Shown: positions 1-64,000 of the stretch, piece after piece
Numbering within the stretch: position 1 is the first letter of the stretch
Layout: each line of letters begins with the position of its first letter
DNA from: Kalaharituber pfeilii
Taxonomy: Eukaryota > Ascomycota > Pezizomycetes > Pezizales > Pezizaceae
DNA: 64,000 nucleotides
Assembly: GCA_015179045.1 (NCBI GenBank)
Contig: WHUZ01000040.1
Coordinates: 186,001 to 250,000 of the forward strand
Direction: 5' to 3'
Program-made: the position numbers and the translations under genes
The notes under the pieces: generated by a model
Database searches by the model: none
What the model was told of the DNA's origin: nothing
The model's input: the letters and a program-made list of their open reading frames with translations, nothing else

Positions 1-690
1 TCATAAAAAGCCAACTGCTTCCGAATGCGCCTTCGCTAGTATGCGGGCCGTTGTTCTCAAAAACTGGAAACAACTCTTGTATTTGTATCGTTTTAGGGCA
101 GATGGAGCTTCCGAAGGATTTGCAAGAAGTGTATCTGACTGCTCAACTTCACGGACACCCAAGGTAATGTTATCGGAATTGCGGAGGAGAAGGCAACCCT
201 GGGTGGAGCTGGACAGACAGGAAGAAAGGATAGCGTGGGGAGGCCTGGAGGTGGCGGTAATGTGGGTGAATGTAGATGGTGAGAGGAGAAGGAGGAGACA
301 GCAACACACATTTGGAACAGGTGTGGGGTATGGCAGAGGAGGTCGCCGGGTGGGCTGGAGAGAATATAAAGGCCCCCTGCGGCAGAGGGGGAAGGGGACT
401 CCCTGGTGGAATTGTTGAGGCACCCTCGCCATAGCCTACCAGGCGGCACGCGAGTAATGAAATAAAAAAAAAAAAAAAAAAAATTTGTTGAGGCAGATAG
501 AGAGATAGGCGCATCATAGGCGCGGGGATTTGCTCTTATCGTTGACTCTACTTCATGTCATTTTCTGATACTATTTTCATTTCTTCTCTCCTTTGTAATT
601 AATCTCGTCATAGCCAATAGGGTGGCTTACGAGTAGTGATTTTTTTTTTTTCTTGTAAAAAAACCAAAAAAAAACAAAAAAAACAAAAAA
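1..690 (+). mobile_element. LINE family A, 3' fragment (ORF2 end, 3'UTR, tail)
   Basis: This is the degraded 3' end of a LINE. Around 264-350 one frame reads as the C-terminal Cys/His knuckle of ORF2 (ECRW, a stop, then EETATHIWNRCGVW), as in the other family-A copies. The 3'UTR resumes after a nested 62-bp insertion (423-484) and ends in an A-type hairpin near 603-633, whose outer stem is CTCGT/ACGAG. A T-run and interrupted A-runs follow to about 690. The 5' end is outside the window. Stops and frameshifts show it is not coding. Confidence 0.75.
423..484 (+). mobile_element. Tail-only micro-insertion, family A
   Basis: About 40 bp of A-type hairpin tail starting CCCTCGCC, plus poly(A), is flanked by 11-bp direct repeats TTGTTGAGGCA at 412-422 and 485-495. 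It sits inside the 3'UTR of another LINE and contains no LINE sequence other than the terminal hairpin. Confidence 0.85.
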
Positions 691-892
691 ACAGCCATCG
701 GACTAGGAAATAATTTGCAGAAGTCTTCTAAAATCATCTCTCCTTCGCGCTGTCCCTCCCTGGCAAGTGTGACAAATCTGCCATTTCTATAGAGCTGGAC
801 GTCCAAAGCGGCCTTGAGGAGACATGGTAATGACAGTCCGGTAAGCAACTGAATTTGCACTTGAGATCTGAATATCATACACGGAAAATTTC

Positions 893-1117
893 AGACCAAG
901 AGGATCCCCTCGTGGCCCTGTTGACCTGGATGGAGCAATAACGGCGGCATCTTGTTTATGTGTCTAAAAGGGGGTGTTCTACCACATTTCCGAGAATTTT
1001 AGGGGGCCGAGGTAATTTCTTTTCTTCTTTCATTTTTCACTTTTATCCCTTTTGTACATAAACCTTGCCATAGCCCATAGCGCGGCATGCGAGTAATGAT
1101 ATAAAAGAAAAAAAACA
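893..1117 (+). mobile_element. LINE family A, 3' fragment
   Basis: The fragment begins with ORF2 C-terminal sequence (a frame reads DPLVALLTWME, matching other copies), then a T-rich 3'UTR, the hairpin tail at about 1066-1098 and an A-run. Imperfect flanking repeats (CGGAAAATTTCA near 881 and CGGAAATTTTTCA near 1118) look like a decayed TSD, so the left boundary is approximate. Confidence 0.6.
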
Positions 1118-1512
1118 ACGGAAATTTTTCATATTTCACAATTTGTTCATCTCCTGCATACCTCGTCACAAGCACATGACCTCTCACTATAGTGAAAGCT
1201 GAATCTGATCAAGAAAACAGATCGGATTCTTGGCCTTGATTATAGCTGGGACTGCCTGTACTGCATCTATATATGTGTCAGTTTGTTCAAATACTGTTTG
1301 GTCTAGGTAATGCTTGTCAGTTAAGTCCATTCAGCCATATGCGTTGCTGTCTAATGGTTCCTATTACATTTGAGCTTTTGGAAAACCCCCATCTCCGGGA
1401 CAGCCAACTTTTGGCTGGTCAACAGCTGTCCCTAAGGGAAGCATGGCTGATAGTAGCATAGACCCATGCTAGGTCAATTCATTGTAAAACTACACTGCCT
1501 GCTTCTCAAGTA

Positions 1513-1718
1513 CGTACGGGCACTGTATTTCACGACGAGGCGGCGCACACCACCACGCATGTTTTGCACCAAAACTGACGACTGCATATTTTCAATCACA
1601 AGAACAGAGTTTTTCTACGCACCTAGTGCAGCTAAGTCAAGGACTGACCTGCATATCTGGCTTGTTTGGCTCGTCTGCTTCCTAAGCATTCAGTGTTCAA
1701 GTCTGCATATTTCGCAAA
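1513..1718 (+). mobile_element. Remnant end of a Tc1-like TIR transposon
   Basis: The segment matches the terminal inverted repeat of the element at 30512-32980: a CTGTATTTCAC start, a block reading TTTTGCACCAAAACTGACG, and further matches to the sequence just inside that terminus (TCAAGGACT). The rest of the transposon is missing or unrecognisable because a LINE derivative begins at 1719. Confidence 0.5.
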
Positions 1719-2130
1719 TTTTTTTTTTTGATATCAGTAATCGCATGCCGCCCTAAGGTCTATGGCGATATTTAGTTACATATGAAATGAAAGGAAAGTT
1801 AGATATGAGAGTGGAAATCCCCGGAACCTCCTGTGTGAAGGGGAAGTGACAACAACAATAACAGCTTTCCGTCGGTACATGAGGGGACGTCCTTATCCTA
1901 TCTCCGTACTCTGTCCCACTCGTACTGGCATGCCCTGAGCCATCTTCCTTGTAGCCTCACCTTGTCTATTTCGGTTGGTCTCTCCAGGTACACGACCACC
2001 GAGCTCGTCTTTTTTCCCTCCTCGACTAGCATCGTCTTTTTTCTTAGCAATCGTATCCCCAGAATTCCTCCTAGGTCTTTGTTTTTTACCTCCATCCATC
2101 TTTAGACATCCCCGAGGTCCTTCCTCATAT
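1719..2130 (-). mobile_element. ORF1-only LINE derivative (RRM fragment fused to tail A)
   Basis: Read on the minus strand, a Lys/Arg-rich ORF1 fragment (about 2120-1898; blocks KDLGGILGIRLLRKK, EEGKKTSSVVVYLE and YEWDRVRR, then stop) is followed by a short 3'UTR, the A-type hairpin and poly(A), which appears as T at 1719-1729. An in-frame stop near 2100 shows decay. The same junction occurs at 13072-13593, 25363-25919 and 60170-60649. A clear TSD is not visible (CATATT on both sides is weak). Confidence 0.7.
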
Positions 2131-2244
2131 TCACATGTTTTAGCTTCTATTTGTCTGGGATCTCTACCTAAAATATAATAGTGCATACTAGTATAGACAC
2201 TACACTTTGATGCCACTTACAATGGCCATCAAACTCTGACCAAA

Positions 2245-2512
2245 CAGGGTGTGGAGACGGAAATGGCCGGGGGGGTGGGGGAGGCAGAGACAAGAACAAC
2301 GAGACAGGAGGAAGGCGAGGACCCACTTGTGGACATGTTAACATGGGCAAGGACGTAATTTTGCAGTTATTTCTTTTACCGGGGAGCGCAGTCAGGAGAA
2401 GTTCATTTTCCTATTTTATTTACTCTTCCAACTATTCCCTATGTGTATAACCTCGCCATACCCCACAGGGGCGGCAAGCGAGTAATGATATTTAAAAAAA
2501 AAAAAAAAAAAA
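2245..2512 (+). mobile_element. LINE family A, 5'-truncated insertion with TSD
   Basis: The insertion contains the last codons of ORF2 (frame DPLVDMLTWA), the 3'UTR, the hairpin tail at 2453-2486 and poly(A). It is flanked by 14-bp repeats AAACTCTGACCAAA at 2231-2244 and 2513-2526. At 268 bp it is strongly 5'-truncated. Confidence 0.85.
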
Positions 2513-2526
2513 AAACTCTGACCAAA

Positions 2527-3180
2527 GAGTATTCCAGTTATTTACTTTTTTTAACTCGAGTTGAACAACTGCATGGTTGATGTTCGAACCATTCAGGTTT
2601 TCCCTGACATAGACCGATAGCTTGTATACGGCATTATGTGACCAAGAAAAGAATATTCAGGCTTGGGAGTTAATTACTCTATGCAACAGATAATCTGTAC
2701 CAGAATATGAATATTGCACAAAACTCCACAACTATTCAAGATAGCAGTCTAAGTCTATGAAGAAAAAAAATTTTTTTCATGGAATAAAATAATCGTACCC
2801 AAGCGTCCCAGTATTTTATCACTTTTATGTCAATTGCGGTACGCAAAAGTGCATGCTGGCAATAATGGGTGGAAGGAAAGGGCTGATGCGATAATACGGT
2901 AATCCACATCACTATAAAAGTGACAGCAGACATGTGAGATATGAAGAACGGCCCCGCGGCGAAATGCAGTACTTAGGAAGCAGGTTGTTTGACCGAATAG
3001 AAAGCAGACAGTGTAGACGAAGTTGAGACAGTGTGGGCAGTAGACATTACTTTAATTGACCTGACGTGGGCTCGTGCTGCGGAGAGCCATGTTTCTCTTA
3101 GGGATTTTTCTTAGGGACAGTTTTTGACAGTTAAAAGTTGGCTGGCACGAGAGATGGGGGGGATTAGGATAGTGAAAATG
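2527..3180. other. Gene-free stretch
   Basis: Only short unsupported reading frames are present. I see no domain, intron pattern or repeat boundary in this interval. Confidence 0.4.
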
Positions 3181-3830
3181 GTAGGCCATTCAGGCAGTTC
3201 AAGCGATTCAGGAGCAGGAGGGCTGGTTTACGAGGCTATTCAGGCGGCCGCATTCAGGTCAATTGCACGTGGATTTAATACAAAGCTCTCCATATCCTCG
3301 GATAACGATCGGGACTTTTATTGAGCTGCGCTTTTTGCAGGTATTCAGGTAAGTAATTTTAGGTATCGCTTGCCTATATATTGATTTCTTTTATTACTAC
3401 AGCATGGAGACAGACATTCCAGCCACCAGCACCGGAGATCACAATTCCTTCGGTGACCTTTCTTCACTCTCCATAGTGCAGTTCAAGTTTTGATCTTGCT
3501 CTGATGCCGAAACCGTTACTTCTGGAATTGGGCTACAAAATCTGGTGCGATGACGTTGGATTTCACAGTAGGGTTTTTTTTTTTTTTTTATCACGTTACC
3601 CGCTTGCAGCTGTTCGCCATGGCAGGGCTTCACAGTAGGGTGAAGCTGTGTATGATAATGGAAAGCGATACTGGCGGTGCACAATCTGCAAGCGAAATCC
3701 TAAACATTAGAGAATGAGGTATATGTAGAAGTTAGAGTACGTTCTGTATATAGCTACTAGATAATTTAACTCATCACTGCAGCCTGAATGGCCTGAACCG
3801 GCCTGAATGGCCTGAATGGCCTGGACCGGC
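3181..3830. repeat. Possible fold-back element with repeated ATTCAGG/CCTGAAT motifs
   Basis: The left side (3186-3350) carries ATTCAGGC or close variants at least five times. The right side (3783-3830) carries the complement CCTGAATGGCC several times. The two sides could pair over roughly 30 bp with interruptions, as in a MITE or fold-back transposon with subterminal repeats. A nested micro-insertion lies at 3574-3628. No TSD was identified. Confidence 0.4.
3574..3628 (-). mobile_element. Tail-only micro-insertion, family B
   Basis: On the minus strand the 55-bp insert starts GCCCTGCCATGGCG, forms the B-type hairpin and ends in poly(A). It is bounded by 12-bp repeats TTCACAGTAGGG at 3562-3573 and 3629-3640. 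No other LINE sequence is included. Confidence 0.9.
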
Positions 3831-6800
3831 CGAGGCGGACCTCACGGCCGGCCTAGGTTTCTATGGCCCAGGCCGGCCAAGCCACACACTTGGTCCAGCC
3901 TAGCCGGCCCGTCGGGAACACTGTCTGATTCAGGTTCGACTGTTACTGGTGTTGATCCGCGGTACTATAGACATCCCAGCAAGGGAGGCCTTGCGGGCAG
4001 TCTAGCCTGGCCTGCTCATCGAGGTCCCACCCTATGTACAGCTTTGCTTTAGTCTATTTCTGAGGGCCTAACCGTTTTCTTATGCTAGTACGCCTCGTGG
4101 GAGGTTCTAACGTGGTGTGGAAGCATTTGTACGGTGGATCGGAACTTCAACATTGCTCAATGCTCAAGGCTGCCTTCAAGCAGGGAATCATGCAACTAGT
4201 GACCACGGAGTAAAGTACTTGCTGAGCCTACGTACGTAACCACCTGCACGCTGCAATTTATTGCTACTACACTGGTACTAGTATTGTTTCAGATGGCGTC
4301 GATACATGCATGTGCAGTCGGAAACGTCAGTGGGCCTGATCGGCAACAAGCGAAACGTACATGTACTCGTTAGGTTACTTACGTATACCAGCATTGGATA
4401 TGCCAAAGTTTCTGGCCGTGCGAGCTGTTCTCCACGCAGGAAAAAGAAATAAATAAAGCATCAGCGATGTAGGCCGCCCATCACATGCACACGGCCAGAA
4501 AAGCCGCATCATCCAGTGCTGGTGATGCATAAGTAGTTGGAAGTCATTTTCTGCATGAAAAATTGATGAGTACATTAGAGGGGTGTGCCTGCACCTGAGA
4601 CCGTCTACGGCGAAACTTTATCATATTGGCTGACGATTGTTTGGTCCAATCGTGAATCTTGCCGTAAGGCTCGCTCGCAGCAGGTTGCCTTGACATCGCC
4701 GTATCCCTGTCAGCACCCAAGGTACAAAAGAAAAAGAAAAAAAAAACTGCGGACTTGGAAAGATGCGGATTTGAAATATGCAATCGCAACTCAAGTTTTT
4801 TGATATGGAGCATACAGACTCAGTTTATTTTAGGTACCTATTCCTGAACGACTTTGATAAGGAATGACTAACACCCTAAGCGAGGGATGCAAGGCCGTCT
4901 AATGACCACGACTACGAAAAAGTAGTTTACAATTATCGGGCTCTAAGTGCAGTCCAATCAGCCGTATCTAAATATTTCTGAGTGAGGATCATGTGTGGAT
5001 TTTGTTAACGTACTCACCGGATCGTAAGGGTTGTTCATTCGCAAGATAGGTTGAACAGATAATTAGTCATACATTGAAAAGCGCAATATCTCACCTGTTG
5101 CAACGCATTAAATGGAATTTTCGGTAGGTTTGTGAAGAGAGAGTAGATTCAAATTTAGTTACATTAATTAACCTGTTATTACTCGGATAATGTTGCAAGT
5201 TGCTCGGACAGTACGGTGGCCCAAGCTTTCTACCATGTAAGATTTTTCGCTTGTATCCGAGCCTAATTTTGAGCAGGGTACACGCTTCCGATCGACGGGA
5301 GAGTCATCCCCGCATGCGGCTGCTTCCGCGCTAGGTACAGTGATACTGGGCTTGGTAACTAGCAGCTCTCCTATACTACAGCTGCCATAATTTCACGTTC
5401 TACCACATCACATGCCCAAGAACTTCCATGTAAAAGCCTCTGGGTTTAGATTTTTGGTTCAGGTAAAAACGATGCTGTTTTCTTGCCATGCTAATCCTGT
5501 CTGTGCTCTGGAGGACTGGCGTACATAATATCGCATTCTCCAAGGTGAATTATACATGCAATGACTCAGATGCCAATTTAATGACTTGAAACTGGGATCA
5601 ATGGTTCGGATATCTAGGCTCCACACCTTAACTTGTACCTTTGTATTTTTGACAGTATTGGACATAGCCTTGTCGCAGATCACCGGGGCAAGTAGGCAAT
5701 TAATGTTTAGACAAAACGGAAAAGAAAAGGGAAACGCCGCTCCCAACTCATAAATCCTTAATCATAGAGCATCGAAACCACCGAGAACACCGAAAACTAA
5801 TCCAGTAATCGACTCAGGATGCTCTGCCAATACCCGGTTATTCAAACTGGTACCTTGACCCCCGACCTGATCTCACGGTTCAGAAGGAGCAGTGAAAAGA
5901 AAGTGAAAAGAATTCAAAAAAAGAAAAATAAAAAATTCCTCCGGCGGGTGCCGTGTGATGTGTCATTTGCCTGCATGATGTCCGATCACTAGATCGCCGC
6001 CAGTGTACCACAAGGGACTGCCAATGACCTCAGCCTCAGGAACTAAAATCGGCAGTACTGACGATTACCCATTTGTTACGATGTTGAAGGAAGAGATTCA
6101 ACGGCTTTCTAGAATCAGTTCGTACTGTATTGATTACAGAATCCATACGACCTAGCATGGGAAAGCATGAATTCCTATCGTTATCGCAGCCGTCAAAGGG
6201 ATTGTCTTCGGCATGGCTCGATAATACTGGTACTACGTCCTCCGCCACACAACACTCTACGTTACACACTATTATTGTGGGTTCTTTAGTCGTCGTCATC
6301 GGGTAAGGCCCAGCCTCAGGCCATCAGATGCCTGCGATGCATCCTGCTATGCAACCCCATGCAGCTGCTAGGCCAACAAATGCACCTGCAAGGCCCGCCG
6401 GGCCAGTCCAATGGGAGTGCCGGAGTTCATACGCAGACTACTGTAATGCGGGAGATGATCGAGCGATAACCCCACATGCATCTTGCTTCGCAGTAACCAC
6501 AAGGCGGCTATCTTTATGGCTCGAGTCACCTGACGAACATAAGAACAACACCTCTCGCTCGTCTTTGCTTCCCAGTTGTCTCCTTGTCAAAGCCAGTGAG
6601 CACCTTAATACAGAACCAGAACAGACAATGGCGTCGCCCCCACGGCCAGCGCCAGTGAAAGACCCGGACAAACCCCCTCTATATCTAGACCGAGCCGAAG
6701 ATACCTTATGCTCGGGACAATTCAGGCCAATATACGGCGCCAGTGCGTAATGGGGCGCTTCAACGGTGCAACAATGTTCGAAGAAGCGATCATGAGGGCT

Positions 6801-7507
6801 TCAATTCCTTATTGTCCCTGAATTTTAAGCCGACACACAGGGAATCGAATTTTTCATGTGAATGAATGTTTCTCCATCGGTAGGGATCCCCAGCCAGCCC
6901 TTTATGGCCTTGCTTGGACGACCTCACTAACCAATGTAGTTGCTTATCGCGGATTAGCTGCCCCCTGTCAGGCCTCTGCCTGTTGTTCGAACGTCGTAGT
7001 ATTGAGGGCCTACCTGTAATGGTCAGTTGTCGCATCGACCCAGCATATGTTCGAATTCGAGAATGATGCTAACATATTGTTCTAGGGCTCTTCAGGTGGC
7101 CTCAATGAAAGCCCTGGATATATTTGATTTCGATCTACATGTGATACAGCTTCTGGGACTGAATTGGATGTATGGGTTAAACAAAGGTGGGATATTCATT
7201 AATCAATCTGCACAACAGATCTGGTGTGCACCCTGGGGGACGGTCTCGATACTTGGATGGAGGCTCTTTGGCATGTCCCTCCAAGGAGGTTCGAGAGTCA
7301 AGGACTGGACATATACTCCACTCCACGGACCCACCAATATCAATAGCCCCGCCGCAGTGCATCGTTGAACCCAAGCTTCTTTCACTCAATTTACCTGTCA
7401 CGAAGCTAAAACATCACACGCCCCCAATATTTGAGATACACATACCTTTTCCCCTTTCATAGCCGGAGGCAATCATCCTGCTGCTCACAACGTCGACAGC
7501 CCAGCTA
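3831..7507. other. Long stretch without a recognisable gene
   Basis: A GGCC-rich patch lies at about 3780-3910. The rest is unremarkable intergenic-looking DNA. The best open frame is an ATG-initiated 140-codon frame at 6328-6750 (+) of unbiased composition with no recognisable motif, so I do not call it a gene. 5' regulatory sequence of the zinc-finger gene at 7508 is presumably in the last several hundred bases. Confidence 0.4.
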
Positions 7508-8470
7508 ATGCAACCTCTACCCCCCATGTACCATCTTATCCCGTCAATGTTGGGCCCTACTCCAGATATGGGCCGCTGCATGCAGGCAGCAATTCAGTGG
7601 GACGAAATGGAAAAGCTTCGCTCCCAGCTCTCTTCGGACCCAGATTGTATATCATCGAGAGGAGTGCTAATGGGCTTTCTGTATGCAAACGGTCCGATTT
7701 CCGAAGCGGGATCACCAGCTCAGCAATTCAACAATGTAATGCCACCAGCAAACTGCATCGATAGCAGATATCTGGCGACTCTGAGCCCAGATCACCTTAC
7801 TGGCGATATGGGCATTAGGCAAATACCTACGCCCCCGCCGTCCCCTAACGTCGACTTTTTCTTCGCGTACAACAGTCAAATGCAAGGAGACATCCCGGAA
7901 TCGCCTCCTGATATGACCTCTGATTCCAGTCTTGCAACAATGTCTCCAATATCGACTATGATGGAATTCGAAGAGCCGACTATGATGGAATTCGAAGAGC
8001 CGACTATGATGGAATTCGGAGAGCCGACTATGATGGAATTCGAAGAGCCGACTATGATGGAATTCGAAGAGCCGACTATGATGGAATTCGAAGAGCCGAC
8101 CCCTGCAGAAACCGACGAGTCATCTTCGACTTCAGTCGGGTGCTCGCCCACACAACTCGAATTGCCGTACGCGTATCCGTGCCAGGGCTGTACGCGCTCC
8201 TTCCTCAAGAGGCACGAAAGGAATAAGCACTTCAAAGAAGCTCACCTCAAACCATTCCTCTGCTCTTACCCTGGTTGTGCCAAGGTGTGGCCTAGCCGAA
8301 AAGATTTAAGACGGCACGTTAATGCTGTTCACTTGAAGCTTGCCTTGTATGAATGTACTGAGTGCGGGAAGCAAGGTAGCAGAAGGGATAACTTTCGAGT
8401 GCATATGGAAAAAGTCCATGGCATTGAAAAACCGCAGCTGGGGCAATTACTAAAGCAATTACCCGCATAA
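7508..8470 (+). CDS. C2H2 zinc-finger protein with an octapeptide repeat
   Basis: This is a probable nuclear DNA-binding protein of 320 aa. The N-terminal half is Pro/Ser-rich and acidic. Residues 150-197 are six perfect-length tandem octapeptides, TMMEFEEP (one copy has EFGEP), encoded by a 24-bp minisatellite at 7955-8098. Three C2H2 fingers follow: C-x2-C-x12-H-x4-H starting YPCQGC, C-x4-C-x12-H-x4-H starting LCSYPGC, and C-x2-C-x12-H-x4-H starting YECTEC, with TFIIIA-like TxEC and YPGC spacing. The ATG at 7508 is the first good start and the frame is uninterrupted with no obvious intron. The acidic repeat may serve as an activation segment, which is inference. The target genes cannot be inferred, and the neighbouring sequence is transposon-derived. 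Confidence 0.85.
   Translation: MQPLPPMYHLIPSMLGPTPDMGRCMQAAIQWDEMEKLRSQLSSDPDCISSRGVLMGFLYANGPISEAGSPAQQFNNVMPPANCIDSRYLATLSPDHLTGDMGIRQIPTPPPSPNVDFFFAYNSQMQGDIPESPPDMTSDSSLATMSPISTMMEFEEPTMMEFEEPTMMEFGEPTMMEFEEPTMMEFEEPTMMEFEEPTPAETDESSSTSVGCSPTQLELPYAYPCQGCTRSFLKRHERNKHFKEAHLKPFLCSYPGCAKVWPSRKDLRRHVNAVHLKLALYECTECGKQGSRRDNFRVHMEKVHGIEKPQLGQLLKQLPA
7955..8098 (+). repeat. 24-bp coding minisatellite, six units
   Basis: Six head-to-tail copies of a 24-bp unit encode TMMEFEEP. Only one substitution (EEP to GEP in unit 3) separates the units, which suggests recent expansion or homogenisation. The length is a multiple of 3, so copy-number change keeps the frame. Confidence 0.95.
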
Positions 8471-8756
8471 TTTCTCTTTCCTGTTGTTCGCGGTCATCGT
8501 CTTTTTATGCGTGTTGTGTTCATTTTTCCCCACCTCCTCTTGATATGCACGATGTTTTCATGTATTTTTCTGTTAGGTTTACAGGTTTGTCAACAGGTCT
8601 TTCTTGTCATGAATTCAAACAAGGAATACCAAAAAAAAATTTAAAAAAGAAGAAAAATGAAAATCAAAAACTCCGCAAAGTGGAAATTTAGCAGCGAATA
8701 GATATCTTGAATTTTCCATGCCTTCCTCTAACCACCTTTTGTCATATTGGATGGAT

Positions 8757-8923
8757 GTTTGCGAACTGGAAGATCGTAGTCTCGAACTAGACTTACTGCT
8801 AAGCTCACTCACCCACCACCCACCATGCAAAGAGCTCGCATAGTGGCCTTTGTGCAGTGAGTGGTGGGTCAGTCCGCTAAGCGATAAGTCTGGTTCGAGA
8901 TTGGGATCTTCCAGTGCGCAAAC
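8757..8923. mobile_element. MITE with about 45-bp imperfect terminal inverted repeats
   Basis: The left arm starts TTTGCGAACTGGAAGATC at 8758 and the right arm ends GATCTTCCAGTGCGCAAA at 8922. The arms stay complementary with a few mismatches for about 45 bp (including the CTCGAAC-AGACTTA block) around a short loop. It has no coding capacity. A related half-copy (ACTAAGCGGTAGTCTGGTTCGAGACTG) lies near 14614-14642. Confidence 0.75.
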
Positions 8924-9406
8924 CCCCAATACCACTAAAGAAGCGGCAGATTATGGTTTGAGACTGGGAAATCTAGTCTGAGGCCATGCCCCTGCCTGCC
9001 AATCTCTCGTTTCGAGCGCATGGCAGCCAGCGGCCTTGCATGGGGCTAGGGAAGTCTTCTCTGTTGACACGGTAAAGTCTAATGTGTATTCTATCCACTT
9101 CGTTCTATTTGTTTCTATCTATCCCTATCTACTGTTCCTTTACTCTAGATATTCTAGATGTTTCAATGTGCAACCAGATTTAGTAGCTCTGAGTCAGATG
9201 AGGCTTTATAACGGGAGAAACCAAGGGTTGCAAAATTGCAAATATAGGAGACAGAGAAGCAAGTTGAGGCGATGATTCCAGATTTCATGCCAGCATCGGG
9301 CCAATATGCATCGTGCGCCTACAAATTTTCCTATATGCCCCTCCTGTACGTATCTAATTTTCTCGTTGGACGGTCAAGCGCATTTCTTGTTATTTTCTTT
9401 TTACTT
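8924..9406. other. Gene-free stretch
   Basis: I see no coding signal or repeat boundary between the MITE and the degenerate LINE tail that follows. Confidence 0.35.
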
Positions 9407-9470
9407 AGTCTCGTCATAACCCACTGGGTGACCGCATGAGTGATGATATATATAGAAATATTAAAACTTT
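9407..9470 (+). mobile_element. Degenerate LINE family A tail
   Basis: CTCGTCATAACCCACTGGG, then GCATGAGTGATGATATATA, keep the A-type hairpin outline with substitutions. The A-run is short and interrupted. No TSD was found. Confidence 0.5.
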
Positions 9471-9949
9471 AAACTATTGAAAAATGACATTGACTCAAGG
9501 TAAGCTTATCTTCGTTATTATTAGTATTTGTGTGGGCCATATACGGTACTGTAAACCCTTATACACGCAAATAGCCTATGACAGTTGCTGAACCTTCTCT
9601 TACTCCAGACTCATAAGACCGACGAGGTCAGTCTATCAGACTGATAGTGGTAGTAGCAGCCAACAGTCACCTGATCCTCTACGGTTTTCTCTGGAGCAGT
9701 AGAAATTGGCCGTATTTTATAATTTTAACGCGAAATTAGCACACCAACCCGATCATAACGAAATACAATGGTAGATATTCTAGATACAATACCGTAAATA
9801 TTCGAAAATTCCAAATCCTTAGAAATAAAGTTTCTACAGTTTCTGCGATCATTGCAAAGTACTCTGCATACCTTTATTCGGTGACAGTAGTGGAAATCCG
9901 TTCTCTTTCCAACCGGATTCTAATGCACAATTTCGGTTTCCAGGTCTGG

Positions 9950-10670
9950 GTTCCGGATTCTTGCCAGTCGGTCAATAACTGGGCTACTCATCACTAGGAC
10001 GGGCCACCGGTCAATTTACTAGGTTTAAAGACCAAGAACGAGCCAAGATGCATAATTAGACATGAGTAGAGAGGTTGCTTACAGTACATGATTTCTTAAC
10101 TGACATGCATATTTTTCTTTCAATGCTCGCTTACCACACTGACATGTACGAGGAGAAACGGACTTGATCAGACCTCCAAAAAGCGACGGAGACGCACTGG
10201 CAGACATTCTAGACTGGGCGGAACAATAAGGTTTATTTACTAATTCTCACCAATTCTTCTACTCTTCATTGTGAGGAGGACGCGGGATTCTATTTCCTTT
10301 ATTTCCTTTACTCCTTATGCACATGTAACTAAATCGCCATAGCCCATAGGGCGGCAAGCGATCACTGATATATATAAGAAAAAAAAAAAAAAAAAATTAA
10401 CATGTATAATGCTAGAAACATCGCTCCGTTACATGATTTTTAAGTGATATGCATAGTACTATGAACATCATCATTTTCCTCTTGATGCACCTGATCATCT
10501 GAATCTTCTGTAGTCCGATTTTTGACAATCCACATCAGGATAACAAGAAAGTGAACAGGTACGTAGGCCCTTCCTGCACCCATATTGCTGGAGTATACAT
10601 CCTTCTCGACAGGAACAGTTTCCTGAGGGTTAATTGCCAACTTGAGTAGTGTTGCCACATTGAGATAAAG
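9950..10670. repeat. Dispersed repeat, copy 1 (interrupted by a LINE)
   Basis: 9960-10125 and 10420-10600 match 44860-45020 and 45095-45265 closely, including the blocks GGACTACTCACCACTGGGAC and CTCTTGATGCACCT and the minus-strand peptide block VHQE. A family-A LINE fragment splits this copy. The family is not recognised. It may be the remnant of a larger transposon. Confidence 0.6.
10150..10399 (+). mobile_element. LINE family A, 5'-truncated fragment
   Basis: LINE 3'UTR, an A-type hairpin (GCCATAGCCCATAGGGCGGC at about 10332-10351) and poly(A) end at 10399. ACATGTA occurs on both sides (near 10143 and 10401) and may be a short TSD. Confidence 0.65.
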
Positions 10671-11504
10671 TTTTTTATACTGCCGTACGTAATGCTATTG
10701 ATGCCAAAGAAGGATCAGCGGGTGGAAAGGTTGCCAGTTCTTCTGCTTGAATCTCAGGTGTGACTATAGTGAGATACTTTGTAGTATAATGGTGATTCAG
10801 GCATCCAAACTGGTGTGTAGAAGATATTGATCAGAGCGAGAGTTGCCGACAATGACAAAAGATCGATTGCAGTGTTGTAGAGACTAGAGGTAACGTTCAA
10901 ATTTTTGCTGAATATCTAGACTGAAAGGCTCAACGGTTGAGGGGCATCTTGAATGGGCAAGGAGGGAGAGTAATGAGAGGAGGTAAGGTGGCCTTGGTTT
11001 GAAACGAGGGACCGGTTTTTGAACTTGCATAGGACAGGAAGAGATGCCAGTGATGGAGGAGTGTAGGGAATGCGATGACAGTGAATATCTCGCGGCATCC
11101 TGTAACTAAAATTAGGATTTTATATACTGAATCAGTATATTTGCCAAGACAGAAAACGTGAGCGGATACAAGTGGTTCTCTGTACTGTAGGGCGGCGATA
11201 AATGTAAATTTTTCAATCAAGTATGCAGGGCATGCATTTAGAATTCGGACCAGTAGCCCGGGCCAACCAGCACAAATATGAATGGCCCAGGTCACTCATC
11301 TTGGAATGTGGACCACTGGACCGGGCCATCCACTTTTGTGTGGAGGAAAGGGCTGGCCCCGAACATACCAACTGAAATTCAGCAGTGTTGGGATGGGACT
11401 CGTAAGAAGAACCCACGCTGATCGTGAGTGAATTCAAGTGCTTTGACGATAGTCCAGTACTTATATATCTATACACCATGCACAATCATGGTACAGAGGA
11501 AAGA
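10671..11504. other. Gene-free stretch
   Basis: Short frames only. A GGGCCA-rich segment at 11250-11360 resembles the edge of the repeat at 44860 but I cannot define its limits. Confidence 0.35.
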
Positions 11505-11615
11505 AGGCCTTTTTTTTTAAAAGAAGAAAAAAGTACCATTACTGGTTTCCCGCCCTGTGGGCTATGACGAGGTTAATTACAAGGGAGAAAAATGAAAGAA
11601 ATAAATAAAACAAGA

Positions 11616-11651
11616 TTTTTTTTTATTTTTATATCAATACTCGCATGCCGC
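11616..11651 (-). mobile_element. Shortest tail-only micro-insertion (36 bp), family A
   Basis: On the minus strand the insert reads GCGGCATGCGAGTATTGATA followed by an A-rich run, which is only the 3' half of the A hairpin. Repeats of 13 bp, AAATAAAACAAGA, flank it at 11603-11615 and 11652-11664. Confidence 0.85.
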
Positions 11652-11720
11652 AAATAAAACAAGAACAAAGCAACGTAAAGCCCAGGCATGAGGGAAAAAT
11701 TACAGTATCTCTATCTACCT

Positions 11721-11791
11721 GCCCTGCCATGGCGAATAGCTGCAAGTGGGGTTACGTGACAATATAAAAAATAAAAAAAATACAAAAAAAA
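11721..11791 (+). mobile_element. Tail-only micro-insertion, family B
   Basis: The insert starts GCCCTGCCATGGCG and contains only the B hairpin, GTTACGTGA and an A-rich run. The flanks CTCTATCTACCT (11709-11720) and CTCTATCAACCT (11792-11803) form a TSD with one mismatch. Confidence 0.85.
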
Positions 11792-12059
11792 CTCTATCAA
11801 CCTAAAGAGCTGCACCACGGATCCCCTTCAACCTCTCTTGCCGCCGGGGGCCTATATATCGCTTCCAGCCTTCCTGGCCACTTCCTCCTACATACCTCGA
11901 ACCTGTTGCAAATGTGTGCTGTCGTCTCCTCCCCTTCCCAGCATCACCTGCATTTGTGAAGGAAGTGAGATCTATTTCCCTCCGCAGCCTTACGCTCGGC
12001 TCGTACAGAAAACCTCAAGCCTCCCCCGCCCCATCTCATCCTTCAGGATGCTCACCCAC

Positions 12060-12205
12060 ACTACTAACTAGACATAAAGTATGACTTCATATCTTACATC
12101 CCATTCATGAGTGCAGAATTACATTGCGCCTCCATGTCTTCTTCTAGTGCATCTCCATCATCATCACCATCCTTGTTAGCTTCAGTAGCCTTACCAGAAA
12201 TATCC
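12060..12205 (+). repeat. Direct repeat unit, copy 1 (paired with 13785-13960)
   Basis: ACATCCCATTCATGAG, GCAGAATTACA and TTAGCTTCAGTAGCCTT occur in the same order and spacing here and at 13785-13960. The two units bracket the minisatellite block, suggesting a local duplication of unknown origin. Confidence 0.65.
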
Positions 12206-12354
12206 AGTAGCAAGACTACAGCGATAGAGATGGAGCTACAGATGGCGGTGATATCGGAAATATAATAATATCAGCACCGAGTTCCTCAATATCAATAGAC
12301 CGCTCTATCTTGTCCTAGTAATATCTTCTTATTATCTTGTTGTTTATATACTAA

Positions 12355-12866
12355 TAGTCCTGCTGCCGTTGCCATCACTGTAGCCCTGTCGCTATAGTCC
12401 TGTCGCTGTCGCTGTAGCTCTCCTGCCATCGCTACAGCTCTCCCGCTGTCACTCTAGTCCTGTCACTGTCTCTATAATCCTGTCGCTGTTACTCTCCTGC
12501 TGTCGCTATCACTGTCGCTGTAGCTCTCCTGCTGTTGCTATAGTCCCGTGGCTGTAGCTCTCCTGCTATCGCTGTCACTGTCGCTGTAGCTCTCCTGCTG
12601 TCATTGTAGCTCTCCTGCTGTCGCTATAGTCCTGTCGCTGTCGCTACAGCTCTCCCGCTGTCGCTATAGTCCTGTCGCTGTAGCTCTCCTGCTGTCGCTG
12701 TCACTGTCGCTGTAGCTCTCCTGCTGTCGCTGTAGTCCTGTCGCTGTTGCTATAGCTCTCCCGCCGTCGCTGTAGCTCTCCTGCTATCCCTATAGCTCTC
12801 TCGCTGTCGCCATAGTCCTGTGGCTGTCGCTATAGTCCTGTTGCTGTCACTATAGTCCTGTTGCTT
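12355..12866. repeat. Degenerate minisatellite of CTGTCGCTGTAGCTCTCCTG-like units
   Basis: About 500 bp consist almost entirely of permutations of CTGTCGCTGTAG, CTCTCCTGCTG and TAGTCCTGTCG in irregular order. A second, shorter patch of the same family lies at 14015-14160 beside the duplicated unit. I see no coding role. Confidence 0.9.
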
Positions 12867-13071
12867 TGTGCGACAACCGTCGCTCCACCCTGAAGCCGTC
12901 GCGCGACCCATTTTGCAGTCGGGCGACAACCGTCGCTCCACCCTGAAGCTGTCGCGCGATCCATTTTGCAGTCGGGCGACAACCGTCGCTCCACCCTAAA
13001 GCTGTCGCGCGACTCGTTTTGCAGTCGGGCGACAACCGTCGCTCCACCCTGAACCTGTCGCGCGACCCGTT
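12867..13071. repeat. 53-bp tandem repeat, nearly four units
   Basis: Units begin GCGACAACCGTCGCTCCACC and repeat every 53 bp with a few substitutions. The array is broken at 13071 by a LINE derivative and continues for part of a unit at 13594-13612. Confidence 0.9.
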
Positions 13072-13562
13072 ACTCCCACCCCAGCGCCCACGCCTAAGAC
13101 AAAACCTCCCCACACCCCCAAATCCCCACCTCCAACCGCTCCCGATGCCAACACCTCAAAGACCGGCATCGTAGTCCACGGGATAGCCCTGAGGAAAGAC
13201 CTCGTGAAGGTCCGACGATGGATGGAGGCAGCCAACCAGGATCTAGGAAAGATCACGGGGATTCGATGGCTGAGGAAGAAGGCAACTTTGATTGAGGAGG
13301 GAAAAAAGACAAGCTCGGTGGTGGTGTACTTGGAGGAGGCATCGAATGTAGACAGGGTAAGACTGGGAGGAAGATGGCTTCGAGCAGGGCAATACGAATG
13401 GGATAGAGGACGGAAGTGAAGGACACCCCATCCCGTATTGACATTTCACCCGCATCATGTACGAGCACCGCGGGCACTACATATACTTATCGGCTGTTTT
13501 TATTTTCTCTTTCTTTTTAATAAACTCTTGCCATAGCCCATAGGGCGGATTGCGAGTATTGA

Positions 13563-13593
<31 letters not shown>
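13072..13593 (+). mobile_element. ORF1-only LINE derivative (RRM fragment fused to tail A)
   Basis: The insert has 11-bp TSDs, CGCGACCCGTT, at 13061-13071 and 13594-13604. It encodes, in one open frame to the stop at 13419, a Pro/Thr-rich linker (TPTPAPTPKTKPP) and an RRM-like ORF1 domain (GIVVHGIALRKDL, GIRWLRKK, KKTSSVVVYLEEA, YEWDRGRK). The coding region has no stop or frameshift. The ORF ends where LINE ORF1 proteins normally continue into CCHC knuckles. A 100-bp 3'UTR, the A-type hairpin and a long poly(A) follow. By analogy with Tad-type ORF1 it would bind RNA, which is inference. Confidence 0.85.
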
Positions 13594-13784
13594 CGCGACC
13601 CGTTTTGCAGTCAGTTGCCACTAAGTTCGACGCCTCAACTACTTTGTACCGAATGCAATATTGATCCATTTTTAGATTTGCAAGACCCATTCTAACTACA
13701 AATCTAATCCTTTCATCTTGATACTTAATGTGCTCGTTTGTGCTCGTCATTTGCATCATAGCTTCCTCATACCTTCAGAATGCT

Positions 13785-13960
13785 CACCCATCCAGGACGT
13801 AAGATATGACCATATTTTACATCCCATTCATGAGCGCAGAATTACACTATGCCTCCATATCCTCTTCTAGCGCACTTTCATCATCATCCTTAGCTTCAGT
13901 AGCCTTGTCAGAACCATCCACCCCGTGGCCGGTCCCTCCTATAACAGTAGTATCCGAACT
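13785..13960 (+). repeat. Direct repeat unit, copy 2
   Basis: This is the second copy of the unit at 12060-12205. It shares about 150 bp with substitutions and small indels and is followed by another patch of the CTGTCGCTATAG minisatellite. Confidence 0.65.
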
Positions 13961-14160
13961 CTCACGGCTATTAGTCCCATTTACCGCCTCATATTGACTT
14001 GCCGGAATCATTGCTTCTAGCTCTCCTGCTGTCGCTATAGCTCTCCCGCCGTCGCTATAGCCCTCTCGCTGTTGCTATAGTCCTGTTGCTGTAGTACTAC
14101 CTCTGTTACTACAGTCCTTCTGCTATCACTGTAGTTCTACCTCTATTACCCTGCTTCTAT

Positions 14161-14221
14161 GCCCTGCCATGGCGAACAGCTACAAGCGGGGTCATGTGAT
14201 ATTAAAAAAAACAAAAAAAAA
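14161..14221 (+). mobile_element. Tail-only micro-insertion, family B
   Basis: The 61-bp insert starts GCCCTGCCATGGCG and contains the B hairpin, GTCATGTGATATT and an A-rich run. Perfect 13-bp TSDs ACCCTGCTTCTAT lie at 14148-14160 and 14222-14234. Its 5' end is identical to those at 11721 and 3628 (minus strand). Confidence 0.9.
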
Positions 14222-14488
14222 ACCCTGCTTCTATCACCCTGCTTCTATTGCCCTACAGCCATAACTGTAGTCCTGTTGCTAGCGATTTTCCCTTAATGCC
14301 CTTTGATTACTCTCCAATACAATTAATAATTGGCTTGTCTGCTAAAGCTATTCCTAGGCCTGGCTGGGGGTAGTTCCACTTGATCCAACTTTGATACTTC
14401 AGTATCGTGGGCTGCAGATACATACCACTTAGTTGCTATTACATATTATGCTAGTCTACACTAGTGCATTCCACTACCTAGCGTCACC

Positions 14489-14521
14489 CATGTCGGCGAC
14501 TCCAGTAGGCCGTCGCCGACA
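14489..14521. other. Perfect 11-bp inverted repeat (hairpin)
   Basis: ATGTCGGCGAC and GTCGCCGACAT are separated by 11 bp. No gene is close enough to assign a regulatory role, and it may be part of a degraded MITE (a related MITE arm starts near 14614). Confidence 0.5.
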
Positions 14522-14739
14522 TTTGCCCTTGGCTACTCTATGGCGTCGCGCACATTTTATTCCAGACGTTCTCCCACGAAGCAACCGCGTAGTGTGGAGT
14601 AGCTTAGTCAGCCACTAAGCGGTAGTCTGGTTCGAGACTGCCGCATAGAGTCTCGTTCCCCTTACTTCACAACTATGGAAAAACACTATTCTGCTCGAAG
14701 TAGTTGCGGGCCGATTATGGTGCGCTGAAGCCTAACGAA

Positions 14740-15380
14740 TGTATAACAACAGCATATTCCAGGACTGACAACACTCCCACCCCCACCTATACCACCTCCG
14801 CCTCTCCCCTGCCTTTACCCTCCCCTCTCCTGTTGCTTCTCCGCCTCTCTCACACTGCCTCTCGCTTGTACTTTCGTTTCTCCCGCCCCCCCCCCCCCCC
14901 TCGCTGTCTCCCTTTCGCATCCCCACCATTTCCACCATTGACTTGCCCTCTGTGCCTTCTCGAGCAGGGATAATGCACTTTTTTCCTTGCGAGCTCGAAG
15001 TCGCCTACTACCATATGTTATTTCCTTTTTCATTTTGTCTGGCAGTTGTTATTCCATTTCTTTATACCTGTTGAAGTACCGTACAAATGCCAGGCCAGCT
15101 CTATTGTGGTACGTATACGCGGGGGATCCAGAGGGACCAAATTGATTAAATGGTTGGCGGAAGATGCCTAACTGAGGGATCGTGGATTCAGAAGCAAGAG
15201 GGGTGTACCTCTTAGCGAACAAGAAATTGGTGGGTACATTGGAGGTTGTAGGTACACAAGGTTCGGTGTGGTGAGTTCCTACTCATGCTAGATTTTTACT
15301 TCTCTTGATTTTAATTTCTTTTTCCTTTTGTCAATGTTCTTAATTTATGCTCTCTCTTGGTTTCGATATTTATTATTGAG
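14740..15380 (+). repeat. Unclassified dispersed repeat R, copy 1
   Basis: A pyrimidine-rich block is followed by TCTGGCAGTT, TTTATACCTGTTGAAG, a GA-rich segment with ATTCAGAAGCAAGAGG and a T-rich segment. The same order occurs at about 18850-19510 and 27550-28190. No ORF or terminal repeat was recognised. Confidence 0.55.
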
Positions 15381-15599
15381 TTGTTTGCGTAAGGATACTA
15401 CAATGCTCGATGACTTCTGGATCAGGCGCTACGGTAGGGATAACTTCCAGAGTAGGTACAGTACAAACATACGATATTGCGACCGGAGAACTTCAGCATC
15501 CTCCATCCAGCTTTCGACATCACGTTCACTAGTAGGGGTCTACTACTCCGATTTAAAGTATCTGAAAATTGTTATTGCCATGTCCGACGTATCGAAATA

Positions 15600-15729
15600 A
15601 AATTTTCCCTTCTCTGGTTTTCCTTCTTTTTTCTGGCGAATACTTGAACCGAATACTATCGAATATTTGCCAAATTTACACGTAAAGTTTTTACCTCGCC
15701 ATAGCCCATAGGGCGGCATGCGAGTACTG

Positions 15730-15761
<32 letters not shown>
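15600..15761 (+). mobile_element. LINE family A tail
   Basis: A canonical A-type hairpin (CTCGCCATAGCCCATAGGGC, then GGCATGCGAG) at 15696-15725 is followed by ACTGATATT and a pure A-run of about 28 bp. The 5' end and TSD could not be placed, so the left limit is approximate. Confidence 0.65.
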
Positions 15762-15763
<2 letters not shown>

Positions 15764-16004
15764 TGGACCTCGTCGCTTTCCCTTATGCTGCATTGTGATA
15801 CCATACTAGGAAGACTTTCTGCTAGGCACTGTATCCTACGAATACCCTCGAGCATGGGCCCGGATTTCTTCAAGAACTCGGCGATTTCGTGGATACAATT
15901 TTGACCAAAAAGTATTCGCGGTTTTTCATTTCTGACATTATCCGGTCACTTTTGGTCCGAATATATTAATACACCTTTGCGGAGGAAAATCTTGTGCGAT
16001 CCTA

Positions 16005-16110
16005 ATTTGCACGCTGTCAGGTATTGGCATTGCGAGTTCTGTACAGTCGCGGTTTTCCGGTTGGAGAGTGAGGTCTGTAGTCGATTTTTCATGCCAAAAT
16101 CACCTGATGT
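16005..16110 (+). pseudogene. Decayed duplicate of a U1-type zinc-finger exon
   Basis: GTATTGGCATTGCGAGTTCT at 16020 is nearly identical to the segment at about 16351 that encodes YWHCEVC of the downstream gene. It reads YWHCEFC but the second half of the finger (the His ligands) is gone. It is either an internal duplication that decayed or a misread 5' exon. Confidence 0.5.
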
Positions 16111-16232
16111 CCAACCATGTAAACCTCATACAAAAAAAAGGATCGCAATGAAACAATTGCTCTACATTGCACAGCTCGCAAGAATCATACATGCGAAACA
16201 CAAGAGATCTATAGGTTGTACCCAACGTCCCG

Positions 16233-17831
16233 ATGTCTAGCAAAATGCACTGGTATTGTACGGTCTGCGACAAATTGTTCCCGCCCGAATCGCAAAAGAC
16301 CCACTTCCAGGGGCGCAAGCATCAAGCAAAGCTCAATCCACCTACTGTTACGTATTGGCATTGCGAAGTCTGCAATCGTGATCTTATGGCCCAGAACAAG
16401 GAGTCGCATGAAAGGGGTTCCAAGCACTTAGCGAAACTGCATCAAGTTGAGCGAGCGAAGGAGTTGCGAGATGAGGGAGGCAAGATCCTGCCAAACATCA
16501 AGGGTAAGACAAAGTATCCCTTCTATGTCATGTTCCTTCTGACTGTTAAACTGGTAGACCGCGAAGCGGGTAAATGGACTTGCGATGTTTGCAGCACATC
16601 TATGGACAGCAAAAGTCGAGAAGCGCATCTCGGAGGTGGAAAGCATGCTCGTGTCGTGGTGCTGCAAATGAAAAAAGAGGAAAAGGAGCAACTTGCAACC
16701 CCAGGGCCTGCAAAGTGTAACCTTTCCGCAGTCTTGAATAGAACTGAACTCACAGTTGGTGCAGGTAATGGGACATGGGAATGCGATATTTGCTTACGGT
16801 CCATGACATGGAAAACTCGGCAAGCGCACCTAGAAGGGAAAAAGCATGCCCGTGTGGTCATAGCTCGATTGGGAGGTCCGCTGGAAAAGGTTGAGACAGA
16901 GAAGCCCACACTTGCAAAAGCCCTCTCGGCGGAGAAGGTTGTAATGGAACAACATTCTGTCACAAAATCACTTTCTGTACGGCAGAAACGTGGTTCAGTG
17001 GCAATGGGAAAAACAATATTTGAAGCAACATCCAGAATTGGATTGGCACAGACTGGTGAACCGTCGAAGCTTGCAGGCACCAAAATCAGCACACCAACTG
17101 GAAACCTAAGTGTCAAGAAACCACAGAACGTGAACCACGCTATGCAGCAGCAAATGGTACCGGCAAAACCAAGACATTTGAAGGAAAGAATAAAGCCTAG
17201 CATGTACATCTCACGACGGTGTGGTTGGGAGCAGTTCAGGCCTCCTCCTCTCGCGGAACCATTGGCCGACATCGATGAAGGTTCTCTCGCACCCGAAGGC
17301 CCTTGTAACGTTTATATTCAATTTGGATTCTGTGGGTGGCCCGGGACACAGCCACATTTCGACTACAGCAATACTGCGAGCGCTAGTCGTTTCGCTCAAC
17401 AGTTGAAGAGAGAGATCGGAAATCACGTGTACGAAAAACTTGCGGGCATCCGAACCGCAGTGCTTGAGCATAGCGTCCCACAGCGTTTGAGGCCTATGAA
17501 ACCAAGAGAAAGAAAATGGAAAGGGCCCTTACCACCTCCACCCCGCATTCCCTGCCAGATTTGCAAGCTGGCTAGAAGTATATATGTTTCGAAGAAGCCA
17601 CGCCGGCCGTATGTGGAATCGAGGAAGCAGGTCAAGGCATGGGAGCCATTCACACAGCCAAATCTTCCACGCAAACATAAGAGGCCACATCAAAATCAGT
17701 GTCTTTCACCTAAGTGGTGGTCGACAAATCTGGCCAGCAAATTAATAGAGACGAAACAGGTTTCAACGGAACACAGCGGAAGCAGCCCAGGCTCTAAAAT
17801 TTCAGGGAAAGACTGCCTAAGACGTGATTGA
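16233..17831 (+). CDS. Four-finger U1/matrin-type zinc-finger protein
   Basis: The open frame is 532 aa. It holds four U1-type fingers (C-x2-C-x12-H-x5-H, as in RNA- or dsRNA-binding U1C/JAZ proteins): WYCTVC..H..GRKH near residues 7-29, WHCEVC..H..GSKH near 43-65, WTCDVC..H..GGKH near 113-138, and WECDIC..H..GKKH near 184-208. The rest is basic and Lys/Pro-rich with no other domain I recognise. A CQIC pair lies near residue 445. Positions 16504-16557 (GTAAGA...CTGAC...GGTAG, 54 bp) look like an in-frame intron, and removing it gives 514 aa and drops an atypical hydrophobic insert (FYVMFLLTV). The start at ATG 16233 is the first in frame, with Met5 at 16245 as the alternative. Its role (RNA binding or splicing) is inference from the finger type. 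Confidence 0.75.
   Translation: MSSKMHWYCTVCDKLFPPESQKTHFQGRKHQAKLNPPTVTYWHCEVCNRDLMAQNKESHERGSKHLAKLHQVERAKELRDEGGKILPNIKGKTKYPFYVMFLLTVKLVDREAGKWTCDVCSTSMDSKSREAHLGGGKHARVVVLQMKKEEKEQLATPGPAKCNLSAVLNRTELTVGAGNGTWECDICLRSMTWKTRQAHLEGKKHARVVIARLGGPLEKVETEKPTLAKALSAEKVVMEQHSVTKSLSVRQKRGSVAMGKTIFEATSRIGLAQTGEPSKLAGTKISTPTGNLSVKKPQNVNHAMQQQMVPAKPRHLKERIKPSMYISRRCGWEQFRPPPLAEPLADIDEGSLAPEGPCNVYIQFGFCGWPGTQPHFDYSNTASASRFAQQLKREIGNHVYEKLAGIRTAVLEHSVPQRLRPMKPRERKWKGPLPPPPRIPCQICKLARSIYVSKKPRRPYVESRKQVKAWEPFTQPNLPRKHKRPHQNQCLSPKWWSTNLASKLIETKQVSTEHSGSSPGSKISGKDCLRRD
16504..16557 (+). other. Probable 54-bp intron within the zinc-finger gene
   Basis: It has a GTAAGA donor, a CTGAC branch-like site and a GGTAG acceptor. 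The length is divisible by 3, so the frame stays open with or without splicing. The peptide it would encode is hydrophobic and unlike its surroundings. Confidence 0.65.
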
Positions 17832-17966
17832 TCAGCAGACCACCTACAAGGGCGGGAAATACTTTGCATGTGGGATATAAAGGTGGAACAGCCGTTGCGG
17901 AATATGGTTTCGTGAATAAACTCAATTTGATCTTGCCTTTGTCGTTTTTACCTGAAGGAGAACGAC

Positions 17967-18588
17967 TTTTTTTTTTTTTTTTTTTTATTTCATTAATCGC
18001 ATGCCGCCCTAAGGGCTATGGCGATGTTTAGTTACATAACGAAATTCATACGAAATTCACGCCGCCCGCTCCAGAGTTACTCCCCTCCTGCCCACTCTAA
18101 AATTTCCCGCACGTTCCTCCCCTTGTCAATCTGTCTTATTCCTTCCGCCCCCCCGCATTTCCTAGCCCATGCCTTGCAGTCTTGCCGTACGTGTTCCCAA
18201 TTCTCTGGGGCCTCCCCACACCATCGGCATTCCGGTGATTCGGCTTTCCCTATGTGGTATCTCCATTCTTTCAGTCCCTTATTTCCTAAGATCCCCGCCA
18301 GCGTTGAGAGGTATCGCCTTCGGTCCGCGATTTGCAGAGGTCGGTAGTTCAGACCCGCCTGCTTTCTCTCCGTGGCTCGCAGTGCCTTATACTCTTGTCT
18401 TATACCTGCTTCTGTTACGGTTTCGTCTTCGTATTGTAGCGCTGTGCCGACTTTAGCCGCCCAGTCTGCCTCCGTGTTCCCTTTCACCCCCTTGTGGCTT
18501 TTCACCCATATCACCGCCAGGTCTAGGTCCCCTTTCGCTATCCGGTCCTCCCACCTCTTCCTTACCAGAGTGGATGCTCCGTCGACCG
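17967..18588 (-). mobile_element. LINE family A, 5'-truncated copy with open RNase H end
   Basis: On the minus strand an open frame (start outside, stop at 18077) encodes the C-terminal half of RNase H (DLAVIWVKSHKGVKGNTEAD, with the last catalytic Asp context) and a terminal Cys/His knuckle (ECRWCGEAPENWEHVRQDC). The 3'UTR, A-type hairpin and poly(A) (T-run from 17967) follow. Flanks GAAGGAGAACGAC (17954-17966) and GAAGGAGAACTAC (18589-18601) form a 13-bp TSD with one mismatch. It lies 136 bp downstream of the zinc-finger gene stop. Confidence 0.85.
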
Positions 18589-18661
18589 GAAGGAGAACTA
18601 CGCAAGGTGATGCTTGTAACGCCGTCTTATCGATGTGAAGAGGACTCATAAGAACGCTCAG

Positions 18662-18830
18662 TCTTTTTTTCTTTTGGTCACATAACCCCGCATTTTTATT
18701 ATCTCCTTTGTAATTTTCTCGTCATAGCCCGTAGGGCGGCATACGAGTAATGATATTAAAAAAAAGAAATAACCCGCATACAGGCTACCAGCCTACGCAA
18801 TGGCGGTGAACTCTTAGTCTAAAGCCTGCG
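18662..18830 (-). mobile_element. LINE family B tail interrupted by a family A micro-insertion
   Basis: On the minus strand a B-type tail (GTAGGCTGGTAGCCTGTATGCG, read in two pieces, then GGGGTTATGTGACC and an A-rich run) is split at GCAT by the insert at 18694-18770. The upstream extent of the B copy is unclear. Confidence 0.7.
18694..18770 (+). mobile_element. Tail-only micro-insertion, family A, inside a B tail
   Basis: The 77-bp insert carries about 27 nt of 3'UTR, an A-type hairpin with CTCGT/ACGAG outer stem and an A-rich run. AACCCCGCAT at 18684-18693 and AACCCGCAT at 18771-18779 are the repeated target (one C missing on the right). Confidence 0.75.
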
Positions 18831-18849
18831 TAAAATGATGAATAGAGAG

Positions 18850-19510
18850 TGGGATGGTCGTTTCTAACTCCATGTTCATGCTCTCCCTCCTTATACCTCT
18901 GCATTCCCTCACTTCCCCTTACAGTCATCACCCATAACTACTGCTCGCCTCTCTGTCCAGCCTACCCTCTACCGAGCCACTCACTGCCACAGCTATCTGT
19001 ACTCAACTCCTCTCTACTCCCCACAGGATTCCCCTTCTGAATCTCATGCCTCACGAGATTCCTCCGCGCCCTCTGCTCCACTGCTTTCCTTCCCCTTTGT
19101 ACTTTATTTATTTATTCTCATGCCTTTTGTTCTAAGTTTTTTTTTCTTTTTTCTGCCAGTTTTTCAAATTTTTAACCCATTGAAGTTTCAAATCAATGAC
19201 AACACCCGGCTTTAGATGAGACTAGGCCTATGAATACGGTGTCGGAGGCGGCGTAGCTGAACTCGGCGTAAATTTTGAAGCAAGAGGAGGGTGTGCCATT
19301 CAGAAGCAAACAATTGATGAGTGCACTGGGATGTGAGCACACAGTGTTCTGGGTGGAATGGGGATTCAGTGTGGAGAGTGGAGATCTGCGCATGCTATCC
19401 TTTTATTTTCACCCTTTTCAGGAATTTTTTTTTTGACTTCTTTTCCTCAATGTTCTGAGCTTGTGACCTATCATTGTTTCGTTATTCAGCTATAGCTGAC
19501 TTGTTTTGTG
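18850..19510 (+). repeat. Unclassified dispersed repeat R, copy 2
   Basis: It has the same order of blocks as 14740-15380: a pyrimidine-rich start, TCTGCCAGTT, CCATTGAAGTTTC, TTTTGAAGCAAGAGGAGGGT, CATGCTA with a T-rich run, and ATCATTGTTTCGTTATTCAGC. No coding potential was seen. Confidence 0.55.
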
Positions 19511-20445
19511 CAAGTTTAGAAGCAGTAATGACAGCTCAAGTCGGAGGAATTTGAAGGAAACAGAAAAGGGATCGTGAAGGAGGACTTCTTGTGTAGGCGG
19601 CACTAGCAGGAGGGAATGATAGAATTTTAATTCACATCGCTCGACACAGTGATTCTCCGCTGGTGAGGCTGTGGGGTGAACAAGTGTAGTAGAATGGAAG
19701 ATCATGAACGAAGAAAACGCTCAATTTTCTGTTGCTCGTTGTTCTATGTATGAGTACATGTAAAGCACAGAAGAATTGGGAAAATAAATTTTGTGTACGG
19801 CTGAAATCCTAATTAAGATTTGCATGCCAGTTTTTATGCCACGCAAATTTCTAGTGTGAATTGATTTGTCACTTTTACGCAAATGCGAAATATGGGGTAT
19901 GTACATTTGTGGGATTATATTTGTACATGAGCCACAAAAAAGGAACCTGAGACTCTCATCGGGACCCTCGTTGAGGGGCAGATCGCTCGTATATCGAGGC
20001 TTCCAATCTTTGGGCTTCGCGGCATCTCCTAGTGCCGTTCCCGGATGAGGGAAATTGTCATGAAATTATTACCTGCCAGATTACTCTTTGATAATAAAGA
20101 TACTAGCATGTTAATACAACACCAAATGAAAAATTTCATAGAACACTACAGTTAATCCGTCAGTCAAACCGTCGGCCCATGATTCCTCCGTGCATGGGCG
20201 CCAGGATTACCCCGTCGGTTCAACAGGACTTTTCATAACAAAAAAGTGACCCGAACGACGCTGCTTCGAATAGTAGAACCAAGATTGTGTGCCCAAAGGT
20301 CGTTGATGTTGTATGACTGCAATACACTGGCTAGAGTTACTCTATGCGGATAAACCGGCAAGGAATGTTGTCGAATGCAACCGTTCTCATTGAAGTGCGA
20401 GATAAATTAGTCCTGTGGAGGGTCGTTCAAAAACAATAGACTTAC
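19511..20445. other. Gene-free stretch
   Basis: No supported gene or repeat. Reading frames are short and overlap each other in several frames. Confidence 0.35.
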
Positions 20446-20795
20446 TAGCGGTATTCAGATTAGACTGTTCCCAGATAAAATGGAATCCGGCGGATAAACC
20501 AGTTTATCCAGTCTATAATCTGAGTACCCTCTTGTAGTTTTGGGTCCAAAAATCCACCGGAATTTATGCATGCCAGGTGCTGAATACTGCATCGAGGCCC
20601 GCAAGATGCATCATATAATGCAGTTGTCACAAAAATCTGACCGGATTTATTTCGTGAAAACATCGCAAAATAAACTGGTTTATAACGAAAAGAAAAACAG
20701 ATAAAATTTTGTATGGAGATGACCGAATTTTCCGGACTTGATAAAATTCTAAAATCCGGAAAACCCGAGAAGATTTTTCCAATCTGAATATTTCG
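20446..20795. mobile_element. Tc1/mariner-type MITE, copy 1 (right end decayed)
   Basis: It starts TAGCGGTATTCAGATTAGAC and is about 85% similar over its length to 21184-21575. The right terminus is degenerate (CCAATCTGAATATTTCGCA), and an internal segment of about 30 bp present in copy 2 is absent. A TA at the left end fits a TA target. Confidence 0.8.
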
Positions 20796-21183
20796 CAGCT
20801 GCGTAAGGTAAGAGCATGCAGACAAAACGAAAAGCTTTGTCTCGTGCCCTGCCGCTTCCCGCTATACACAAATACCAGCATACAAAGGGCATACAACACA
20901 TTTTTTTGTAACATAACATACAAGGTCGAGAAGAAGCCCTTTCTTCATTCTCACTAGTACTAACTCGATAGCAACAGCAAGAACAAGCTGTCACGTACAA
21001 ACTAGGTAATATAAACTTAATTATTTGTGGTGTAACATGCACGCTTAAATGCAAAAAGTATTTACCGGTACGTAAGGAGTATCTGCACTCCTTGAGCAAG
21101 TTCTGAACTTTATTCCTGCGAACTGTCAAAAATTCAATATTCTCCATCTCGAATTCGAAAGCAAACAAGGGTCGTTACACTAG

Positions 21184-21575
21184 TAGCGGTATTCAGATTA
21201 GACTGTCCTCATATAAAATGGAATCCGGCGGACAAACCAGTTTATCCGGTCTGTAGTCTGAGTACCCTCTTGTGAAAATCGGATTTTTTGTCAAATCGGA
21301 AACTGGTTTTGGGTCCAAAAATCCACCGGAATTTATGCACACCAGGTCCTGAATATTGCATTAAGGCCCGCAAAACGCATCATATATATGCAGTTGTCGC
21401 AAAAATCTGACCGGATTTTGTCTGCGAAAAAAACGCGAAAATAAACCGGTTTAACTGGTTTATAACATGAAAATACCAGATAAAATTTTGTATGGAGATG
21501 ACCGGATTTTCCGGACTTGATAAAATTCTGAAATCCGGGAAATCTGGCCAGATTTTTCTAATCTGAATACCGCTA
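21184..21575. mobile_element. Tc1/mariner-type MITE, copy 2 (both ends intact)
   Basis: The 392-bp element has perfect 18-bp terminal inverted repeats, TAGCGGTATTCAGATTAG and CTAATCTGAATACCGCTA, with the outer TA on each side read as target duplication. Copies 1 and 2 lie in the same orientation 390 bp apart. There is no coding capacity. Confidence 0.9.
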
Positions 21576-21770
21576 CTGAAGTGCTGAGGACTTGACGTAC
21601 TGAGAACGGTAAGTGTGATTGAGCAGGGATCTGCACTAAATTATAATGTGGATTGATTGCTGGCATCTATGGCCATGATCAACCTGGATGTCGAAAGCCC
21701 CGCGCACCGCGCTAGGAATAACCCACTGATCAGTTGCTCCTCGATACCCCCCGAATTATTGCACGCTGCA

Positions 21771-22060
21771 AGCAAGCTGCATACGGTGCAGTAGCCAGGC
21801 CGATCACCAATCTCAATCCTATTGAGGATATCTGGAGAATGACCAAGACAAGACCAAACAACGTCAAGATAAAGCTACTACCAGCAGAGGGGAGGTCTCA
21901 ACAGATTCAGGAGGAATGGCAGAAGATAAAGCCGGAGGAGATTTGAAGCTTGTAGACAGTATGCTTGAGCGAGTTACAGCTGTAATTGCTGCCAACGGCG
22001 GCCACACAAAATTCTGATTTACAGTCGGCCTGGCTACTGCACCGTATGCAGCTTGTGGGG
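21771..22060 (+). mobile_element. Internally deleted Tc1-like transposon
   Basis: Inverted arms of about 30 bp (CAAGCTGCATACGGTGCAG... at 21771 and ...CTGCACCGTATGCAGCTTG ending at 22060) enclose only the C-terminal end of a Tc1-type transposase: NLNPIEDIWRMTK, then a frameshift near 21940, then LVDSMLERVTAVIAANGG and a stop at 22016. The NPIE block is the third catalytic acid region of DD34E transposases. The rest of the gene is deleted. Confidence 0.8.
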
Positions 22061-22222
22061 GTATCGCGTACTCGGGGTCAGGGTTAGTCTTCAGATGCAT
22101 ACGAGCTGCATAACTGGGCGTCTTGCAGATGCCCCATAGCAACGCAACATAGCATGGATAATCGAACAAAAGTCTTCAGAACTTTTATATGGGATTTACA
22201 TACGAAAACTTCTATCATTAAA

Positions 22223-22460
22223 TTAATAAGGTATCGCAGCCCCACCAGCAGCAATAATAAACCAGAGTCTATTTGGCATACTCCTAACTGATGACAGCAA
22301 CCTCTCCTTCATTATTTTTTCCCATTCCTCTTGTAGCTTTTCCTTCAGTACCTCCATGTCCTTAATCCGACAGCTGATTTGCATCGTCACGTAGTGTAAT
22401 AATTCTAAGACGCTCACCTCGTGTAGTCTCCTTATTCCGGAACTTGCTCGGACTGCCAAA
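22223..22460 (-). pseudogene. Tc1-like transposase C-terminal fragment
   Basis: The minus-strand frame ends LQEEWEKIMKERLLSSVRSM...IIAAGGAAIPY and stops at 22223. This matches the usual C-terminus of Tc1 transposases (QEEW..I....L..SM..R...I.A.GG...Y). Nothing upstream of this block is recognisable, and the sequence differs from the fragment at 21771. Confidence 0.7.
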
Positions 22461-23156
22461 ATAATCTTTTCGGGTTCCTCGTAGCTTCATTGCTGCTGTA
22501 ACTTATGCGCGTACCGGTAATATAGCTCTGTTGACACTTATGTGTTTAGCGACACGTCTAAATTACAGTTTTTTTGTGTTATTGTCCACATCGCGTTACC
22601 TAGAGGAGGCTTGGCAATGCAGTGCATAGCGCTTCTGAAGACTTACCCTTGACCCCGAGTACAGCCTTGCAGGCGATCAGCCTCGTGCCGACTTGCCGTT
22701 GCCAAGACTGCGCCGTACATCCATGTACTGAGTCTATCGATCCTGCGCGGAAAGTCTAAGTTCCGTTCATCATCCATCATGACGATCTAGGGAGCATTAC
22801 TCGCTTGCTTGAGTTTCTGCATGTTACATGGGGCTTTGCGTATGACCGCCGAGTGACTGCTAGTATGCTAGCTGGGCAGGCACTGACCAATCGGATGAAC
22901 ATGTACAACGATTCCGTCTGGAGGGTCCGATTGAAATGTTGAAATCAATGTACCGAGACACTAGGCATGAGACGTACTGAGTTCTGGGGTGAGAAACACG
23001 GTGCAAGTTCTGTATAAAGAGGTGGAGGACTTGCGACCACTGAGCTCCATTAACGATTGGAAGCGGAGCTGATATTCGTATGACAAAATGCTTTCGCAGC
23101 TGGGCCCTTTGTTTTGGTTCGACAGATTGGTTGGTATTAAGACGAAAGAGGAACTG
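22461..23156. other. Gene-free stretch upstream of the P450 gene
   Basis: No coding signal. It presumably includes the P450 promoter, but I see no TATA box I would commit to. Confidence 0.35.
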
Positions 23157-25087
23157 ATGTCGACATTACTGCTTGGACTCGCCTCGGTATGCTACAGGTT
23201 TCTTCACCCCCAGAGAACTGACTACTAACTTTGACAATTCACCTAGCTTATCGTCGGGTCAATCGCATGGCGCTGTTTCTACAATCTCTATCTACACCCA
23301 CTAGCCAAGTTCCCCGGCCCGAAGCTGGCAGCTATTTCACCGGTTGGCATTTCTCGGCTCAGACTTTGAATGGACAAGCCTAATGTTCCTCCCGGCAGCT
23401 ATGGTACTCTGCGGTCTCCCTGAGCGGAAACCAGATCTGGCACTACAGAGAAGCGCATAGGAAATATGGTCAGTACCGGTTCTGGCCTGCTTGAACTGCA
23501 CTAAGCTTTCACTCTCAGGCCCTGTCGTCCGCATAGCACCAAACGATCTTTCCTTCTCCTCAGCAGCGGCATGGAAAGATATTCATGGCCATCATGCCCG
23601 CCAATCTACCTTCGTCAAAACTGAGTTCTACAACACGGACCCGAAGAATTTCGGCACTTCACACATTCTGAGTGAGAAAGATATCGCTAAGCATGCCGAA
23701 ATCCGCCGGCTGCTCGCCCACGCGTTCTCAGCAAAGGCTCTGCAGGAGCAAGAGGTACTCATTGATAGGTACATCAACTTGTTTGTGCAGAGACTTGGAA
23801 AACGGTATGCCGATAGACAGAAGGGGCCAGATGGGGAATACTGCAACCTGGTGCATTGGTACAATTATACAACATTTGATATAATCGGTGACTTGGCATT
23901 TGGTGATTCTGGAGCCTTCGCGTGCCTGGAGAACGGTCTGGACCTGCTTCTGAAGCTATGAAGGGACTATCTCTCTGACGTTAAATTCTACAGAACGAAG
24001 TCACCCTTGGGTGTCTGGAATTCTTGGTGGCATCTATGCTACAGGTCTTAGAGATATATTCCGTCGTTATCCATTCATGATCAACATAGGGTACCTGCTT
24101 ACTCCGAAGAGAATTACAAACATGCGGCTTCGCATCAACCAATATAGCAAAGATATGGTGGAGAAGTACTTTGCAATGCTCTACGCCCCCATGTGTCCTG
24201 CGAAAACTAACCTTGAAACAGGCGTCTGAGCAAGGAGACAGACAGGAAGGATTTCATGACCTATATCCTTGATAAGAAAGACGACCCTGGATTTTCGGAT
24301 ATTCATCTTCCAGGGAATGCTCAAATCCTAGTGTGAGCTCCCACCCGTCTCAGACTGCATGGGTGGAAAAGATGTTGATTTTACGCAGTATTGCTGGTTC
24401 CGAAACTACCGCCACCCAGCTTTCCGGCTTGACATACTACCTTCTCAAAACACCAGATGCCTACCAACGCTTGAAGGATGAGATCCGTATTTCCTTCCGA
24501 AGTTACTGGGATATCAACTCCCTTACCACACAGCATCTTCCTTACTTGAATGCGGTGATTGAAGAGGGATTGAGAATCTATCCACCAGTTCCCATCGGCA
24601 TGCCACGAAAGAGCCCAGGTGCCATGGTGGCTGGTTACTATGTGCCTGCGGGAGCAGAAGTTGGGGTGCATGCATACTCAACATCTCATAATCCAGATAA
24701 CTTCCAGGACCCAGATCAGTTCATTCCGGAACGGTGGTTGGCAGGGAGCAAGTTTAATGACAAGAAGGAGGCCAGTCAGCCTTTCTTGCTAGGACCAAGA
24801 GGCTGTCTCGGGAGAAAGTTAGTCACCCCATTCTGTGTTATTGGTCAAGGTCTTATGAAGCATACGGGCTGCTAACACTGCCTTTGGATTGTAGTTTGGC
24901 TTACATGGAGCTTCGTATGATCATTGCGAAAATGTTCTACTGCTATGACCTTGAATTAGTGAGACCGGATATGGACTGGGAGAAGGAATCCAAGAGTTGG
25001 ACGCTATGGTGGAAGCCGGAGCTGAACGTTTATGTCAAGTCACGAGAAGGCATTGAAGTCGAGACCCGAGGCCTCCCTACTGCATAG
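23157..25087 (+). CDS. Cytochrome P450 monooxygenase, 8 exons
   Basis: Exons 23157-23186, 23247-23342, 23399-23468, 23519-23935, 23994-24165, 24222-24332, 24389-24817 and 24895-25087 join to a 505-aa protein with exact phase agreement. All seven introns are 50-77 bp with GT...AG ends, and CTAAC/CTGAC branch sites are visible in several. The N-terminus ([18 protein letters not shown]) is a membrane anchor, followed by the Pro-rich hinge FPGPKLA. Diagnostic motifs are the I-helix AGSETT (301-306), K-helix ExxR (E358-R361), the PERW block (FIPERWL) and the haem loop [10 protein letters not shown] with ligand Cys438. It should act at the ER membrane with a P450 reductase. The overall pattern resembles fungal CYP65-like hydroxylases of the isotrichodermin C-15 type, but the substrate is unknown. 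No biosynthetic partner genes lie nearby. The gene appears intact. Confidence 0.9.
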
Positions 25088-25362
25088 TTTGCTAGTACTT
25101 TGCGGTGATGTCAGTTTGAGCGTTTTTCGAGGTCCATTCTTGGTTGAAATTATGGGGACAGATGTTGGATAATCGGGCATGTCTTAGTTGCATTTAATGA
25201 GCCATTCTTGCACAATGAGAACATTGATGTTGTAGCGCAAATCAACACATATTTCCTCCTCCAACAAACATTTCCTCACCATTCTGTGCCTTTGGCTGCT
25301 GGCCCCCTATCCATGGACTCATTCACCGTGCGGGACTCCATATCTCTCGTTGTCAATGGAAT

Positions 25363-25919
25363 TTTTTTTTTTTTTTTTTTATTTCATTACTCGCATGCCG
25401 CCCTATGGGCTATGGCGAGGTGTATATAAAACTAACTAAAGTACTAAAAGAATGGCTATGTAACACGAAGATCTGTCTAGTTTCCTCGGTGTCGAGCCTG
25501 CCTATTTCCTTGTTCTGTCCGGCTCATACACCTCCGATCTCAACCACTTCCCCCCCAGTCTAACTTTTCTGCTTCCGTCCTTGTCTTGGTGTACAACACC
25601 ACCGAGCTTGTCTTTTTCCCTTCCTCCTCTAGCAATGTCTTCTTTCTCAGCCATCTGATGCCCGTGGTTTTGTCTAAATCCTTGTTGTCTGCCTCCAGCC
25701 ACTTCCTGACCTTCTCCAAGCCTTTGCGGAGTGCGACACCGTGTATTACGATGCCGTGTCTTTGTCGAGGATTTGTTGGGGGTTGGCTGGTGCGATTTGC
25801 TGTGGTCTTCCGTGGGCCTTGATGGGAGCGGGGAGGGGCGGGATCGGGTGTCGATGTCGGGGTTGGGGATGGGGATGGATCGGGGTTTTTGGCTTCCGTC
25901 GGGGGAGATGGGGCGATCT
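25363..25919 (-). mobile_element. ORF1-only LINE derivative (RRM fragment fused to tail A)
   Basis: Repeats of 16 bp, TCGTTGTCAATGGAAT, flank it at 25347-25362 and 25920-25935. On the minus strand it encodes a Pro/Ser-rich linker, GIVIHGVALRKGLEKV, TGIRWLRKK and EEEGKKTSSVVLYTK, then a frameshift near 25555, VYEPDRTRK and a stop. A short 3'UTR, the A-type hairpin and poly(A) follow (T-run at 25363-25380). It inserted about 275 bp past the P450 stop codon. Confidence 0.9.
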
Positions 25920-25935
25920 TCGTTGTCAATGGAAT

Positions 25936-27549
25936 GCAAATATACTTTGAATGGCGTGAACGTCCGCTTGGTTCTCTCGTGGCAACGACAGGTTCTTAGA
26001 ATCTTGCTTCTGAATTCGCGCAGTCAGCGCATAGAGGAGCGGGCTCTTGCATAATATGGTGGATGTCTGCCCGTAGTACTGACGGTTCTTGAGAAGTTAG
26101 CGTTCACAAGGGTCAGCGTCCGGCTCGTGTTCAGGTACCCTCACAGGTGATTAGCAAGTCAACTTGGCGCCGCAGGATTCCCTGGCTTGCGCAAATCAGA
26201 ACTGGGGCAAGTGTTCCGCTGGTTGTTGTCGCGTGCGGTGCATGGCATGCTGAACCTTATTTTTATCGGGTAGTGCATCATAGCCTCGTCCCCGGCCCTG
26301 TGGTCACGTGCGACGAGGCTAGGTGCAGCCGGGCGTGCACTTTCCAGGATGGCTATCACCCCGCAGGCGTGACGAGCACTGCCCTTGGTACGACGTCACT
26401 ATAGCGCTCCAGTTTCCGTTCATAAGAGACATGTTTCGGTGTGATATGGTCGATTTTTTTGTTGGGTTTTTTTTGTTTATTTTCTTTTTTCTTTGAAGGG
26501 GGGGCCCTTGAAAGCGTAAAGGAACAGTTGCTTTAGAAGCACATTGAATGAGCTCAAGTCCTTATTTGGTAAGACTAAATTTGAAAGTTTATCTTCTCAG
26601 ATACCATTGAAGGTGTATTAGTTTAATCATTGATGATGGACATGAAGAGGAATAATTATCGTAAGCATGATGTCTTTATTTTTCTTTGTGTCGCGATGCA
26701 CTCACGTTATGTAACATTACTTTATATCTCAACACCACAGAGCATCCGGAATCTTGTAAATTTAAGTCGGTGTAGATCAATAGAGGAATATTAATACTGC
26801 GGGTAATATTTGGTAACATTTAAGTGCTGTGAGCGTGCCGTAGTGAATTTGGGATAGGACTCCCAGTGGACTCTGACCTCGCTGGCCAGGTCAACCCAAA
26901 ATTACTGTATGACAGGAATACACTCTGGATGCAAATGGTAAGACAACACTTGCAGCTAAAGTGGGCAAAACATAACGTTAACGCAGCCCTGTGAGAATTC
27001 TCCAAGATATATAGTATAATATACGTATAGTCTTTACTAATTTCAAGGAACAACGTATACATATATGGCATTTTCGAGGACAGGAACCGCGAACATTGAC
27101 ATCAGCAGCGGCGGGGCTGGGGATATACCAACGAGTGCTACATCGGCAGTATAGCGACGCCAAAAAGCCCTGGAAGGCGTGATAGCCTGCCGCTCAGGGC
27201 GCGCGAGCGGGAGCGTCCGATAATGATAGATAGTACCAGACAATTGGGGCGCAATATGGTGGATACTTCCGTGGCCGATAGGGTTCAGGCTGGATGTGGG
27301 AAGCTGTTTAGGTTTTGCTTTGGCACTGACATATACAGTTGTTACTGTACGTAGTCTTTCCGGAAAGGGAGGCAGAACCAAAGCCGGCAGTATGTCTAGG
27401 TGGGAGGCATACGAGGGGCCTATTCCTGCGCTCTTTGTCCATCCCCTTCGCCCACTTCCTCTCCTATAATCTCGCATTGCCGCCGCCGACCTCGGCCTCT
27501 CCTCCTACCCCCCTCCCCCCCCCCCCAGGCAAGGCGAGCCCCTCGTAAT
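25936..27549. other. Gene-free stretch
   Basis: I find no supported gene. Low-complexity T/G-rich sequence lies at 26450-26510. Frames up to 144 codons on the minus strand (27477-27043) lack recognisable motifs. Confidence 0.35.
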
Positions 27550-28190
27550 AACAGTAGCTATGCGAGGACTGATAATGCTCCCATCTTCCCCTGTACCATT
27601 TCCGTCTCTCGCATCTGCTTTCGCTACTCCCTGCTCCGACTTTCGCAACCCCTGCTCTTGCAACTCCGCCGTCCGCATCTCTGCCGTTCCCACCTTTGCC
27701 ATTCCCTCTCAGGAAGGTAAAACGCACTTTCTCGTTGGTAGGTTAACTACTCTCGTGCGTTTTTTATCCATATTTTTCCGTTGTTTTTTGTATTGTCTGA
27801 CAGTTAGTTATTTTATTTCTTTATATCTGTTGAGGTTTTATACCCCTGGTATCTTTATTGTGACTAGACAGGGACTTCAGGCGGACCAGGCATATAATAT
27901 GGTCGTCAGAAGAAAGCCTGGCTGAGTTAGGCTGTAATTCCAAAGCGAGAGATGCTGGTCTCTTGGAAAAAAGCAACTTGTGGGACACGGCGGTTGTGCG
28001 CACATGGGGGGTTGTGGGTATATGGGGGTTCCAGACAGAGCCTGTGAAATTGTCGGCGGATGAGCCTCAATGACTTGGGAGAAATTCCAAAGAATTGGTG
28101 AGTCCACCGGGTTCAGCGTAGAAAGTGAGCTTTTTTTATTATTTTTTTGTGCAGTATCACTGTTTCGTTGAGCAATGGCTGATATGTTTA
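27550..28190 (+). repeat. Unclassified dispersed repeat R, copy 3
   Basis: It shares with 14740-15380 and 18850-19510 the sequence TGCGAGGACTGA-like start, the pyrimidine block, TGTCTGACAGTTAGTTATT, TTTATATCTGTTGAGG, and TATCACTGTTTCGTTGAGCA near the end. Confidence 0.55.
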
Positions 28191-28236
28191 TGGTTTTTTA
28201 CAGTAGATTCCAGGGCAATAGGTGCAAATATACAGT

Positions 28237-28900
28237 CACATGGCAAAAGAAAGTGTACACCTAAATTTGCATAATTTGATGTCTTAGACCTGCATACGCA
28301 CTATTACCACCACAAACGCCAATAAGGAACTTCGAAACGGAGTTGAATTCTAACATTAGGGCAAAGAAAAATATGAAGACGACTCTTGAAGGAGATTAAA
28401 GGTCAATAAGAAATATACTACCACTTATCTATAACTATATTTACATAAAAAGGAAATCTACCCTATTCATAAAGACTCTCAAGTTCATCTCTTCTGCCAA
28501 ATATGGTATCTCTCATAACTAAACATGCTGCCTCGTCTACCAAAGTCATCTATAATGGATCTGGTAAACGCAGAGAGTTACCGTCCACCAGGTCAAAAAG
28601 ACACTTGACTAGCGATACTCACTAGTTCTCTGCGTAGCTCATATAGCACTTATTTATGCGACTGCGACGCCGTTCCGGCTGTCGCATATCGCTTGTAGCG
28701 CATATGCACATTTCGTGCACACGCATCCATCCACCGACCGCCCACCCTACAGTTGCGGTAGACCCGTAACATTGGCCTTTTTCAAAGTCGGGCATCCGTT
28801 CCTTAGGAGCGGCAGTATTGGTACTAGTAGAAGAGGTGGCACTAGAGGCAGAACTGCTGGCAGTATGGTGTAGTACTGTTAAATGTGCGAATAAGGCCAT
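28237..28900 (-). mobile_element. Decayed Tc1-like element
   Basis: The left edge, TATACAGTCACATGGCAAAA followed by GTGTACACC, has the form of a fungal Tc1 terminal repeat. On the minus strand MPDFEKGQCYG near 28799-28765 resembles the N-terminal helix-turn-helix start of Tc1 transposases. The intervening frames are broken. The other terminus was not located. Confidence 0.4.
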
Positions 28901-29661
28901 ATGTAAGCCTGTGCAGGTGAGGTTCTACTCCCAGATTTAAATACATGAAGAATAGTCTTATTCTCAAGACATCTTCCATCCAGCTCGTACATGATTCAAC
29001 ATCACTTTCATTAATCTCTCCAGAAACAAAGTTTCCATTGTTATTTCATGAAACCTGCTGAGTTGTAGCTCTCCGTTTAGAGCTTCAGAAAATCAGTGTA
29101 CTAATTAGATGGTAATTTGATATTCCCTAATATTAATTCCGGCCGGGCATTCCTAAACTCATCCTGAGTAAAGTTGAATACAAGGATATGGTCTCATTCA
29201 GGAGTATAACTGGACCTTCAGGAATGAACATAGTCCACTAGGACCTTATCTTTGAATAAAATAATCAAACTTACTTTGAAGCATGATCTTATTCAGGTCC
29301 ATTAGTGCGTCCCTCCCGCAAGCTCATTGCCTTAACATGGTTCCTGGGTTGTTCGTTTCAAGTTGTGAGGTCTGTGCATTTCCCCACGTACAAGATGCGA
29401 GTATGTGCACATACCAGCATGCATAGAACGAGAACGCTTTTATTGTTGAGGGAGTGGCAAAATTTGCTGACATTGGCGGTGTGAATTACTGATATAAGCA
29501 GAGAGCCCGGTTTAGATAATAGTTTGAAGCATGAGTACGAATGTTGCCGACAAAGGAGATCAGCAAAATAGGTCTATCAGAACAAGGATGTGTAGAATCA
29601 GGGAGGCGGGCATATCATTCTCTTGTGTTTGCTTATTTCGGTTATACAGTCGCCAAAGTAG
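28901..29661. other. Gene-free stretch
   Basis: AT-rich sequence without coding signal or clear repeat ends. Confidence 0.35.
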
Positions 29662-29669
29662 CCAGGGAG

Positions 29670-30049
29670 TAGTAAGCGGCACGAGCTAGCTCAAGCCGAG
29701 CTGGAGGGTGAGTTCGAGCCAGCTCGTTGGTAAGTGAGCTCGAGCCAGTGAGCCTTAATTACAAGATATTGATAACTAATCTAAACTATTCTACAGCTTC
29801 ATCCTCCTCGCCGCTATCCGCTAAATTCAGTATTTCTTCTACATTGACTCCTACCATATTAGGTATTTACAGTTTATGAAACCCTGCGCTGGCTGAGCAT
29901 TTCAGCGAGCTGTCAAGAGAAACACCAGCGTGATCTTGGCTGTCTGAAGCTCGAGCCAGAGCTCGAGCTCATGCCAAGCCAGCTCGAGCTAGGTCGCGTG
30001 GGCTCGGGCTCGGGCTGGCTCGAGCTGGCTCGGCTCGTGCCGCTCACTA
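29670..30049. mobile_element. hAT-type MITE with 8-bp target duplication
   Basis: The 380-bp element has terminal inverted repeats TAGTAAGCGGCACGAGC and GCTCGTGCCGCTCACTA, GAGCTCG-rich subterminal repeats and perfect 8-bp TSDs CCAGGGAG at 29662-29669 and 30050-30057. An 8-bp TSD is the signature of the hAT superfamily. It has no coding capacity. A second copy starts near 60159. Confidence 0.9.
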
Positions 30050-30057
30050 CCAGGGAG

Positions 30058-30509
30058 CCAAGGTAGAGAAAAGAACATTGGGGGAGGAGCATTTCTTGCG
30101 CATTTGCAGTGGGTCATGTAGCATGTGAATCACATTATCAAGCACTGGAAGGTAGTCTAGAAGAATCTTAGGGAGTGATGGGTTTGACTATACGAGGTTT
30201 CAGCTGGATTTGTGATGTCTCCACACTCGGTGTGGACATGCAGAAAGTACGCAATTGTTACTACGTCTGCATGTATGAGAGGACCGGATCTAGGACTTGG
30301 CGGCTATCAATAGCTCAACAGTAGCTGAGCAGAAGAAAGCAATCAATTTGTATCATAAAACGAAGACAATAGTGTAGGCAGTGGCAATAATCAAACAGCT
30401 TAGGAGAAAGAGAAGAAGAAGCACTCCTCCCGTAACCATCTACCCTCCATATATACCTATACATTAGTCTCATGCCAAGACCCTCTGCTATATATCGCCA
30501 GCTGAGGAC
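30058..30509. other. Gene-free stretch
   Basis: Nothing recognisable between the hAT MITE and the Tc1-like element. Confidence 0.35.
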
Positions 30510-30511
30510 TA

Positions 30512-32905
30512 CTGTAATTCACCACAACCCGACGTGCACCACGTCCCGACGCACGTTTTACACCAAAACTGACCGCGCGAGACAACATATATCTCAACCA
30601 CCAGAATAGAATTTTGTATGCAACTTGTAGAGCAGTTAAATTAAGGACTATTCTTCATATTCCCCACCTTACCTTCTTCAGATATGTTGCTTTGAAGGGG
30701 TTTATGATTCATGAAATTCTTACCATAAATTGGCATAGGCTTGGCATATATTTTTCGCTATAATATCACTAGTATTGAATTCCACTTATCACATCTGAAG
30801 TAAATTTGATAAAAGCAGTAGGACACTTAAATATCAATATTTTATCTTATTCAAAGATGTGAGAAGCACACCAAGAAAACTTCTCAAGAAGTGGTGGAGT
30901 TATTCACAAAATTCATTTTCTCATAGAAACTGTATGCAATAATTGTATAGGAAAACTACCTGAAATGGCAATTTGATGTATAAATTAGGCATTAAACAAC
31001 ATTAATCCAATTGAAGCACTAATTGACAAGAAGCATATTGGGGAGACTATCTAGCCACATTTCTATAGCCATTATGGTGAGCGTTGAAGAGAAGTTGTGC
31101 ATTCTACCCTCCAGTTCACTTTGTATGGGAATTCCATATAAATGCATGCCAAGACATCAATGAAAAACTCATGGTGCCATTAATCAACCATAATGTGTTT
31201 TCAGTGCAAATAAAGGGATTAAAGGTGAAGAATAACCCTTTATTTATTTCCCCTGAAGAGCGCATACAAAATTCTATTCTGGTTGTTGAGATATATGTTG
31301 TCGTGCATGCTCAGTTTTGTTCGACCTCCACTGGAAAAGCCGGATCGAGAAAGCCAGAAAACTCATAGGCGCACTGTCTGGACTAGGCAACTCTCAATGG
31401 GGAATGAGTCCTATCTCATGGAGAAAGGCTTATACAGGCATGGTAAGGGCAGTAGCCCTTTGGGGGTCCGAAATTGGGTGGAGAGGCAGAAGCAGTGGAG
31501 AGAGGAATTTGAGAGGTTGCAGTATCAAGCACTCCGCAAATGCACTGGTGCAGTTCAAGGGGCAGCGAGAGCAAAGGTCGAGGCCATTGCCGGAGTAGAG
31601 AGTGTAACGACGATCCTCGATCAAGGCCAAGCAAGGTATGCACTGAGATCAGTGAGGGACCCTACAGGAGTGGGGGACCTGTGGCCTGAAAGCTTCAGTG
31701 GAATGTTAGCCTCAGACCCAGACAGAGAGGGGGAGAGGGGGAGGGACTGGAGAGACTTCAGCTTGGGTTATGCTACAGACAAAAATGATGGATTTGAGTC
31801 AGTAGCTGGAAAGATTGCCAGCACTCTCGAGGTCGATGAGGAGGAGAGAGTGTCCTGGGGACGAGATGTACACCTACTGCAGGCAGACATTGAGGTCATT
31901 GACCTCAAGCTGTGCAAGGAAGACACCCCAGCCAAATGGGAAAAGGCCATCAATGAGGCTAAGAGTGACTCGGTAGCTATTTTCACAAATGGCAGCCGCA
32001 GTGAGGAAGGCGGTGTTGGTGGCGGATGGTGCTGGAGGCAGGTGGTAGCAGGTGAGTCAGAAGGGTCCCGGTGGGTAGGCACAAAAGCAACTGTGTGGGA
32101 CGGCGAGGTCTCAGGAATGAAGAGTGCCCTTGAAGCAGTTGATGGCAGTGAAAAAGTGCTACTACTCGCAGACTCTCAGGCAGCTATCAGTGCAGTCCAG
32201 AAAGCAGGAAAAAACTGGCAAGGCAAGGACTGCAGATCTAGCACGGGTGATAGAGCTGATTGCAGAGAGGCGGCAAAGGTTAAGGGAGGCGGATGCTGTG
32301 AAGCTGGCATGGGTCAAGGCCCACGTAGGGATAGAAGGCAATGAGAAGGCAGATGAGTTGGCCAAAGAGGGGGCCAAGTGCATGAGGTATGATGGGCAGG
32401 CCACTGAGGGTGGGCTGCGTCAAGAGTTAGTTCGAAAAAGAAAAGAGGAGAGGGAGCGTGCAGGGTTTGGGAAGGGCAAATTCATGAAGTGGGGCAGGAG
32501 AGCACTCACAAATTACACATGGCTGCGGACTGGAAAAGGCGGAGCTATGTGGAGGAGGATGGTCAGTGGCGAGGAGGTACAATGTACATGTGGTGAGGCA
32601 TGGAGTGCTGAGCATGTGGTGTTCAGGTGCACCGAACTGGAGCGACCCCAGAGGAAGGACAAAGATGGGGCGCATGTCACCTGGCAGTCCTGGGAGGACC
32701 TGGAGGAGAAAGGGTGGAAGCAAGAAGGTGTGGAGGGCGACCCGGTCGAGTACTGGTTTGCCTGCCTCGATCTGGGGTAGCCGGGGACGGAGAGCACTGA
32801 GTGCTCAAGATGTGCATGTAGATTCCGTAGTTAGGTGTTCCAAACCTGGCCCGGGTATATGGGTCCCTGCCATAGGCTGATAGCCTGTATGCGGGGTTAC
32901 GTGAA

Positions 32906-32937
<32 letters not shown>

Positions 32938-32980
32938 CAGTTTTGGTGTAAAACGTGCGTCGGGTTGTGGTGAAAGACAG
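30512..32980. mobile_element. Tc1-like transposon with long TIRs, split by a LINE
   Basis: Left arm 30512-30620 and right arm (31258-31319 plus 32946-32980) are inverted copies of about 100 bp, ending CTGTAATTCACCACAACCC and its complement, each next to TA. The left arm has an internal duplication of the CCCGACG segment. The interior is AT-rich and decayed. At about 30992-31030 a frame reads NNINPIEALIDKK, the degenerate NPIE block of a Tc1-type transposase. Without the LINE the element is about 840 bp. Confidence 0.8.
31320..32934 (+). mobile_element. LINE family B, 5'-truncated copy with TSD
   Basis: Repeats of 11 bp, GCTCAGTTTTG, flank it at 31309-31319 and 32935-32945. It encodes, across two frameshifts (near 31490 and 32215), the end of reverse transcriptase (ALSGLGNSQWGMSPISWRKA), RNase H and the terminal Cys/His knuckle (VQCTCGEAWSAEHVVFRC), with a stop at 32780. 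The RNase H motif that should read TDGS reads TNGS, so the first catalytic Asp is replaced. The 3'UTR ends in the B-type hairpin (32868-32896) and poly(A). It is clearly the same family as 52734-59835. Confidence 0.9.
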
Positions 32981-33244
32981 TAAGCCAAGAAATGACTAAG
33001 CTTCGCTCCGGCAATTCATCCCATTATCCTAGTCTCATACCTAGCATTATCCCACATCGGAAGCAGTACCAGAGGTGTATTAAGATCCGGTGTGGCAATC
33101 ATAGAGTTTGGCAACCCATGATTGGACCATCCAGCACCGCTGAACAGCAACACGTAATAGCTAAATTCCGATCAACATAGTCCTTGCATATAATGCACGC
33201 CACGTTGTTCATCAGAATAGCCGGCATCCCTAACTTGGCATCTA

Positions 33245-33405
33245 TGGTTGAACCCCTCAAACTGGGTTCTGTCATATTGGATACCCTGTGTTATTTAATC
33301 AACTTTGCCGACCCGAGCCAATTGGGCCGGAGATTATTGTCTCATTGGATAAGTCCCACTGGTGCCGGGCCTTATTCAAATGTGAAAGGTTCGACTGTAG
33401 ATCAC
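33245..33405. mobile_element. Pogo/Tc1-like MITE remnant
   Basis: GTTCTGTCATATTGGATA at the left and AAAGGTTCGACTGTAG at the right, with an internal ATCAACTTTGCCG block, match 42245-42400 in order. The ends could pair imperfectly, as in pogo-type TIRs (CTACAGTCGAACCT). Confidence 0.5.
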
Positions 33406-33626
33406 TATGATCATCACTGGCACAAGCCATGCAGCCAAGAGTGACGACGTATTTAAACTTCTATTAAATGAAGAGGGGAACTATTAGAAGCTCAGCCGCC
33501 ACCACCATCTGAACTGCCATTATCCCACCAAAATACCCAAAGACAGTCGATTAATCCCGTCCTTGCTCCACTTTTTCCAATTTCCTCAATGAGTCAGTCC
33601 ACCGCTCACACTACGAAGTAACTGGT

Positions 33627-35360
33627 CATGAGCAACTTGCTCCAATTCACCGCCTCCCATCGGAGGTTTTGGACGCCATCATTGCCGACCTTCGTACAGA
33701 CTATATAGATCTATATCCAGGCATCGGGTATTTAGCCACAGTTTGTCGTCAGTGGCAGCCAGTAGTCGAGCGACATTCATTCAAGGCAATCAACTTAAGG
33801 AGTGTAGAACTGGACCGTTTTCGTGAAATTTTTCTAGCTTCAAGAGCCCCCCATCGGAAAGCTTGCCTACAAAGAATATATTTCGAGGTTATCCTCCCTA
33901 CCTATAGCGTACAAGCTTGCGGAAAATTTGAGCGTGCTCGGGACAGGAGGGCAAACAATGAAGCATTCACTGACGCCATCCGCCGATTGTTTGGTATCCT
34001 GCGGTTTTGGGATGTCGGTGATACTAGTTCCCAGAGGCATAGCATCCATCTTGACCTGGAAGTGTCATCGCCCATGGATCAGTATAACCGTGAGGATCCA
34101 GCGCTACATGGAGGAGCCATCCCGGAGCAACCTGAGCATTCAGCAGATCTCCTTAACATGCGATTTGTGCACTCGTACTTGCAGTTTATGGGGCTGGAGC
34201 AAAAATACTTGCCAAAGGTGGCTAGTATCACTTCCATGAGGGTCATACGGTGGCAAAGGCGGCTTACAGGTGCTACAATGGCTACAATGGCCGCAGCTTT
34301 ACCAAATTTACAGCAGGTCTTCTGGGTGCTCAGTGACAATGAGTGGCGGTATCCTGCTTTGAGGCAACAGCACAGATACGGTTAGTTTCCTCCCTCACAT
34401 ATAAATATACATTACGAGGAAATAAATTGGGTATTTATAATATGCCATGTAATAGAATTCGCAAAAGGACTTGATTCATTATCCTTGCATCTTCCTAAGC
34501 TACGGTCACTCCAGTTGACGTATTTCATGAACGAGCCTATCGACCACGGGTGCAGAATCCACAGTGCTCTTCACCCCTCCTCGCCAGGAAGGGACCACTT
34601 GTCGCGTGCGCTTCGTACCCTTTCTCAATCCCCAACGATCACAAACTTGGGCATAAATGCCTGCATATCTGCTGAGCTATTCTGGCCAGCGGATTCAGAC
34701 AATGCCGATACACCCTCTTGGCCTTCCCTGCAACGGCTCAAAGTTATTGCGTGTCAAATTGCGCCCGATGGCAGGTGGTACTTGTCGAGAACATCTGACG
34801 AATATACATTTGAATCTAGACTGGTGTCTGAACGCGAAGACTTCCCAAGCGAGTGGGGTGACCTCTCAGACTACGATGACGACGACGATCAAGAGTCCAT
34901 AGGGTCCTCCCAGCCGGATGACCGGCAGGATGACCGCGAGATGTGGCTAGCAGGCCACGCACAGTATAATCCTTTCCGCGCGCGAATATGCCGTGAGACT
35001 TTCAACCCAGTAATATTCGCCTTTGCACGTGCAGTGTTGCGGATGCCATCGTTGAAATATTTTTCATTCCGAATGAATGAGATCCATACATTTTACGCGG
35101 AGTGGGCGAGGGCTGGAAGTAGCTGTACGTTGGAGGAGGATAGGAAAGCGGATGAACCGAACAACAGAAACAGGTGGACGCTGGTATCGGACGAAGCTGC
35201 CGATTGGGAAGTTCCAGAGGGACTGATGGAGATTTTGCAGGAGGGTGTCGGGCATTCAGGTCTGGTGACGGTGAAAACAGCTCGTATCTTGGGCGACATT
35301 CCTGATTGGGGAGCGCAGTGCAGATTGACTCCATTTTACCCTGAAAAAAGGGCAATGTAG
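33627..35360 (+). CDS. F-box-like protein, one intron, start unresolved
   Basis: Exon 1 (to 34380) and exon 2 (34456-35360) join in frame across a 75-bp intron (GTTAGT...TAATAG) to at least 550 aa. The N-terminal block LPSEVLDAIIADL...YLATVCRQWQPVVERHSFKAI...RFREIF has the shape of an ascomycete F-box domain. The C-terminal half (MHLPKLRSLQLTYF, PSLQRLKVIACQI) looks leucine-rich-repeat-like, with an acidic stretch (SDYDDDDDQES). Such proteins recruit substrates to SCF ubiquitin ligases. No in-frame ATG precedes the F-box before a stop near 33560. A nearby ATG at 33590 is one frame off, so there is either an unseen 5' exon or a small frameshift. The substrate is unknown. Confidence 0.75.
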
Positions 35361-35616
35361 CCACGGAATGAATTGACAGGCTCGTGTAGTTGTCCATATA
35401 CAAGTTGGGTTTTCCTTCATAGTTCGTTTGTTTGTAGGACTTTTTATTTGTTTTTTAATCTGGGATCTTATAAGAAAAGTGATATCGCGTTGAACGGCTG
35501 ATAAGGTCGAAGAATGAATACGTTTGTTAATCTCCATACACTTTATCCTTCATTGTATGACTCGGAGGGCGGTACCGCGCGCGGTCGGGGTCACAGCCTT
35601 ATATAAATAAAATATA

Positions 35617-35660
35617 TGCCTTATATCATTACTCGTATGCCGCCCTAATAGGCTTATGTC
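35617..35660 (-). mobile_element. Inverted LINE family A tail fragment
   Basis: On the minus strand AAGCCTATTAGGGCGGCATA, then CGAGTAATGATATAAG, is an A-type tail without poly(A). It abuts a plus-strand LINE fragment head to head. It may be the target into which that LINE inserted, since ATTACTCGTATGCCG here resembles ATTACTAGTATACCG after 36325. Confidence 0.55.
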
Positions 35661-36325
35661 GAAAAAAGCCCAGGAAGCCAGATTACGCCTAGGGGGGCTG
35701 GATGTCGCCGTAGTGCGGGTCAAAGCACATATAGGCATAAAAGGCAACGAGAAAGCCGACCGAGCGGCTAAGATCGGATCCCTACTCCAATACCAGACGG
35801 AAAAGGTCACAGAAGCCGGAATACGCGTGGAGGCCAAGGCTCGACGTGCCGAAGAAAGAAACAGACTAGGACTAAGTTACAGACCACTACAGCGCCTAGG
35901 AAACCTGACGGGAAACCTGGGGGGCCCGCTGGGCGGAAAAGGCTTCAACTCCTGGAAAGTCAAGATAAAAAAAGGCGGAGAGCCCGGAATGCCGATGGTG
36001 CGGGGAAGAAGAAGAGACGACGACACACATCTGGGAGAGCTGCCGAGTTTGGAAACAAAAATGGCTGGGGGGTAAGGAAGAGGCGAAAGCACCCAAGGGG
36101 AAAGAAGACAAGGGGGGATCCATTGGTGGACATGCTGACGTGGGCGAGGATATGACGAATTATTTCTTTTACGGGGAGGACCGGACGCCGCTACTACACT
36201 GATGTATTTCCAACGCTTGCTTATTATTTCCACTGTTTATTTCCTATATCTACTCATTATGTACCTAATCTCGCCATAGCCCACAGGGCGGCACGCGAGT
36301 AATGATATAAAAAAAAAAAAAAATT
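35661..36325 (+). mobile_element. LINE family A, 5'-truncated copy
   Basis: An open frame to 36075 encodes the end of RNase H (LDVAVVRVKAHIGIKGNEKAD) and downstream linker (VTEAGIRVEAKARRAEERN). A frameshift precedes the Cys/His knuckle. The 3'UTR, A-type hairpin (36271-36303) and A-run follow. Confidence 0.8.
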
Positions 36326-36451
36326 ACTAGTATACCGATGGCCGCATGTTCTCTGGGGCCCCAATATTGTTCAATGTGTCAAAACTCATCAATGCACCAA
36401 TTTGTTGTCAGGTTGCTCACCATGATCAAGCTGTTTGCCCTGATATTTTTG

Positions 36452-37445
36452 CCTTTTTTTTAATCATTACTCTCGTATACCGCCCCTGGCGCTATGACAA
36501 GATAGTTACATAGGGGATAAGAGAAATAATATAAGCAAACTAGCAAAATGTCTCCTTCCGCCTCCCCAGCCTTATCTTTCTATCCATCTCATTAAATCCA
36601 CCAGCGGGTCCTGTTTGTCTTCTTCTCCAGTTGGCCGTGACCTGATGGCATCCCGCCCACCTGGTCACCTTGTTCTCCATACCTCGCATCTCCATAAGTG
36701 TTCTGTTGTCTCTTCCTCTGTTCCACACCATCGACATGTCACGTGCAGAGGGGAAACATCGCGTGTGGCCAATGTTTTAAGAAAGGGTGCCCAATCCCAG
36801 AATCCCATTCAATCTTGTCTCTATTGCCCCGCCCATTCTAGTATGTCCATCAGCCTGTCTCTGTCACCGTCCATCCCGTCCCCGTCGTCACCCCTCGGGT
36901 GGCATAGGTCTTCAATGCCTCTCGGGGGATCTCTGTTTCCATACCCTGCACTGAGTCAGCACGTGTTGGGTGGTCTCCTAATCTTCTCCGCACCAGTGGC
37001 ACTCCGGGCTGTCAGCGGTGTCGGTTTTGAATTTCCAATGTCGTAGGGGCTTGCCCCCCGAGGATGCCGGCTAGGGTGGCGACCTTGTGTCCTAGTCGTT
37101 GTAATGGTCTGTATGGGATTTCTGTTCTACTGTATTCCTTTCGGAGGCTCTGTTGGCCTTGGCTTGCTGTCTCCACCCGATCTCCGTGACTGTTTCGTTT
37201 TGGTATTGTAGATAAGTACCTATTATGGCTGCCTCGTCCGCTTCCGTGTTGCCGGGAATTCCTTTGTGTCCTTTTACCCTCATGACTGCCACGTCCAGGC
37301 CTCCTGCTTCTGCTCTTTGTTCCCATGCCTCCCTGACTCGTTGAAAGGCCCCTTCGTGGTTGGGTTCCCCTTGGAGATTCTCTGGAGTTTGGCTATAGCT
37401 GTCTTGGAGTCGGTAATGATCAGTGTGTGGCCAATGTGGCAAAAA
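36452..37445 (-). mobile_element. Two adjacent LINE family A fragments, minus strand
   Basis: 36452-36770 has a T-run, an A-type tail with G-U changes (CTTGT/ACGAG) and one Cys/His knuckle region. 36780-37445 contains a second knuckle region (about 37000-36950) and an RNase H portion (LDVAVMRVKGHKGIPGNTEAD; further upstream LIITDSKTAIAKLQ). Having two knuckle blocks shows these are two copies, the second lacking its 3' end. Confidence 0.7.
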
Positions 37446-37654
37446 CAATTTTTCGGGATAAAAATTGAATCAATAGAATCAGCGTACTGAAAGCTATTGA
37501 TCCGAGTAAGGTTCATGAGTAATCTTGTTGTGGTTGCGAAGTCGCTCCAAAAACTCGTTCTGTGGAAATTGTTGACGGTAAAACCTCCAGACAAGTACCC
37601 CCTGTCTCCATATAAATAATATTTGCTTTACCAGACATGGTAATACTAATACAC

Positions 37655-37800
37655 CTTAGACTACCCCACTTTGCCACTGTGCTGCTGTCACTGCTACCAC
37701 TACTGCTGCTATTACTGCTGCCACCACTGCTGCCACTACTGCTGCTGCCACCGTTGTCGCCATTGCTGGTACCATTGCTGTCGCTACTGTTGCTGGAATT
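37655..37800. repeat. Trinucleotide-rich microsatellite (CTGCCA/CTGCTA type)
   Basis: An imperfect GCT/ACT triplet array of about 145 bp. It immediately precedes an ORF1-type LINE derivative. Encoded poly-Ser or poly-Leu frames are artefacts of the repeat. Confidence 0.85.
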
Positions 37801-37845
37801 TGCGAACAATGCTTGGAGAGTTTTCCGCTTCTTTTATGTGAATCG

Positions 37846-38583
37846 ATAGGCTTTTAGAAAAACAGATAGAGTTGCATGTTCTGGCTCTAGTTGATGTTTG
37901 CACATTTGATGCTTTCCAACAGCATTTAGGGGCTCCACCCAGTGTTAAGAAGAGAGACCCACCTGCCCATGCCAAAGGAAAGACCATCACCTCTAGAGCC
38001 ACTTCTACTACAAAGAGCAAGCCCCTTTTACCAGAAAAGCCACAACAATGACCTGCCACTTCACCAATAGTAGTTCATGGGATAGCAGTGACCAAGAGAC
38101 TGGGGAATGTTTGGAAGTGGTTGAAGGTGGATAATGAATTGGGCACAAAAATGACTGGGGCTCGATAGCTGTTGAAGCAAGAGAGGAGGGAGGAAAAGGC
38201 GACTAGTTCAGTTGTTGTTTACCTGGAGGGGGCAGGTAAAACTAGTCAAATACCAGAGACTCTACGTATTGGAAGTAAGAAGTATAGACGGAATGTGTAT
38301 GAGTGGGATAGGGGAAGAAAAGACAAATGAAAGCAGGTGGGTAGGGCTGGGGGGGATGCAATGGAGACTGATTAAGAATCCATTGTATGTATTATTGCAC
38401 TTGGTCCACTGTCTGTCTGCATTTGTTCATCTGCAGCCACGGTGAAGTCGTGTAGATAAATAAGTAGCATGGGCGATCCGGCCCATAATCCGGTGTCACA
38501 GAGCTGCCTCCAGGTAATAAAGGGATCCTGCCATAGGCTGAGAGCCTCTATGCGGGGTTACATGATCAGAAAAAAAAAAAAAA
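37846..38583 (+). mobile_element. ORF1-only LINE derivative with tail B
   Basis: The frame reads LLEKQIELHVLALVDVCTFD, then a Lys/Pro/Thr-rich linker, one stop at about 38050, PIVVHGIAVTKRLGNVWKWL, a second stop near 38167, EEKATSSVVVYLEGAGK and YEWDRGRKDK with stop at 38330. A 3'UTR, a B-type hairpin (38527-38557) and poly(A) follow. This is the longest ORF1 part among these copies and shows the same junction with the other tail family. Its 5' boundary and TSD were not resolved. Confidence 0.7.
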
Positions 38584-39055
38584 GTATGGAGGTTTGTTAG
38601 GGCGTCCGTTGTAGCAAGGGCGATATATATGAGAAACAGTTGTCCGCATCACAGGCCATCCGGCATACACCATGAAATTTAAGTGTTTGATGAGGTCAGA
38701 GTTACCCCATGAAGTAAGTCACGCCGTAGAACTCAAGATTGGCTTTTTCAGGATTACATCTTTTTATTAAACCGGGAGAACGCTAACTATATGGAGGCCT
38801 GTGTAAAGACACATTTTAGACAGGCTAACATATGATATCACCCAAAAAATATGTGACAACAAAACAGTATGCAATTTCTTAGAATTTATACTCAAAGAAG
38901 CAAATCCCTATTTTGAGCGACTGCTAATGTTGAGATTGCGTTAGATTGGAAATGAGGCAACGCCATGGCCAGCTCGGACTCAGGCTGAGACCAAGCGATC
39001 AAAAGTGGGACAGGCGGTCAGTGTGCATACAGGCAGAAAGTGCCTACCCCGAGAG
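38584..39055. other. Gene-free stretch
   Basis: No supported gene or repeat boundary. Confidence 0.35.
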
Positions 39056-39064
39056 GTTTTAGGT

Positions 39065-39125
39065 AATCTCGTCATACCCTCGGGGTAGCGTACGAGTAAT
39101 GATTGGAAAAAAAAAAAAAAAAAAA
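39065..39125 (+). mobile_element. LINE family A tail with compensatory hairpin changes
   Basis: CTCGTCATACCCTCGGGGTA, then GCGTACGAG, keeps both stems of the A hairpin although several bases differ (outer stem CTCGT/ACGAG). A pure A-run of about 20 bp follows. No TSD was identified, so it may be a tail-only insertion whose target repeat has diverged. Confidence 0.6.
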
Positions 39126-39159
39126 TACATTAAGCACTAGAATATCACAAGTACTTAAG

Positions 39160-39560
39160 CCCCCACACTTCATAAAATACTTCCCGCCTCGTCACCTCTC
39201 CATTCACCGCATCACCTCCATCAGGCATTGCGTTTCGCCCGCCTTGGGTTTTCTAATTCCCTCTAGGCCCTTTGGCCACCTTTGCCTCCATAGACTACCT
39301 CGCACCTGGCCCAGACATATGTAGTCGTATCCTCCTACGCGCGCATCGCCTGCGCTCCGGGCCGTCTGCATGTCCTATCTTGAATTTTAACGCCCTCAGG
39401 CCACATATCAAATACAGGAACGGGAGAATTTAAACTAAATAACAGTTGCCAATCCCCCACCCCTGTTCTGTATTCCCCTCTCAGCCCACCCACTCCGAAA
39501 GTTTCTAGCACGGGGTCTTGTTCTTCTCGTTCTCCCCCTACTCCTCTCGTTGGGTGTACG
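39160..39560 (-). mobile_element. LINE ORF2 C-terminal fragment
   Basis: On the minus strand near 39360-39270 a frame carries the terminal Cys/His knuckle outline (RRR..RLHMSGPGARYSM in broken frames). It has no tail of its own and is broken by frameshifts. Confidence 0.4.
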
Positions 39561-39613
39561 TTGGTAATATCGGTTATTGGTAATTCCGGATAATGTATGT
39601 TGGTAATATTAAC

Positions 39614-41173
39614 TCATAGTAACGGAAGCCACCGTGCTGTCACTGAATCCGACGCATCATTCCCCGACGCCGACACCAATGCCGTGTGCGCCAGGCCTGA
39701 CAACTGCAGACCCTCATCATCCTGACGTTGTTCCAGAACCTGCTCGTGATTCGTATATGATTCAACGTTCCGAAGGTGGTGCCGCACACCCAGCCTGGCA
39801 CAAGAAGTGGTGCACTCGTTGCCATACATTTCCGGTAAGAGTGATAGACACCCTCCTATACTCACGAGCAGTGCTATAAGTTGCCCCGCAGTCGAAAGGT
39901 CATTGACTTTCGTTATATTATTCACCTTGAGAGTAAACTCAACGCAGTATACAGTGAAACCGATGACCAGAATCCCAAGAATGCAACGGGAGAAAAGAGC
40001 CGCGTAGAGTGTCAACCCCTTCGTCACTCCTGTTAGTGCAAGGAGCCTACGTGGAAACAGGCGAGGAAGCCGCCGCAGCGGCCTGTGCTGTCCATCAGCA
40101 TGGCTTTGCATTATCATCTCCCAGCCCAGCTCGTCTTGGAGGTTGCGAGCAATTGAATAGCGGTAGTTGAAGTGGTAATGCAGCCGCTTGGTCAGTGTGT
40201 TCCAACGTTCCTGGCCGCATGTCAGCTCGACGAAATTGCTGAAAGCCTGAAAGCTGGGAAGTAACATTGTGGTTGACCGACTTACACTAACTTGTCCCTC
40301 TCCCCCGAATATCACAACATCTAACTCTGTCAGGGGCACTAGCAGCAGGTAGTCAAGCCAGATTTTCCATAGGGGGAATTGTTTTTTCACGTTGCGATCT
40401 TGCCTAACGTACATGTGCCTAAGTCGACATATTATGGACCAACTTCGGTAGAGGTGAGAGAAATAGCTCAATAAACACAGGATGCTCGCAAAAATGGCCA
40501 ACCCCAGGCTAGATTTGTGGAACACGTGTGCTATTTCGCACACCCCACTTCCATCTTCGTTGTTCTTTATCTCAATTGAATGCATCCTTCTGAAAGTAGC
40601 GGTAGTCAGGATACTCCAATTGAGTCCCATCAATAGTCTACATGCTGTCGCGAACATACCTTGTGAGGTTTCACGGTACTTTTGCGTTGTGCCCAACAGT
40701 ATTATTGACGTGACACCAGTACCTAGGAACATTGTTAGGTATCCGTCTGCCAACATCTCGTTCCTACTGTCTTTCCCGTCACGAAGCACTAATTTGAGCG
40801 ACTGCTCCGTTTGCGATAGTACTGCATTTGCGAGGGGACCAGAGCAGATCCAGCCAAAGACCGAAAGTGCAGTTAAGAACCAAAGATTGACCGAGTTCAG
40901 AGATGCACCACCTGCAAACCGCTTGCATCCAAGATTGGCCACCGCCGTGGCCAAAAGCTGCAAGTATAAACCGACTCGTACTCCAACACCATAGAGATCT
41001 CCATTTCCGGAAATATCGGAAGCTAGAGGGGTCGACGGACATCCTTGAAGATGCCCAGCACTTGGAGACGGAATTAGGTTTCCAGAAGCAGCGAGCAGGA
41101 GGACAAGTGCGGTACTCGCCACCAGCGTATCCCCGCAAAAGCTCAACTGGAGAAGGAATTGAAAGAGAAACAT
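39614..41173 (-). CDS. Multi-spanning membrane protein of unknown function
   Basis: This is a single uninterrupted frame of 519 aa from the ATG at 41173 (MFLFQFLLQLSF). Upstream in-frame sequence exists but starts only at TTG. Eight to ten hydrophobic segments are visible, for example ALVLLLAAS near residue 22, VGLYLQLLATAVANL, LWFLTALSVFGWICSG, YLTMFLGTGVTSIILL, LGLAIFASILCLLSYF, WLDYLLLVPL, LGILVIGFTVYCVEF and LIALLVSIGGCLSLL. Basic loops (RRLPRLFPRRLL) lie between. No transporter or receptor signature is recognised. It could be a fungus-specific family. Neighbours are transposons, so context gives no clue. Confidence 0.7.
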   Translation of the reverse strand: MFLFQFLLQLSFCGDTLVASTALVLLLAASGNLIPSPSAGHLQGCPSTPLASDISGNGDLYGVGVRVGLYLQLLATAVANLGCKRFAGGASLNSVNLWFLTALSVFGWICSGPLANAVLSQTEQSLKLVLRDGKDSRNEMLADGYLTMFLGTGVTSIILLGTTQKYRETSQGMFATACRLLMGLNWSILTTATFRRMHSIEIKNNEDGSGVCEIAHVFHKSSLGLAIFASILCLLSYFSHLYRSWSIICRLRHMYVRQDRNVKKQFPLWKIWLDYLLLVPLTELDVVIFGGEGQVSVSRSTTMLLPSFQAFSNFVELTCGQERWNTLTKRLHYHFNYRYSIARNLQDELGWEMIMQSHADGQHRPLRRLPRLFPRRLLALTGVTKGLTLYAALFSRCILGILVIGFTVYCVEFTLKVNNITKVNDLSTAGQLIALLVSIGGCLSLLPEMYGNECTTSCARLGVRHHLRNVESYTNHEQVLEQRQDDEGLQLSGLAHTALVSASGNDASDSVTARWLPLL

Positions 41174-41239
41174 GGCGCTTAGTCGCGCGGGTCGTAGCCA
41201 GCTAACGTTGAGTGCGTTGGTGAAAGGCAATGCGCAGCA

Positions 41240-42240
41240 GTAACTATGTATGTTATAGTTTCCGCTCCGTCAACTGTACCCGTTGCGAAGATACTATCCA
41301 AGGATATGCTCTTGAGTTTCCAGCCAGTGTGCGATGCTGGTTTACTCAACGGTAAACACCTAAATGGAGAGTGCCATTCTCTTCTTTAAGGATTTACTTG
41401 CTTCAATTTAAAAACTCACGTAGTACAAACTTCCATCGCCTCATTGGGAGAGCATGTTCGTTGTGAAACCAAGGCTGGGTAACACGGGGACAGTTTTATG
41501 CAGCTTTTCACGCCTTGTTAAATGGCACAGCATGCGGTATACTCGATAAGAGCTCCCTCAAACTGCTAATGTGCGATTTTTCCACTAGATATTTGAGACG
41601 CAGCTTATGAAATGAAATAATTCAATTGTACAGATTCTAATTAATGTAGGAATTAATGACATAGACATTACAATTATACACAGGAGATATGTTAGCTATA
41701 ATTACGTAGTCACGAGATAAGCTTAATCTCGGTAACGTCACAATATAACGAACAGTGAAGGACCCGGAAAAGGATATGATGGATATAGAACAATTAGCTA
41801 CGCGTGGATTTGGAGAACGCAGGTTTGAGGTAGAGAGCCGGAAGATGCTGCCTGCTGGTAGGACGGGCAGGATTCGCAGGGGCCAAGCTCCTAGGAGTGG
41901 AATACGACAACATGCTGACTGCCCATCTAGGATGCAAGACTTATCATTGCGAAGGCAGTTTGGAGAACTACCAGGACGCTGCGAACACTTCAAGGAGCAG
42001 GAGAGCAGTGGTGGGGTCGACCGTTGGGCTGGAACATACTCAGACATACGTTCACACGCGACACAGAATATGAGCGGCCAGGCAAGGCTTCCCAGAGCTG
42101 TATCCACCCCCAGACTTCTTTCCACTGCAGCTAGATGAACTGCGGAACACCAAGATGCTGCAGGCCATATAGCATTCGAAGCTGGAACAGCTGGAATTGT
42201 ATTGTGACCCAAGCCAAGCGGAGATACTGTGCAACCGAAT
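41240..42240. other. No gene called; possible decayed coding remnant
   Basis: Overlapping frames on both strands between 41637 and 42212 lack motifs. On the plus strand around 42100-42240 a frame reads LYPPPDFFPLQLDELRNTKM and on to EQLELYCDPSQAEILCNR with one stop. It looks protein-like but I cannot assign it. Confidence 0.35.
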
Positions 42241-42244
42241 CTCT

Positions 42245-42400
42245 CATACTGGATCCTGTCATATTGGATAACCTACCTTATTGGATCAACTTTGCCGGTC
42301 CGAGCCCATTGGGGCGATGGTGATTGATTGGATATTTTGCCTTATTGGATACAATCCCTCGGTCCCAGCCTTGTCCAATATAACAGGTTCGACTGTAGCA
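42245..42400. mobile_element. Pogo/Tc1-like MITE remnant, second copy
   Basis: GATCCTGTCATATTGGATAA at the left, TTGGATCAACTTTGCCG inside and ATAACAGGTTCGACTGTAG at the right match 33245-33405. The ends are imperfect inverted repeats. Confidence 0.55.
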
Positions 42401-42837
42401 GCTCACATCACGTACATGCGGATGAAAACGAGAGCAGGCTATGTGACTAGGCACTCGAGGTAGGAGCTTTTAAGAGGAGTCCATATATCTGGTGGAGTCA
42501 CAGCAGCAATCGCACATCTGGGCGATGAGGTGGGCTTCCAACAGAAGGTCAGCATTGTGTGAGCCTGCTACGCAGCCTTGCACCAAGAGTGGATTAGGCG
42601 TCTGGGTAGCAGACTGCCTCATGAACGAGACGCGGATATGTAACGGAGGAGCAGCAGGCACTTGGTTCATGTGGTGAAGTTTAATGCAGTGGAAAGATCT
42701 AGGCAGCAGGGGCTGCCAGTAAGAGGCCTCACCTATCTCCTAACAGGCAAGGGAGCTGGCTAACGAGTTAATTGGGAATGCGGGGCAAGGTGACTCTAGA
42801 TTGTGAGCATGGAGAAGAGACATGAGCAGCACTTCCC

Positions 42838-42925
42838 ATTATTATTCCCTTTGCACTTAATCTCGCCGTAGCCCATAGGGCGGCATGCGAAGAATGATAA
42901 AACAAAAAAGAAAAAAAAAAGAAAT
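42838..42925 (+). mobile_element. LINE family A tail, probable short insertion
   Basis: An A-type hairpin (CTCGCCGTAGCCCATAGGGC, then GGCATGCGAAG) ends in an A-rich run. ATGAGC occurs just before and after and could be part of a decayed TSD. Confidence 0.55.
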
Positions 42926-43244
42926 GAGCGTCACAAGCTCACAAGCACATTGGATGGAGACCTGCTGGTGACTCCAGTATCGGGTTAGCTTGGTTTATTC
43001 AAAGTGCTTTATTATCTACATTGGTAAAGCAGTCGCTTGCCTCCAATTACGTATCGATTCCGCTGCTTACCGACAGCAGCCGCGGTAGGCTCCGTATCAG
43101 GCTCCGTGGTTACTTCCGGTGGTCCGCACCAATGGAAGAGAAGTGGAAGGCTCAAGAAGGTTCTAGAAGCGGTGGCGGGGTCGTTAATGTTAGGCAGAGC
43201 GGCGGAGATTGCAGGCTGCATACGAGTAGTTAGCATGCACTGTT

Positions 43245-43246
<2 letters not shown>

Positions 43247-43277
<31 letters not shown>
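43247..43277 (+). mobile_element. Poly(A) tract of an unidentified retro-insertion
   Basis: A run of about 30 A residues follows GTTACAT, resembling the end of a B tail, but the hairpin is not recognisable and no TSD was found. Confidence 0.35.
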
Positions 43278-43279
<2 letters not shown>

Positions 43280-43790
43280 AAGACTGCGGTGATCTTCCTG
43301 TCTAAGCTAACCTATTTTAAAGATTTCCCATCTCTACTTCTTTGTTGCAGCCCAATGTTCCGCCCCCATACCCGCATGTCTAATCATCGAAGTACACAGT
43401 TGTTTGATTTTCTCGCTTCCCAAAATGCTCCCAAACGCCATAGATTTTGTTGGCTTCCCTCGTCCGCATTGCCTAAATTTGAATATACACTCGTGCTAGT
43501 CCACCCTGTCGGAATGTCTCCTCATTCAACCTTCTGACTGGACAGAAGCAAGGATATGTACCGCTAACATTCTTGATGCGCCTGCTACTTTACCTTGAGA
43601 GGATATCAATATGGGCCTGAGTGGGGGTGGGAAACGAGCGGTGCCCCAGGGCATAGCTTTCAGGCTATCTGGCGGCCACTATCAGCATAATTAAGGTTAG
43701 CGCGTACATAGCTATTGCCCTGTTTCTGTCCGGTACACTATTGGACGAAGGACCTTCCGTCGCCCCGGTCACAGACGCAAATAGACCCAC
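43278..43790. other. Gene-free stretch
   Basis: No supported gene. Frames are short. Confidence 0.35.
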
Positions 43791-43793
43791 CCC

Positions 43794-43860
43794 ACTTTTT
43801 TGTGTCACGTAACCCCGCATACAGACTACTAGCCTATGGCAGAGGTTGAGACACCCGGAC
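43794..43860 (-). mobile_element. LINE family B tail, minus strand
   Basis: On the minus strand CTGCCATAGGCTAGTAGTCT, then GTATGCGGGGTTACGTGACA and a short A-run, is a good B-type hairpin. Its 5' limit and TSD were not resolved. Confidence 0.7.
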
Positions 43861-44854
43861 CAGGTAAAACCATCCACGTGACATGGCCGTATTTGGGCTC
43901 GTAGTAACGACGTGGCCGGATGACTAGTCTCGCTATGGGATACAGCCGGTCGCTTGAACGTCTTTCCTATTGGAGTGAGTGTTTGGCGTGGGAATATGTA
44001 CGGAAGTGTTACACACAGTTGAGCAGGGTGTATGGGTCTCTGCATTGCAGGGTTTCATCTATGTTTAACTCTTGTTGCATATTCACGGATGTAATACTTA
44101 TGCACTGTTTGAGACGTTGGGACAGCAAATAGGATGAAAGCCAGAAGTGGGCATTGACCTAGTGGGGGACGCGTTTGAAGGATTGACGTTGTCCTAAGTA
44201 TGGACATCCGGCTGTAAACTTTTGCAAATTTGTGTTTTATAACTCAATTTTGTGGCTCCTCTTTCATTCTTCTCTGCAACTGCTTCGTGTTTCTTCGCCG
44301 CCAGCTTATCGTGTGCCCTGACGTAACGTTTATAAAACGTCCACAATTGATTGAGATACGGACAGCAAGATGGGGGTGACAATGGTCGAGAAAGAAGGGG
44401 GTACTACTGGAGGAGGAGAGGAAAAAGATCAGCTTGATTATCGTGTACATAGCGACAACCAGACACTAGCGATAGTACGGTTATAGTAGGAGGAAGGTGA
44501 AACAAGTCATCCTTCTATGAGTGACACAGGAAAAGTGATTTGGCTGCCTGTTCAGTTCACAGTTTGGTTACCTGTAATAAAGTACTGGTGAGGATGATAG
44601 GTCATAATATAGTTCCTAGCTCAAGCTTATTATTCAAGCATGTTTTTTCCGCCTACAATTCTAATACAACTCGCGTTTTTCTTGTTTTGTTTTTTTTGGT
44701 AAGTCCCATCACATGCATACCGCCCTCAAATGACAGATAACAAGGCACAGTAGAGCATTGCGATGATCCTCTGGTCATTCAAACCTAAAGAACAACCTAA
44801 ACACATAAAATTCACAACAGATGTGCTCCATTCCACTCGTGAACGTGTTAGGGG
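43861..44854. other. Gene-free stretch
   Basis: No gene called. A degenerate A-type tail on the minus strand may lie at 44686-44752 (GGGCGGTATGCATGTGATGG). Confidence 0.35.
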
Positions 44855-45275
44855 CCAGGCATCTTATCCGGGCCAGTCAGTAACTGGACTACTCACCACT
44901 GGGACGGGCCACTGATCAATTTACAAGGATGAAAGCCCAAAACAATCTAAAGTGCATAATTAGATACATGAGTAGAGATGCGGCCGCTTTGCAGCACATG
45001 ATTTCTTAACTGACATGCAATTTCTTTTTTTTTTTTTTTTTTTTTTTTTTCCCACTATCGCGTAACGCCATCCACGATGGAAGGTTAACGGACATGCGTA
45101 GTGATAGAACCACTACTCCGTTTATACTATATGATTTCTTACTCACATAAATAGTACTACGAATATCTTTATCAATTACCTCTTGATGCACCTCATCATC
45201 CGAGTTTTTCCTAGCCTGATTGTGACCTTTCACATCGGATTGAAAGAAGGTGAACTGGTACGTAGGTTTTCTCTA
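44855..45275. repeat. Dispersed repeat, copy 2 (interrupted by a poly(T) insertion)
   Basis: It is the second copy of the repeat at 9950-10670. It is interrupted at 45022-45095 by a T-run and a short sequence that, on the minus strand, is a hairpin-like tail (CCATCGTGGATGG, then GTTACGCGATAGTGGG) followed by poly(A). GACATGC occurs on both sides of the insert. Confidence 0.55.
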
Positions 45276-45284
45276 AAAGATAAA

Positions 45285-45680
45285 CAAGTAGCACTTACTT
45301 TCTACAGCTTAAAATATACTTAACTTTGTTGAGCTTTCGTTATTACTTTCTATTTTTTACAATATAGTCTCTTATTAATATAGGTCTATTATTACTTTAA
45401 AAATTAATCTCTATACTTTTATCTATTATACTAGATGATGTATTATATTACATACTATTTTCTAGTCTTAATCTTATTCAATATAATAGATTGTCTATAT
45501 TATTATAATTTAATAGTCTATTAATTAAATATATTAGAGAAATTTACCACTTTAAATATACTTTAGCAGAAATTAATTTAAATTAATAAGAATAAAATGA
45601 AGTAGTTCTAAAGTATATAACTACTTGGAATTATAACTTAAATAATTTAGAACTCTATATTATATAAAAATATTACTGTC
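45285..45680. repeat. AT-rich block, RIP-like
   Basis: Almost only A and T with frequent TA dinucleotides. Resembles sequence altered by RIP or an AT-rich transposon relic. No coding frame. Confidence 0.65.
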
Positions 45681-45737
45681 AGAACCCGTACCTGTCACGG
45701 CCTGCGCTCTACAGCCTCCGTACACTAAGCCACGACC

Positions 45738-45824
45738 CCTTTGTTAGTTAGTCTTTATATATATACCTCGCCATAGCCCACAGGGCGGCATGCGAGTAAT
45801 GAAATAAAAAAAAAAAAAAAAAAA
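45738..45824 (+). mobile_element. Tail-only micro-insertion, family A
   Basis: The 87-bp insert holds about 30 nt of 3'UTR, the A-type hairpin and poly(A), flanked by perfect 14-bp TSDs ACTAAGCCACGACC at 45724-45737 and 45825-45838. Confidence 0.9.
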
Positions 45825-46073
45825 ACTAAGCCACGACCGCCAGCAAGCTACGACCGCCAGCAAGCCACGACCGCCTCCCGCCGATAGCCGGCAAGCTCAT
45901 AGAACCGGCTAGCTATAGATAGCTAGCAAGCTGCCAGTATAGCCTGCCTGCCAGTATAGCCCACCTGCCTGCTAAAGTAGTGCTATAGTGGAAACTCTGC
46001 CTTCACCACCCTGCTCTTGCTACTGCCCTCGTTTCTGCTCCTACATTTGCATTATGTTTCTTAGCTAATGAGC

Positions 46074-46113
46074 AGGGCGGCACGCGAGTAATGATATAAA
46101 AAAAAAAAAAAAA
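46074..46113 (+). mobile_element. Tail-only micro-insertion (40 bp), family A
   Basis: The insert begins inside the hairpin (AGGGCGGCACGCGAGTAATG), then ATATA and poly(A). Perfect 13-bp TSDs TTAGCTAATGAGC lie at 46061-46073 and 46114-46126. Confidence 0.9.
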
Positions 46114-46386
46114 TTAGCTAATGAGCTATCATGTATAAAGGTCCCATCTGGCCCTCATGTAAATAGTTCTTTCTCTCCTTGTCTGTTGTCTTGTCTTCTT
46201 AATAGACCCATATGGTTCCTCGTAGTTCATATATTCTTGCTATTCTTGTCAACCCCTAGATCTAATGCAGTACCTGATCTTCTTTGCCTTTTCACCATAG
46301 CCTGCTTTCGCCGCTGAACCGGAACTGCTGAACCGCTACCCGCGAGCCTCTTCTGTCAAGCCTCTGTCATTCAACGCTTGCGAAAC

Positions 46387-46444
46387 CTCGCGATAGCCCG
46401 CTGGGCGGTAAGCGAGTAATGATATAAAAAGAAAAAAAAAAAAA
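46387..46444 (+). mobile_element. Tail-only micro-insertion, family A
   Basis: The insert starts at the hairpin foot (CTCGCGATAGCCCGCTGGGC), then GGTAAGCGAG, TAATGATATA and an A-rich run. Perfect 14-bp TSDs AACGCTTGCGAAAC lie at 46373-46386 and 46445-46458. Confidence 0.9.
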
Positions 46445-46514
46445 AACGCTTGCGAAACTACTGTTACCCTCAACCGGTCGTATTCCTTAGCAGCACACGC
46501 CCACCGCCACGCGT

Positions 46515-47045
46515 GAGAATTACTTTATTAGTACAATTATTTCTATTATTAACTATACTATAGATAGTTAATTTGGAAACTAATACAAATACTAGTTTAT
46601 TATTTATAAAATAATATTATTAGATTATTTTCAAGTAATATATTTAGTTATAGAATTTTAGCTTAAATAGTATTATTATATATTTGTTATTACTTCTTAT
46701 AACTAGTTTATAATATATCATAAGTAGTATTTATAAATATTACTATTAAATAAGTAAAGTAATAATAAATCAATAAAATATATTAAATTTATATAAGTTA
46801 AAATAGTAAAATAAATTATATACTTAAAATATATAAATTTTATATATAAGAAATTAAAATTTAAATATATTAAAATAAGGAAAAATATATAATATATATA
46901 TTACTATAAAATATAATATAAATAAGCTTTTTATACTATTATTTAAAAAACTTAAACTTAATATATTATATAAATTTTTAAATACTTTTGAAGTTATATA
47001 TTTATTATTATTAATATTTTAATTTAATTAATTTACTTCATTTTA
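46515..47045. repeat. AT-rich block, RIP-like
   Basis: About 530 bp almost devoid of C and G, TA-rich, without coding frames. It follows the micro-insertion cluster directly. Confidence 0.7.
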
Positions 47046-48000
47046 TACTAAGCAAAATTGTTGAACCTAAATCTAGATATTTTCACTAATCTTTTGACTG
47101 TGTCGAGTGCGGAATTTAATTCCAGCAATGATCAATATATAGTACTAATACTTGCCAAGACGCCAAAAAAAAAAAAAAAAAGCGCAGACTTGCAATGCCT
47201 CCACATCTTCATTTCTGTCCAAACATGGATCCCTGATAGAACAAATAGCTCTTAGATTAACTCCCCGGTAACGATGCTGTTGACGTTATTAAGATGTTGA
47301 GTGCGAAAATTTACCAATGTATAAAATGTGGCTTTGTTCCTGGTGCACACGTGGCTCGGACAGTGAGTGAAATTCTCAAGCGCGCTTCCTGAGATCATCG
47401 CCAACGGTTCATTTACTGGGTTCTGCTACAGAATCGTGTAGTGGGTGCTACTCGAGTGTGTTATTCTATCCCTAGAGCTCCGGGACGTTACGAAGAAAAT
47501 TATTAGGCGTATTTTGCAACTCCAGGGTCTGTACCAGGGCTGAAGTCTTTTAGCGCGTTGCACAGCCCTGAGCCTGGCGAAAAATGCAATCGGGATTTTG
47601 CTCCATCAGGGATATTGTAGATTTTACGGAATAGGGTACTCTCTAACCACGTATATCACAACCCAATGGGATCAAACTTTCCCTGGTGAGTGGTTCCCCG
47701 AGTGAGTCAGTACGCAGAATCGATTCCTGTTTTCAGAATGAAAACTGGATAAAAACTCGTGGAGATAGATGGGTGTTGAAAAGTGGTGGTTTCCAGGGGA
47801 GCAGCCTTCAATCGTCAGGGCCAGGGGAGAAATTTCTTCCGATTGATTTTCTAGCGTGTGGCGCGGTCATCCCTGATGGCTCCCTGGGAGCTTCCCTGGC
47901 GACTGCAAAATCCGCCTAATAAATTAATAAAAAGGGACAAGCGAAATCGTCTTGCGCGTTTCGCTCGGCCCATGTGGGAAGAGTTCCTAGCGCTGCACTG
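47046..48000. other. Gene-free stretch
   Basis: An A-run at 47165-47182 lacks a recognisable tail. Frames up to 77 codons show no motif. This interval precedes the DUF4246 gene. Confidence 0.35.
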
Positions 48001-48145
48001 TGCGGGGTAAAAAACATGCCAAAAAAAATTGGAATCGGTTGCGACACCCCAACCAGGTTGTCACCACTCTTATTCTGACTCCCAGCGAAGGCGGAGGTAA
48101 CTGAGCCTCGTAGCCAAATACTATACAATAATTTTTTACCCCGCA
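48001..48145. mobile_element. Candidate 145-bp MITE with 14-bp TIRs
   Basis: TGCGGGGTAAAAAA (48001-48014) and TTTTTTACCCCGCA (48132-48145) are perfect inverted repeats. The element ends 63 bp before the DUF4246 start codon. No TSD is obvious, so it could also be a fold-back regulatory sequence. Confidence 0.5.
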
Positions 48146-48208
48146 GCAAAAGTGAGCGACTGCACCTCTCAGCCAAATACTACGAACAGCTTCGTGTAAA
48201 TAGCTATT

Positions 48209-50047
48209 ATGACCACCTCCGAACCCTCAGCTGGCATCCCGGCACGCACTATCTCGCTGCCAGGCTTCGGCAAACCTCTCAACTGCACCCCTCGCGGTGA
48301 AGAGCGCTGGTCTCTGCTTTTCCCGAACGCGCTGGATCCGGATGACATAGAGGATGGATGTATTACGCGGTCGCTGACAACGTTGCGCGAGTTTGTGATG
48401 ATGCGCTTCATGAACGCTGTCACGGATAAGGACAGGTGGGAGGAGAAGGTGTTTGACGACGGTATCGCGGCGCACTGGACTGCCGAAGCTCTCGCCATCC
48501 CCTCCGCCGAACTTGCGCCGTCGATGACTCCCGCAATGGCCGCGTACTGCATCGCCGAGCTACGGCACAAGGCGTCCCTCTACCGCGCCACGCGTGCGGT
48601 CAGCGTGTACGATGCCGATGTCGTCAAGTCGGACTGTGCCGTCCCGCCCCTGCTGGCAGCAGAGCTTAAAGCTGCGCTGAATGCCCTTGAGGCCGCGGTG
48701 CCACCCGCGAAGCGTGACTGGCACCCGGGCTCGAATGAGATGGTGCTGGACCTGGTCCACCCGTCGCTGTATCCCCTCGTGTACGGGCATTCGAGGATCT
48801 TGCCAGATGGCACGCTCGGGATCGAGGATGCGCTGCGCAGGACAGGGGAGGGTGTCATTGTGCCGGTGCCGGCGGAGCAGGAGACGATGTTACCCCTACG
48901 GCCGGGTAGTTATATGCTATATAGCAGCCGTGAGAAAGTGTACAGTCAGAGATTCCAGTGGCTTCCGTGCGATGTCGCGCTCATCGATGAAGGAGGCGAG
49001 AGGAGTGCAAGGATAGCAAGCTACGTTCCCAACCTCCATCCAACCATTCACGCGTCGCTGTACCCTCTGCTCTCAAAGCTGATAACCTACACCATCCCCT
49101 TGTGGAATCTCACCCTGACGGGCTACACCGATGGCATGACCCCGCGAATCACGTACACCAGCTTCCCACACACTCCGATACTTTGGCACCCCCCAGATGA
49201 ACCTCAGCAGCGCGACGACGAAGACAGAGAAGAGTTCCACGAGCGCTGGCGCTGGTGGAACAACCACATTGTGGAGGTGGAACAGCCTGACGTAGAAAGC
49301 GAGTTTCAGCCGCCGAACGAAGAAAGACCTAACTATATGCGGCAGAGGGTGGATTTGGCGAATCAGTATGAGGGCTTTCAGGTGATTGTGAAGGTCGCGA
49401 GCATTGTGTTGACGCCGGAGAAGCCGGAATACAAGGGTGGAACATGGCATGTGGAGGGCATGTTGAACGAGCATATCTGTGCCAGTGCAATCTATTACTA
49501 CGATTTTGAAAACATCACTGAGAGCCGTCTCTCATTCCGGCAACATTCCAGCTCGCATGACGCCTCCGACGTCAAATATGCCCAAAACCAGCACATCTGG
49601 CTGTGGCAAGTTTTCGGGTGCGAGAACGACCAGCCCACGGTCCAATACATCGGGGACGTCACTGCCCGCGAGGGACGGCTCGTGACCTTCCCTAACACGC
49701 TGCAGCACAAGGTTGAACCTTTCCGGCTGGCCGACCCGACCAAACCGGGGCACCGGAAAATCGTTGCGCTGTTCCTCGTTGACCCCTATATCCGCATTAT
49801 TTCCACCGCCAACGTCCCGCCGCAGCGCCGAGACTGGTGGGCTCAGCAGGTGATAACGGCCGAATCACCCCTGACGAGGTTGCCCGCGGAGCTCCAGTTG
49901 GAGATTGTGAAGAATGTAGACGGGTTTCCGATGTCGCAGGAGCTGGCAGAGAGGTATCGTGAGGAGCTGATGGAAGAGCGCAAAGCGGACGCTGTGATGC
50001 AAACAGAGAACTTTATAGAATTGACGTTCTCGCTATGTGAGCATTGA
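48209..50047 (+). CDS. DUF4246 family protein
   Basis: The 612-aa protein, read from ATG 48209 without introns, has the layout of the fungal DUF4246 family: LVHPSLYPLVYGHSRIL near residue 190, the GTWHVEGMLNE block near 415, SSHDASDVKYAQ near 450, RLVTFPNTLQHKV near 495 and KPGHRKIVALFLVDP near 513. The last three blocks have the order H...H...R seen in the 2-oxoglutarate/Fe(II) dioxygenase fold, so an oxygenase-like function is plausible. That is inference and the biochemistry of the family is not established to my knowledge. Codon usage is GC-richer than the surroundings and the gene appears intact. It lies between an inverted-repeat element (63 bp upstream) and gene-free DNA. Confidence 0.85.
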   Translation: MTTSEPSAGIPARTISLPGFGKPLNCTPRGEERWSLLFPNALDPDDIEDGCITRSLTTLREFVMMRFMNAVTDKDRWEEKVFDDGIAAHWTAEALAIPSAELAPSMTPAMAAYCIAELRHKASLYRATRAVSVYDADVVKSDCAVPPLLAAELKAALNALEAAVPPAKRDWHPGSNEMVLDLVHPSLYPLVYGHSRILPDGTLGIEDALRRTGEGVIVPVPAEQETMLPLRPGSYMLYSSREKVYSQRFQWLPCDVALIDEGGERSARIASYVPNLHPTIHASLYPLLSKLITYTIPLWNLTLTGYTDGMTPRITYTSFPHTPILWHPPDEPQQRDDEDREEFHERWRWWNNHIVEVEQPDVESEFQPPNEERPNYMRQRVDLANQYEGFQVIVKVASIVLTPEKPEYKGGTWHVEGMLNEHICASAIYYYDFENITESRLSFRQHSSSHDASDVKYAQNQHIWLWQVFGCENDQPTVQYIGDVTAREGRLVTFPNTLQHKVEPFRLADPTKPGHRKIVALFLVDPYIRIISTANVPPQRRDWWAQQVITAESPLTRLPAELQLEIVKNVDGFPMSQELAERYREELMEERKADAVMQTENFIELTFSLCEH

Positions 50048-51095
50048 GTTTATGCGGTTGCTGGGTCATTGGGGCGCAGGTTCTACGTAATACAACACAT
50101 GGAGACTACAATAAAAAGGTAACCGGAAGCATAGTACGTACTTGTCGCATGATCGTGTCCACAATCAACCACTGAAGGTGAGGAAGAGTTTGGAGAGTGC
50201 ACGCAACCAGAAAGTTGGCATGAGCGCCACCTAAAGAGCATATCATAGATATATATATAGATATAAATTCTGTATCACAGTTATAACAATTAACCATCTC
50301 GTCTCCCCTTCTCTTTCACACTCGCATCAGTTGAACGTTCGTTCCGCCAGCTTATCACCACTCTGGTCACATTGTGCAGTACATGTACTACGGTATCCCT
50401 CGTCCTATACCGGAGTATTACAATCCATCCTTTTCAAGAAAATGCAGTGACTGCCCCTCCTCCCGGGTTCAGAATCGAACCAGGTTCCTGAAATCTATCC
50501 CCTTTCTACGCCGCTTCTGGTAACTTTCATCAGCAGTAACAACAGCTTAGCGTAGTCAGCGTGACTAGATACTTTTTAATCTGGCTACTACACGGACGTT
50601 TGGGTGACGCTGGCACGGGGACCGACCATCATGATGTACATTGGCCCCATGCTGATTTCAATTTTGATATCAAAGCAAAAACTCAAGATAGAAATCAAAC
50701 TATGTAAATGCGCCTGCTACGTTGTTACCTTCAATACATGCCCATGTGCTACGAAATGGGGTCAATGGTTCACATATATCCTTGTAACTTGTAACCCTAG
50801 GCCGAGACTTCAATGGCCGTGCTCAGAGTCAAAATCAGCAATTGTAATGTTGGAATAAGGCACCCCCGGAAAGGGCTCGGCTCGCAGTGGCCGTGAGCGA
50901 GAACAAGTAGTTTGATGAGAACGTACCGTAAGAATTCGTGAATAAGAGACTAATCGCCGCATACGACCAATGAAACTGAGGGGGAAAAAAGGACAGCATT
51001 CATTGGTTAAGAGAGTACCGACGAATGAGACTGTAAGCAAATACACCGAGGGAGCTGACAACACATGAGAGTAAAAATCTACTTGCCAATTAAGC
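50048..51095. other. Gene-free stretch
   Basis: Nothing recognisable. A tRNA-like GGTTCGATTC on the minus strand near 50482 does not fold as a tRNA. Confidence 0.4.
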
Positions 51096-51108
51096 AGAAT
51101 CCTCACTT

Positions 51109-51162
51109 TTTTTTTTTTTATATATCATTACTCGCGTGCCGCCCTACGGGCTATGGCGAGGG
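51109..51162 (-). mobile_element. Tail-only micro-insertion, family A
   Basis: On the minus strand the 54-bp insert starts CCCTCGCCATAGCCCGTAGG and contains only the A hairpin, TAATGATATATA and poly(A). Perfect 13-bp TSDs AGAATCCTCACTT lie at 51096-51108 and 51163-51175. Its 5' end is the same base as in the insert at 423. Confidence 0.92.
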
Positions 51163-51175
51163 AGAATCCTCACTT

Positions 51176-52235
51176 ATGTGCATACCTTTGCCTTGCATAC
51201 CTTTGCCCCCAAACAAGAAGAAAAAAAATATCTACAGCACCAAGGATTCCCACGTGGTCACCCACCGTAGTACTAGCTTGGCGATCTGAAGCTTAGATAT
51301 GGCAGAGCGGACGGGATGCCTCGTTTTCTTCAGTCTATGGCCGTAGATGCTAATATAAGCTATGCTTTCTCACATGAAGCGTTGATAAACGCTTCATGGA
51401 TATCGACGGGCCAGCTAGCAAACAGATTTTTGGCCACCTGCAGGGTCGTCGCGGTCGTTGGGATAAACAAAGATACATATTAGTATCCATAAATTCGTGT
51501 ATCGTAGTGTTACATGTGGGCTAGCATGTTATGCATGACGCTTGTCTCTTAGCGTGCCCGATGTGGTAACGATCTGCCCCCCTGTAACGATCCACTCTCT
51601 GGGCACTCCTCGTCATGCATTCCTCACTCTACTACTTTTATTTGAATATATTGCAACTATAGAAATTGCTTAACATTATAGCAATTTGACATCGCTGAAT
51701 CAGAATTTGCTATCATAATGAGGAAAAAATCAAAATTCCAATATTTACAACTAACTTTATCATTATTTACCTAATTTGAGTCCTCCCTGTATATAGTATA
51801 GCTCAACATTCTCGAAATCAGAAAAATTATATAGAAAAACTAGTAATTCCCATCTATCTAGGGCTGGTCTTTTTATTAAAAGTCAATATTGCATATACAG
51901 ATCATGTGAGATGCAATGCACCTTCAATTGTATAGAAGTAGTTTATATTCATGAGCTAATCTCTATACCTTGATCTGACCTTCAGTGTTCCTAGACTCCT
52001 CAAGTGATTCAGGAATACCGGGACTTTGAAGTTGTAGTAGTTGAAGCACTAGGGGTAGTAACAGTAACTCCTTCTGAGGTGCCAGGTATGACAGAAGAGA
52101 CCTATGGCTCAAATCTGCTATTGGAACCTTCTTCTACCCACCCCCCCTTCTGGTATTCAGACCCTCCTATCTCATGAACTAAAGATCTTTCCCAGCCCCA
52201 GCCTTGCATGCGAGTTCCTCTATGGTGTCTTTTTG
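51176..52235. other. Gene-free stretch
   Basis: AT-rich sequence without coding signal or a defined repeat. Confidence 0.35.
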
Positions 52236-52500
52236 TAACTTGTTCAGTCTGCGATTTTCTGAATGTTTCTTATCACCACCATAGAGTCTGTCAGTACCAA
52301 TGTCTCTCCACTCGATCTTATTACCTCGCCGATTGTCAATAGTTCTGCATCATTCACTGTCGCTCTCCCTCCAAGGTACATAGACATTACTTGCCCCCCC
52401 TCAACAACCCCTGCCCCCGATCTCTCCTTTATCCTGCTCCCATCTATATATACTTCACTCCAGCCCTCCTCTCTCATTGTTCTTATATAGGCGTATAGAT
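52236..52500 (-). pseudogene. RNase H domain fragment of a different LINE
   Basis: On the minus strand VYIDGSRIKERSGAGVVEGG, then NDAELLTIGEV and LVLTDSMVVIRNIQ contains the three first acidic positions of a LINE RNase H (IDGS, DAEL, LTDS) in order. Neither the preceding reverse transcriptase nor a tail is present. The sequence differs clearly from families A and B here. Confidence 0.7.
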
Positions 52501-53213
52501 CTCTATTGAGTCAGAAGAGAGGAGGCCCGAGTTGAATTCAAAATGGTTTTATCTCGGTACTATATATAGATTATGCTCTCCCTTTTTCTGTCTACTGCTG
52601 ATGAAAACAACTGCCACTACAACAGAGGTATTGCAAAACAGCAAACCACTTGACAAAAAATGACTGGATTACTGGTAAGCAGGTAGCCTTTCATCTCTTT
52701 TCATGGCTACAGGAATGAATAACAGAAATCATTCCACCGACAACAACTTTTTCAGAACGAGCGCTTGGAAGAACTCCAACTTCCCGGTGCCTCCAGAACG
52801 TGAAAGTTATATCAAAGCGAAGCTCAGGACCGCCTGAGAAAGAATACCTCATTTGATTTACAGAATTCAGAAGTTTAGGACTCGTTTCGTCAAGGTCAAG
52901 TTTTCTGAAGTTTTTCAGAGAATTCCCACACAAATCTCGAGAGGCAGGGACCCGCACCTAGGATCGCGCGATCGCTTCAGAGATCGGCCGATCGGCTGCA
53001 GAACGGGCGACCAAGAACAGTAATAGCGCAAACGAGCAACGAGCAGCGACCTTCCCTTTTCAGTCTTAGCAACAAGAGCTAGGACTGAAGCGGCGCACAG
53101 CCAGAAAAGGCAGGACTAAGCGAAGGTCACGAGAAGTTAAGGAAGTCAGGGAGCAGGATGTCGGTGGAGGAGGAAGTACCAAAGATGCAGTTCTTGGGAC
53201 CGGTAGGAGAGGG

Positions 53214-56075
53214 ATGGACAGGGAGGTATATGTAATGGACAGGAATATAGTGTGGGGGATAGACGCTATCCACACATGGGAAAGGAAGGATTGGTGGCTG
53301 GCGAGGCTGGGAGAGGGGGAGGATATGATTACGGTGAAAGAAAGAGTACAGAGGGCATACAGAAAGGGGGGAGAATATGATGGGAAGTTGGATATGATCG
53401 AAGAGATTAGAAAGGAGGCAGTGGAGGCAGCAGCGAGGAGGGGAGCAGAGGAGGTGGAGTGGGTAAAGACGGAGGAGCTCACGGGGATCGCGGAGGTAGC
53501 AAGGGTCGTAAAGCTCTGGAGTGAGGATGCGGCGATGTTCCGGAGGTATGTGGAGGGGGAGGATGGAATCGTGGTAGAAAGAGAGACAGAAGTTCTAAAG
53601 AACGCGACAAGGGAGTGTATCACAGTCAAGAGGGGACCGTTAGTGGTTTTCCAGAAGCAGCAACGGGTTCCTAGGGTCACGAGAGTGATGATGAGCTGGG
53701 GAAGGAGGAGAGAGAGGGGAGGCAGCAGGAGCAGGTCTCCATGCGAGGGAAGGGGAGGAAGGAGGGAAGGATTCAGGGATAGGAGCGGGGGGGAATGGGA
53801 GATCGGAGATTCACAGCTGGGCGTTGGGCCGGTGGCAGAGGCGCCGGCAGCAGCGCCGGTGCTAGCTAGGGTGGAGGAACGAGGAGAAGAGAAAGAAAAG
53901 GTAGGTGGAGCTGAGAGGGGAAAGGAGGAAGAGGAGGATGAGGAGATGGGGGAGAATGAGGAAGAGGAGGAGGACGAAGAAGGGGTGGGGAGGGAGGAGA
54001 AAGAGGTGCTAGCGCTCGTGCATGCGGCACAGGTGCTGGATGGGAGAGTGGACAAGCTGAGGAAAGAAGGGAAGGAAAGAGAGGCGAAGAGGCTGGGGGC
54101 AGCATGGGTATGGGTGACGGCAACTTTGGGGGAAGCTGCCTTTGAGAAAGGGTGGAAGGCACTGAAGGAGAAGGGGGGGGAAGGGGAGAGGGTGTTGGAA
54201 TATAGGAGGAGGGCGAAGATGACGGGGAGGGAGATAAAGGAATGGAGAGAGGGGGTGAAAGAGGTCAGGAAGGAGTGGGAAGAGACTAGGGAGAGTGATA
54301 TGGAGAAAAGAATGGGGAAGCTGGAGGGAATGGTCCTGGAGATACATGCAGCGATGGGACTGGCATCGGTGAAGGAGGAAAGGGCACTGGAGAGGGAGAA
54401 GAAGAAGAGGGAGGAAGAGAAAAGGGAGGAGGAGAAGAGGAGAAAAAGAGAAGCAGAGATTCGGGAGATCCGGAAGCTCCAGGAGGAGACGGAGAAGAGA
54501 AAGAAGAGGGAGGAGGAAAGGTGGAGAAAAGCAGAGGAGGAGAGCAAGAAGAGGGTAGCGGAGGAGCGGAGGAAGGCGGTGGAGAGAGCACAGGTGCTGA
54601 GTAAGGTGGCAGAGGTGATGGAGATGCCGGCGGGATCACAGGAGGAGGTGGCAGCCCTGGAGGAGAAGGAGAGGAAGCTGAAGGAGGAGGAGGAGAAGGC
54701 GGCAAAGGAGGCGGAGAAGAGGATTGAGGGGGAGAACTGGACAGTGGTAAGGGGGAAGAAGCTGTGGAAGAGGATGCTGAGGACGGTACATGCGAAGCCG
54801 GTACCGTATGGAACGGAGGGGACAGAAGAGAGGGACGTCCTCCTGAAGAGGTGTGAATCTCTTTGGGAGACATCAGCGAAGGTGGAGGGAGAGAGGGGGT
54901 GGAGGGTAACACAGGTAACGAGGAATCCAGCGGCGTCGAAGTACGAGAGGGTATGGCTGCTGGTGGATATTCGGGAGGAGGAGAAAGCAAAGGAGGTAAT
55001 GGAGAAATTCGGTGCATGGATGAGGCTGATCTTTGGCGAGGATCTCCTAAAGGTGGAGGTTCACAACAAGGATGCGGTCCCTCTAGTGATGAAGGGGGCG
55101 GATTATGAGGATGGGAGGGGAGAGGTGGAGGTGATGAGGAGAAAGCTGAGGGAGGAGAACCCGGATGTCAAGTTTGGGTCGAGACCACAAGTGCGCTTTG
55201 GAGTAGCGCCATCTATGGGTCCGCCGAGGGTGTCGCAGTTAAAGCTCGAGGTGGTGAATGCGGATGAGGCGGTGAAGGTGTTGAAGAAGGGGTTAGTGTG
55301 GAGGGGACAGAGGAGGGTGGTAGAAAGGTACCGACCGGGAGTGCACATGCAGGGGGATGGGCGGGCGAGCTATGCCAATATGGCGGCAGCAGGGGCAGGT
55401 CAGCAGGGGCAGCAGCAGCAGAGGGTGGACGTGTATCCAGGGGGGCAATCCATCCTACCGAGGGTGGCGGTGGCTTTCCCGGGAGCAGGTCAGCAGGTGC
55501 AGGTGCAGGTGAGAGGAACGCAGGGGAGCAGCCAGGAGAGCCAGGGGACAGGCTGTTACAGGTGCGGAAAGAAGGGGCATCTGGCAAGAGAATGCAGATT
55601 CCAGAAGGGCCAGATGGCGTGCTATGCATGTGGCATGTGGGGCCACATTGCGAGATTCTGTCCAGAGAGACCGAAACCGGTGACTCCAAACCAGAGCCAG
55701 AAGAGGGAGAGGGTGGAAGAGACACCGATGAAGAAGAAGCAAGAGGAGGGAAGCAAGGCGGTGAAGGTGGTAGAGGGGGGGAAGGGCAAGGAGAAGGAGG
55801 TAGGAATGAAGGAGACCGGGGTGAAGCTATCCAGTGTCCTGTCAGAGAACTGGGATGAAGAAGCGGCAAGGTTAGGAGGCTTCTTGAGGGAGAGGAGGGG
55901 GGGGGAGAGGATGGAGATAGATGCGAGAAGTGATTTGGAAGGTCCAGACACCGACCTACCATTGAGTTGGGAGACATATTCGGGAGAGCGCCTCGGGATG
56001 GGTGGGAGGCTGAGAGTAGTGGGGTACCAAGTGCGTCATGGTGAAGGTAGGGTACCTGAATGTGGGGGGGAGTAG
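53214..56075 (+). CDS. LINE ORF1 nucleic-acid-binding protein
   Basis: The 953-aa frame is uninterrupted. In order it shows an N-terminal region of unknown role, an acidic patch (EEEEDEEMGENEEEEEDEE near residues 240-260), a long charged helix likely to form a coiled coil (roughly 385-490, REKKKREEEKREEEKRRKRE and on), an RRM-like domain (about 620-710, ending KGLVWRGQRRVVERYRPG), a Gln/Gly-rich linker, and two CCHC knuckles (CYRCGKKGHLAREC near 781 and CYACGMWGHIARFC near 801). It would coat LINE RNA in the retrotransposition particle. ATG 53214 is the first in frame. A better N-terminus may start at ATG 53158 (MSVEEEVPKMQF) if a one- or two-base indel near 53210 is corrected. It overlaps ORF2 by 38 bp. 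Confidence 0.85.
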   Translation: MDREVYVMDRNIVWGIDAIHTWERKDWWLARLGEGEDMITVKERVQRAYRKGGEYDGKLDMIEEIRKEAVEAAARRGAEEVEWVKTEELTGIAEVARVVKLWSEDAAMFRRYVEGEDGIVVERETEVLKNATRECITVKRGPLVVFQKQQRVPRVTRVMMSWGRRRERGGSRSRSPCEGRGGRREGFRDRSGGEWEIGDSQLGVGPVAEAPAAAPVLARVEERGEEKEKVGGAERGKEEEEDEEMGENEEEEEDEEGVGREEKEVLALVHAAQVLDGRVDKLRKEGKEREAKRLGAAWVWVTATLGEAAFEKGWKALKEKGGEGERVLEYRRRAKMTGREIKEWREGVKEVRKEWEETRESDMEKRMGKLEGMVLEIHAAMGLASVKEERALEREKKKREEEKREEEKRRKREAEIREIRKLQEETEKRKKREEERWRKAEEESKKRVAEERRKAVERAQVLSKVAEVMEMPAGSQEEVAALEEKERKLKEEEEKAAKEAEKRIEGENWTVVRGKKLWKRMLRTVHAKPVPYGTEGTEERDVLLKRCESLWETSAKVEGERGWRVTQVTRNPAASKYERVWLLVDIREEEKAKEVMEKFGAWMRLIFGEDLLKVEVHNKDAVPLVMKGADYEDGRGEVEVMRRKLREENPDVKFGSRPQVRFGVAPSMGPPRVSQLKLEVVNADEAVKVLKKGLVWRGQRRVVERYRPGVHMQGDGRASYANMAAAGAGQQGQQQQRVDVYPGGQSILPRVAVAFPGAGQQVQVQVRGTQGSSQESQGTGCYRCGKKGHLARECRFQKGQMACYACGMWGHIARFCPERPKPVTPNQSQKRERVEETPMKKKQEEGSKAVKVVEGGKGKEKEVGMKETGVKLSSVLSENWDEEAARLGGFLRERRGGERMEIDARSDLEGPDTDLPLSWETYSGERLGMGGRLRVVGYQVRHGEGRVPECGGE

Positions 56076-59000
56076 CCTGGTAGGGCACGTGTGGAGGGAG
56101 AACGTTTTTAAGGAGCGGTGGGAGCTGGGTTTTGAGGGAGAGGTGTGGAAGAGGGAAGAGCAGACGGGGTGGAAAACAGGGTCACATCCAGGACTCACAA
56201 GAGTGGGAGCAGTGGGCCCGGGCACGAGGATCGTGGGCTGGAAAAGGGAAGGGGAGAGGGGAGAGAGAAGAGGGGGTGACAACGTAGTTTGGGGAAGGGT
56301 AGGGGAGGTAGTGGTAGGGGGGGTATATGTGGACGGGGGATGGAGGGAGGAGGAGTTTGAGGCGTGGTTAGAGAAGGTGTTGGAGGTGGAAGGGAAGTGT
56401 ATACTCCTAGGAGACTGGAATGCACACAGCCCGATGTGGAGCCTCGAGGGGACCGGAGAGAGTGGGAGGGGGAGAAGGTTAAGGGAAAGGATGGAGGGAG
56501 CGGGTTTCAGCCTCAAAGGGGAACGAGCGGGGACATGGAGAAGGGAAGTCGAAGGGAGGCTAAGGGAGTCCAGGATAGATCTGGTGTGGACGAGGGGCTT
56601 GGAGGGGGTAGAGGTGGAGCTGTGGGAGGTGGCTCGGACCACTCGGCGCTAGTGGTGGATTTCGAGAAGAAGGGAGGGGGAGAGGGTGCCGAGGAGAGGG
56701 TGCGGGTGGACTGGGAGAAGGTGGAGAAGGAAGTGAAAGGTTGGGAGGGGAGTGGGGAGAGGAGGAGAAGAGGGAGTGGCTGGAGAGAGTAGGGGACGGA
56801 AGTGCATATGAGAAGCTGAAGAGGTGGAAGGGGACGGTGGAGAGAAGGGTGAGGGTAGGGGGAAGAAGCAAGAGGTGGTGGACGGAGGAGATTGAGGAGA
56901 TGAGAAAGGAGGTCAATAGAATGGCACGGGGAGGAGTAGGGGCCAGGGCAAGATTGACGGACGGGGAAAGGGTAAGGGGGGAAGGCAGCAGTGAAAAGGA
57001 TGAAGTGGAAGATCCGGGAGGAGAAGAAGAAGTGCTGGAGGGAGTTCGTGGAAGAGGAAGGGTATAGCGACCCGTGGAGGGTGGTGAGGGTGGCGAAGGA
57101 CCCTTTCGGAGGAAAGGAGAGGATGGGAAGGTTGAAAGATGAGGAGGGGAGGGAGTTGGAGGGGGATGGAGAGAAGGTGAGGACGCTGGTGGAGAGGAAT
57201 TTTGCGTGGAGGGAAGAGGGGGACGGCAGAGGCGGGGGAGGAGGGGGAGGGGGAAGCGGAGGGGGAGGGGGACGAGAGGGAGAGGGAGAGAGTGGAAGGA
57301 GAAGTGAGGGCTGCGTTGCAGGGCACCAAAAACAATTCGGCACCGGGACCTGACGGAATCGGATACCGATTGATCAAAGCTGCCCTGAAGACTCCCATCG
57401 GAGATGAGTTAGTGAGGGAGATCGCCGAAAACTGGATCCGGAACAGGACCCCGGCGGAGTGGAGGAGATGAGGGTCGTCATGATACCGAAGCCAGGCAAG
57501 GACATCAAGACGGCGAAAGCGTGGAGGCCAATCAACCTGATTAATTGTATCGGGAAGATCGGGGAGAAAGTCATGGCCAGCAGGCTACAGAAAGAAGACC
57601 GACTCTTCCACAGGCTCCAGCTGGGAGCACGCAAGGGGAGGAATGCGATCCAGGCGATGGCGAGGGCGGTGACAAAGGTGCAGAGGTGCCTGCACAGGGG
57701 GGGGAGAGCAGCGTGGGTGACGGCGGATGTTAAAGGAGGCTTTAACATCGTGAGGAAGGAGGTGGTCCTGGGAAGGATTGAGGAGAGGGGGAGCGAGGGG
57801 GTGAGAAAGAAGCGGAGGTGGCTGGAGGAGTTTATGGGAGGCAGGGAGTTCGGAGTTTGGTGGGATGGCGAGGAGAAAGGGAGGGGCAGGTCGAACGTGG
57901 GGGTTCCGCAAGGGTCACCACTGTTACCGGTCATCTTCCTCATCTTCATGGCTCCCACCATTGAGAAGATGGAGAGAAGGCTGAGGGGGGTGGCGATGGG
58001 GGCAGAGGTAGAAGTGCCATCGTATGTCGACGACCTGGCAGCAACGATCCTGGACTGGCACGGGTACTGGGATATGGGGCAGCTCAGGGAGAAAGTGAAG
58101 GTGGCAATGGCGGAGGTGGCGGAAGAAGATCAGATCCCGCTGGAGGAGTCGAAGTGGGAGATGATAACTTTCGGAGTGGGGAAAAGGTGGAAGAAGGAGG
58201 GGGAGATGCTGAAGTGGCTGGGAGTCATTTTCGACGAGAAGCTGACCTTCAGTGCGCATTGGCGAAATAGGCTGAGTAGGGCGAGGAGGCTGGCGGGGGC
58301 ACTCTCAGGACTGGGAAACCGGGACTGGGGGATGTCACCACGGAGCTGGCGGCAGGCGTACACAGGGATGGTGAGGGCGGTGGCGATGTGGGGGAGTGAG
58401 ATCGGGTGGAGAGGCCAGAAGGAGTGGAAGAAGGAGATGGAGCGATTACAGCTGCAAGTTTTAAAGAGAGCAGCTGGAGGGGGGAGGGGTGCCGGGGTGG
58501 AAGGGGTGAATGCGGTTTGCGGAGTGGAAGACGTGGAGACGGTCCTGGATGGCGCGCAAGCGAGAGCGATCGTCCGGGAGGTGGAGGCGCCGTCAGAGCT
58601 GGCGGAGCTTTGCACGGGCGACTTCGGAGGGAGTGAGGAGAGAGAGGAGGAGGCGAGAAACTGGAGAGACTGGGGGTGCAGTGGGCGGTGGCCGAGAATG
58701 ATGGGTATGAAGCAGTGCTGGACCGCTGGCAAGGTCAGTGGGCGAGGTTCACGGAGGAGGGGGAGGAGATCTCGTGGGGAGGGGGGTGTGAGAAGGTGGA
58801 GGTGGAGACCGCGGTGAGGCTGGGAAGAAAGAAGGGGGGAAGGGAGGAGTGGGAGACCTCGGTTGAGGAAGCCGGAAGAGGGAGGGCGGTCCTTTTCTCG
58901 GATGGCAGCAAGATCGAGGATAGCAAGGTGGGGGCGGGTGTATGGGGGAGATCAGCGGTGGTAGCGGAGGTAGTAGGGAGAACGGCGACGGTTTTTGACG

Positions 59001-59646
59001 GGGAGGTGAGGGGGGTGAGAAGGGCGCTGGAGGGTGTACCGGAGGAGGTACCGGTCCTGGTTTGCTTAGACTCTGAAGCTGCTGTCATGGCGATTCAGAA
59101 GGCAGGCAAGGAGGGAAAGGGAAAGACGGAGGATGTGAGAAGGGTGGTGAATGCAGTGGCAAGGAGGAAGAGGAAGGGGGTAATGCGAAACTGATGTGGG
59201 TTAAGGCTCACATTGGGATTGCAGGAAATGAGAAGGCGGATGAGTGGGCGAAGAAGGGGACGGTGATGCAGGGGAAGGAGGTGGCCACCGGAAGTGGGGT
59301 GCGCCAGAGGGTGAAGGCGTGGAGGGAGAAGAGAGAAGTGGAGAGCTTTGGAGGAGGAAAGGTCATGGAGTGGAGTAGGGTGGCGACATCAAACTTCACT
59401 GCATTGCGACTGGAGCGAGGAAGGTGTGCAGTGTGGTTGAAGAGGATAGGGGCGGCTGAGTCGGATAAGTGCAGGTGCGGGGAGGTGCAAACCGGGGAGC
59501 ACCTCGCTTTCCGATGCAGAAACCAGAAGAACCGTCCAGAAGGCTTTGAGAGGTGGGGCGACATGGAAAAGAATTGGAAGAGAAAGGCGGAGAATGGGGA
59601 GGAGTATGACGTTTTGGAGAATTTCTTCGCTGGGGTCAAGTTCTAG
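56038..59646 (+). pseudogene. LINE ORF2 (endonuclease, reverse transcriptase, RNase H) with frameshifts
   Basis: ORF2 starts at ATG 56038 inside the end of ORF1. The EEP endonuclease shows VGYLNVGG, LLGDWNAHSPMW and SRIDLVWTRG, then a shift to the frame with GSDHSALVVDF. The pre-RT region (WWTEEIEEMRKE, KCWREF, VVRVAKDPF) crosses further shifts. Reverse transcriptase has KNNSAPGPDGI, VVMIPKPGKD, TADVKGGF (motif A), GVPQGSPLLPV (motif B) and YVDDLA (motif C), all catalytic residues kept. RNase H has FSDGSK, FDGEV, CLDSEAA and MWVKAHIGIAGNEKAD, and the terminal knuckle is CRCGEVQTGEH...C. About seven frameshifts are needed (near 56600, 56760, 56970, 57220, 57470, 58680 and 59185), mostly at G-runs. 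I saw no nonsense substitutions between the motif blocks. Confidence 0.88.
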
Positions 59647-59767
59647 AAGGTAGGAGAATGCGGGGTCAAGTTCCAGAAGCTAGGAGAGTGGGGGCGACGG
59701 CGCGTGGGGGCCATGTACGTAGAGAGTTAGTTTAGCCTGTCTCCGGGCTATGAGGGCTTGCCCAGGG

Positions 59768-59805
59768 ACCCTGCCATGGCTTAGTGCTACAAGCGGGGTT
59801 ATGTG

Positions 59806-59835
<30 letters not shown>
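59768..59835 (+). terminator. LINE B 3' hairpin and poly(A)
   Basis: CCCTGC pairs with GCGGGG as the outer stem and TGGC with GCTA as the inner stem, followed by TTATGTGATTATA and poly(A). This is the presumed recognition structure for target-primed reverse transcription. Confidence 0.7.
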
Positions 59836-59836
<1 letters not shown>

Positions 59837-60157
59837 CAGAAATCATTGTCCAAAGTAAAAAAGGGATTCGGCAGGTAAGTGTACCTGAGTCCATTCGCTC
59901 ACGCGTCACGCGCTGCTGATTGCTAACTTCTCGTGGATGGCAAGTCAACAGCTCGATGCTCAACAGCACGGCAGCACATGAGTACAATAGAAGCGCGGTA
60001 GCAAGGTGAGTCCTGGCATCATATCTATCGCGCCTGTGGTAATTCTAACTTCTCGAATACGGCAGCATTTACACAGTATGGCAGCATCCACGCAGCATGG
60101 CAACAAGGTGAGTTGTAGTATCATGCTCATCGCGTGGTGGCAAGGCTAACCTGTCGT

Positions 60158-60945
60158 ACAGTGAGCGGCCATGCCACCACCACCAAGTCTTCACCAACCA
60201 CTTCCGACGCTATCACCAAGGGAGAAGCAGGCGTCGTAATACACGGCATCCCACTGAGGAAGGATTTGGGAAAGGTAAAGCAGTGGTTGGGAGCAGCGAA
60301 TAGGGAGTTAGGGAAGTTAAAGGGGATTCGCTGGCTCAGGAAGAGGGGTTTGCTGGAGGAGGAAGGCAAAAAGACAAGCTCGGTGGTGATTTACCTGGAG
60401 AAAGACGTGGAGATCGAGAGGGTGAGACTGAGCGGAAGATGGCACAAATGTGTCCGGTATGAGTCGGAGAGGGGACGGAAGTAGGAGATCATACTGGGCG
60501 CCACCCGCAACATGGAGGGATCCGCGGGCACCACATGTAGTTAGGTAGTTAGTTTTGGTTTGGTGCATTTGTTTACTTTCTTTAATAAAGACCCTCGCCA
60601 TAGCCCATTGGGCGGCACGCGAGTATTGATATAAAAAAAAAAAAAAAAAGTACAGTGAGCGGCACGAGCTAGCTCGAGCTGGCGTGGCATGAGCTCGAGC
60701 CTGGATTGATTATATACATAATATTGACAAACTACCCTAAACTAAGCTAAATTTTCATCTTTCTCACTACTATCAGCTAAATTGTGCATTTCGAAGTTGT
60801 TGGTAGGTCAGAATGAGCTCCAAGTCTCTAATTATTACTATATTAGGTATTTACAGTTTATGAAACTTTGCACTGGCTAAGCATTTTAGCGAGCTGTCAA
60901 GAAAAACACAAGCATGATCTTGGCTCGCACTGTGGTGCAAAGCGT
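60158..60945. mobile_element. hAT-type MITE, copy 2, split by a LINE derivative
   Basis: CAGTGAGCGGC at 60159 and CAGTGAGCGGCACGAGCTAG at 60653 begin the same left terminus as the element at 29670. Internal blocks (ATTAGGTATTTACAGTTTAT, AGCGAGCTGTCAAGA) match in order. The right terminus is reduced (GGCTCGCACTGT near 60930). The LINE derivative at 60170-60649 split it 14 bp from the left end. Confidence 0.75.
60170..60649 (+). mobile_element. ORF1-only LINE derivative (RRM fragment fused to tail A)
   Basis: Perfect 14-bp TSDs GTACAGTGAGCGGC lie at 60156-60169 and 60650-60663. The open frame to 60484 encodes a Thr/Ser-rich linker, GVVIHGIPLRKDLGKVKQWL, GIRWLRKR, EEEGKKTSSVVIYLEKD and YESERGRK, then stop, without frameshifts. 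A 3'UTR sharing GCGGGCACCACATGTAGTTA with the copy at 13072, the A-type hairpin (60593-60622) and poly(A) follow. Confidence 0.9.
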
Positions 60946-61055
60946 CGGGTGTCAGCACCGAAACCCGATTTGGGTGTCGGGGCTTAGGTTGGGGGGCTAC
61001 ACCCGTAGAAGTATCGTTTCACACCTTTTGAGGTGTAAAGTTAAGCAAATGTGAA

Positions 61056-61130
61056 GCCTGTTATAGGTGTCGCCCCGGATGCAGTATTCACCTGTGCATA
61101 ATGCCATCCAGGGCGACACCCACAACAGGC
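61056..61130. other. Long stem-loop
   Basis: GCCTGTTATAGGTGTCGCCC pairs with GGGCGACACCCACAACAGGC, with further pairing of GGATG and CATCC across the loop, giving roughly 24 of 26 bp paired around a 22-nt loop. No gene is adjacent. It leads directly into degenerate tandem repeats. Confidence 0.7.
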
Positions 61131-61295
61131 GTCCCGATGATACCTCAAGAAAGGATAGCAATTGACACCCACATCAAGCGTCGCAAGAAAGGATAAGTTG
61201 CAACACCAATAACAGGTATCAGCAGTGATACCTCAAGAAAGGATAATGGGTGCTATACCTACAACAAGTGTCACCGCGATACCTCCAGAAAGGTT
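61110..61295. repeat. Degenerate tandem repeat of ACACC..AACAGG..GATACCTCAAGAAAGGATA units
   Basis: Four units of about 38-50 bp share an ACACC or TATACC start, AACA(A/G)G(C/T)(A/G)TC, and CTC(A/C)AGAAAGG. The first unit overlaps the right arm of the stem-loop. Confidence 0.65.
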
Positions 61296-61973
61296 CTCAA
61301 GACACCTAATGAAACCTTTCCGAAGCATTCCATATAAAGCCTTACAAAGGGATTGAATATACCACTAGAGAGAAACCTCACATAGGCTTAAACACAAACC
61401 TCACAAAGGTTTACCTAACTACGCCCAATTAAGGTTTACAGTGAGAGTCTACTAGTATGACATTGATTCCGGAATTAGGTGTACCAGGATACCTAAAAAT
61501 GGGATCAATTTGGAAGCAACAAAAAGAAATACATAGAACACCTAGTAAAAGTGTAAAATGGAACACCCAACTTGAAAGGCGGGCTAATGAGTATACGACG
61601 CCAGAAAAAAGGATTATCTTTGCAATGCATGTGAAACCGATAAAAAGGGTAAAGAAACACCACAATGAGGAATCACTGTCCAATCTCAAGACAGAGAGAT
61701 GACTTGCGGGTAATATACAAATTAAAGTGGTTGATGATAGAAAAAAAAAAAAAAAAGTATTATTGCCATAGTGTTCCGGAAGTGATATGCAACGATTTAT
61801 AAAGCAATGCTCTGTATGAGAAAGAAAGATATGCGCAAGGAAAGATGACATTAGATAGAGACAAGAAGCAAATGGTATTAGAAGCGGGGAGGACATTCCA
61901 TCGCCCTCCTGTATGCAAGCTGTACTTTGGCAGTAGATATCTGTACCTGATTGGCTTTTTTCTCTTTAGCCTC
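61296..61973. other. Stretch with one small unassigned frame
   Basis: An ATG-initiated 81-codon frame at 61457-61702 (+; MTLIPELGVPGYLKMGSIW...) has no recognisable motif, and I do not call it a gene. An A-run lies at 61741-61757 without a LINE hairpin. Confidence 0.35.
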
Positions 61974-64000
61974 CTAGACCTGAGAATCGGCATCGGCTTT
62001 ACGGTTGGTCGGTCTGGTTTGGCGAGGAGTCCGTCGAGGTCTGGTGGCCACTGCATCGCCATTAGGCTGTGATTCGCCTTCGAAAGCCTGACTACTGGGA
62101 CCCCCCTGGTTTTCGTTAGAGGTAGGTGTAATACTTGCAGGAGTATCAGTAGTTTTGGATTTTTTGGCCGGGGGGGCCGCCTTGCGAGCTCTACCTCTAC
62201 GTTTCTGAAAATGTATAATAATTAGCAAAGGTAGTGCAAAAAGAGAAAGGGTAGATATACAGGTGGATTGTGAATAGCAGGAAGGTCCGGTGAGGGTGGA
62301 GTGGCCGAGGAATTTGTCTCCGGAGGCCCCGAGGGTTGAGGAGATCTGGAGGGAATAGAAAGGGTTTGACTGGTAGAAGTGGAATCGAGGATAGAGGCTT
62401 CTATTGCAACAGATGGATTTGTATCGAGTGAATCAAGGGGCATGGTTGGAGGAGTAGGAATACAATCATTGGAATCTCTAGCAATGAAAAGAGATTGACC
62501 TGGATCGGGGAATGAAAGGAGATGGCTGGCGGAGTAGGAAGAGAACCAATGGTATTTGGCGTAATGAGAAGAGATTGTCTGGTATCGGGGGAGTCAAAGG
62601 GGATAGTAGAAGGAGTAGGAACAGAATTAATAGCGTTTTGAGTAGTAACAAGAGATTGCCTGGTATCGGGGGAATCAATGGGAATAGTTAGTGTTGGAGA
62701 GACAGAATCGGCATTGGCTTGGATGGCGGGAAGAGTTTGGGTAAGATCCGGAGACTGAGAGTGGTTGTTTGACTGTAAACCGGAAGATGTGACTGGGTTG
62801 GTGAGCCCCGGGGAGGATTGTTGACAATGCATTTTGGGCTGAGTTCTTGTTAACATACGGAAGGGTGAAGTGGGGGTTTGAGGAAGTGGGGGAGGAAATA
62901 TTGTAACCAAGGGTACTTACAGCCACACATATGGTAATACAATATGTTGGGCGGAGGGAGCGCTGCATGTCAGTATAGACGGCCTCATTGACGAGGGCTT
63001 TCCAAGGTTGTGAATTCTGTGAGTACCAGAAAGCTTCATACTCTTCAAAAAGGACGTTGAACTTCAGAAAATGAATGAATTCTTGATATGTCATAGAGAG
63101 TAATGCTTCATATGTTCTCTGGGTATGATATATCACAACTCTGTACTTGCCATTCGTGATCGATTGGTGGGGTGGTTGCTGGGGGATCGGTGGAAGAGGG
63201 CGAGTCTTTTTCCGCCCAAATCCACAGGGATCATTGTGAGGGGACCAGTCGTCACTTTCCCGTGAGGGTTGGTTATTAGCAATAGGAGACCTGATCACTG
63301 TGGCAACTCGCGTTTGGTATAAGCTTCGTGCCATCTCACTTTTGTTAACAGTGGGCTGGATGGTTTGGTTTTCATGTTTGCGAGAGGGTGCAGGTGGTAG
63401 GTCATTGCCTATCAGTTGTTGGGTGAAAAAGTCATCAACATTAACAAGTTCTTTGAAAGCATCTGTAGGAGATTGACGGTGATTCATTTCTCCAAGTGCA
63501 TGGTTGGTATTGTTAGCATGATTGTCAGAGGGGCTAGTATTAATCTCCTTTGCAGGGCTATAGGACTCGGAGGTCTTAGAGATCCCAGAAGTCTTAAGCT
63601 TCTTGGAGGGCTTAGGATTGTCCGCCTTGGATGGGGTAGACCTCGCGATAACATTGGCTTGGGTCTTTCTGCGCGGCTTTGGAGTATCTCGTTCATCTGC
63701 CGACTCCTCCTGGTCTGCTCCTTCCTGATTATCTTGAGAATCTTTTGTATTGGTCCTTGATTTAGCCCCCTTCTTCCGATGTGGTATGTCCTTGTTGCGA
63801 GCGTTATGATTCTTAATTGAATTTTTACAAATGTTCCTCATGATATCTTCGACGAGTTCTCGATCAAAGCCGTACTTGGGTTCAGCTTTACGCCAGATGT
63901 GTCTGGTAACAGAGCGACGAAGGTTTCTATTGATCTTGCGCCAACTCATTTTGAGAGGGAGTCCATCATTGACAGCGGTTTCAGAAATGTACTTGCGTCT
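61974..64000 (-). CDS. Basic Ser/Thr/Pro-rich protein, 5' end outside the window
   Basis: Minus-strand gene model: exon from the window edge (open frame through ATG 63949, MSWRKINRNLRRSV) to about 62932, an intron GTAAGT...CTCAG of about 85 bp, a Pro/Ser/Thr-rich exon, an intron 62266-62204 (GTATAT...TTTTCAG) and a last exon ending at the stop 61974. The N-terminal part is Arg/Lys-rich with nuclear-localisation-like clusters (HRKKGAKSR, KPRRKTQ, KPSKKLK). The middle has a more structured block (KYRVVIYHTQRTYEALLSMTYQEF). The last exon is basic (KRRGRARKAAPPAKKSK, TRPRRTPRQTRPTNRK). A frameshift inside the third 81-bp repeat breaks the model unless another intron exists there. No domain is recognised. 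It is likely nuclear, by inference. Confidence 0.5.
62430..62690. repeat. 81-bp tandem repeat, three units
   Basis: Units encode DSPDTRQSL..TQNAINSVPTPSTIPF-like 27-residue repeats on the minus strand. Unit 3 is one base shorter, which shifts the frame of the enclosing gene. Confidence 0.8.

Follow-up and report, generated by a model that had tools for sequence, protein, structure and literature searches.

The window analysed here is a 64,000-nucleotide stretch of Kalaharituber pfeilii DNA (contig WHUZ01000040.1, positions 186,001 to 250,000). It contains three short inserts that carry the B-type terminal hairpin, each lying between target site duplications (TSDs):

3562-3573, unstranded: TSD copy 1 of insert 3574-3628, TTCACAGTAGGG
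3574-3628, minus strand: hairpin-only B insert, A-tail at 3574-3589, hairpin foot at 3628
3629-3640, unstranded: TSD copy 2 of insert 3574-3628, TTCACAGTAGGG, 12/12 identity
11709-11720, unstranded: TSD copy 1 of insert 11721-11791, CTCTATCTACCT
11721-11791, plus strand: hairpin-only B insert with an A-rich tail
11792-11803, unstranded: TSD copy 2 of insert 11721-11791, CTCTATCAACCT, 11/12 against CTCTATCTACCT
14148-14160, unstranded: TSD copy 1 of insert 14161-14221, ACCCTGCTTCTAT, beside a degenerate tandem repeat
14161-14221, plus strand: hairpin-only B insert with an A-tail, first base G, CATGTGA linker
14222-14234, unstranded: TSD copy 2 of insert 14161-14221, ACCCTGCTTCTAT, 13/13 identity

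Each insert consists of the hairpin and an A-tail flanked by 12-13 bp repeats. The coordinates in the initial annotation are correct, as is its claim of a shared 5' start, which reads GCCCTGCC at all three. The insert at 14161-14221 is the weakest of the three because its TSD word is found again just downstream, in a degenerate tandem repeat.

The exact B hairpin occurs 603 times in the 78-Mb assembly, which protein matches identify as fungal (reversed control, 0), with GGGR just upstream in 261 of the 603. We placed 5' ends in the M set, for which the search pattern was taken from the 3' arm only and the 5' end was left free; 70 of 188 places were examined, and the 5' end was defined as the point where homology to LINE tails stops. 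Of the 70 copies, 50 start at the hairpin foot, 3 start at that of the next hairpin (HP2), 2 start inside the hairpin, and 15 are longer or rearranged, with one 3' flank common to six of these 15 (L066, L077, L078, L085, L111, L131). Among the 50 foot copies, 43 start at a single base and 7 within a few bases of it, reflecting chance matches or an altered base. The first base is G in 58 of the 64 M copies whose homology ends 15-22 nt upstream. In this best-sampled lineage, most hairpin-only copies begin at the same base at the hairpin foot, and the excess over random truncation suspected from the window is borne out, a smooth distribution being absent. Duplicated copies as the source of the peak were ruled out, since the 50 foot copies fall into 49 flank groups, and bias from foot-containing queries was ruled out because the decisive M set was picked by the 3' arm only. 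Starts at the HP2 foot comprise L062, L136 and L149 among the 70 and five further copies (L022, L051, L052, L055, L070); no copy starting at the foot of HP3, a weaker hairpin, was seen among the copies inspected.

At a score of at least 8, foot-anchored target repeats flank 60 of 78 copies, compared to 4 of 387 controls mispaired by giving each the 3' flank of a different copy. The 78 were defined by an end of homology 15-26 nt upstream of the anchor, and at least two (L102, L126) represent internal deletions instead of foot copies. This control rules out chance repeats as an account of the TSDs. Their length varies from 8 to 17 bp in the 60 repeat-bearing B copies which, with their A-tails, have the features of LINE-mobilised retroposons. 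A MITE, with terminal inverted repeats and a fixed-length TSD, was rejected, as the TSDs vary and one end is an A-tail. The 60 junctions comprise 29 blunt, 19 overlapping and 12 with 1-2 extra bases (two of the 12 being one duplicated event), and overlaps of at least 2 bases were found in 12 of the 60, compared to about 4 expected by chance. Ordinary 5'-truncated LINE copies made by target-primed reverse transcription likewise have a LINE 3' end, an A-tail and variable-length target duplications; their hallmark, spread-out truncation points, was not found in the M lineage, where a single hairpin foot accounts for most copies.

The hairpin-only copies share their 3' end with LINEs that code for endonuclease (EN) and reverse transcriptase (RT) in the same genome, and the long LINE of the window ends in the related W hairpin:

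53214-59836 (outer limits approximate), plus strand: long W-lineage LINE copy with a B-type 3' end; its zinc-knuckle, endonuclease, reverse transcriptase and RNase H-like segments are spread over several frames
59733-59750, plus strand: HP2 hairpin of this LINE, TAGCCTG...CGGGCTA
59754-59763, plus strand: HP3 of this LINE, GGGC TT GCCC, identified in the sequence alone; a different pairing is predicted in the fold of this copy
59768-59799, plus strand: HP1, the B terminal hairpin as it stands in the LINE, with A as its first base; the homologous foot is the start of the hairpin-only copies

Profile matches to zf-CCHC, RVT_1 and Exo_endo_phos_2 were above cut-off in this LINE, and a partial RNase H match was below its cut-off. 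The partner LINEs look Tad1-like, and their domain order would tentatively place them in the Tad1 clade, which features a zinc-knuckle ORF1, an APE-type endonuclease, a reverse transcriptase and RNase H. RNase H-like coding was also found upstream of the hairpin in long G-lineage copies (L007 and the duplicated unit L077/L078/L085); EN and RT were seen on the W-lineage window LINE, and G-lineage tails were seen joined to RNase H-like coding only. The hairpin-only copies are LINE-mobilised retroposons derived from the 3' terminal hairpin of LINEs: they share the 3' end of long copies coding for EN, RT and RNase H-like domains and carry A-tails and 8-17 bp TSDs. Their appearance points to LINE 3' ends and away from a single autonomous mini-SINE. 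A SINE typically has a body derived from tRNA, 7SL or 5S RNA with an internal pol III promoter. An independent small-RNA gene for a true mini-SINE, about 40 nt long with its own promoter, is an unlikely source of the template. It would fit the complete M-lineage hairpins of contigs C1-C157, of which 37 out of 42 lack GGGR upstream (one of the other five, the foot copy L037, has a target repeat with GGG at its end), and the AAC_CA tail variant, found on 16 foot copies and one long copy, biased loci included. However, the three tail variants most frequent among M foot copies (51/64) also occur on long copies, a 40-nt copy would leave little room for an internal promoter, and neither a tRNA in the window nor an Rfam match at any of the inserts was found; at gathering thresholds Rfam reported only a 5S rRNA in the window, LINE 3' end included. 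Foot starts also recur in the A-type family described below, which one gene could not explain. The initial annotation had offered either a discrete hairpin RNA of about 45 nt or a reproducible RT stop; the analysis bears out the fixed 5' end and an integration of LINE type, and gives no support to an independent mini-SINE gene.

The foot start is lineage dependent, being strong where the first base of the hairpin is G and weak where an A takes its place. Among copies that share the hairpin core, those with first base G numbered 70 foot and 16 long and those with first base A 5 foot and 24 long, in counts that pool M and T-tail copies with loci from a biased query and in which at least two of the five first-base-A foot copies (L102, L126) are internal deletions. 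Since first-base-A copies with the same core are mostly long, the hairpin alone is insufficient for foot starts. T-tail and W copies are mostly long; the T-tail set holds 38 distinct copies of 756 places, of mixed locus kinds, some biased, and includes W copies. The predicted pairing of HP1 is 0.96-1.0 in G lineages, 0.76-0.79 in W and 0.55-0.60 in T, a weak trend over few lineages. In the G lineage, a candidate HP3 sits 4 nt upstream of the HP1 foot, and HP2 and HP3 are predicted to fold in the shorter tails; the best folds of longer tails do not contain both.

These data bear on a stop of the enzyme itself, in which RT would start on intact LINE RNA, copy the terminal hairpin and reproducibly dissociate at the foot. 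We consider this possible, if on the doubtful side. A report on MGL of the fungus Magnaporthe describes six template-switch sites, each used by two chimeras, with strong hairpins predicted just upstream (PMC2104539). An RT stop is also consistent with the candidate HP3 so close to the foot, with hairpin-skipping internal deletions in long copies (L071, L118, L126, L134, L146) and with the excess of overlapping junctions, and the lineage dependence could reflect RT differences between lineages. Against it, T-tail first-base-A copies retain HP1 and, where they belong to the T lineage, have a hairpin-forming GGACUUCGGUCC at an equal distance; still, their foot class is only 2 of 23 foot plus long copies, some of W lineage, one of the two being an internal deletion (L102) and the other having an ambiguous first base (L050). 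In addition, the base adjoining the element was the next templated G in none of the 12 extra-base junctions, which would happen by chance about 3% of the time. The extra bases discriminate weakly between the readings because untemplated bases are reported at other LINE junctions as well (PMC3510499).

A second hairpin family in the window allows the generality of the foot start to be assessed:

423-484 (right end approximate), plus strand: A-type hairpin-only insert, TSD TTGTTGAGGCA, start 2 nt before the stem
51104-51162 (left end approximate), minus strand: A-type hairpin-only insert, TSD AAGTGAGGATTCT, start 2 nt before the stem
46074-46112 (right end approximate), plus strand: A-type insert truncated inside the hairpin, near the 3' strand of the inner stem, TSD TTAGCTAATGAGC

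We sampled 92 A-type copies (one strict A-type pattern matches the genome 3307 times), leaving out of the 5'-end count 49 in which no repeat reached score 9 within 600 nt. The remaining 43 comprise 19 foot starts, 5 starts inside the hairpin and 19 longer copies. The A-type starts scatter, and the fully spread-out truncation of ordinary LINE copies was not found here either, with 19 of 43 at the foot. A few of the 43 repeats may be due to chance, and these would scatter over the 600 nt; a free-position control, made from B copies only, scored at least 9 in 95 of 1461 mispaired trials. The closing pair of the A-type stem is C-G in 43 copies, A-T in 24 and other in 10, with 15 unscored. The change conserves pairing, and may represent few events inherited by many copies. 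By eye, long A-type copies are AU-rich upstream with no obvious next hairpin, which argues against an RT stop. Stops at the feet of HP1, HP2 and the A-type hairpin would also be given by a nascent cDNA that folds back once the inverted repeat is copied and peels off its template at the foot. This is very improbable, as G-U pairs in the G-lineage RNA would become A-C mismatches in the cDNA, giving a weaker hairpin in the lineage with most foot copies.

The fixed start suggests that a hairpin-protected RNA stub was copied, not a long RNA cut off at random. Target-primed copying of a LINE RNA that trimming or cleavage had already reduced to its hairpin may well be the origin of these copies, although we rate it slightly short of an even chance. 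We infer that the LINE RNA would lose its 5' portion, to 5'-3' decay or to a structure-specific cut, down to the foot of a stable hairpin, mostly HP1 and sometimes HP2. An RNase P-like cut at the stem foot is a possible agent; an HDV-like self-cleaving ribozyme at the foot was rejected, with no Rfam match at gathering threshold and, by reading, too little sequence after the stem. The LINE's own enzyme would still take the stub, recognising its 3' hairpin and poly(A) by analogy with stringent-type LINEs. RT would then reach the 5' end of the template, and the cDNA would be joined to the target at a junction that is blunt, slightly overlapping or padded by 1-2 extra bases. Copying of a trimmed template is consistent with the fixed start, the second start at HP2, the precise G, the junctions, the generality over A-type copies and the conserved pairing, and, more weakly, with the higher predicted HP1 pairing in the G lineages. 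A study of R2 proposes that templates are 5'-truncated before cDNA synthesis and that a stable 5' fold would hold back 5'-3' exonucleases (PMC11331408).

Several observations count against a trimmed template. Template jumping at run-off should give dimers, and AAAAAA directly before the foot was seen once only; the excess of overlaps, the A-type scatter, the starts inside the hairpin in some copies and the mostly long first-base-A copies also fit poorly. A start at the first paired base fits the 7-bp stem predicted for the TAAC tail and for the hairpin on its own, whereas the predicted stem of the TCAC tail in LINE context reaches at least one pair beyond the start. Because the stem extends in LINE context and the extra bases weigh little, we placed less weight on the trimmed template and more on an RT stop. 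In its boldest form, this reading holds that a stable LINE 3' hairpin of about 40 nt persists in the cell as a separate polyadenylated RNA, trimmed at its 5' end, and is itself one of the templates favoured by the LINE enzyme, and that decay intermediates, not full-length RNA, founded hundreds of insertions; this version is plausible, and put forward more tentatively still.

Among known systems, SINEs that carry a LINE 3' stem-loop (the UnaL2 and ZfL2 systems; Mg-SINE/MGL) are likewise short non-coding units in which the LINE 3' end presumably recruits the enzyme (PMC4176376, PMC2104539), but no separate body was seen here and the unit comprises nothing beyond the hairpin, about 40 nt, and the A-tail. 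The MGL hot spots of Magnaporthe grisea are also fungal LINE fragments with recurring identical 5' bases near predicted hairpins. Their 5' part is reported to be another RNA, with the motif GCC*A/U (PMC2104539), in contrast to the direct joining to target DNA at the terminal hairpin foot seen here. The R2 templates resemble our case in the resistance to 5'-3' decay proposed for their 5'-end structure (PMC11331408); that system is engineered, whereas in our case protection would come from the 3' terminal hairpin. Titles and abstract openings of the open-access literature, among the matches listed, contained no account of copies that begin at a hairpin foot.

Frequent 5' truncation of LINEs raises the old question of incomplete reverse transcription or incomplete template. 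One lineage in which most of the sampled insertions have a 5' base at an RNA hairpin in common, beside sister lineages with the same core that mostly do not, makes this question testable. If the template was trimmed, 5' truncation can precede reverse transcription rather than occur during it, and the hairpin-only copies would be fossils of RNA decay intermediates. To our knowledge, such units would be among the smallest retroposed units. Single foot starts were also seen elsewhere, on W-like hairpins (L010; L078 by eye) and on a C-type hairpin (L009). As a separate observation, some rarer M tail variants were seen on foot copies only.

The initial annotation had described three insertions made up only of a B-type hairpin and an A-tail, each with its own target-site duplication (TSD), and our base-by-base check bore this out. 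Each insert lies between 12-13 bp repeats and consists of the hairpin GCCCTGCCATGGCGAAYAGCTRCAAGYGGG(G)T, a short GTGA-containing linker and an A-rich tail. The inserts and the long LINE of the window are:
3574-3628, minus strand, hairpin-only B insert
11721-11791, plus strand, hairpin-only B insert
14161-14221, plus strand, hairpin-only B insert
about 53214-59836, long LINE of the W lineage (a B-type lineage), coding in several frames
The third insert adjoins an array related to the degenerate tandem arrays of the window (12355-12887 and 12870-13071; units of 20 bp and 53 bp).

We searched the 78.03-Mb assembly (360 contigs) with the exact 29-letter B hairpin and found 603 matches, compared with none for the reversed control; GGGR, which usually marks a longer copy, stood directly upstream in 261 of them. 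Because the 5' end had to stay free, a further query was limited to the 3' arm, GCTGCAAGCGGGGTMACGTGA, and gave 188 places, 70 of which were examined. Homology to LINE tails stopped at the foot, the first base of the terminal hairpin HP1, in 50 of these 70 copies (49 flank groups): 43 at exactly one base, three one base further, and L061, L087, L120 and L143 placed through chance matches or a changed base. Of the other copies, three began at the HP2 foot (HP2 being the second hairpin), two began within the hairpin, and 15 were longer or rearranged, six of these with a common 3' flank. Starts within the hairpin were seen in A-type copies, a second hairpin family (L006, L028, L058), in B-type copies L108, L138 and L141, and at 46074 and 11653 (minus) in the window; most lie near the 3' strand of the inner stem and possibly represent a minor third start point.

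The suggestion that 5' ends be compared with TSDs across the genome was followed for the copies examined, and the shared start held. A foot-anchored duplication was present in 60 of 78 distinct B-type copies with M or T tails and homology ending 15-26 nt above the anchor (at least two of the 78 are internal deletions), versus 4 of 387 with the 3' flank swapped from another copy. Duplication lengths were 8-17, mostly 11-16. Junctions were blunt (29), overlapped the element by 1-5 bases (19) or carried 1-2 extra bases (12); in none of these 12 is the base adjoining the element the templated G that would come next.

The A-type hairpin had 3307 strict matches in the genome and 92 copies in the sequence examined. 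Among the 43 copies with a repeat score of 9 or more, 19 started 13-20 nt above the anchor, in the region of the foot, five inside the hairpin and 19 farther up within 600 nt. Starts were mostly 0-2 nt from the stem, with 3-4 further bases, by eye, in L020 and L029. Both bases of the closing pair changed together (C-G 43, A-T 24, others 10, unscored 15). One A-type hairpin-only insert lies ~67 nt downstream of the 3' end of a 5S rRNA gene (51229-51348, minus).

The W-lineage LINE of the window, which looks Tad1-like from its domain order, encodes a zinc knuckle and a reverse transcriptase (RT), with an endonuclease match and an incomplete RNase H match that falls short of the cut-off; 95 residues of the RT region are identical within a K. 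pfeilii protein. RNase H-like coding lies upstream in long copies of the G lineage, whose first hairpin base is G (L007 and the duplicated unit L077/L078/L085). A zinc-finger protein in the window gave an 81% match to Kalaharituber pfeilii; together with the RT match this suggests a fungus of the Pezizales, either this species or a relative. A 612-aa ORF (48209-50047) matches DUF4246 across most of its length.

The isolated hairpin was predicted to form a 7-bp stem starting at the first copied base. Within the LINE, the same was predicted for the TAAC tail; for the TCAC tail, also within the LINE, the best fold carries the stem at least one pair past the start. HP2 (7 bp) and a third hairpin, HP3 (4 bp), are predicted to form together when the G-lineage tail is short, but the best folds of longer strings do not contain both. 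In the window LINE tail the predicted fold contains HP2 and HP1, and HP3 is read from the sequence. Given these HP1 stems and HP2/HP3 differences, predicted structure would account well for the start at HP1 and less surely for that at HP2.

Two readings of the mechanism hold up. The template may be LINE RNA shortened before copying, a plausible if tentative reading. The near-single-base start and the second start at HP2 fit it, as does, weakly, the predicted pairing of HP1, which is higher for G lineages than for W and T. Passages of an R2 study propose that the template is truncated 5' ahead of cDNA synthesis and that stable folds block exonuclease (PMC11331408). A stop of RT at the foot, somewhat less probable, has a fungal precedent in part of PMC2104539 and fits the overlap excess at the junctions, the hairpin-skipping deletions and the extra junction bases, which a portion of PMC3510499 also reports at other LINE junctions. 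Against such a stop, copies with first base A keep the hairpin core and, in the T lineage, a UUCG-loop hairpin sequence at equal distance, yet foot copies are rare among them. Among distinct M and T-tail copies keeping the hairpin 5' arm, a pool that includes loci from a biased first query, first base G gave 70 foot and 16 long copies, versus 5 and 24 for first base A (Fisher 8e-10). The role of LINE 3' hairpins as recognition signals is already described in sections of PMC4176376 and PMC2104539, as are 5' truncation and parasitism by SINEs; no description of hairpin-foot copies as a main product was found in the open-access literature, among the matches listed.

Internal deletions removing HP2, HP3 or the HP1 5' strand occur in long copies L071 (1450-1570), L093 and L102, with the same type in L118, L126, L134 and L146 (near 100-171); they look as if RT had skipped hairpins. 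Head-to-tail units of hairpin, A-run, partial hairpin and A-run were seen in L071 (1501-1566) and in L095 and L096 (minus, near 377-447), the latter two resembling one duplicated event; such units could have arisen by template jumping or by integration into a pre-existing A-tail.

Among the first 100 exact hairpins of the matches listed, GGGR stood upstream in 4 of 19 M-lineage copies versus 46 of 81 others (Fisher 0.009). The W lineage had 226 hairpin matches when the tail was specified and 191 when GGGA was required upstream and the tail was left open, two patterns that are not nested, which only suggests that W copies are mostly long. The M-lineage linker TCACGTGA (e.g. L005 near 1533) is a perfect palindrome, presumably of E-box type and possibly by chance.
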